A DNA stretch of 29,270 nt from a virus: positions 1-29,270 of the IMG/VR virus record IMGVR_UViG_3300018465_000012; one strand, given 5' to 3'. Below the pieces are notes generated by a model, which worked only from the letters and a program-made list of their open reading frames with translations, searched no databases and was not told where the DNA came from. Positions 1 through 29,270 of this stretch are shown here, one piece after another (the first letter of the stretch is position 1; each line of letters starts with the position of its first letter). Both the position numbers and the translations under genes were made by a program.

Positions 1-120
1 GTCTCCGTTGCTCTCCCCTTCGTTACCCCTATGTCCACTACTGTCCGTACCTACTGTGACTGTCCGCAACCGGCGATAGTTACTCACCGCACGAGCATCA
101 CCGAGAGCAAGGAGGGCTGA
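1..120 (+). CDS. 3' end of a hypothetical phage gene (partial)
   Basis: The frame ending at the TGA at 118-120 is open back to the first base of the window. The peptide ends with Lys-Glu-Gly-stop, and the last codons form the Shine-Dalgarno of the next gene, as at many junctions here. The only internal ATG (31) would give a 29-residue peptide, but no ribosome-binding site precedes it, so I read this as the tail of a longer gene. It contains a CDC motif. Low-complexity Ser/Thr content gives no functional hint, and chance openness over 40 codons is possible. Confidence 0.4.
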   Translation, partial: VSVALPFVTPMSTTVRTYCDCPQPAIVTHRTSITESKEG

Positions 121-126
121 GCGGTG
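111..126 (+). promoter_or_regulatory. Extended RBS/stop junction element (GGAGGGCTGAG type)
   Basis: GGAGGGCTGA followed by GCGGTG combines a Shine-Dalgarno, the upstream stop codon (TGA) and the downstream GTG start. Exact GGAGGGCTGA copies also start at 1693, 3632, 5253, 6729, 7854 and 28151. Close variants lie at 654, 6018 and 6167. At 5253 and 28151 the copy lies wholly between genes, and at 3632 and 6167 the upstream gene reads through it in another frame, so the conservation is at the nucleotide level. Confidence 0.6.
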
Positions 127-663
127 ACGTTTCTTAAGGGCAGCGGCTGGGGCAAACGGCTTTGGTACATCGTCCAGGGCGAGAACGACGACGAAATGCT
201 CATCCGGGACGCGCGCGGTGGGTTCATTCGGCTGGAAGCGTCGCAGGCTGCGGAGCTTCTCCCTCGCTTAGCCGAGTTCGCCAGCGAGAACGGCTACCCG
301 CTGCCGGTCGAGGAACAGCGCACCGAGGATGAGGCTCGGAGTCGTTGGAATGCCGACCATCCGGATCCGATGTTCCGGCGGGAGGTGACCGAGTCTCGTA
401 TCGAGGAGGAGCCGTGCGGTCACAGCCAGCCCGCCCGTTCCACGGGTATGCGGTCAGCCGTCCCGCCGGACCCTCGGGAGTACTCCAATCAGCAGGTGTT
501 CGAGCTCGTCTACACACGGTGTCGTTCGTGCTCGGAGGAGATCTTTCGCAGCGACCCGCGCTGCGTGTGGCGAGCATCCATCTCGCCCTACTCGGCCGCC
601 TGTCCGGACGCGCCCGTAGCCGACGGCGGAGGCCATTACCCGGTCGAACCCCAGGAGGGGTGA
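124..663 (+). CDS. Hypothetical phage protein, 179 aa
   Basis: I do not recognise a family. The GTG start at 124 sits 8 bases after GGAGGG, and the gene ends with Gln-Glu-Gly-stop inside the next ribosome-binding site. The N-terminal half (about 1-85) looks folded and mixed alpha/beta. The middle (about 86-125) is polar and Pro/Arg-rich and probably a linker. The C-terminal part has a CGH followed by a CRSC motif and further cysteines, so a metal site is possible. It opens the run of small co-oriented accessory genes. Function is unknown. Confidence 0.7.
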   Translation: MTFLKGSGWGKRLWYIVQGENDDEMLIRDARGGFIRLEASQAAELLPRLAEFASENGYPLPVEEQRTEDEARSRWNADHPDPMFRREVTESRIEEEPCGHSQPARSTGMRSAVPPDPREYSNQQVFELVYTRCRSCSEEIFRSDPRCVWRASISPYSAACPDAPVADGGGHYPVEPQEG

Positions 664-666
664 GCT

Positions 667-915
667 GTGATTGTGGAGTGTGCCCGCTGTGGCGACAAGT
701 ACGACAACCCGACGGCGGTCAGCCAACTGGATGCGGACGGCAGGCTGGCCGTCTGCCCCTCGTGTGAGCGGGAGATCGACCTGGACGTGTGGTCGAACCT
801 TCCGGACGATCAGGTTCCCACGCATGCGGCATGGACCCCTGACCACCCCGATGACTTCGACTGCGAGCGCTGCGGCCGAAACGTCTTCGACCGGACGGTC
901 CACCAGAAAGGCTGA
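667..915 (+). CDS. Small zinc-ribbon-like protein, 82 aa
   Basis: The protein has three Cys-x2-Cys knuckles: CARC near residue 5, CPSC near residue 30 and CERC near residue 66. The first two are spaced as in zinc ribbons, so metal binding is likely, although no specific family is recognisable. The GTG start at 667 follows GGAGGGG at 654. The gene is rich in Asp/Pro after the second knuckle. It lies between two unknown genes with 3-base gaps and is presumably co-transcribed and translationally coupled. Nucleic-acid binding is an inference from the ribbon only. Confidence 0.75.
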   Translation: MIVECARCGDKYDNPTAVSQLDADGRLAVCPSCEREIDLDVWSNLPDDQVPTHAAWTPDHPDDFDCERCGRNVFDRTVHQKG

Positions 916-918
916 GCG

Positions 919-1221
919 ATGGACATCGATGGGTCCGAGCCGAATCCGATGGTGGGTGATCCGGTCCAGGACGTCTGGCCTATCACCTGCCTGACCCGGT
1001 ACCTCTGGGTCAAGCGGATGTACATCCCGGCTGCTGAGCTGGAGTCGGCGTTCGCTTCGGATCTGGACGCTCTGGCTGATGAGCGGTTCGGCTCTGGGTG
1101 TCGGCGTAGGGGCTCGGTGAGCTATGACCGGGTGCGGTTTCCTCCGCCGAACGCGCCGGATCCGCCGACGACCGTTCGGGCGGATCTCTACCTGGGCTGG
1201 GCTTACTACGAGAAGGGCTGA
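919..1221 (+). CDS. Hypothetical phage protein, 100 aa
   Basis: The ATG start follows the upstream stop by 3 bases with an AAAGGCTGAG ribosome-binding sequence. The protein is acidic at the N-terminus, has a central helical stretch (about 35-55), and ends with a GWAYYEKG tail. The pattern of an acidic-helix core, an Arg-rich middle and a GWAxYE ending loosely resembles the 110-residue product at 1766 (GWATYEE near its end). The two may be distant paralogs, but I cannot prove this by eye. No function can be assigned. Confidence 0.7.
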   Translation: MDIDGSEPNPMVGDPVQDVWPITCLTRYLWVKRMYIPAAELESAFASDLDALADERFGSGCRRRGSVSYDRVRFPPPNAPDPPTTVRADLYLGWAYYEKG

Positions 1222-1222
1222 C

Positions 1223-1702
1223 GTGAAACCGAAGTTCGAGCGTTGCCACCGGGAGTGCCACCACTGCCCGCATCTGACCAGCCTGCGCCCGAGGGAGTCG
1301 GACGAGCCGATCCCCTACGACCCGGAGGGCGGGGTGACCGTGGACCTGGTGGCGTTCGTCCCGGTGGTGTGCCCGGGTGCCGGCTCAGACGCGATGGACG
1401 TCCCGCACGTCTATACCCGGCTCGAGGGTGAGACCGGCAGGGTCTGCTGGGACTGCGGCAAGCCCCGTGGCGTGTGTGTCGGCTCCAATCCTTGGGTGGT
1501 GGAGTTCCACCTCTTCGGCGCGAGAGGCACCGATGAGGTGGACAGTTTGAGTGATGCGCTGGCGTTCGCGACCAGCGACCAACATGCGACGAGGGCGATC
1601 GTCTCCCCGTCGGGTCGCCGGATCGAAGGGGCCGACCTGGATGTGGCTCGGTTCGCGTACGAGACCGGCAAGAACGACTGGAAGCGCTACGAGGAGGGCT
1701 GA
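1223..1702 (+). CDS. Cys-rich hypothetical protein, 159 aa
   Basis: I chose the GTG at 1223 because it follows the previous stop by one base and has GAAGGG upstream. The frame is open further upstream, but that part overlaps the preceding gene. The N-terminus holds a CHRECHHC cluster near residues 8-15, and a CWDC knuckle lies near residue 75, so up to two metal sites are possible. The C-terminal half contains a segment resembling an alpha/beta fold and ends in Glu-Glu-Gly-stop. Family unknown. The short spacing on both sides suggests an operon. Confidence 0.7.
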   Translation: MKPKFERCHRECHHCPHLTSLRPRESDEPIPYDPEGGVTVDLVAFVPVVCPGAGSDAMDVPHVYTRLEGETGRVCWDCGKPRGVCVGSNPWVVEFHLFGARGTDEVDSLSDALAFATSDQHATRAIVSPSGRRIEGADLDVARFAYETGKNDWKRYEEG

Positions 1703-1705
1703 GTG

Positions 1706-1741
1706 ATGAAGATCGAACAGCTTCGGGAGCGGAAGCCATGA
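1706..1741 (+). CDS. Possible 11-codon leader ORF (first of two)
   Basis: ATG at 1706 lies just after GGAGGGCTGAG (1693), the strongest ribosome-binding element used in this region, yet it encodes only 11 residues (MKIEQLRERKP). Its stop overlaps the ATG of a second 11-codon ORF by ATGA. It may be a leader peptide or the remnant of a deleted gene. Chance is possible at this length, so confidence is low. Confidence 0.25.
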   Translation: MKIEQLRERKP

Positions 1742-1773
1742 ACGCCTGCGCGGAAGGAGGTCTCGATGCCTGA
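1738..1773 (+). CDS. Possible 11-codon leader ORF (second of two)
   Basis: ATG at 1738 overlaps the stop of the first mini-ORF (ATGA). It encodes MNACAEGGLDA and terminates inside the start region of the gene at 1766. Its codons 6-8 contain GAAGGAGGT, which is the ribosome-binding site of that gene. A ribosome translating this mini-ORF would cover or unmask that site, so a coupling role is possible. This is an inference. Confidence 0.2.
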   Translation: MNACAEGGLDA

Positions 1774-2098
1774 GCTGATCCGCACGATGACGGTGCGCTG
1801 GTCGACGGCCGAGCCGGTAGGGGACGTCTACTCCCGGATCCTTCAGGAGTTCGACCGGTTGGCTCGTGACCGGTGGGGTTTCCTCGGGTACCGGCGACTG
1901 GCTTGGGAGGCTCGCCGGTCACCGAACTCGGCGGATCAGGTGGCGGAGTTGGCCGCTCAGGTCCGGTTGGACGCTCAGTTCGGCAACCCGAGGTTCGTCT
2001 TCCCGGAGGACGCCGAGGTCTGGGAGGGTTGGGCCACCTACGAGGAGGTCAACAAGTGGACCTTCGTGGAGGAGGGCGCGGACCATTGGACGGCCTGA
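1766..2098 (+). CDS. Hypothetical phage protein, 110 aa
   Basis: The ATG at 1766 follows an excellent GGAAGGAGGT site. The sequence is Trp/Arg-rich and largely helical: a helix at about 18-36 with an EFDRLARDRW pattern, another near 55-70, and a GWATYEE motif near the C-terminus. It may be a divergent paralog of the 100-residue product at 919. The last codons overlap the TTG start of the methyltransferase by 13 bases, so the two are probably translationally coupled. Function is unknown. Confidence 0.75.
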   Translation: MPELIRTMTVRWSTAEPVGDVYSRILQEFDRLARDRWGFLGYRRLAWEARRSPNSADQVAELAAQVRLDAQFGNPRFVFPEDAEVWEGWATYEEVNKWTFVEEGADHWTA

Positions 2099-3540
2099 GG
2101 GTTCTCCACGGCCCGGCTGAACTCCTCCTGCCGGCACTCCCGCCCTCTTCTGTCGATGCGGTGGTGACGGACCCCCCGTACAACCTGGCGTTCATGGGTA
2201 AGTCCTGGGACTCGGTGGGCGGTCCGGCGGCGTTCGCTGAGTGGTGTCGGCTGTGGACTGCGGAGTGCCTTCGGGTGTTGAAGCCAGGTGGCCACCTCCT
2301 GGCGTTCGGCGGGACCCGGACGTACCACCGGATGGTGTGCGGGATCGAGGACGCTGGTTTTGAGATTCGGGATTCGGTCACGTGGCTGTATGCGCAAGGA
2401 TTTCCGAAATCGCTGGACGTGTCCAAGGCCATCGACAGGCATCAGCTCGGCGAGTTGCGCCGAGCCAAGCTGATGCACTTCGTCCAGCACCGAGGGGCGA
2501 ACGCTCAGTGGCTGGTGAACCTGGGCGTCGCGGACGGGAGGTCTTTCAAGGACTGGACTACGGAAGATCACGCTCCCTCCGAGCAAAATTGGGTTCTGGT
2601 ACGCGACGCACTGGGGGTCACCCCTGAGGAGGAACAGGCTTTCGAGCGCGAGGTACTGGTGAAGAAGCGCTCCGGCCGTACTGCTGGCATGCAGCTCCTC
2701 GGGCCTTCCGGAATAAGTGGCGGAACCTATGACGTGACGGCGCCTGCCACCGATGCCGCCCGCCAGTGGGACGGCTGGGGTACCGCCCTCAAGCCAGCCT
2801 CGGAGCCCATCGTTGTGGCCCGCAAACCACTGTTCGGAACGGTTGCGGCGAACGTCACCGAGCACGGCACTGGGGCGCTGAACATTGACGCGTGCCGGAC
2901 GGGAGCCGAGAAGCGTGTCAATAACGCGGGCGGGAGGTCCAGCCTTCAGCGAGTCTCGCGCGTTCAGCAGGGCTACCGCGATCACGTCACAACGTCGGTC
3001 GGCGCTTCGTCGGAGGTGACTGGTCGCTGGCCCACGAACGTCGTCCTGTCCCACGCCGCCACCCCCGACGGTGAGGACGCGTGCGCCGACGGCTGCGTGG
3101 ATGGATGCCCGGTCGCCGAGCTTGACGCGCAGAGCGGGATTACGACCGCGAGCGCACCGGGGAGCATTGTCCGGCGCAGGGCTCGCGTCACGGATGCGAT
3201 GGCTGGGACGCTGGGCCACCTGGATCGCGCGGAGGTCACCTACGGCGACACTGGTGGCGCGTCCCGGTTCTTCCCGATGTTCCGCTACCAGGCCAAAGCT
3301 CCCACCCGGGAGCGCCCGAAGGTGGACGGCGTAGCGCACAGCACGGTCAAGCCGTTGGCCCTGATGCGCTGGCTGGTCCGGCTGGTCACGCCGCCTGGTG
3401 GCACGGTGCTGGACCCGTTCGCCGGTTCGGGGACGACACTGGAGGCGTGCGGCCTGGAAGGGTTCGGGTGTATCGGGATCGAGCGGGAGGCCGAGTATCT
3501 CCCGCTGATCCAGCATCGGCTGGACCGACTGAGGGGTTGA
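2086..3540 (+). CDS. Beta-class N6-adenine/N4-cytosine DNA methyltransferase, 484 aa
   Basis: This enzyme would transfer a methyl group from S-adenosylmethionine to an exocyclic amino group of adenine or cytosine in DNA. The catalytic motif TDPPYN is at residues 28-33, and the SAM-binding motif DPFAGSGTT is at about 443-451. Catalytic motif first and SAM motif last is the beta-class order. Between them is a long specificity region that includes a Cys/Asp-rich stretch ending in GCPVAELD, often seen in phage methylases. I chose the TTG at 2086 because GGAGGG lies 9 bases upstream; the upstream open frame overlaps the previous gene. No restriction endonuclease is adjacent, so a protective anti-restriction role is the likeliest. 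The target base and sequence cannot be read from here. Confidence 0.92.
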   Translation: MDGLRVLHGPAELLLPALPPSSVDAVVTDPPYNLAFMGKSWDSVGGPAAFAEWCRLWTAECLRVLKPGGHLLAFGGTRTYHRMVCGIEDAGFEIRDSVTWLYAQGFPKSLDVSKAIDRHQLGELRRAKLMHFVQHRGANAQWLVNLGVADGRSFKDWTTEDHAPSEQNWVLVRDALGVTPEEEQAFEREVLVKKRSGRTAGMQLLGPSGISGGTYDVTAPATDAARQWDGWGTALKPASEPIVVARKPLFGTVAANVTEHGTGALNIDACRTGAEKRVNNAGGRSSLQRVSRVQQGYRDHVTTSVGASSEVTGRWPTNVVLSHAATPDGEDACADGCVDGCPVAELDAQSGITTASAPGSIVRRRARVTDAMAGTLGHLDRAEVTYGDTGGASRFFPMFRYQAKAPTRERPKVDGVAHSTVKPLALMRWLVRLVTPPGGTVLDPFAGSGTTLEACGLEGFGCIGIEREAEYLPLIQHRLDRLRG

Positions 3541-3543
3541 GCG

Positions 3544-3645
3544 GTGTTCGAGCGCCCGTGGCTGTGGTTCGGCCTGGCCATCCTGGTCGCGATAGCCGGC
3601 TACGTGGCGTGGATGATCTGGCAGGAGAGGCGGAGGGCTGAGTAG
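3544..3645 (+). CDS. 33-aa single-pass membrane peptide
   Basis: The GTG start lies 3 bases after the methyltransferase stop with GAGGGGTTGAG upstream. The product is a short N-terminal segment (MFERPW), one hydrophobic helix of about 20 residues ending in YVAWMIW, and a positively charged tail (QERRRAE), which predicts the C-terminus in the cytoplasm. The stop codon TAG overlaps the next GTG by one base. The gene reads through GGAGGGCTGAG in a different frame from its neighbours. Function is unknown; such peptides in phages are often host-membrane effectors, but that is only a possibility here. Confidence 0.65.
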   Translation: MFERPWLWFGLAILVAIAGYVAWMIWQERRRAE

Positions 3646-3986
3646 TGATCGAGATCCACCTGACCCAAGGCGACATGCTGAAGGTGAACGACAAGCTGTA
3701 CCGCGTGACGGAGGTGGCCACCGACGACCGGATCACCCTGGAAGTGATTGGGGTGACCCCCCGCCAGGTGGCGGCCCATTTGGAGGCGAACGTTCCTGCG
3801 GGCGAGACCCCGTGGCAGCGGTTCTGGTGCGAAGAGGCGCGGCGGATCCAGGATGAAATGGGCGGAGTGTTCAGCACCATGCGGATAGACACCCAGACCC
3901 CCGGGGTCGAGGTGGTGTGTTACCACTGGGAGTCACCCTCCCCCCAGAGGCCCGAGCCACCCTTGACGAGGCCAGAGGGGTTCTGA
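3645..3986 (+). CDS. Hypothetical phage protein, 113 aa
   Basis: GTG at 3645 overlaps the previous stop (TAGTG) and has GGAGGGCTGAG just upstream. The first 45 residues look like a small beta barrel (alternating strands in LTQGDMLKVNDKLYRVTEV), followed by a helical part and a Pro-rich tail. The strand pattern resembles small SH3-like domains, but no family can be named. It is part of the tightly spaced accessory operon. Confidence 0.7.
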   Translation: MIEIHLTQGDMLKVNDKLYRVTEVATDDRITLEVIGVTPRQVAAHLEANVPAGETPWQRFWCEEARRIQDEMGGVFSTMRIDTQTPGVEVVCYHWESPSPQRPEPPLTRPEGF

Positions 3987-3987
3987 T

Positions 3988-4290
3988 GTGACCCCTCGTT
4001 GCAGCCACTCGTGGCCAATCGGCTCGGGTCACCCCCTGGTGGTCCGCCACACGTGCAAGAGCCCAGCCGGCCACTCCGGGGATCACGAGTGCGCGGTGTG
4101 CTGGGCGCGCGAGCCCCGAACTCCCGGGCTCTGCCTACACAATTGGCCCTCGTCCGCGACCCGAACTGACGGGAGTTACGACGGAGGCCGGCATGCGTGC
4201 GGGGAGGACGCCGGCCACGACGGTGATCACGTCTGCGCTGGTTGCGGTCACCAGGATTCGAATGAGAGGGGAGTTCGCCGTGGCGAATGA
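3988..4290 (+). CDS. Duplicated Cys/His zinc-module protein, 100 aa
   Basis: The protein is an internal tandem duplication. Copy A (about 5-39) has CSHSWP, then RHTC, then GHSGDHECAVC. Copy B (about 49-87) has CLHNWP, then RHAC, then GHDGDHVCAGC. The shared pattern is CxHxWP...RHxC...GHxGDHxCxxC, which provides enough Cys/His ligands for a metal site per copy. GHxGxHxC motifs are common in small actinobacterial and actinophage proteins of unknown role. The GTG at 3988 lies one base after the previous stop. The 3' end overlaps the next gene by 11 bases. Metal binding is inferred, not shown. Confidence 0.75.
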   Translation: MTPRCSHSWPIGSGHPLVVRHTCKSPAGHSGDHECAVCWAREPRTPGLCLHNWPSSATRTDGSYDGGRHACGEDAGHDGDHVCAGCGHQDSNERGVRRGE

Positions 4291-4768
4291 GGAGTTCCGT
4301 AACCGGAAGCGCGTTGACACCGACTGGCCCGAGCACGCCGACCGCGTCAAGTCGACTTCCGAGCGGGTAGCTGAGCACCGGGCTCGGAAGAGAGCCAAGG
4401 AAGCGGTGGATTGGGCAGCGGCGCAACCCGAACCTCCGGAAGGCACCGAGCCCGACCCGACCAGCGAGTCCGTGGCCGACGCCGTTCGTCTCTCGGCGCG
4501 CTCCTGGAACAGGACTGGCGACCCGGCGTATCTGGTCGCACTCGGGTTGGCCAAGGCGTTCGATGACTGCGTGGCTCGTGGACAGGGCAGCGCCGCCGCG
4601 ACGTTGGCCGCTCAGCTTCTGCCGACCCTCGGTCGCCTCCGCCCCTCGTCTCCCTCGGAGCGTCCCGAGAAGGGGGCGGACGCCCCTCCCACTGACCCGG
4701 CTGATTTCGTGCAAGCCAGGGCCAAGCGGCTGGCGGACGCGGCGAAGGCGAAGGACCCGGGGGCGTGA
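4280..4768 (+). CDS. Basic/helical hypothetical protein, 162 aa
   Basis: I chose GTG at 4280 because GAGGGGAG ends 6 bases upstream. The open frame extends further but overlaps the zinc-module gene. Residues 1-45 are highly charged and helical (Arg/Lys-rich), 50-65 are a Pro/Glu linker, and 66-115 form a helical hydrophobic core with GDPAYLVALGLAKAFDDC. A small helical protein with a basic N-terminus could be a DNA-binding packaging factor such as a small terminase, but the large terminase is 9 kb away and I see no diagnostic motif. Treat as unknown. Confidence 0.7.
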   Translation: MANEEFRNRKRVDTDWPEHADRVKSTSERVAEHRARKRAKEAVDWAAAQPEPPEGTEPDPTSESVADAVRLSARSWNRTGDPAYLVALGLAKAFDDCVARGQGSAAATLAAQLLPTLGRLRPSSPSERPEKGADAPPTDPADFVQARAKRLADAAKAKDPGA

Positions 4769-4974
4769 AGCGGTACCGCGTGGCCGGCGTCAGCATCGAG
4801 ACCGTTCGGGACTCCGAGGCCCGATGGGTCAGACAGGGCGATCGCCCGCGATCGCTGGAGGAGGTCCAAGCGGAGGTAGCCGCGCTCAACGCTGAAGTGG
4901 ACGAGGCGGAGGAGCGCGGCTACTGCTATCCGTTTCGGGTGTATGAGGTCGCTCCGTTCGAGGCAGCACCGTGA
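4765..4974 (+). CDS. Hypothetical phage protein, 69 aa
   Basis: The GTG start overlaps the upstream stop by four bases (GTGA), and the 3' end overlaps the next gene in the same way. The protein has a short beta-like N-terminus, a central charged helix with coiled-coil character (EVQAEVAALNAEVDEAEE) and a C-terminal strand (FRVYEVAPF). The family is not recognised. The overlaps indicate translational coupling on both sides. Confidence 0.7.
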   Translation: MKRYRVAGVSIETVRDSEARWVRQGDRPRSLEEVQAEVAALNAEVDEAEERGYCYPFRVYEVAPFEAAP

Positions 4975-5243
4975 GGACGGGCGGTTGCGGCGGGCGCTGG
5001 GTCGATCTGGAGAGGCCGAAGCCTCAGCCCGTCGGGGACATCTATCGGCACTGGGGGTCGCCACCCCCGGAGCCGTCAGCGCGCTGCCTGTACTGGGCGG
5101 AACAGGTCCGTCGGGGTTGGCGTCCGAACCGTCGAATCCAGGCGTTGGGACGGGAGGACGCCGCCTCCTGGTACGGCGTCTACCTCTGGGAGTACATCCA
5201 CATTTTGTGGCCCATGACCAGGAAGCAGGAGTTAGTCCGGTAA
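4971..5243 (+). CDS. Hypothetical phage protein, 90 aa
   Basis: GTG at 4971 overlaps the upstream stop (GTGA). The product is Trp/Arg-rich with a CGG near residue 6 and a C-terminal aromatic stretch (WYGVYLWEYIHILW) that is amphipathic and could pack against a membrane or a partner protein. No motif identifies a family. It ends 22 bases before the next start, and that gap is occupied by a GGAGGGCTGAGTA ribosome-binding element. Confidence 0.65.
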   Translation: MRTGGCGGRWVDLERPKPQPVGDIYRHWGSPPPEPSARCLYWAEQVRRGWRPNRRIQALGREDAASWYGVYLWEYIHILWPMTRKQELVR

Positions 5244-5265
5244 TCGAGTAGTGGAGGGCTGAGTA

Positions 5266-5850
5266 GTGGGATCAAGCATGAGGGCGCACCTGGCCTACGG
5301 CGTCAACGTGGGTGGCGAGGAAGACCCAAAGGTGGGGCCGAAGGATGAGAGCGGCTGGCTCACGGACGAATGGGAGCGCGCCCATCGGGTGGGCGCTTGG
5401 GACCCGGACGGTCCGGACGGTGACGAGGACGGGCGTGACCTGGGAGTGGTGCTGGAGGAAGCGATCACCATTGCTTCCGGATTCACCCTTCCCGAACCCT
5501 CGTTCATGCTGCCGGGCCACGCCTCGAGCGCTGACGACTGGCGGGTGCATGTCAACCCCGAGCACGACGTGTGGTCGACGCACAAGCGGGACGCATTGGA
5601 GGCGTTCGGCGTTTCCCTCGACACCTCCGGACGGGATGGGTCGGTGGGTTACCTTCTGGTGATCACATCCACGCTGACCACCGTGGAATGGAACGAGGCT
5701 CATGATGTGAACCCCCGAGTTCTGGAGGGTCTGGCTCGCGACCGGGGCGAGAGCTGGAACAGTCGGCTGTGCAAAGTTCTGGCCGCTGCCGGGTTGCACC
5801 TGGAGGACGGCAACGCTCCGGGCTGGATCATGTACGCGAGCTACGGGTGA
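5266..5850 (+). CDS. Acidic hypothetical protein, 194 aa
   Basis: GTG at 5266 follows the GGAGGGCTGAGTA element (5253). The protein is acidic, with a DPDGPDGDEDG loop near residues 45-57 that could bind a cation. The second half looks like a mixed alpha/beta domain with strands GYLLVITS and WIMYAS near the C-terminus. No enzyme motif is recognisable. The stop overlaps the next GTG (GTGA). Confidence 0.7.
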   Translation: MGSSMRAHLAYGVNVGGEEDPKVGPKDESGWLTDEWERAHRVGAWDPDGPDGDEDGRDLGVVLEEAITIASGFTLPEPSFMLPGHASSADDWRVHVNPEHDVWSTHKRDALEAFGVSLDTSGRDGSVGYLLVITSTLTTVEWNEAHDVNPRVLEGLARDRGESWNSRLCKVLAAAGLHLEDGNAPGWIMYASYG

Positions 5851-5972
5851 GCCCCGCCCGAGACAAGGCGCTGGGCGCCACACTGGGTGCCGGCTTGACC
5901 GCGCTCCTGGGGTGGCTCTGGTATCGCCGCTGGTTCGGACAGCAATGGGCGCCTCCGGGCTTGTCCGAGTAG
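5847..5972 (+). CDS. 41-aa single-pass membrane peptide
   Basis: GTG at 5847 overlaps the previous stop by four bases. After a short charged N-terminus (MSPARDK) comes one Gly/Leu/Ala-rich hydrophobic helix (about 9-25) and then a Tyr-Arg-Arg-Trp juxtamembrane segment. Arg flanks the helix on its C-terminal side. The open frame extends upstream, but that part overlaps the preceding gene. Function is unknown. It is followed by one of the few true intergenic gaps in this half of the window. Confidence 0.6.
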   Translation: MSPARDKALGATLGAGLTALLGWLWYRRWFGQQWAPPGLSE

Positions 5973-5983
5973 GTCAGCCCCCT

Positions 5984-5993
5984 CCCTATAGGG
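5984..5993. other. Perfect 10-bp palindrome in intergenic gap
   Basis: CCCTATAGGG is a perfect palindrome in the 57-base gap between two small membrane-peptide genes. It sits 36 bases before the ATG at 6030 and could be an operator half-pair or part of a promoter. No clear -35/-10 pair is visible, and a 10-bp palindrome can arise by chance. Confidence 0.3.
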
Positions 5994-6029
5994 TGGTACT
6001 CTGGTGGTGAACCAACCGGAGGGGCTGAG

Positions 6030-6182
6030 ATGTACGACACTCTGATTGATGCACTCCGAGCCATCGGCTCGGTCTACGCCGACGTGCTGCGTTTCCTGGC
6101 CGACCACCCGGTAGCTACCGCCGTAGCCGCCGTGGTGGTCGGCCTTTCGCTGTTCCTGGGGTATCGGAGGGCTGTTCGATGA
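6030..6182 (+). CDS. 50-aa single-pass membrane peptide
   Basis: ATG at 6030 follows GGAGGGGCTGAG, a variant of the recurring junction element. An amphipathic N-terminal helix (about 1-25) precedes one hydrophobic segment (about 28-44, Val/Ala/Leu-rich), followed by GYRRAVR, a positive cytoplasmic anchor. The last codons read through GGAGGGCTG in another frame, and the stop overlaps the next ATG (ATGA). Holin-like architecture cannot be excluded, but one helix and the absence of a lysin nearby give no support. Confidence 0.65.
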   Translation: MYDTLIDALRAIGSVYADVLRFLADHPVATAVAAVVVGLSLFLGYRRAVR

Positions 6183-6487
6183 GTGAGGCACGAAAGTTCG
6201 CCATGGGGGATCTGATCACCAATGGATCGTCCGCCGGGAGGGTGCTCGCGTACGAGTGCGACCAACGCTGGAGAGCAGACGGTTACCGCATCCAGAACGT
6301 GGCGCTGGAGGGGTTCGGGGGGAACGTCGGTTTCAAGAGCTTCGTCCCAGACTATCTGGTCGGCTCGTGGCGTGCCCTCCCTACCGACTGGTCTCCGGTG
6401 GTGGGCGGGGGCCTGGAGGAGCGCTACGTCCAGACGTCGAACGGACGCTACCGGCGCGAGTTGCGCCGAACGGGGGAACAGCGATGA
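6179..6487 (+). CDS. Hypothetical phage protein, 102 aa
   Basis: ATG at 6179 overlaps the previous stop by four bases with GGAGGGCTG upstream. The sequence has several short strands (GDLITNGSSAGRVLAYEC and similar) consistent with a small beta-rich domain, and a basic C-terminus (about 85-102) with many Arg residues. Family unknown. The stop overlaps the next ATG. Confidence 0.65.
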   Translation: MSEARKFAMGDLITNGSSAGRVLAYECDQRWRADGYRIQNVALEGFGGNVGFKSFVPDYLVGSWRALPTDWSPVVGGGLEERYVQTSNGRYRRELRRTGEQR

Positions 6488-6738
6488 GCGAAAGGCAGCG
6501 TGCTGCCGATCGGTTGGCGAAGTGTGCGGAACGCTACGGCTGGACGCTGGAGGACGGGACCAGAAACCCGGTCTCTCAGATCATCACCTATAGGCGGTAC
6601 CGGCGCGGCAACCGAACAATCTCTGTCAGCTTCAGCCGACGGACCGGCCGGCTCAGTCGAGTCTTCTCGACCTTCGCCGAGGTGACCGGTCCGGACAAGC
6701 TGGGCCAGGCGGAGGCGATCATGGCACGGGAGGGCTGA
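6484..6738 (+). CDS. Basic hypothetical protein, 84 aa
   Basis: ATG at 6484 overlaps the previous stop (ATGA); a GGGGGAAC sequence lies just upstream. The product is Arg-rich, with an N-terminal helix followed by strands in the middle (TYRRYRRGNRTISVSF) and a C-terminal helix, and it ends in Arg-Glu-Gly-stop. The small alpha-beta-alpha layout with many Arg suggests nucleic-acid contact, but no family is recognised. Confidence 0.65.
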   Translation: MSERQRAADRLAKCAERYGWTLEDGTRNPVSQIITYRRYRRGNRTISVSFSRRTGRLSRVFSTFAEVTGPDKLGQAEAIMAREG

Positions 6739-6956
6739 TGGCGCCTTCGGCACCCGCTGGTAACCGGGGTCTGGTGGTGGCCATCATGGCCATCAGCCAG
6801 ATCGATGACATCTACACGTTCCACTGCAACGGGGACTGGCTGGGTGACGAGTGTCCCCACGTTCCGGACTGGGAGCCCGGCGAGACCTCCGGGCTGGAGG
6901 ACGTTCTGGGCGCGGTCACCGAGCACATCAAGGCGCACGCCGACAAGAAGGGCTGA
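6738..6956 (+). CDS. Acidic hypothetical protein, 72 aa
   Basis: ATG at 6738 overlaps the upstream stop (TGATG) and lies just after GGAGGG. An alternative ATG at 6786 would drop the first 16 residues. The acidic core contains a CNGDWLGDEC motif with two cysteines, a DWEPGE segment and a C-terminal helix ending in Lys-Lys-Gly-stop. Unknown function. Confidence 0.6.
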   Translation: MAPSAPAGNRGLVVAIMAISQIDDIYTFHCNGDWLGDECPHVPDWEPGETSGLEDVLGAVTEHIKAHADKKG

Positions 6957-6959
6957 ATC

Positions 6960-7127
6960 GTGCGAACCCTGTTCATCGTCATCTTGTTTCTGGACACCCT
7001 GATGTTCGCCGCGTGCACGGTCATCGGTCGATGGAGTGTCAGCGTCGGGCGCTTCGGCTGCGCCGTCCTGACGTGTGTGTACGCCGCCGAGTTGTGGGCG
7101 CTGGCTACCTACTGGCCGGAGAGCTGA
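6960..7127 (+). CDS. 55-aa two-helix membrane peptide
   Basis: GTG at 6960 follows GAAGGGCTGAATC. Two hydrophobic stretches (about 3-22 and about 33-50) are separated by a short GRWSVSVGRFG loop with two Arg, which predicts a hairpin with the loop in the cytoplasm. A two-helix hairpin of this size would fit a small holin or a membrane effector, but there is no lysin beside it, so the role remains open. Confidence 0.6.
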   Translation: MRTLFIVILFLDTLMFAACTVIGRWSVSVGRFGCAVLTCVYAAELWALATYWPES

Positions 7128-7130
7128 TCC

Positions 7131-7301
7131 GTGGCCTGGCCCGTCTGCGCGAGGACGGGGTTGCGCGGCTACGGGTCGGCCGCTGGTGCTCGACAGGCGC
7201 TCCGCCGGATCGAGCACGACGGCGTCAGCCGGCTGATCGTGCCGTGCGATGACTGCGCCCGCTGGCACGTAGTGGAGAGGGCCGATCGTGGCGAGCCTTA
7301 G
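7131..7301 (+). CDS. 56-aa small zinc-finger-like protein
   Basis: The GTG start is 3 bases after the previous stop. The pattern CARTGLRGYGS, then a helix (ARQALRRIEHD), then PCDDCARWHVV matches a common actinophage small-protein pattern in which a Cys, a helical A..AL segment and a C-terminal CxxCxxWH form a compact metal-binding fold. The function of that group is unknown. It overlaps the next GTG start (7288) by 14 bases. Confidence 0.6.
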   Translation: MAWPVCARTGLRGYGSAAGARQALRRIEHDGVSRLIVPCDDCARWHVVERADRGEP

Positions 7302-7863
7302 ACCCCCACCAGGCTGGACGGCCGAGCGGTACGCAACCCAGATGCGATGGAGCGTTCTCGGTATCCCGCCCCCCGGCTGGAAGCCCCCAGGGCGCCGGAG
7401 GCAGACCGAACCCCCACGGGCGCTAGATCGGGACCAGCTCACGATTCCAGGCTGTGAGTCGTCAAGAGATTTAGATACAGGGAGTACTGATGGACCACGA
7501 CCAGTGCGGAGCGTGCGGGACTCCAGTGGAGTGGACTCGGTTCTTCCTCCTGGACCGTCCCGGCGACAGTGCCTGGATCTTGGCAGCAACAACCCTCCCG
7601 GACGCGCTCAGGCCGGGGACCTGTCGGGCGAACGGGGGCTTGCACGGCCCCCGAACCGACTGGACCACCGTGGGCTCCCCGGTCGGTGGCGAGAGGCCGG
7701 AATCTCCGTCTACTGCCGTGCATGCGGAGAGGCGCTCGCGGTCGGAGCCCCCGGAGCGCGGGGAGGTATCGCCTGGCGACTAGCCGAACCCCGACCCCAA
7801 GGAACCTGGCTCTGCCTGAGCCGGGACGACACACCGCATGACCCGATCGAACTGGAGGGCTGA
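7288..7863 (+). CDS. Composite ORF: small N-terminal gene plus C-terminal part of a zinc-ribbon gene
   Basis: The 191-codon frame is open, but only its ends look coding. Codons 1-48 are G/C-rich in third position and encode a Pro/Trp-rich peptide with PPPGW repeated. The middle (about 7440-7690) has poor codon choice in this frame, and another frame (7490-7690) looks coding there. From about 7700 this frame again looks coding, with YCRACGEAL and a helix-strand tail ending in Glu-Gly-stop. The simplest reading is two genes plus a frameshift. A single 191-residue protein cannot be excluded. Confidence 0.45.
   Translation: MASLRPPPGWTAERYATQMRWSVLGIPPPGWKPPGRRRQTEPPRALDRDQLTIPGCESSRDLDTGSTDGPRPVRSVRDSSGVDSVLPPGPSRRQCLDLGSNNPPGRAQAGDLSGERGLARPPNRLDHRGLPGRWREAGISVYCRACGEALAVGAPGARGGIAWRLAEPRPQGTWLCLSRDDTPHDPIELEG
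7490..7783 (+). CDS. N-terminal part of a zinc-ribbon gene, likely frameshifted
   Basis: ATG at 7490 follows GGGAG with 5-base spacing and starts with MDHDQCGACGTPVEW, a first Cys-x2-Cys knuckle. Codon use is good to about 7690 and then deteriorates, with an Arg/Glu/Ser-rich tail that looks out of frame. The matching second knuckle (CRAC) lies downstream in the -1 frame, which ends at 7863. Together they would make a protein of about 124 residues with a complete four-Cys ribbon. A sequencing error, a genuine mutation or programmed -1 slippage near 7670-7700 would all explain this. Confidence 0.5.
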   Translation: MDHDQCGACGTPVEWTRFFLLDRPGDSAWILAATTLPDALRPGTCRANGGLHGPRTDWTTVGSPVGGERPESPSTAVHAERRSRSEPPERGEVSPGD

Positions 7864-7866
7864 GGA

Positions 7867-8454
7867 GTGGAACCGAGCTACCGCGAGCGTGGCGCGGAAT
7901 GGGTGGGCAGCTACGCGGCAAGCCAAGACGAGAAGGCCCTGTTCGAGATTCGTTCGGCCCTCGCGCTGGTGACCAAGTTCGCGTTGAACGCACGGGAATT
8001 CACCGAGATCAGCGGTAGTGCCGCCGTATCGATCGCCGACGCCATCAAGGCCACGGCCGACCTGGTGATGCGAATCCACGACGCCAACCCTGAGGTTGCC
8101 CACTTGAACCTGGCCACCACCAAGGAGGACTGCCTGGTCTGCGAAGCGGTGGACCGCTCCAGGCGCGCGTCCCGACTCCGCCCCCGGCTCGATCGGATCG
8201 AGGCCGTGGTGAACACCGACTTGGCCCGGGAGCTACCCCGGCACCTGATCCTGGAGCTGATGGTGGAAGTCGAGCGCGCGCGAGAGACCATCCACGCCAC
8301 CCGGAAACAACCACCCGGGGGAGCGTGCCCGGACCACTACGCCGTGGCTCAGGTCGCTCTCGTCGCCCACCAGGCGGGCGCCGACCCTCGCCCGTCGCTG
8401 TCGGACGTGAGCAGGATCGCGCGCGCGATGGTGAACGAGGAGGCCGGCAAATGA
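7867..8454 (+). CDS. Helical hypothetical protein, 195 aa
   Basis: GTG at 7867 follows GGAGGGCTGAGGA. The sequence is predominantly helical, with long amphipathic stretches at about 20-72 and 105-145. A CLVC knuckle near residues 89-92 and a CPDH near residue 157 could share a metal. The stop overlaps the ATG of the winged-helix-like gene (ATGA). No family is recognised. Confidence 0.7.
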   Translation: MEPSYRERGAEWVGSYAASQDEKALFEIRSALALVTKFALNAREFTEISGSAAVSIADAIKATADLVMRIHDANPEVAHLNLATTKEDCLVCEAVDRSRRASRLRPRLDRIEAVVNTDLARELPRHLILELMVEVERARETIHATRKQPPGGACPDHYAVAQVALVAHQAGADPRPSLSDVSRIARAMVNEEAGK

Positions 8455-8813
8455 CCGCCGAGACTGAGCGGTGGGCGCCGGACTTCGGGCGCAACGGAAC
8501 CCCGTATCCATCCCGAGGGCGTCTGGTGGGGCCAGCGTGGTCGTACGCCTGGCACTACTTGGGGCTTGGCGAGGGAGCGATCATCAGCCGCAAGTCACTG
8601 GCCGACCTGATGGCCTTTCACACGGGGGTGGCGACCCGCACGGCCGAGAACCTGTTGAGGCGAGCGACGGAAGCCGGGCTGCTTCTGGTCCACCACCGTG
8701 GCACGCTTCGTGTCCCATTCCTGGTGCGCGCCGACCTCTACTACACTCGCTTCCCCGATGAGGCCCCCGAGGGGTACCAGCCTCCACGTCCGCCGGAGGT
8801 CAGCCCGTCGTGA
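8451..8813 (+). CDS. Winged-helix-like DNA-binding protein, 120 aa
   Basis: Residues about 28-95 have the layout of a winged helix: helix (WSYAWHYLGLG), helix (SRKSLADLMAF), recognition helix (TRTAENLLRRATEAGLL) and a two-strand wing (LLVHHRGTLRVPFLV). This is the pattern of helix-turn-helix domains in phage regulators and replication initiators. The ATG at 8451 overlaps the previous stop. The C-terminus is Pro-rich and probably unstructured. It could regulate this accessory operon or act in replication; no sequence evidence separates these. The fold is an inference from pattern. Confidence 0.6.
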   Translation: MTAETERWAPDFGRNGTPYPSRGRLVGPAWSYAWHYLGLGEGAIISRKSLADLMAFHTGVATRTAENLLRRATEAGLLLVHHRGTLRVPFLVRADLYYTRFPDEAPEGYQPPRPPEVSPS

Positions 8814-9532
8814 CGTACGCCATGGCCCTTTGGGGTGTGCTCATCTGGCAAGTCGTGGCTGTAGTCCTGACGATTGTCACGCGTCTGCCGGACGACGCCC
8901 GACGCTCTCGATATGAGTACTCGCTCAAGTGGTACGCCTACGCAACGCGCTCTCTCGTCGTCTGTCTGGCCTGGCCGTGGTGGGTGGCGCGCTGGCCCCT
9001 CGGTGTTCGCCAGCGCTACTCCGCTCGGCGGTACAAACAGGTCCAGGAGAGGCACGCCGAAGCGCTGCAAAGCGTCCTCTCGTGGGTCCCGCCGGACATG
9101 GCCAAGCTGGAGGCAGAGGCTCGCTCGGCTGTCGAACGGGAGACAGGGGAGGAGCGTACGGCTATGAGGATGGCCGAGCTTCATGCGCTCAGTGATGACT
9201 ACGTGCAGCGGTTCGCCCCTTACTCAACCACCGAGCGTCTTCGCGCTTTCATCCGTAGCGACCCCCGTTTTCGGGAGATGATCGATCGCTGGAATCGGGA
9301 GGACGACCACCCAGTCCAGGAGGCGTCTTGCCACGACCCCGACCAGCCGCGTACTCGCTGTCGGACCTGTCACCAATGGACGAACTCGCTCTGCCGGAAC
9401 TCCGGGGACCCCGCCCCCGGAACTTGCCTCGTTTGCTTCGACGCGGGGCGTTCCCGTTGGGTGCTGATCGACAACCAGACGGGAGCTGCCTTCGATGAGG
9501 GCATGTGGCATCACGGCTGGGGTGACCGTTGA
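8810..9532 (+). CDS. Membrane-anchored protein with C-terminal Cys motifs, 240 aa
   Basis: GTG at 8810 overlaps the upstream stop (GTGA); the in-frame ATG at 8822 is an alternative. Two hydrophobic helices (about 6-24 and about 46-64) are followed by a long charged helical region (about 70-165) and a C-terminal Cys cluster with CRTCHQW and CLVC that looks like a zinc ribbon. The predicted topology puts the ribbon and helical region in the cytoplasm. A membrane anchor plus a zinc ribbon is unusual for a phage accessory gene. Function unknown. Confidence 0.7.
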   Translation: MTYAMALWGVLIWQVVAVVLTIVTRLPDDARRSRYEYSLKWYAYATRSLVVCLAWPWWVARWPLGVRQRYSARRYKQVQERHAEALQSVLSWVPPDMAKLEAEARSAVERETGEERTAMRMAELHALSDDYVQRFAPYSTTERLRAFIRSDPRFREMIDRWNREDDHPVQEASCHDPDQPRTRCRTCHQWTNSLCRNSGDPAPGTCLVCFDAGRSRWVLIDNQTGAAFDEGMWHHGWGDR

Positions 9533-9939
9533 TGGCGACCCGGGGGCGCAAGCTCACGCCGGCTGCCCCGAAGGAGATACGAGATGCCGCCGAGCGACAG
9601 AAGCGGGAAGAGTCCACGGACGGGCCAACCCTGGACGCGCGACTGGACTGGAGACTGGACAACCTCCAACGCGCTGGTCGCGGGATGATGAACCATGCCG
9701 ACCCTGTCTGGCTGTCGGTGGCGTTCTGGCTGAGGAAGGCGGTACGCGCGTCCTGGAGCGCCCGCATGGAGCCGATCGAGCCGGGTCTACTTCCCGGTGG
9801 CGAACTGGACCACGCCTCCCGCGTCGCGCTGGCCTTCCTGAAGTACCACGGTGGCGGCCCACCCGGGTACGGCATGAGCGACGCGTGCCCGGAGGAGTTC
9901 GCGGACCCTCGCCGCCGGTTCCGCAGGAGGCAGCGGTGA
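9532..9939 (+). CDS. Hypothetical phage protein, 135 aa
   Basis: The start at 9532 is ATG and overlaps the previous stop (TGATG); a TTG three bases earlier is also in frame. The N-terminus is basic and helical (RKLTPAAPKEIRDAAERQKR), the middle carries a helical segment with PVWLSVAFWLRKAVR, and the C-terminus is strongly Arg-rich. It lies directly upstream of, and overlaps by four bases, the HNH endonuclease, so the two are co-translated. No family is recognised. Confidence 0.65.
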   Translation: MATRGRKLTPAAPKEIRDAAERQKREESTDGPTLDARLDWRLDNLQRAGRGMMNHADPVWLSVAFWLRKAVRASWSARMEPIEPGLLPGGELDHASRVALAFLKYHGGGPPGYGMSDACPEEFADPRRRFRRRQR

Positions 9940-10526
9940 CCCGATTTTCGAGCGGTGTATGGAAGTACTTGGAACGGGTCGACGGGTCGCGCTGTTGGCT
10001 CTGTATTGAACCGATTAACACCAGGCTCCACCCCATGGACGAGATGGCTCGCAGCATTGATCACGTTGTCCCCCGCTCCGCCGGGGGGAACGACCAGGAG
10101 CGGAACCTTCGCCTGGCGCACCGCTGGTGCAACCGGAAGCGTGCGCACTTCGGTCACCCGACAGAACTTCCCGAGCCGACGCGGGTTCTGATGGCGTACA
10201 TCGTCCGGACGGCTCAACCTGTCCAGTGGGAACCGCGAGGCGAGCTGTCGCGCGATGTGCGCCGAAACCAACGCCCGAGCGCGAGAGAGAGACAACGGCG
10301 ATACCGGCAGTTCCACAACGGACATCGGAAGCTGATCGCGTACGAGTCGTATGAGGAGGCGCTGGCGTCGGGCGCACCAACTCACGGCTTGCCCTGGCGA
10401 TGCACATGGGGGGAGCGGATGACGGATGGCCCCGAGGGAGGTCGTGAGCACTGGCATGTGAGCGGGCAGCAGAAGCGGGACTGGAGAGGCGAGAAGGAGA
10501 GGGCTGAGGAATGTTCAAGCTGCTGA
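9936..10526 (+). CDS. HNH endonuclease, 196 aa
   Basis: This is a metal-dependent DNA-cleaving nuclease of the HNH family. A CWLC knuckle is at residues 20-23, followed by the beta-beta-alpha core IDHVVPRSAGG (His43), the RNL motif (Asn57) and AHRWCNRKR (His62, Cys65). GTG at 9936 overlaps the previous stop (GTGA); the upstream open frame overlaps the preceding gene. Residues after about 90 are basic and unfamiliar. The C-terminus overlaps the next gene by 16 bases. HNH proteins near terminases assist DNA packaging, but this one is almost 4 kb upstream of the terminase, so a homing-type or host-DNA role is equally possible. Confidence 0.88.
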   Translation: MTRFSSGVWKYLERVDGSRCWLCIEPINTRLHPMDEMARSIDHVVPRSAGGNDQERNLRLAHRWCNRKRAHFGHPTELPEPTRVLMAYIVRTAQPVQWEPRGELSRDVRRNQRPSARERQRRYRQFHNGHRKLIAYESYEEALASGAPTHGLPWRCTWGERMTDGPEGGREHWHVSGQQKRDWRGEKERAEECSSC

Positions 10527-10756
10527 GGGTCAGCCGACCACGACGGTGGACCTGGATCGGGATGGAGGCCGGCATCCCGGTTGAGACGGGTCTCTACTAC
10601 GCGACCGAGGCTGCCGCCATCCGAGGCTGGGAGTCTTACCACAAGGCCAAGGGCATTGAGCGCACGACCCGGATGGTGGTACTCCCGGCCTCCCACGTGG
10701 AAGCGTGGCTGGATGGCTGGCAAGCAGCGGACGCCTGGGCGGGGGACGTGCACTGA
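10511..10756 (+). CDS. Hypothetical phage protein, 81 aa
   Basis: ATG at 10511 follows GAGAGGGCTGAGGA. The compact alpha/beta sequence, with an RRWTWIGMEAG strand, a central helix (TEAAAIRGWESYHKA) and a strand-helix ending (RMVVLPASHVEAWLDGW), would fit a small single-domain protein. It overlaps the HNH gene by 16 bases and the next gene by one base. Not recognised. Confidence 0.65.
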   Translation: MFKLLRVSRPRRWTWIGMEAGIPVETGLYYATEAAAIRGWESYHKAKGIERTTRMVVLPASHVEAWLDGWQAADAWAGDVH

Positions 10757-10926
10757 TGTTCAAGACGGTGAACTTGGGACGCCTCACGGTGGGGTTCGAC
10801 TCCACCAAAAAGGAGACCGGGATCTACATGTTCAAAGGCTGGTGGCCACCGTTGTGGTGGGGGCCGTACGCCGTCTGGTTCGTCCCGGTGCCGTGGGTGT
10901 TCGCGTGCTGGCAGCGTGACCGATGA
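10756..10926 (+). CDS. Trp-rich 56-aa peptide, possibly membrane-associated
   Basis: ATG at 10756 overlaps the previous stop (TGATG). The second half is a run of aromatic and hydrophobic residues (GWWPPLWWGPYAVWFVP) ending in a short Arg tail, so membrane association is likely, although the Pro residues argue against a regular helix. Both it and its upstream neighbour begin Met-Phe-Lys. Function unknown. Confidence 0.55.
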   Translation: MFKTVNLGRLTVGFDSTKKETGIYMFKGWWPPLWWGPYAVWFVPVPWVFACWQRDR

Positions 10927-11159
10927 TCCGCAAGCGCTGGCGCGTGGACGTCACTGTGTACTCGGCGCCCGCCCTGGGGGGCCTCGCGTTCGCCGAGGGT
11001 GAGCGCTACCCCGGCGGGAGGCTCTACCGGTCACGCCGTCACGCGGAACTCGACGCGCGGGACCTCCAGGAGTTCTACAACGCCGCCTCCCGCTCCGAGA
11101 AGGCCCCCGTTCGTGTCGAGGTAGTGGACATCTTCCAAGAGAGGGAGTCGCGACGATGA
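10923..11159 (+). CDS. Hypothetical phage protein, 78 aa
   Basis: ATG at 10923 overlaps the previous stop (ATGA), and the 3' end overlaps the next ATG in the same way. It has an N-terminal strand (KRWRVDVTVYS), a Gly-rich loop, and a helix with SRRHAELDARDLQEFYN followed by a C-terminal strand, that is, a small alpha/beta domain. No family is recognised. Confidence 0.65.
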   Translation: MIRKRWRVDVTVYSAPALGGLAFAEGERYPGGRLYRSRRHAELDARDLQEFYNAASRSEKAPVRVEVVDIFQERESRR

Positions 11160-11509
11160 GCGCTAGTTCGGTCCGAATGGCCGCTTACGCCGAGCACCTG
11201 GAGACCTACGAAGGGCGCAGAGACCGGCATGACCCCGGCGCGGAAGGTTGCGCCGGCATGGAGGATCACTGCCTGATCCACCACGTGGATGAGCCAGACA
11301 ACGGTGACGTGTACCGCGTCTGTGGTGAGTGCCTACACGTGTTCGTCACGGAGGAGGATCTCCAGCGGGAGGACATGATCATCCGGAACCAGATGTGGCA
11401 GGCCGGCCTCAATCAGGGGGGCAACGTCAAGGCGGACCACTCTGGAGTCCCGACCAGCAAGCCAGGGTCCGAGATCTACCACTGCCCGTTGTGCGCGCAC
11501 GACTTCTGA
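11156..11509 (+). CDS. Zinc-ribbon-like protein, 117 aa
   Basis: Two Cys-x2-Cys knuckles, CGEC (about residue 57) and CPLC at the extreme C-terminus, plus several His in the middle (EDHCLIHHVDE) are suitable metal ligands. ATG at 11156 overlaps the upstream stop. The C-terminal knuckle sits only three residues from the stop codon. Metal-binding is likely and the role unknown. It is one of a cluster of three consecutive Cys-x2-Cys proteins. Confidence 0.65.
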   Translation: MSASSVRMAAYAEHLETYEGRRDRHDPGAEGCAGMEDHCLIHHVDEPDNGDVYRVCGECLHVFVTEEDLQREDMIIRNQMWQAGLNQGGNVKADHSGVPTSKPGSEIYHCPLCAHDF

Positions 11510-11519
11510 GGAGAGGCAA

Positions 11520-11801
11520 ATGGGCTGGCTGAAGGTGTTCTATAAGAACCCACCGAGGACGATCCCTCCGGCAGGTGTGCTCGTTCTGGATGACCACTGG
11601 TGGCGCCTGGAGGGGGTGGAGCCGGGGGAGTGGGGTCGAGAGATCTACCGCTGTGCCCGTTGTGACGAAACCTCCAGGGTGTTCGCCAATCCCCCGAAGA
11701 TCTGGGCTGTGAAGAACCTCCGTACCGGCCAGATGGTCCGAACGGGAACGGGGCCAGCCGGTGAGTACGTCCATGTGGAGGTCCGGTGTCGGGTCCGGTA
11801 A
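11520..11801 (+). CDS. Small Cys-motif protein, 93 aa
   Basis: ATG at 11520 follows GAGGAGAGG with good spacing. The sequence is beta-rich, with a VLVLDDHWWRLEG strand pair and a single CARC knuckle near residue 42; a CRV near the C-terminus offers a further ligand. It lies between two other Cys-x2-Cys genes. No known family. Confidence 0.6.
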   Translation: MGWLKVFYKNPPRTIPPAGVLVLDDHWWRLEGVEPGEWGREIYRCARCDETSRVFANPPKIWAVKNLRTGQMVRTGTGPAGEYVHVEVRCRVR

Positions 11802-12145
11802 GCAGTTCGATCGTCCGCCCGCCATGGCCTTGTCCGGAGTGCGGGCACACCAACGTCTGGACCACGGCCCGGTGTATGAACCGCAAGTTCGATCAGACCT
11901 CCCCGACCTACAACGCCATCCCCCCGGTCCCGCCGAAGTACGGCCTACACAACTTCGGGGAGTACCTCAGGGAGTTGGGTCTGGACGGCGTACCTCCGCC
12001 GACCGTCGTGTGGGCGTGCTCATACACGCGACCGTGTGACCTGTGCGACCAGCCGGGACGCCCCCACTCCGGGGGCGAGACCCGTTGCGACGACCACCCG
12101 TTGCAAGTGGCGAACGTAATTGACCGCGCTCCGAGAGGACACTGA
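11786..12145 (+). CDS. Zinc-ribbon-like protein, 119 aa
   Basis: GTG at 11786 overlaps the end of the previous gene by 16 bases and follows GGAGGT closely. CPEC (about residues 16-19) and CDLC (about 84-87) are paired with other Cys/His (ARCMN, CDDH), so one or two metal sites are possible. The region between (40-75) is Pro-rich. The stop overlaps the ATG of the beta-propeller gene by one base (TGATG). Role unknown. Confidence 0.6.
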   Translation: MSGPVSSSIVRPPWPCPECGHTNVWTTARCMNRKFDQTSPTYNAIPPVPPKYGLHNFGEYLRELGLDGVPPPTVVWACSYTRPCDLCDQPGRPHSGGETRCDDHPLQVANVIDRAPRGH

Positions 12146-13173
12146 TGGCCGTTGACGACATGAGCACCGCTGACCACTACGCCCGCATGTTCGACGCCAT
12201 GGGCAACTGGACGTGGCACGCGGCGGATGGTGCCGGCTCCCGGGTCGGACCCAACGGAGCGCGCTACTGGCTGTTCGGGGACACGATCATCGGCTACGCG
12301 GACTGGGCCGGTGGGTTCCAGGACGGTCGCACGATGGTGTCGAACACCATCCTCGTGCAGCGTGGTGCCGAACTTGGCCCGGCGACGTGGGGCAACGGCC
12401 AGGCGGCTGTGCCGGACTCCGGTGATCATCGGTACTGGACGACCGACCTCCTGTTCGGCCCCGAGCACGATGAAGGTGATTGCAGCGCGTACGTCCTCTG
12501 TCAGCGCACCCACGGAACGGTGGACGGGTTCGTGACCGACGGCGCCCAGATCGCACAGTTCTCGCTGGCGGAGGGCAGCGATCGCCTGGTGTTCAAGCGC
12601 ATGTGGCCGACCCCCACCACGCTCGACGCGATGGAGACAACCGAGATCCAGTGGTCATGCGGCATGGAGACTGAGGGCGAGTACGTCTACGTCTACGGCT
12701 ACAGGCAGGCCGGGGCGGGGGTCGGTTACACCACTCCGCACCGGACGTACGTGGCGCGTGTTCCGGCGGACTACCTGATCCGGCCCACCCGTTGGCAATT
12801 CTGGGACGGCCGCGCCTGGTGCTCGGACAAGCAGTACGCCGCCCCCCTCCTGGACGGTCAGTTGACCAGCGTGCGCAGGATCGGCGGCAAGTGGGTGTTC
12901 GCGCACAAGCCATGGCACGGATGGGGCTCGGTCATCAAGCTGCTTACCGCGAGCCAGCCTCAGGGACCGTTCACCGCGCTGCCGGACATCCCGAGCGCGG
13001 GCGGGACCACCCTCGGTGGTCACCCGTACGTCACCTACAACCCGACGGTTCACGCCGGCTTGTCGCTCGCCTCAGGAAAGGCCCTGTTGGCGGTCAGCCA
13101 CAACGGTGGGTTCGCGGACATCTTCGCCGAGCACACCCTCTACCGACCCGAGTGGCTGGAGGTCTCGCTGTGA
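12145..13173 (+). CDS. Beta-propeller glycoside-hydrolase-like protein, 342 aa
   Basis: The sequence resembles five-bladed beta-propeller carbohydrate-active proteins of the DUF4185/DUF5005 and GH43-like type. A blade motif YWLFGDTIIG lies at about residues 41-50, later blades contain GKWVFAHKP and SQPQGPF, and the spacing of aromatic and Gly residues repeats through the protein. There is no signal peptide, so it would act on a virion-associated or intracellular target unless released at lysis. The ATG at 12145 overlaps the previous stop. It sits upstream of packaging genes, not in the tail region, which is unusual for a depolymerase. Catalytic residues cannot be assigned with confidence by eye. 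Confidence 0.65.
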   Translation: MAVDDMSTADHYARMFDAMGNWTWHAADGAGSRVGPNGARYWLFGDTIIGYADWAGGFQDGRTMVSNTILVQRGAELGPATWGNGQAAVPDSGDHRYWTTDLLFGPEHDEGDCSAYVLCQRTHGTVDGFVTDGAQIAQFSLAEGSDRLVFKRMWPTPTTLDAMETTEIQWSCGMETEGEYVYVYGYRQAGAGVGYTTPHRTYVARVPADYLIRPTRWQFWDGRAWCSDKQYAAPLLDGQLTSVRRIGGKWVFAHKPWHGWGSVIKLLTASQPQGPFTALPDIPSAGGTTLGGHPYVTYNPTVHAGLSLASGKALLAVSHNGGFADIFAEHTLYRPEWLEVSL

Positions 13174-13544
13174 AGCCGAACTCCCGACGCGGTGGTCACT
13201 ATGCGGAAACTCGGGTTGTCGGCGTCCCGGCCGATCCGAACGGGAACCGGGAGCAGCGTCGGGCTGCCCAGATACTGAGGCGTCGCGCGGACCGGAGGCC
13301 GGCGGTGTCCCCCGAGGACGTTTGGTCTGAGAACATCCGGCGAACACGCGAGCACTTCACCGACGACCACGGGCTGCCTGGGACCGAGTGCGAGACGTAC
13401 TGTTCTTTCGCTGGGGAGGTCACCCACTGCCCGATCGATGTGACCAAGGACGGGCAGGGACCCGTCAGTCAGTCCGACCCGGACTACCACCGGACGGTGT
13501 GCTGGTGCCGCCGGGAGGGATGCACCCGGTACGATGACCGGTAG
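13170..13544 (+). CDS. Cys-rich basic hypothetical protein, 124 aa
   Basis: GTG at 13170 overlaps the previous stop (GTGA); upstream open sequence lies inside the propeller gene. An Arg-rich N-terminal half (NREQRRAAQILRRRADRR) is followed by a C-terminal half with six cysteines (CETYC, HCPID, CWCRREGC), a pattern that suggests metal binding. It is the last gene of the accessory run; a 146-base gap follows. No family is recognised. Confidence 0.6.
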   Translation: MKPNSRRGGHYAETRVVGVPADPNGNREQRRAAQILRRRADRRPAVSPEDVWSENIRRTREHFTDDHGLPGTECETYCSFAGEVTHCPIDVTKDGQGPVSQSDPDYHRTVCWCRREGCTRYDDR

Positions 13545-13594
13545 ACCCCTGGGCGAACGCGTCGCCCACTGCCAGTGAATTGGGGCCTGGCACA

Positions 13595-13646
13595 CGAAGC
13601 CCCGGAAGGCCATCGCGCGAAAGCGGGAAGCGGCGCCGGGGCTTCG
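13595..13646. other. Structured intergenic region with 11-bp inverted repeat
   Basis: CGAAGCCCCGG (13595-13605) and CCGGGGCTTCG (13636-13646) form a perfect 11-bp stem with a 30-base interior. A competing hairpin is possible using GGGGC at 13582-13586 with GCCCC at 13599-13603, so the two are mutually exclusive. No T-run follows. It lies in the 146-base gap just upstream of the packaging genes; terminator, attenuator-type leader or packaging-site element are all open. Confidence 0.55.
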
Positions 13647-13690
13647 CCGTGTTCTCGCTCGGGTACTCCCTCCCGTGGAGGTGATGCTCC

Positions 13691-13828
13691 GTGCCTGGCA
13701 AAAAGTACAAGAGCATCAAAAGGCCGCGTACTTATGAGGCGCTGAAACGGAAAGGCTTCAGCAAGTCGAAGGCAGCGGCGATCAGCAACGCCCAGGCCAA
13801 GAAGGGGCGTAGGAGTCGGAATCGCTGA
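13691..13828 (+). CDS. 45-aa highly basic small protein
   Basis: GTG at 13691 follows GGAGGTGAT, a near-perfect match to the actinobacterial anti-Shine-Dalgarno. Seventeen of 45 residues are Lys/Arg and only one is acidic. The core YEALKRKGFSKSKAAAISN resembles a short helical motif found in many small actinophage and actinobacterial proteins (YEALR.KGxSKxxAAxIxN) of unknown role. The gene lies 21 bases upstream of the terminase, so an RNA- or DNA-binding role in packaging or regulation is possible. It is too short for most automated gene finders but well supported by its ribosome-binding site. Confidence 0.75.
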   Translation: MPGKKYKSIKRPRTYEALKRKGFSKSKAAAISNAQAKKGRRSRNR

Positions 13829-13849
13829 TCAGGCGCCATACTGACTGGC

Positions 13850-15415
13850 GTGACGCTCGCTCCGGACATTGGCTGTCAGACGCCACGGATCGAGGTAGTA
13901 CCCGAGTTCGAGACCACGTCCGGCGAAGAGGCGTGTGAACTGGCCGAACTCTCCGGGCTCTACCTCGATCCGTGGCAGCGCTACATCTTGCGTCGCGCGA
14001 TGGGCGAGCGGGTTCTCCCCCCGGTGGTGGTCCCCGGTATCGAGCGACCGGCGGACGCGGCGAACTGGGCCACCCGATGGACAGCGTTCGAAGTGGGCCT
14101 GATCGTGGCCCGTCAGAACGGTAAGGGCTCGGCGATCGAGGCGAGGCAGCTAGCCGGCCTGTTCATCCTGGGAGAGAAGCTCCAGCTCTACTCCAGCCAC
14201 GAGTTCAAAACCAGCATCGAGATGTTCGCCCGAATTCGGGCGCTGATCACCAACACCGACTCCCTGCGCAAGTTAGTCCGCCGGATCACCAGTTCCCACG
14301 GTGACGAAGGCATTGAGCTGATGGACGGGCGACGGCTGCGATTCATCGCGCGCTCCACCGGCTCGGGTCGAGGATTCACCGCCGACACCACCTACCTCGA
14401 TGAGGCGTTCAACCTTCCGGGTGCCGCCATGGCCGCGATCATGCCGACGATGGCGGCCGTCCCCAATCCGCAGATCTGGTACGCGTCCTCCGCTGGGTGG
14501 GAGATTTCCCGCGTGCTCGGCAACCTCCGTCGCCGAGCCCAGCGTCTGGTGGCCAATCCCGACCCGGCCTCGCGTCTGCTCTACCTGGAGTGGTCCGCAG
14601 ACGATGAGGTCTGGATGGACGCCCGCACCGACCAGCGGGAGTTCTGCCTGAATCCCGAGAACTGGCGGCTAGCCAACCCCGGCTACGGCATCCGCATCAC
14701 GCCCGAGTTCATCCAGGCCGAGTTCGCCTCTATGCAGGAGGACCTCGCGCTGTTCGCGCGGGAGCGGCTGTCCATCGGGCAGTGGCCCGAGGACGAGTCC
14801 GGCTGGAACGTCATCCCGGAGAACGCCTGGCGCTCCCGGATGAACCCCGACGCGAGCCCCTCCGGCCGGCTAACGCTCGCCGTGGACGTCACCCCCGACC
14901 GATCCCGAGGGGTTATCGCGTTCGCGGGAAGCGCGACCGGTCCGGGCACCCGGGCGGGCGAACGCGTCGTGGAGATCTCCGACCGACGAAGCGGCGTGGA
15001 ATGGATTCCCGGTCGTCTCTCTATGCTGATTACCCGGCACAAGCCATCCTTGGTGGTGATCAGCCCCCGTGGACCGGCTGGCCCCTTGCTCCCGGACATC
15101 AGGACTGCGACGGAGGTAGCCCGCCGGAGGTATCGGACTGAGATCCGGGAGACCACCAGCCAGGAGGAGGCGCACGCGTGCCAAGCGTTCTACGACGGCG
15201 TGATGAGCAAACGGGACGTCGTCCAGCGCGGGGATCTGGCGCTGGATTCCGCCTTGGCCGGGGCAAGGCGAAAAGAGAACATGGAGGCGGGGACGTGGCA
15301 CTGGTCCCGCCGGACAACGTCCACCGACCTGTCGCCCCTGTGGGCGGCGAGCCTCGCACTGTGGGGACAGAGCGTCGCTCCGGCGCCACGAAAGTCCTGG
15401 GCGGAACTCGCGTAG
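13850..15415 (+). CDS. terL: Terminase large subunit, 521 aa
   Basis: This is the ATP-driven DNA-packaging motor and nuclease. The N-terminal ATPase has a Walker-A-like VARQNGKGS at residues 87-94 and a Walker B YLDEA at 182-186 with the catalytic Glu. The C-terminal RNase-H-fold nuclease starts with LAVDVTPD (about 343-350), the first catalytic Asp. Length is normal for the family. The GTG start at 13850 has no clear Shine-Dalgarno, so expression may depend on the preceding small gene. The 3' end overlaps a small membrane-protein gene, and no adjacent small subunit is recognisable. Confidence 0.95.
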   Translation: MTLAPDIGCQTPRIEVVPEFETTSGEEACELAELSGLYLDPWQRYILRRAMGERVLPPVVVPGIERPADAANWATRWTAFEVGLIVARQNGKGSAIEARQLAGLFILGEKLQLYSSHEFKTSIEMFARIRALITNTDSLRKLVRRITSSHGDEGIELMDGRRLRFIARSTGSGRGFTADTTYLDEAFNLPGAAMAAIMPTMAAVPNPQIWYASSAGWEISRVLGNLRRRAQRLVANPDPASRLLYLEWSADDEVWMDARTDQREFCLNPENWRLANPGYGIRITPEFIQAEFASMQEDLALFARERLSIGQWPEDESGWNVIPENAWRSRMNPDASPSGRLTLAVDVTPDRSRGVIAFAGSATGPGTRAGERVVEISDRRSGVEWIPGRLSMLITRHKPSLVVISPRGPAGPLLPDIRTATEVARRRYRTEIRETTSQEEAHACQAFYDGVMSKRDVVQRGDLALDSALAGARRKENMEAGTWHWSRRTTSTDLSPLWAASLALWGQSVAPAPRKSWAELA

Positions 15416-15552
15416 CGCTAGCCCTAGGTGCGCTGGTGGGGTTCGCTACAGCTATGACGGGGGTGGCCATGCTGTCGGTACCGGCGGCCATGATCATCGG
15501 AGGCGGCGCGGTGTTCGCAATCTGCCTATTCGTGGACGTGGACCGTGGCTAG
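15361..15552 (+). CDS. Two-helix membrane protein between terminase and portal, about 63 aa
   Basis: The frame ending at 15552 encodes a basic N-terminus (GTERRSGATK) followed by two hydrophobic helices (VALALGALVGFATAMTG and PAAMIIGGGAVFAICLF) separated by a short turn. I chose GTG at 15361, which overlaps the terminase by 55 bases; a weaker ATG at 15454 would keep only the second helix intact. The 3' end overlaps the portal start by 8 bases. A small membrane protein in this position is unusual; holin or superinfection function is possible but unsupported. Confidence 0.55.
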   Translation: MGTERRSGATKVLGGTRVALALGALVGFATAMTGVAMLSVPAAMIIGGGAVFAICLFVDVDRG

Positions 15553-16963
15553 CCTCGCCGCCCGGATTCTCGGGCGAGACCGTTCCGCCGTGGAGGTCTA
15601 CTCCGCTGAACGAGCCGGCGTGGACGATTACGTTCACATGCTCAACACCTGGCGATACGCCGGAAACACCTACGGCACGGGCTACAGCCAGACCCTGGTA
15701 GGTGGCAACGAGCGGGCAGCCGACGCCGGCTCGATGGGAGCGGCGGCGTTCGCCTCCAACGGCATTGTGTTCGCCTGCATGCTGGTGCGGATGTTGGTAT
15801 TCTCCGGGATTCGCTTCACCTACCAGCGCTTGCGCAACGGTGCCCCGGCGGACATCTGGGGGGACGCCACCCTCCGACTCCTGGAGACCCCATGGGACGG
15901 CGGGACCACCCAGGATCTGATTGCCCGCATGGTTCAGGACGCCGATCTGATGGGCTCGGCCTACATCATCAAGGACACGCCGCTGGCCCGCATCGGCGGG
16001 GACGAGACCACCACCGAGCTTCTCCGGCTGGATCCGCTGAACGTTCAGATCGTGCTCGATCCGGTGAAGCGTGGAAGCGCCACCGTCGGGTACCGGAAAC
16101 TGGGCTACGCCTACAGCGAGTACGGCGGGACGTCGGCTGATGACATGGCCGTGTTCCTGCCCTCCGAGGTAGCCCAGTTCACGCCCACCCCTGACCCGTC
16201 CGCGAAGTTCCGGGGCATGTCGTGGCTGACGCCGGTCATCCGTCAGATCGACGCGGACAACCTGATGGAGATTCATCGCGCGAAGTTCTTCGAGCAAGGC
16301 GCGACGCCGAACATGGTGATCAAGCATCCGCCGGAGGTCACGCCCGAGGAAGCGCGAGAATTCCGTGACCTGTTGAACGCGAGCCACGGTGGGGTGGCCA
16401 ACGCGTACAAGACCCTCCACCTCGGAGGTGGGGCCGATCTCACGGTGGTTGGCCGGGACATGGAGCAAGTCAGCTTCGCCGCCGTTCAGGGCCACGGAGA
16501 GACGCGCATCGCCGCCGCTGCCGGCGTGCCCCCGGTCATCGTCGGCCTGAGCGAAGGACTTCAGGCGGCCACCTACTCCAACTACGGCCAGGCCCGACGC
16601 CGGTTCGCGGACGGAACCGCCCACCCGTTGTGGCAGAACCTCTCGGGCTCCCTGCAAAAACTCCTCCCCATCGGCACCGAATCGCGCCTCTGGTACGACA
16701 CCCGGGACGTGCCGTTCCTACGGGAAGACGAGAAGGACGCGGCGGAGATTTTCTCCCTCAAAGCGGGAGCGATTCAAACGCTGGTGAACACCGGATGGGA
16801 ACCTGACGCGGTCATAGCGGCCGTGAATTCGGGTGATGTCCGTATGCTGACCGGTACTCACACCGGTCTGACCAGCGTGCAGCTACAGGCACCGGGTGCC
16901 GGGGATTCAGGGGCTGAACCCGCGAACGAGTCAAGCGAGGCCCCTGGAGGGACAGATGGTTGA
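15545..16963 (+). CDS. Portal protein (HK97-type), 472 aa
   Basis: Twelve copies would form the ring at the capsid vertex through which DNA enters and leaves. Hallmarks of the HK97-like portal family are RGMSWLTPVIRQI (about 223-235), HRAKFFEQGATPNMVIK (about 244-260) and the C-terminal AAAGVPPVIVG segment. The N-terminal clip/stem sequence also fits, with a hydrophobic NGIVFACMLVRMLV stretch near 72-85. GTG at 15545 overlaps the previous gene by 8 bases, and the end overlaps the protease by 8 bases. The C-terminal 25 residues are Gly/Glu-rich and disordered. Length is normal. Confidence 0.95.
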   Translation: MASLAARILGRDRSAVEVYSAERAGVDDYVHMLNTWRYAGNTYGTGYSQTLVGGNERAADAGSMGAAAFASNGIVFACMLVRMLVFSGIRFTYQRLRNGAPADIWGDATLRLLETPWDGGTTQDLIARMVQDADLMGSAYIIKDTPLARIGGDETTTELLRLDPLNVQIVLDPVKRGSATVGYRKLGYAYSEYGGTSADDMAVFLPSEVAQFTPTPDPSAKFRGMSWLTPVIRQIDADNLMEIHRAKFFEQGATPNMVIKHPPEVTPEEAREFRDLLNASHGGVANAYKTLHLGGGADLTVVGRDMEQVSFAAVQGHGETRIAAAAGVPPVIVGLSEGLQAATYSNYGQARRRFADGTAHPLWQNLSGSLQKLLPIGTESRLWYDTRDVPFLREDEKDAAEIFSLKAGAIQTLVNTGWEPDAVIAAVNSGDVRMLTGTHTGLTSVQLQAPGAGDSGAEPANESSEAPGGTDG

Positions 16964-17954
16964 CACCCTGATTCGGCCGGTGGTTCGAGAGGACCTCATT
17001 CGTGAGGCGGTGTTCCGGACGCGGGACGCCGACACGGACCAGTCCACGGGGGACGGGTTCACCATCGCTGGCCACGGCGCGGTGTTCAACGTCCGCACCA
17101 CGATCGACTCCTGGGAAGGCGCCTTCGAGGAGGAGATTCACCCCGGCGCGTTCAAGCGCACCCTTCGCAACCAGACGCCGATGATGCAGTACGACCACGG
17201 TCGTCACCCGTTGATCGGGTCCATCCCCCTGGGTGTCTGGACCACGGCCCAGGAAGACGACCAGGGTGTCTGGGTGGAGGGGCGCATCACCGACAACTGG
17301 TTGATGCAACCCGTTCGGGACGCGATCGAGAACGGCGGAGTGAAGGGCATGTCCTTCCGCTTCTCGGTGGTGCGGGAGACCTGGGTCGATCAGGCCGGGA
17401 CTCGGATCAAGCCGGAGGATGTAGAACTCGCGCTGTGGGCGCCGGACCGGCTTGGCTACGAGGTGGCCCTACCGTTGGTGCGTCAGCTCAAAGAGGTTCG
17501 AGCCCCGGAGATTGGCCCCGTGGCGTGGCCCGCCTACGTTCAGACCGACGTCGGTGTGCGCTCCCTACCGGGGCTCGATGTGGCTGACGGCCGGCGTGTC
17601 GTCATCGATTTGGCCCGCCTGGATTCACCTGCGATGAGGGCCACCCTGGCGCGCGCCGTGTTTTTGGCCGACAATGCGGAACGTCAGCACGTTGACGGCT
17701 CGCGTCACGACTCGGACCTTGCGCCCGACGCCCCCGCCGATCCGGAACCCATCGAGGGTGCCGAAGAACCGGCCACGGACGTTCACCGCGACTCCGACCC
17801 CGGAGAGCACCCGTCGCCGGTAGGCAACGCGGTGCCCATCGATATCAAGAGCCGACGCGCCAAGATTCTCGCGGTCACCCGTTCCTGCCAGAGCTACGTC
17901 ACTTCTCTGGAGGACGAACCCCATGGACAACCAGGAGACCGAGGTCCTCGATAG
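16956..17954 (+). CDS. Prohead maturation protease (HK97 U35-type), 332 aa
   Basis: This serine protease would cleave scaffold or capsid N-terminal domains during head assembly. Family signatures are EEIHPGAFKRTL (about 59-70), the His motif QYDHGRHPLIGSI (His81) and the Ser motif KGMSFRFSV (Ser133). The domain ends near residue 215. The C-terminal 115 residues are acidic and Pro-rich and could serve as a scaffolding extension. ATG at 16956 follows GGAGGG. The 3' end overlaps the major capsid gene by 32 bases, unusually long for this window. Confidence 0.93.
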   Translation: MVDTLIRPVVREDLIREAVFRTRDADTDQSTGDGFTIAGHGAVFNVRTTIDSWEGAFEEEIHPGAFKRTLRNQTPMMQYDHGRHPLIGSIPLGVWTTAQEDDQGVWVEGRITDNWLMQPVRDAIENGGVKGMSFRFSVVRETWVDQAGTRIKPEDVELALWAPDRLGYEVALPLVRQLKEVRAPEIGPVAWPAYVQTDVGVRSLPGLDVADGRRVVIDLARLDSPAMRATLARAVFLADNAERQHVDGSRHDSDLAPDAPADPEPIEGAEEPATDVHRDSDPGEHPSPVGNAVPIDIKSRRAKILAVTRSCQSYVTSLEDEPHGQPGDRGPR

Positions 17955-19461
17955 CGGACCGGCTCTGAACCACTCCCAGGCCGTCAACCGGCTGCGGGAG
18001 ATTACCGATGAGATGTCCCGCCTCGCTGAGCTCGATGAGCCGACAGTGGAGGACGAGGCGTACTTCGGCGAACTCCGGGAGGAGTTCAAGTCGGTGGACC
18101 TTCACCGCAAGAAGCTGGAGCGGCGCGCTCAGCTTGCCGAGATCCGGGACGCCGCCCGGGGCATCGGCTCGTTCCGCCTGGAGGCTGGAGCCCGCCGCGT
18201 CGGCCGGGACGCGCTGGACCCGAACAAGCACGACGCCGACATGTTCGGCGACCCGGCGAGCATCGAGGACTTCCGGGGGCGCGATGGGCGTAACCCGTGG
18301 GCGCTGGACGAGATGCGCGTCTTTGGCCGGAAGCCGGAGGAGATTCGAGCCGAACTCCACGCCCGTGCGCTTTCCGCGCTGGAGCGGGTCCGTTCCACCA
18401 CCGATGACATCCGGCAGGCCGGTACCTCGATCCTGGAGCGCCAGGACGACAGCGAAGGCACCATCGCGCGACTGGTTCTGGCGACTACCTCCCCGGCGTA
18501 TCAGCGCGCCTTCTCGAAGGAAGCCCGATTCGAGGGCAACATGTTGACCGAAGAGGAGCGCGCGGCGGTCACACACGCGCGCTCCCTCATGCGGGCCATG
18601 TCGCTCACGGGCTCCGGCGGTGGCTACCTGATCCCGTTCCAGTTGGACCCGACGGTGATCATCACCGCGAACGGTTCGAACAACGACATTCGCCGGGTGG
18701 CTCGCCAGGTGGTGGCGACCGGGAACAAGTGGAACGGCGTTAGCGCCGGCCTGGTGTCGTGGTCGTGGGACTCGGAGGCGTCTGAGGTCTCCGACGACGC
18801 GCCGACCTTCGCCCAGCCGGGCATCGACATCTTCACCGCGCGGGGCTTCGTCCCGATCAGCTTGGAAGCAGCCGAGGATGAGGCGAACGTCGCTTCTACC
18901 GTTGGTGAGCTTCTCGCCGGTGGTCGGGATGTTCTGGAAGCGGCGGCGTTCATCAACGGCACCGGCACCGGCCAGCCGTGGGGCATCGTGGCCGCGCTCA
19001 CCGGCACCGGCTCGGAGGTCAACTCGGCGACCGCTGACACTCTGGCCGTGGGTGACATCTACAGCCTCTGGGGCGCGCTGCCGACCCGCTACCGCTCCAA
19101 CGCCAACTGGATCGGTAACACGCTGATCTACAACCGTATCCGCCAGTTCGACACGGCGGGCGGTGCGGCGCTGTGGACGACGATCGGCAACGGCCAGCCG
19201 CCGAACCTGCTGGGTGGTGCGCCGCTGGAGTCCGAGGACATGACGGGCACCATCACGGCCGCGCAGAACAACCGGATTCTCGTGGTTGGCGACTTCCGCA
19301 ACTACGTCATCGCGGACCGCATCGGTCTGACGGTGGAGTTCATCCCGCACCTGTTCGGTACGACCAACGGTCGGCCGAAGGGACAGAGGGGATGGTTCGC
19401 GTACTACCGTACTGGGGCCGATTCTGTTAACGATGCCGCTTTCCGGATGTTGAACGCATAA
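17923..19461 (+). CDS. Major capsid protein (HK97 fold), 512 aa
   Basis: The N-terminus (about 15-80) is charged and coiled-coil-like, as in the delta/scaffolding domain removed by the prohead protease. The HK97-fold core begins near MSLTGSGGGYLIPFQLDP (226-243), followed by the typical E-loop and A-domain pattern, including AAAFINGTGTGQPWGI and the C-terminal FAYYRTGADSVNDAAFR. The stretch from 80 to 225 before the core is longer than usual and may be an additional processed region. ATG at 17923 follows GGAGG with 10-base spacing. The gene has the strongest codon bias of the window, as expected for the most abundant virion protein. Confidence 0.95.
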   Translation: MDNQETEVLDSGPALNHSQAVNRLREITDEMSRLAELDEPTVEDEAYFGELREEFKSVDLHRKKLERRAQLAEIRDAARGIGSFRLEAGARRVGRDALDPNKHDADMFGDPASIEDFRGRDGRNPWALDEMRVFGRKPEEIRAELHARALSALERVRSTTDDIRQAGTSILERQDDSEGTIARLVLATTSPAYQRAFSKEARFEGNMLTEEERAAVTHARSLMRAMSLTGSGGGYLIPFQLDPTVIITANGSNNDIRRVARQVVATGNKWNGVSAGLVSWSWDSEASEVSDDAPTFAQPGIDIFTARGFVPISLEAAEDEANVASTVGELLAGGRDVLEAAAFINGTGTGQPWGIVAALTGTGSEVNSATADTLAVGDIYSLWGALPTRYRSNANWIGNTLIYNRIRQFDTAGGAALWTTIGNGQPPNLLGGAPLESEDMTGTITAAQNNRILVVGDFRNYVIADRIGLTVEFIPHLFGTTNGRPKGQRGWFAYYRTGADSVNDAAFRMLNA

Positions 19462-19499
19462 GGGTCGAATCCGGACAATAGTCCAGAGAGGAAGTCCTG

Positions 19500-19853
19500 A
19501 TGCCAGCATTCGACGCGACCGGCCCGGTCGAGGGCGACTTCGTCACCCTCGCCGGTTCGGCCGCGCGAACCGCGAACGGCTCCGGGTCCCCGTACGTCAT
19601 GGGGGCTCGGGGCACGCTCCGGTTGACTCTGGCCGTGACCGCGTCCAGCGGCACCACGCCGAGCTTGACCGTCACGGTCGAGAACTCGGCCGACGGGTCG
19701 ACGTGGTACACGGCGGGCACCTTCGCGGCGAAGACAACCACGGCCACTGAGCGCAAGTCCTTCAGTGGTCTCGATCGCTTCGCCAGGGTGTCGTGGACGA
19801 TCACCGGCACTACGCCGTCGTTCACGTTCAGCGTGGCGGGGGAGGCGGTCTGA
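19500..19853 (+). CDS. Beta-sandwich protein, candidate capsid decoration (paralog 1), 117 aa
   Basis: The sequence is Thr/Ser-rich and all beta, with motifs SSGTTPSLTVTVENS, DGSTWYTAGTF and RVSWTITGTTPSFTFSV. It is a paralog of the next gene: the two align across most of the length, especially SGTTPxL, DGxxW and GTTPSFTF. Its place right after the major capsid protein suggests a decoration or head-fibre protein, though a tail tube or spike component is possible. ATG at 19500 follows GAGAGGAAG. High Thr content is common in virion surface proteins. Confidence 0.7.
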   Translation: MPAFDATGPVEGDFVTLAGSAARTANGSGSPYVMGARGTLRLTLAVTASSGTTPSLTVTVENSADGSTWYTAGTFAAKTTTATERKSFSGLDRFARVSWTITGTTPSFTFSVAGEAV

Positions 19854-19854
19854 T

Positions 19855-20196
19855 ATGGCCTACCAGGTGGTCACCGTCCACCCGTCGACGGCGCGCACCG
19901 CCACCGGCAACGGCCAGGCGATAGTCGAAGCGGACCGGGGCAGCACCTTGGCGCTCCTGGTCAACGTGACCGCTGTCAGCGGTACCACCCCAACGCTCGA
20001 CCTGGCCGTGCAGTGGTCGGTGGACGGGACCAACTGGGCTCCGGCCGAAACACCCGACACCTTCACCCAGATCACAGCCATCGGGCTGAAGGCAAAGACA
20101 TTCGCCGTGAAGGCGCCCAGCTATCGCGTCGTGTGGACGATCGGGGGAACCACTCCATCGTTCACGTTCACCGTTCACGGCTACATGACGAACTGA
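19855..20196 (+). CDS. Beta-sandwich protein, candidate capsid decoration (paralog 2), 113 aa
   Basis: This tandem duplicate of the previous gene shares VSGTTPTLDLAV, SVDGTNW and VVWTIGGTTPSFTFTV with it, but differs in the N-terminus and in the loop between strands. The duplication suggests either two decoration proteins at different capsid sites or one that evolved a new binding surface. ATG at 19855 lies 1 base after the previous stop, with GGGGGAGGCGG upstream. Surface localisation is an inference from context. Confidence 0.7.
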   Translation: MAYQVVTVHPSTARTATGNGQAIVEADRGSTLALLVNVTAVSGTTPTLDLAVQWSVDGTNWAPAETPDTFTQITAIGLKAKTFAVKAPSYRVVWTIGGTTPSFTFTVHGYMTN

Positions 20197-20206
20197 GGAG
20201 CCAGAC

Positions 20207-20698
20207 ATGGAGCAGGGCTACATGGAGCGGATTCGGGCGAAGCTGCCGAAGGGGGTGGACCCCCGGCTGGACAACCGCTCGGGGACGGACCGTCCGCCGG
20301 TTGAGCGCGACCCGGCCGTCCCGCAGCAGGTCGACGGCCCGGACCTGATGCACCAGGCCGAGCACGCTGAGGCCGTGGCGCGAAAGGCGAAGGAGGCCGA
20401 AGAGGTGGAGCGTAAGGGCATGTTCTCGCCCGGCGACCACTCCCTTGGCGACCTGGAGGAGCGCGGCGGCAACGACGCTGGCCAGGCGGACCGGCGCTTG
20501 GAAACGGACCCGGCGAACGCCGGCTCAGCCTCCACCGACGTGGCGGAGGGCGACGTCACCACTGCCGCTGGTCCGCTCCAGGCTGAAGAGGTCGCGAAGG
20601 ACGCGCGCCGCGCCGCTGGTGGGGCAGACTCCGAGACGGCATCCGCTGCCCCCGGCGAGCGTCGCGCGCGTGGCCGGGCGGCCAACAGCAAGGAGTAG
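20207..20698 (+). CDS. Hydrophilic, disordered head-region protein, 163 aa
   Basis: The protein is almost wholly charged and polar (Ala, Glu, Asp, Arg, Gly) with a short helix-prone stretch (about 48-70) and no hydrophobic core, so it is probably disordered. Its place in the head operon fits an accessory head protein. It is not a typical scaffold, because scaffold genes usually precede the capsid gene. ATG at 20207 follows GAGGAG. The stop is followed by the next gene after three bases. Confidence 0.6.
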   Translation: MEQGYMERIRAKLPKGVDPRLDNRSGTDRPPVERDPAVPQQVDGPDLMHQAEHAEAVARKAKEAEEVERKGMFSPGDHSLGDLEERGGNDAGQADRRLETDPANAGSASTDVAEGDVTTAAGPLQAEEVAKDARRAAGGADSETASAAPGERRARGRAANSKE

Positions 20699-20701
20699 TA
20701 G

Positions 20702-20929
20702 ATGGCTGAGTTCCTTCGGGCCAGGGAGTCCTTCTCGGGGGCCTGCCTCGAACCGGGCAGAGGTTCCGTACAGGTGGACGTGGTAGCGGGTCGGACCTAC
20801 CGGGACGACCATCCGGCGGTCGCCGGACGTGACCACCTGTTCGAGCCGTTGACCGGCGACGGTTCCGACCCGCCCCCCGTCCCCCCGTCGGGACCGAAGA
20901 TGACCCGGCGTAGCAGCAAGACCGAGTGA
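20702..20929 (+). CDS. Small hypothetical head-region protein, 75 aa
   Basis: ATG at 20702 follows AAGGAG with 7-base spacing. The first 45 residues look folded and beta-like (SVQVDVVAGRTYRDD). The rest is Pro-rich and ends in a basic tail (KMTRRSSKTE). It is the last gene before a strong hairpin and probably ends the head transcript. No family is recognised. Confidence 0.6.
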   Translation: MAEFLRARESFSGACLEPGRGSVQVDVVAGRTYRDDHPAVAGRDHLFEPLTGDGSDPPPVPPSGPKMTRRSSKTE

Positions 20930-20931
20930 CT

Positions 20932-20969
20932 GAACAGCCCGGGAGTTCGGGAGCGCTCCCGGGCTGTTC
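20932..20969. terminator. Perfect 13-bp inverted repeat, probable terminator of the head operon
   Basis: GAACAGCCCGGGA (20932-20944) pairs with TCCCGGGCTGTTC (20957-20969) around a 12-base loop. A nested palindrome GGGAGCGCTCCC (20949-20960) offers an alternative inner fold. There is no T-run, which is usual for actinobacterial terminators. It begins 3 bases after the previous stop codon. Confidence 0.75.
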
Positions 20970-20970
20970 A

Positions 20971-20991
20971 CTATCCACACCGTTATCCACA
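20971..20991 (+). promoter_or_regulatory. Two DnaA-box-like 9-mers
   Basis: CTATCCACA (20971-20979) and TTATCCACA (20983-20991) are direct repeats with 12-base spacing. The second is a perfect match to the general bacterial DnaA box, and the first differs in one base. They lie between the head terminator and the next ribosome-binding site. Two boxes are too few to call an origin; host DnaA control of the downstream gene, or chance, remain possible. Confidence 0.35.
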
Positions 20992-21011
20992 ACCTGTGAA
21001 GGAGCGGCCCA

Positions 21012-21734
21012 GTGTCCGCCACCGGAGGAGTATCCGACCCGGCCGGGTCGCTGTCCGCCACCCTGATCAAAGCCGATGGCCGGCATGTCGAGTCCGTGCC
21101 GAACATGACCCCCTGGCCCGCTGAGACGGTGGGGCTTGACCACATTCGGAAGTACGCCGCGTCGGGGCCTGGCCTGCCCAGCCGTGTCAACGCCTGGAGG
21201 CGGGACAACTACCTCCGCCTCATGGTCGGCGCAAAGAAGGTGCTACTGGCTCGGAAGTTCGGCATCCCTACGTTCAACGGCCAGCTTTGGATCTCGGTGT
21301 TCCGTGGGGACGGGTCGGTGGAGGACTACGGTCTGGCCTCGCTCCGTGTGGTCACCACGGCCGGTGTCGGCTACATCGTGGACGCCTTCCAGAACACCAC
21401 CGAACTGGAGAACCTGAAGTTCCACGGGGTGGGCACCGGCAGCACGGCCGAGGCCGTGGGCGACACCGCGCTGGTGACCGAATCCACCACGGTCCTCAAC
21501 CCGGACTCGACCCGGGCCACCGGGTCGACCACGGAAGCGGCGGCGAACATCTACCGCACGGTGGGAACGGTGACGTTCGACGGCTCGGCGGCGATCGTGG
21601 AGCACGGCATCTTCAGCCAGGCGGCCACCGGTGGCGGCACCCTGCTTGACCGCTCGGTGTTCTCGGCGATCAACGTTGCCTCGGGTGACTCCATTCAGTT
21701 CACGTACGACTTCACCGTGACGGCCGGGTCCTAG
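21012..21734 (+). CDS. Fibre-like virion structural protein, 240 aa
   Basis: The N-terminal half includes a helical/strand segment with NYLRLMVGAKKVLLARKFG. The second half has the pattern FHGVGTGSTAEAVGDTAL, EHGIFSQAATGGGTLLDRS and a beta ending, which I recognise from phage structural proteins in which a repeated beta-strand domain follows a short attachment region. Function in those is assumed to be tail fibre or head-fibre type. GTG at 21012 follows GAAGGAG. It is a single gene flanked by hairpins on both sides, so it may be its own transcription unit. Confidence 0.6.
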   Translation: MSATGGVSDPAGSLSATLIKADGRHVESVPNMTPWPAETVGLDHIRKYAASGPGLPSRVNAWRRDNYLRLMVGAKKVLLARKFGIPTFNGQLWISVFRGDGSVEDYGLASLRVVTTAGVGYIVDAFQNTTELENLKFHGVGTGSTAEAVGDTALVTESTTVLNPDSTRATGSTTEAAANIYRTVGTVTFDGSAAIVEHGIFSQAATGGGTLLDRSVFSAINVASGDSIQFTYDFTVTAGS

Positions 21735-21744
21735 ACCTCGGACG

Positions 21745-21783
21745 GTGGCCGGTGCCCCAACCCTCACCGGGGGCACCGGCCAC
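21745..21783. terminator. Perfect 14-bp inverted repeat, probable terminator
   Basis: GTGGCCGGTGCCCC (21745-21758) pairs with GGGGCACCGGCCAC (21770-21783) around an 11-base loop. It starts 10 bases after the stop of the fibre-like gene and ends 7 bases before the AAAGGAGGA ribosome-binding site of the next gene. No T-run is present. Confidence 0.75.
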
Positions 21784-21802
21784 GTGCTGAAAGGAGGACC
21801 CC

Positions 21803-22192
21803 GTGGGTTCCTACGGGACGTTCACCCAGAACGACGCGAGCGCGACCAGCCGAGCGATCGCGGTCTACAACGAGACCGACGGTGACCGCGTCCAGATCGT
21901 CCGGGAGCACTCCGCTACCGCCGTGACCCACGGGACGTGGACGCTGGCGACCACGGCAGCCACGGTTATCTCCGCCGACGCTCAGCGCGTCGGCGTGTGG
22001 ATCACCAACACGGGTGGCGCTCGGGTGTATATGCGGTTTGACACGACCGCGCCGACGTCCACGGTTCATCACTGGTACCTGGAGCCCGGGGAGCGATACG
22101 AGATGCCCTACTGGGGAACGGAGTTGGCCGTGGCGATGCTGGCCCAGAGCGCGAGCGGCGCGCTCACCTACGCTCTCGCGACGACGGCCTGA
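21803..22192 (+). CDS. Small all-beta virion-type protein, 129 aa
   Basis: GTG at 21803 follows AAAGGAGGA. The sequence shows alternating beta strands with a VGVWITNTGGARVYMRF motif and a C-terminal EPGERYEMPYWGTELAVAML segment, similar in style to small virion proteins that sit on fibres or capsids (strand, Gly turn, strand, Pro-Gly turn). It precedes the SGNH spike by 3 bases, so the two are probably assembled together. No precise family. Confidence 0.6.
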   Translation: MGSYGTFTQNDASATSRAIAVYNETDGDRVQIVREHSATAVTHGTWTLATTAATVISADAQRVGVWITNTGGARVYMRFDTTAPTSTVHHWYLEPGERYEMPYWGTELAVAMLAQSASGALTYALATTA

Positions 22193-22195
22193 GTC

Positions 22196-23932
22196 ATGCC
22201 TGTCTTCAGCCGGAAGAACATCGGTCGTCCCGACGTCTGGTACATCTGCTCTCACAGCTACTGCGACGGCAACGCGGGAGCGGTAGACCCGACCGGCCGT
22301 CTGGACAACATCTTCGCCCAGCGCTTCGACCTGGAGTTCACGAACGTCCGTCAGCTTTCGGTGGCCGGTAGCCGGCTCCTCGTGGAGGGCGCGAACCAGG
22401 GAGGGTGGGCCACCTTCTGGCGCATCACCTCCGGGCAGAAGTTCAGCAACCTCCGAGGCGCCCCGTACGTGGGCGAGGGCGGTGCGCTGCTAACGGTGTG
22501 GGGGATCAACGATCTGGGGTCACTCGGTGGCGCTACCACCCAGATTCGGGCTGCCTACGTCCACGCGACGCGGGCGATCATCTCGCGCTGGCGAGCGTCG
22601 TTCATCGCTGAGGACACGGCCGTGTCCGGCAAGCTCGTGCCGACCTACGGCGGCACGTGGACAGCGGAGTCCTCCCAACAGGACCGGGCCTCCGGCGGCA
22701 CGTGGAGGTATCACGCCACCACGGGCGGGACAGTGACGATCACCCTCCCGTCCGACTATGACGGCGAACCTGTCGTAATGTGCTTCATCGGTCGGATGGG
22801 CAACAACGGCGGCACGGTCACCTTCAGCGGCACAGCCGGCGTAACGGGCACGATCAGTACCAACGACATCATGCCAGCGGCCACGCTGACCAACTGCCCC
22901 GTGGTCAAGCGGGTCACGAACCTGACGTCCGCTAATGCGGGGCAGACGATCATCGCGACCGTCACCGCGAACTCGGGGCTGGTCTACTACGACTGTTCCT
23001 GGCTGGAGGCGAAGTCCCCTCCGCCGGTCATCTGGGCGAACATCGCGCGTCTGCCGAACGCCGGCTATACCGCGTCCTACCCGTCGTGGACCGCGCAGAC
23101 CGGTTCACACGACTCGGACGTCAACGCCGTCAACGCCGACGTGGCTTCGATGATCGGCAGCGAATTCGATGGCATGGTTCAGATAGCGGACATCGACAAC
23201 AAGCTAGGTCCGAAGACCGCCAGTCTCTTCTGGGACAACCTTCACCCCAATGAGCGCGGCGCGGCGATGTGCGCCGACGCGGTTGAGGAAGCCGTTGAGC
23301 GGCTGACTCCATCGGGGCTGTATGGTCTTGCCGGCCAGATGAGCGTTCCCGCTCAGAAGTCAGCGGCACTGCGCATCCCATCGCGAGCGGGATTCTGGTA
23401 CGCACCCGAGCACGCGGCGCGAACCACCTACACGGCCGTGGCGGGGCACATGTTCGCCTACCCCTTCTACATCACCGAATCCCGAACGAGCTGGACCAAC
23501 TGGGGCGTGGAGGTTACCACCGCGTCCGCCACCACACCCGGAACGCTGCGTATTGGTCTCTACCGGGACACGAACTATCAGGGCTATCCCGATGTCAACC
23601 TCCAGGAATTGACCGTCTCTGGTGCGCTGTCGGTTGGCACCACCACGGGGTCGAAGACCGTCAATGCGGGCGGCTACATCTGGCGCCCGAACCCGGGCCT
23701 CTACTGGCTGGTCATCAAGATCGAGACGATCGGCTCGGCCACCAACGTCTACTCGGCGATGACCGGTCCGAACCGGTGGATTCCTTCGCCCACTACGGGC
23801 GGTCTGTTCAACCCCGGTAACTACATCGGCTACCAGCTCACCGGCCAGGCTGCTGGCGCCCTGCCCACCACGTACCCGACGGGAGCCACCCAGGTGTCCA
23901 CTGGTCCCGCCGTGATGATGCTGCGTGGCTAA
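22196..23932 (+). CDS. SGNH/GDSL-hydrolase-like spike protein, 578 aa
   Basis: The sequence fits an SGNH hydrolase with a divergent block I: VWYICSHSYCDGNAG has Ser21 where GDS-L usually has its Ser. Block II is VAGS (Gly58), block III is GIND (Asn105) and block V is WDNLHPNERG (Asp347, His350). A beta-rich domain of about 130 residues (about 145-275) is inserted between blocks III and V and could bind glycans. Residues 380-578 form another beta domain, likely for receptor binding or trimerisation. Phage SGNH spikes deacetylate or de-esterify surface glycans. ATG at 22196 is 3 bases after the previous stop. Whether the unusual block I is active needs testing. Confidence 0.75.
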   Translation: MPVFSRKNIGRPDVWYICSHSYCDGNAGAVDPTGRLDNIFAQRFDLEFTNVRQLSVAGSRLLVEGANQGGWATFWRITSGQKFSNLRGAPYVGEGGALLTVWGINDLGSLGGATTQIRAAYVHATRAIISRWRASFIAEDTAVSGKLVPTYGGTWTAESSQQDRASGGTWRYHATTGGTVTITLPSDYDGEPVVMCFIGRMGNNGGTVTFSGTAGVTGTISTNDIMPAATLTNCPVVKRVTNLTSANAGQTIIATVTANSGLVYYDCSWLEAKSPPPVIWANIARLPNAGYTASYPSWTAQTGSHDSDVNAVNADVASMIGSEFDGMVQIADIDNKLGPKTASLFWDNLHPNERGAAMCADAVEEAVERLTPSGLYGLAGQMSVPAQKSAALRIPSRAGFWYAPEHAARTTYTAVAGHMFAYPFYITESRTSWTNWGVEVTTASATTPGTLRIGLYRDTNYQGYPDVNLQELTVSGALSVGTTTGSKTVNAGGYIWRPNPGLYWLVIKIETIGSATNVYSAMTGPNRWIPSPTTGGLFNPGNYIGYQLTGQAAGALPTTYPTGATQVSTGPAVMMLRG

Positions 23933-23965
23933 CTTCCGGCTAGCTGTCGGCTAACTAGCCGGAAG
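23933..23965. terminator. Perfect 11-bp inverted repeat, probable terminator next to an RBS
   Basis: CTTCCGGCTAG (23933-23943) pairs with CTAGCCGGAAG (23955-23965) around an 11-base loop. It starts immediately after the SGNH stop codon and abuts the GGGAGGTGA ribosome-binding site of the repeat protein, so it could either terminate transcription or tune translation of that gene. Confidence 0.6.
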
Positions 23966-23977
23966 GGAGGTGACCAG

Positions 23978-25447
23978 TTGCCGGTCATCCTGATTCCCCG
24001 CCAGGCCGCGACCGGGAGCACCTCCCAGTCGGTGGCCGGGTCGGTGGCGCCCACGGGTGCGCTCACCAAACGGGTGATCCGATCCGTCGCCGGATCTGTC
24101 GCCCCCACCGGGGCCGAGACCGAACGAACCTCTCGGGTCCTGGCCGGCTCGGTCACGCCGACCGGCGCCATCGTCAAGCGGACGAACCGCGCGGTGGCCG
24201 GCGTGGTCGTCCCGTCGGGAGCACTGGCCAGAGCTTGGTCTACCAGCCGGGGGCTTTCGGGTGCGATAGCTCCCGCTGGAGCCACCACTCGTTCTACCGA
24301 GAAATCTCTTCTCGGTAGCGTTGCCCCAGGAGGCGCGCTAAGTCGTCAACCACGGAAGCCAGCATCAGCTTCGATAGCTCCGACCGGATCTCTGGGATCA
24401 GCGCGGGGGATCTTCCGCCAGGTGGCTGGCTCGGTGACTCCTGGTGGCTCATTCGCCAAGCGAACCGCGCGCGCCCTCCCCGGCGCCACCGTGCCGACGG
24501 GTGCGACGACCAAGACGGCCGCGCGGGCGCTGAGTGGGGCGCTGGCGCCCTCGTCCACTCTCCAGGGGGTTAGGGCCGCCCTTCGGTCTCTTGCTGGCTC
24601 TGTGACCCCCACAGGCGGTTTGTCGCGTCAGGCACGACACCCGGTCGGGGGACCGATCACCCCCGGCGGGTCACTGGCCCGCCAGGCGGTACGAAGCTTG
24701 GCCGGCTCGATTACACCGACGTCGGCTCTGGGCACACTGAAGGCCGCACTCCGATCGCTCTCCGGTGGGGTCAGCCCCACGGGTGCCGTCGCGCGACGCA
24801 CCGGTCGAACAGGTTCAGGCTCGGTTCAACCTTCGAGCGTCACACTCAAGCGAACGGCTCGAACCTTGAACGGCGGCGTCACCCCACCAGGGTCGCTGCT
24901 GCGCCAGGCTGTCCGGTCTCTTCTCGGTGCGATCATGCCGACCGCCACCAGCACGGGTGAGAAGCTCTCCGGCGGTCCTACCCTCAAGTCGGTGGATGGT
25001 GCGATCACCCCACTGGGTGCGAGCACGCGCCGCACCGTTCGTCCCTTGGCCGGAATGGTCCAGCCGTCCAGCGCGACCAGCCGCGCCGCCGCGCACAACC
25101 TTGCCGGGGGCTCCACCCCGGCGGGTTCCCTCGCGGCCTCGCGCGTGGTTCTTCGTACGCTCTCGGGCGGGGTCACGCCAGGTGGGGTTGCCCGCCGAGC
25201 GTCCGCCATGTCGGTGGCCGGGTCGCTCGCGACGGGGGGTGCCCTGGCCCGCCTGGTTCGCCGCGCTCTCGCTGGCGGCACCACTCCCGCCGGAGGCGTC
25301 GCGTTCCAGGACGCGAGTGCGAAGCCCTCCGCCACGTTGGTGAGCGATGATGAGCTATCGGCGTTCCTGTCGTCTAATGAGGCCAGGGGGGTGGCGCTGG
25401 TGTCTGGCGTGACCAGGACCTCCGGACCAGTAGGGAGTAAGCCGTGA
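23978..25447 (+). CDS. Repeat protein of 23 units of 18-20 residues, 489 aa
   Basis: Residues 18-447 are 23 contiguous repeats with the consensus xLAGSVTPTGALxRxxxR. Seventeen units are 18 residues long, five are 20 (units 4, 7, 10, 13, 20) and one is 24 (unit 17), so the longer units recur almost every third repeat. Conserved Gly, Pro and Gly-Ala at fixed positions suggest a solenoid or extended fibre; basic residues end most units. A 17-residue N-terminus and a 42-residue tail (with DDELSAFLSSNEARG) are non-repetitive. TTG at 23978 follows GGGAGGTGA with 7-base spacing. The stop overlaps the connector gene (GTGA). It is probably a structural fibre, but no homolog is known to me with certainty. 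Confidence 0.85.
   Translation: MPVILIPRQAATGSTSQSVAGSVAPTGALTKRVIRSVAGSVAPTGAETERTSRVLAGSVTPTGAIVKRTNRAVAGVVVPSGALARAWSTSRGLSGAIAPAGATTRSTEKSLLGSVAPGGALSRQPRKPASASIAPTGSLGSARGIFRQVAGSVTPGGSFAKRTARALPGATVPTGATTKTAARALSGALAPSSTLQGVRAALRSLAGSVTPTGGLSRQARHPVGGPITPGGSLARQAVRSLAGSITPTSALGTLKAALRSLSGGVSPTGAVARRTGRTGSGSVQPSSVTLKRTARTLNGGVTPPGSLLRQAVRSLLGAIMPTATSTGEKLSGGPTLKSVDGAITPLGASTRRTVRPLAGMVQPSSATSRAAAHNLAGGSTPAGSLAASRVVLRTLSGGVTPGGVARRASAMSVAGSLATGGALARLVRRALAGGTTPAGGVAFQDASAKPSATLVSDDELSAFLSSNEARGVALVSGVTRTSGPVGSKP
24029..25318 (+). repeat. Array of 23 protein-coding repeats (54-72 bp units)
   Basis: The 1290 bases encode units of 54 bp (17), 60 bp (5) and 72 bp (1) with no extra residues between units. 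Nucleotide similarity between units is lower than the protein pattern, so the duplications are old or have been diversified by selection on codons. Confidence 0.85.
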
Positions 25448-26271
25448 GCTACGTCGTGGGGCAACAGGCTCAACTCTCCACCACCGTGCAGGTCGACGGG
25501 GTCCCGACCAACGCCACGATGGCCCTCGTGGTGACCAAGCCAGACGGTACCTCCGTGTCCCCGACGATCGGCACGACCGGCACCGGCCAGTACGAGGCTC
25601 TCGTCACCGTGGACCAGCCGAGCGTCTGGACCTACGTCTGGACCTCCTCCGGTGCGGCGGTGGGTAGCGACCGGGGCTCGTTCTACGTTCGGGCTTCAGG
25701 TGCGCGGATCATCTCGCTGCGGGAACTGAAGCAGCACCTGAACAAGGATCTCGACAGCACCGAGGACGATGAGGAACTGGCCAACTTCATCGACGCGGCG
25801 CAAGACATGATCGTGGCCGAGTACGGCCCGATCCTGCCGACCATCTACAGCGAGGTTCACGCCGGCTGGGATCACGTCATCCTGTTGAATCATCGGCCCG
25901 TCCTGTCGATTACCAGCGTGTCAGAAAGTTTTGACAGTGGAGCGCCCATCCCCGTCTCGGGGTCCGGATACGACTTGGACAAGCCCACGGGTCTCCTGCG
26001 TCGTTTCAGTGCCCCTGGCGTGCCCGCTCTCTGGGCGGGCGCCTACCAGGGCGTACAGGTGGTCTACGTCGCCGGACAGGACCCCGTGAGTCAGAAGGTG
26101 CGCCTTGCGGCCATGGAGCTGGCGGCGCATCTGTGGCGCAATACCCAGGTGGGGCGAGCGCGGCGCACCCGGGCGGGGGCTGAGGACGAGGGGGCGGCCG
26201 TGGGTCTGGGCTACTCGATGCCGTACCGGGTGCGTGAGCTTCTCGGGCGCAAAAAGGGTTGGGTGCTCTGA
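25444..26271 (+). CDS. Head-tail connector (gp6-like) with N-terminal Ig-like domain, 275 aa
   Basis: Residues 1-85 form a beta-sandwich-like domain (GQQAQLSTTVQVDGVPTNA, then strands ending in GSFYVRA). From about 89 follows the connector region: ISLRELKQHLNK, DDEELANFIDAAQDMI and a helical C-terminus with VRLAAMELAAHLWR. This is the HK97-gp6/SPP1-gp15 adaptor pattern, which attaches under the portal. The extra N-terminal domain is unusual for this family and may be a fusion with a decoration-type domain. GTG at 25444 overlaps the repeat gene (GTGA). Confidence 0.8.
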   Translation: MSYVVGQQAQLSTTVQVDGVPTNATMALVVTKPDGTSVSPTIGTTGTGQYEALVTVDQPSVWTYVWTSSGAAVGSDRGSFYVRASGARIISLRELKQHLNKDLDSTEDDEELANFIDAAQDMIVAEYGPILPTIYSEVHAGWDHVILLNHRPVLSITSVSESFDSGAPIPVSGSGYDLDKPTGLLRRFSAPGVPALWAGAYQGVQVVYVAGQDPVSQKVRLAAMELAAHLWRNTQVGRARRTRAGAEDEGAAVGLGYSMPYRVRELLGRKKGWVL

Positions 26272-26738
26272 TGGCCGAGACGCTGGTTCCCACCGTGGTC
26301 GACTATCTCGTGGACACCTTCACCGCTGCCGTGCCAGCGAAGGTGAAGGTGTTCGACGGGCCACCCCCCACGAGTGATGTGCCCAATGACTTCGTCGCTG
26401 TCGCCTACGCCGAAGATGAGGAGGCGTCTGCCGTGGACGGGGAGGCGGTGTTGTCGACGCTCGGCAACAACTGGTACACGGAAACCTTCACGGTGCGATG
26501 CCAGATCAACTCGTTCACCGGGGATGACGACCTTCGCCCCCGACGGGCCAGGGTCGCCCAGATCTACAACACGCTGGTGGCGCTCGTGCGGACCGACCGG
26601 TCACTGGGCGGGCTGGTCAAGCCCCCCGGTCTGGCGCAGATATCCGGGTTCGCATGGCGCCAGGATCCCTACGAGGATGGGGCCGCCGTCTCTGCCGTCT
26701 TTGACGTACAGGTGACCGGCGCGCTTCTGGCCGGCTGA
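26271..26738 (+). CDS. Tail terminator-like protein, 155 aa
   Basis: The sequence has the alpha/beta pattern of phage tail terminators: helix 1 (LVPTVVDYLVDTFTAAV), VFDGPPP, strands including DFVAVAY, WYTETFTVRCQINSFTG, a helix with ARVAQIYNTLVALVR and a final strand VFDVQVTGAL. Tail terminators cap the tail tube and join it to the connector. ATG at 26271 overlaps the previous stop (TGATG). Gene order directly after the connector supports the call. Confidence 0.75.
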   Translation: MAETLVPTVVDYLVDTFTAAVPAKVKVFDGPPPTSDVPNDFVAVAYAEDEEASAVDGEAVLSTLGNNWYTETFTVRCQINSFTGDDDLRPRRARVAQIYNTLVALVRTDRSLGGLVKPPGLAQISGFAWRQDPYEDGAAVSAVFDVQVTGALLAG

Positions 26739-26742
26739 TTCC

Positions 26743-27228
26743 ATGCCTCCCCCCGACGTCACTCCCGTCCCGGCCACCGACCCGGCGAAGCTCGCCCCCA
26801 AGGCGACCACCGCGACCGGCGACCTGGCGGCACGGATCAAGCCCAAGCAACTCAGCGAGAAGCGCGCGGGCAAGCCCCTGCGCAAAGCCCCGAAGTGGGC
26901 CGTGTCGGTGACGGTCAACCAGGCGGAGTTGGACGCGCTCCTTCGGCGTCGACAAAGCCCCACCGGACGACTACTGCTCTCGCAAGCACGGCGGGCGTTG
27001 GCGGCCATCAGGCCCCTGGCGCCCGTATCCACCAAAGGCAGTCACGGGCGCAAGCCGGGCTATCTTCGGTCAAACATCGTCGCGTACCTGGGGGAAGACA
27101 CCTCTGGGCTTTACGCTGACGTGGTAACTCGGGCCAGGGCCAAGGGATCAACCCGGAGTTACTACGGCCGCATCCAGAATCAGCGCGGTCGGTACCTACA
27201 GCGGGGGCTCAAGAGCGTCGGAGGGTAA
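26743..27228 (+). CDS. HK97-gp10-like neck/tail completion protein, 161 aa
   Basis: After a Pro/Ala/Lys-rich N-terminus (1-60) the C-terminal part has the pattern KPGYLRSNIVAYLGE, LYADVVTRARAKGS and YYGRIQNQRGRYLQRGL, which matches the strand-turn-strand plus helix of HK97-gp10-like proteins that join tail to head. The basic N-terminus is an extension relative to the core family. ATG at 26743 is 4 bases downstream of the previous stop. Confidence 0.75.
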   Translation: MPPPDVTPVPATDPAKLAPKATTATGDLAARIKPKQLSEKRAGKPLRKAPKWAVSVTVNQAELDALLRRRQSPTGRLLLSQARRALAAIRPLAPVSTKGSHGRKPGYLRSNIVAYLGEDTSGLYADVVTRARAKGSTRSYYGRIQNQRGRYLQRGLKSVGG

Positions 27229-27234
27229 CCCGCG

Positions 27235-27552
27235 ATGACGGATCCCATTTCGGCTGAGCGCGCAGCCCTGGAGCGCAGAGCCGAACAGTTGGAGGAGTAC
27301 GGCCAGTTCGAGGCAGTGACCCCGATCTACCACGGCACCGCCATGGCATACGACACGGGGCACCCCGTTCCGGTCAGCAACGTCGAACTCTACGGGTACG
27401 AGAAGAACGGTCTCGTGCGCCGTGTCGCCAGCAAGTCGAAGGCCCGATCGGGCGCCCAAGAGACCACGGCCGAGGAAGCTCCCCCGACGCCGGAAGACGA
27501 CGCCTCCCGTCCCAACACGGGTAGCGCCACCTCCCGGACGAAGAGGAGCTAG
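27235..27552 (+). CDS. Small neck/tail-region hypothetical protein, 105 aa
   Basis: The N-terminal half has a helix (ERAALERRAEQLEEYG) and short strands (PIYHGTAMAYDTG, SNVELYGYEKNG). The C-terminal third is a disordered Ala/Thr/Glu/Ser tail. ATG at 27235 lies 6 bases after the previous stop. Small proteins of this size are common between gp10-like and major tail genes in actinophages; the role is not known. Confidence 0.65.
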   Translation: MTDPISAERAALERRAEQLEEYGQFEAVTPIYHGTAMAYDTGHPVPVSNVELYGYEKNGLVRRVASKSKARSGAQETTAEEAPPTPEDDASRPNTGSATSRTKRS

Positions 27553-27554
27553 GC

Positions 27555-28133
27555 ATGCCCACCACCGCCGTCCCGAACATCCTTCAGGATCCGGGCTACC
27601 TGTTCTGGGCTCCGCTCGGTTCGTCCGAGCCGACCAACACCGTCGTGGGCTCGAAGTTCACCGACTCCTGGCCAGTGGCGTGGTTGTCGCTCGGCGCCAC
27701 CGAGGACGGGTCGGAGTTCAGCTTCGAGACCTCCGTCGAGGCCGTTCGCGTCGCCGAGTTCTTCGACCCGATCAAGTGGTCCACCACCGACCGGTCTGGC
27801 TCGATCGCGTTCAACCTGGCGGACTGGACCCTGACCAACTTCAAGCGGGCCATGAACGGTGGAACGCTCACCGTGGTCTCGGGTACGGGCGCCACCACGC
27901 TGAACTCCTACACTCCGCCCTCTCCCGGGGCCGAAGTCCGATCGATGATCGGGTGGGAGGCGCTGGACGGAACGGTGCGCATCATCATGTACCAGACCAT
28001 CAACTCTGGCACGGTCGCCTCAGCGTTCAAGAAGGCACCGGGCTATGCGGTGATCCCTTGCACGTTCAACTTCGAGGTTCCCGCTGCCGGCTCACCGTTC
28101 AAGATGTACACCGCCGGTACCGCTCGGGGTTAA
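27555..28133 (+). CDS. Major tail protein, 192 aa
   Basis: This subunit would polymerise into the tail tube. The beta-rich sequence shows the family pattern: N-terminal DPGYLFWAPLGSSEPT, central EDGSEFSFETSVEAVRVAEF, and C-terminal GYAVIPCTFNFEVP. Size and place just before the tail-assembly chaperones match. ATG at 27555 is 2 bases after the previous stop. Strong codon bias agrees with high expression. Confidence 0.85.
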   Translation: MPTTAVPNILQDPGYLFWAPLGSSEPTNTVVGSKFTDSWPVAWLSLGATEDGSEFSFETSVEAVRVAEFFDPIKWSTTDRSGSIAFNLADWTLTNFKRAMNGGTLTVVSGTGATTLNSYTPPSPGAEVRSMIGWEALDGTVRIIMYQTINSGTVASAFKKAPGYAVIPCTFNFEVPAAGSPFKMYTAGTARG

Positions 28134-28166
28134 GTCCTCACCAACGACAAGGAGGGCTGAGGCCCG

Positions 28167-28721
28167 ATGGCACGCATCGCGACGTTCGGCAACGACGAAC
28201 CGACACCCGAAGTGGAGGTGGACACCTTCGAGTGGTACGGCGAGGAGATCCGACTCAACCCCGAGTTCTCCGAGTTGGACTACCTGGATTACATGGAGGA
28301 GGCGTCCACCGTCGATGAGCGCAACCCTCGCGCCGTCACTCTCACCAAGCACCTGCTTCGTTGCCAGATCCACCCGGAGGACTTCGAGCGGTTCTGGCAG
28401 ACCACGAAGCGAAAGGTCCCGGCGGGGCAACAGCTCAGGGTCATGATGGAGGCCTCCGCTCAGATCATCACGGTGGTGACTGGACGCCCTACCGGGCAGC
28501 CCAGCGCCTCCTCTGCTGGGCCGCCCGCAACCGTCAGCTCATTGAGGGCCGAATCCTCCTTGCCGGTGGGCCTGCCACCGGAAGCGGAACAGGACCTGAT
28601 TTCCCTTCGGGATCAGCGCTTCGCTCGACTCATGGCGGAGAACGCCACGGGGCGTCCGGACATCGGCCAGGTGCTCCTCCGTCGAGCCGAAGTTCGATCA
28701 GGGGAGCAACACGCGGGATGA
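28167..28721 (+). CDS. Tail-assembly chaperone (gpG-like), 184 aa
   Basis: This protein guides the tape measure during tail assembly. The N-terminal domain with DTFEWYGEEIRLNPEFSELDYL and the HPEDFERFWQTT segment is typical; a VTGRPTGQPSASSAG linker and a C-terminal helix (LRDQRFARLMAENATGRPD) follow. ATG at 28167 follows the GGAGGGCTGAG element (28151). The stop overlaps the next gene (ATGA). In many siphophages a frameshifted longer product is made from this gene; here the second frame has its own ATG. Confidence 0.82.
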   Translation: MARIATFGNDEPTPEVEVDTFEWYGEEIRLNPEFSELDYLDYMEEASTVDERNPRAVTLTKHLLRCQIHPEDFERFWQTTKRKVPAGQQLRVMMEASAQIITVVTGRPTGQPSASSAGPPATVSSLRAESSLPVGLPPEAEQDLISLRDQRFARLMAENATGRPDIGQVLLRRAEVRSGEQHAG

Positions 28722-28954
28722 CCGTAAGCCAGGTCTGCGACCTGGCTTACGTCCTCATGCGGGAGGACATCGTGGCCCAGGTCCAGGCGGTCCGTCTGGC
28801 CTGGGCGATGAGCGGCGATCAGAAGGCCACCATGCCGACGCTGTCGGACGCGGTGGAGGCTCTGGACAAGGCACTGGAGCATGACGCAACAGCCGGGCTG
28901 ACGGCATCAGAGCTTGATCTACGCGAGTACTTGGGGGTACTGGGAGCGAGGTAA
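28718..28954 (+). CDS. Second tail-assembly chaperone/tape-measure-associated protein, 78 aa
   Basis: ATG at 28718 overlaps the stop of the chaperone (ATGA), in the -1 frame, and the sequence starts MTVSQVCDLAYVLMREDI, a pattern seen in small proteins between the chaperone and tape measure genes. It could be translated by coupling or as the extension of a -1 frameshift product (gpGT-like). The frame is open upstream to 28361, but most of that upstream stretch does not look coding in this frame. A perfect hairpin (28724-28750) lies within its first codons. Confidence 0.75.
   Translation: MTVSQVCDLAYVLMREDIVAQVQAVRLAWAMSGDQKATMPTLSDAVEALDKALEHDATAGLTASELDLREYLGVLGAR
28724..28750. promoter_or_regulatory. 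Perfect 11-bp hairpin at the chaperone junction
   Basis: GTAAGCCAGGT (28724-28734) pairs with ACCTGGCTTAC (28740-28750) around a 5-base loop (CTGCG), inside codons 3-11 of the second chaperone gene. It starts 3 bases after the upstream stop codon and 5 bases after GCGGGA. Position and stability suggest a role in coupling or -1 frameshifting. Confidence 0.55.
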
Positions 28955-28959
28955 GCGGA

Positions 28960-29270
28960 ATGGGTCTCCTGGCCGATGCCTATGTACGGATCCGCGCCCA
29001 GTTTGAGGGGCTCGGTCGGGACGAGATCGAGGCAACCGTAGGCAAGGCTGGCGACGACGCGGGTCGGGCGTTCTCCGGGGGCTTCACCAAGGGGACGGCG
29101 GTCGCCACGGGGGCGGTCGCCACCCTTGGTGTCGCGGCAACCAGCACACTCGGTCTGGTCGGGGCGGGCGTCGCCGGGGCGGGCATCGCGATTGCCTCGT
29201 TGGGGCTGAAGGCCCTGACGGCTGGCGATCAGATGAAGAAAGCGTTTGAGCAGTTCGGCTCAGACATCCA
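28960..29270 (+). CDS. Tape measure protein, N-terminal part (runs off the window)
   Basis: ATG at 28960 is 5 bases after the previous stop, with GGGAGCGAGG upstream. The 103 visible residues show the typical start: LLADAYVRIRAQFEG, DDAGRAFSGGF, then a long Ala/Gly/Val-rich hydrophobic region (about 45-88), and an AGDQMKKAFEQFG motif. Tape measure proteins set tail length and can be injected. The frame is open to the last base of the window, so only the N-terminal end is seen. Confidence 0.88.
   Translation, partial: MGLLADAYVRIRAQFEGLGRDEIEATVGKAGDDAGRAFSGGFTKGTAVATGAVATLGVAATSTLGLVGAGVAGAGIAIASLGLKALTAGDQMKKAFEQFGSDI

Follow-up and report, generated by a model that had tools for sequence, protein, structure and literature searches.

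The window, that is, the whole stretch of DNA that was analysed, comprises 29,270 bases and corresponds to an entire virus record, the source virus being an uncultured actinobacteriophage. From the capsid gene onwards the gene order is capsid, several small genes, a phrog_5417 gene, an SGNH-hydrolase-like gene, the repeat gene under study and a head-tail adaptor gene, followed by probable tail genes. The relevant features are the following.

13850-15415: terminase
15545-16963: portal
16896-17954: protease
17923-19461, plus strand: major capsid protein, 57-58% identical to those of Gordonia Nymphadoravirus phages
21012-21734, plus strand: phrog_5417 protein (PHROG match)
22196-23932, plus strand: SGNH-hydrolase-like protein, 578 aa, motifs GIND and DNLHPNE, 66% identical to the same-place protein of contig L002
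23965-23970, plus strand: Shine-Dalgarno sequence GGGAGG of the repeat gene, read from the sequence
23978-25447, plus strand: repeat gene (putative rod), 489 aa, TTG start, from open reading frame and translation
24029-25318, plus strand: array of 23 units, residues 18-447, consensus xLAGSVTPTGALxRxxxR, from unit division and self-similarity
23978-24028, plus strand: leader, residues 1-17 (MPVILIPRQ...), with a weak, by-eye likeness to MPFPVLPPQ of the syntenic proteins of L002 and L005
24191-24250, plus strand: long unit 4, 20 residues, from unit division
24359-24418, plus strand: long unit 7, from unit division
24527-24586, plus strand: long unit 10, from unit division
24695-24754, plus strand: long unit 13, SLAGSITPTSALGTLKAALR, the nearest to the 20-residue unit of the family, from unit division and the family profile
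24917-24988, plus strand: unit 17, 24 residues, degraded motif, from unit division
25097-25156, plus strand: long unit 20, from unit division
25328-25417, plus strand: C-terminal tail, residues 451-480, with a 10-residue period (SATLVSDDEL / SAFLSSNEAR / GVALVSGVTR), a proposed docking element, from lag analysis
25444-26271, plus strand: head-tail adaptor, TIGR02215-like, phrog_442, 275 aa, its start overlapping the stop of the repeat gene
25444-25710, plus strand: N-terminal filamin-like Ig domain of the adaptor, from a match of profile A11 to filamin-C Ig domains (7ouu, E = 1e-5)

In the phage ThankyouJordi the connector lies directly behind the capsid gene, so that the cassette 19500-25443 is an extra in the window. 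Despite its location in the head module, the small protein at 19500-19853, which comes after the capsid protein, has a match to phrog_9522 ('major tail protein', E = 3e-13), and it is perhaps an Ig-type head decoration. Also to be noted is a perfect 11-bp inverted repeat (CTTCCGGCTAG/CTAGCCGGAAG) at 23933-23965, in the gap after the SGNH-like gene and ahead of the Shine-Dalgarno sequence of the repeat gene; its folding energy is ordinary in respect to shuffled sequences (z -1.2), and it may tune translation of the repeat protein.

The division of residues 18-447 into 23 units without remainder, as claimed in the original prediction, is borne out both by the unit division and by the peaks of self-similarity over shuffled sequences, which are found at lags 56 (z 13.4), 18 (z 12.9), 74 (z 12.2) and 112 (z 10.1). 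The unit lengths run 18 18 18 20 / 18 18 20 / 18 18 20 / 18 18 20 for units 1 to 13 and 18 18 18 24 / 18 18 20 / 18 18 18 for units 14 to 23, 21 of the 22 spacings being 18 or 20 and the remaining one 24. The longer units do fall, as had been proposed, at positions 4, 7, 10, 13, 17 and 20, in steps of 3, 3, 3, 4 and 3 units; six long units placed at random would give gaps of 3 or 4 only with p = 0.002. The further suggestion of an ancestral three-unit module of 56 residues is retained only in part: 18-18-20 triplets do occur in 27 contigs, yet across the family the number of 18-residue units between successive 20-residue ones varies from 0 to 4 (0 in 12 cases, 1 in 8, 2 in 12, 3 in 4 and 4 in 2), with an excess at two only, which rejects a strict module. 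As judged from these sequences, the 56-residue block is the local form in the window of a looser rule, in which the three-unit period is a tendency.

At the DNA level the units are most alike at second codon positions (identity 0.57-0.61), less so at first positions (0.44-0.46) and least at third positions (0.29-0.32), which lie barely above the base-composition expectation and are therefore saturated, and the self-matches of the array are short and diverged. The agreement at second positions together with the saturation of third positions points to an old array which is held by selection at the protein level, and saturation rules out a recent slippage array or tandem expansion. The protein is rich in A, G, S, T and P; a collagen-like protein is ruled out by the lack of G-X-Y, and an RTX beta-roll by the lack of GGxGxD. 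A tape-measure role is ruled out by the position of the gene and by the free variation in unit number, the fuller IMG/VR arrays among the matches listed holding about 10 to 34 units. For the length-determining spacer suggested earlier there is no support.

A DNA pattern describing a pair of units at an 18-residue spacing was run over IMG/VR and matched more than 119 stretches; among the matches listed 44 of 119 contained genuine arrays. The same pattern in the genomes of 84,980 bacterial and archaeal species yielded none among the 119 matches listed, these being collagen-like or chance matches. Such a difference is strong evidence that the family, as defined by sequence, is enriched in viruses, a statement which concerns the matches listed and is not proof of absence elsewhere. 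A family profile was built from 43 modules of 56 residues from 27 contigs, the window being left out, and it recognises the window protein at E = 1.7e-85 over 9 modules, whereas the best of 300 shuffles reaches about 6 bits. On the strength of this match, the window protein is a member of an undescribed, virus-enriched repeat family, hereafter the TPxG family. Its conserved positions are Thr 7, Pro 8, Leu/Ile/Val 12 and Lys/Arg at 14 and 18 (85-89% of the 18-residue units for the last two), to which Gly 4 and Gly 10 are added as positions fixed by the search expression itself, and the 20-residue unit has a separate, ALTTIKAVLR-like consensus. The spacings are 18 (238 cases), 20 (91), 19 (3), 23 (2) and 15 (1) among the matches listed, the prevalence of even lengths being partly a selection effect, as the choice of arrays favoured 18/20 spacing. 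This makes independent confirmation important, and it is provided by the repeat proteins of L002, L005 and L006, which were found by synteny only and have a different motif, ATLSGAGALSATGTQ, in units that are also of 18 or 20 residues. In agreement, the units of the divergent podovirus MW202615, which lacks TPxG altogether, are spaced by 18 and 38 (18+20).

Previously defined clusters overlap this family to some extent. PHROG 18536 and PHROG 26712 match nine and seven of 32 aligned members, and the window protein itself matches the latter weakly (E = 1.5e-4); both are unannotated clusters, recorded without any rule on the length of units or the gene context. The repeat sequence was not found in the published literature, and tblastn of the protein, the consensus and the relatives against 50,697 phage genomes gave nothing close, low-complexity masking being a likely reason; MW202615 was the only one to appear in the phage genomes. 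In this genome (MW202615.1) a plus-strand gene at 4716-7709 encodes a repeat protein of 998 aa whose N-terminal part is Ig-like and jelly-roll-like; the annotation of the record places antisense and tiny ORFs over it, which is likely a misannotation.

With respect to domains and neighbours, the family member of contig L010 has an N-terminal LamG domain (E = 2.7e-22), and jelly-roll-like N-terminal domains were noted by eye in other relatives. Genes downstream of the repeat genes include head-tail adaptors, portal and head morphogenesis proteins, and in several relatives the repeat gene lies just ahead of terminase or portal, with no recognised Ig partner. Tail-fibre families and small proteins occur among the upstream neighbours. 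The commonest family there is phrog_5417 (14 of 72 upstream neighbours in contigs L010-L128, among the matches listed), a recurrent partner that in the window sits two genes upstream of the repeat gene.

The folding of the array was analysed with AF2 using a 32-row alignment. For the window protein the model is all-beta in the array, with a short strand per unit (pLDDT 67.6, pTM 0.43), and for the more regular relative L106 the array is regular, all-beta and reaches about pLDDT 80 (pTM 0.60); the pLDDT values of 67.6 and 69.7 for the models denote moderate confidence. PDB sequence searches with the repeat protein gave no match, and neither model had a significant Foldseek match in the PDB, the best E values being 0.29-0.75 and the matches mainly parallel beta-helices. 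Against BFVD, 12 matches were obtained at E below 0.001, with TM at most 0.36 and mostly to uncharacterised proteins. As AF2 yields confident but unreal beta-solenoids for repeat sequences (PMC11795689), we rely more on the even lengths of the units, which are expected where beta strands have to keep alternating between inside and outside, and on the alternating conserved positions, which fit beta strands. The solenoid or extended rod of the original prediction is favoured by the even lengths and the beta model, which fits a solenoid with moderate confidence. Beta-solenoids usually rise by 4.8 Å per coil, from which 23 coils would extend over an estimated 11 nm. The left-handed beta-helix (LpxD, GlmU) likewise has 18 residues per coil and gave the top, insignificant, Foldseek matches. 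It was rejected, since the family units lack [LIV]-[GAED]-X2-[STAV]-X on three faces and have Lys/Arg at positions 14 and 18.

A further set of results came from the adaptor, which in these phages has about 90 extra N-terminal residues; profile A11, searched against the PDB, was made of nine such stretches. Relatives of the adaptor were gathered from IMG/VR with two Ig-bearing adaptors and then a third. A repetitive protein is encoded directly upstream of all 22 Ig-bearing adaptors (autocorrelation z 5.6-21), ending within about 30 nt, and adjacent to none of the 35 Ig-less relatives, one of which is borderline (L308, z 5.9 at lag 32); three further loci, two of them with repeat proteins, were left unclassified. 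Fisher tests, which ignore common descent, give 5e-16 when computed as 22 versus 34 and 4e-9 after a rough collapse to 12 versus 20. As the adaptor loci share ancestry, the association could be a single linkage inherited in a clade. In the converse direction, Ig homologues lie at +1 or +2 from the repeat gene in 7 of 8 cases (p = 2.4e-5) in the set found by the repeat pattern, among the matches listed. The original prediction had considered that phages rarely keep a repeat protein at this location, which does not hold for phages whose adaptor has the N-terminal Ig-like domain, all 22 of which keep one. In the Ig-less relative L299, a 664-aa ORF with another type of repeat, of 15 residues (LxWDIxGxV type, z 16.7), lies 303 nt off, about 300 nt upstream of position 2299.

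The position before the adaptor is not bound to one motif. The contigs L002, L005, L006 and L008 were reached through their adaptor or SGNH-like protein; in each, a repeat protein of another motif is encoded immediately ahead of the adaptor (those of L002, L005 and L008 are not among the matches of the TPxG profile), and in these slot-sharing contigs the SGNH-like neighbour is 64-66% identical and the adaptor 41-48%. The lags of repeat proteins upstream of Ig-adaptors differ, being 18/56/74, 20/40/60, 22/44 or 23-24/48, and the L008 protein (ARAG type) has an N-terminal domain in common with the TPxG-type protein of L098 (40% identity over 178 residues, E = 4e-28). The repeat motif is replaced while the slot and the type of end piece stay.

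The C-terminal tail is conserved across motif types in its period of 10. In the window tail alone lag 10 is the top lag with z 2.9, rising to z 6.1 in the tails of its clade of five and to z 18.3 in the last 46 residues over 21 proteins; the tails of proteins with other repeat motifs give z 6.2. Family members with no Ig neighbour often end, as judged by eye, in a basic tail instead: L025, L035, L037, L042, L066, L075 and L088, which have no adjacent Ig-adaptor, present short basic amphipathic C termini such as AMFKAMFKRMR, possibly another kind of anchor.

The best-supported reading of the repeat protein is that of a rod on the virion. The rod or fibre of the original prediction is favoured by viral enrichment, by the LamG domain in L010 and by the place of the gene in a head-connector module, while virion presence itself is deduced from these. 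The gene product would be a rigid, extended beta-solenoid of 23 coils. Its C-terminal tail of 10-residue repeats would be fixed to the filamin-like Ig domain at the adaptor N terminus, probably by beta-strand addition; filamin Ig domains bind partner strands in this way. In a mycobacteriophage twelve adaptor subunits make up the ring (PMC13033339), and up to 12 rods could therefore project from the neck as fibres of a collar. At its unattached N-terminal end the rod would bear or contact a host-surface domain, with a putative role in adhesion: in several relatives this would be the LamG or jelly-roll-like domain fused there, and in the window phage the SGNH-like protein of the upstream gene is the likely partner, as suggested by gene adjacency. 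If the rod acts as a spacer, selection would keep the coil geometry (18 or 20) and the tail, with the sequence drifting or being swapped. Overall, we consider it somewhat probable that the protein is a beta-solenoid rod docked through its tail on the adaptor Ig domain, forming a neck (collar) fibre with the SGNH-like protein. It may be that only one branch is anchored at the neck, as other members adjoin terminase or portal, have no recognised Ig partner and often carry basic tails.

The location of the cassette between the capsid and adaptor genes, with phrog_5417 and other small proteins upstream, would also suit a rod that decorates the capsid shell together with these small proteins and the SGNH-like protein, and phi29 head fibres do contact capsid Ig domains (PMC6542822). 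We find this unlikely, though worth consideration, because it is the adaptor, encoded directly downstream, whose Ig domain is associated with the rod, and because the window capsid protein is close to that of phages devoid of the cassette. Attachment elsewhere, such as at the tail tip, in a tail fibre or adhesin that includes the SGNH-like protein and lies beside the head module by chance, would agree with the tail-fibre families among the upstream neighbours and with the relatives whose gene precedes terminase or portal; the strict coupling to an Ig-bearing adaptor in one branch makes it quite improbable.

A different question is whether the protein is folded at all. An unstructured or elastic Gly/Pro/Ser spacer would account for the composition and for the lack of a PDB match, and the AF2 models are not trustworthy enough on repeats to oppose it. 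However, disorder should tolerate changes of one residue in length, and the units are even in length, with T7-P8 and L12 conserved over very divergent sequences, so that we regard a flexible spacer as improbable. As for a protein external to the virion, such as an assembly factor or length ruler, nothing beyond the repeat itself was found in its favour, and the lectin-type N-terminal domain in L010, viral enrichment and the place in a structural module make it highly improbable.

A neck rod would have precedents. The neck passage structures of the lactococcal 936 phages are fibres ending in CBM or carbohydrate esterase domains, and the likeness, which extends to TP901-1, lies in neck fibres with host-binding or esterase ends and in a variable outer part on a conserved anchoring part (PMC6669499). 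In those collar whiskers, however, a BppU-like domain at the N terminus forms the ring and the shaft is a trimeric coiled coil; for the window protein there was no such Pfam, PHROG or PDB match and no helices in the modelled array, and the window rod would be an all-beta array with a putative C-terminal anchor tail and the Ig domain on the adaptor itself. In phage Milano, neck protein 1 touches the collar through its beta-sandwich (PMC10491603). The gp8.5 protein of phi29 is similar in being an accessory fibre of the virion that is encoded among the head genes and contacts Ig domains, but has a helix-turn-helix supercoil shaft with an N-terminal base and stands on the capsid (PMC6542822); no sequence relation to it was seen, and the array of the window protein is modelled as all-beta. 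The rod system would be a variant form of neck fibres that combines Ig-adaptor, repeat rod and tail.

More tentatively, and with somewhat less confidence than for the neck rod, these results may reflect a general plug-in system for neck fibres of tailed phages, in which a conserved coupling of a filamin-like Ig socket on the adaptor and a C-terminal plug of 10-residue repeats holds rods of unrelated beta-repeat types, with 18/20, 20, 22 or 23-24 residues per coil, that are freely exchanged. If true, many viral repeat proteins that are now unannotated would gain a function and a point of attachment, the additional Ig domain of some head-tail adaptors would be recognised as a socket for fibres, and there would be a clean case in which coil length and attachment are kept by selection while the sequence is replaced.
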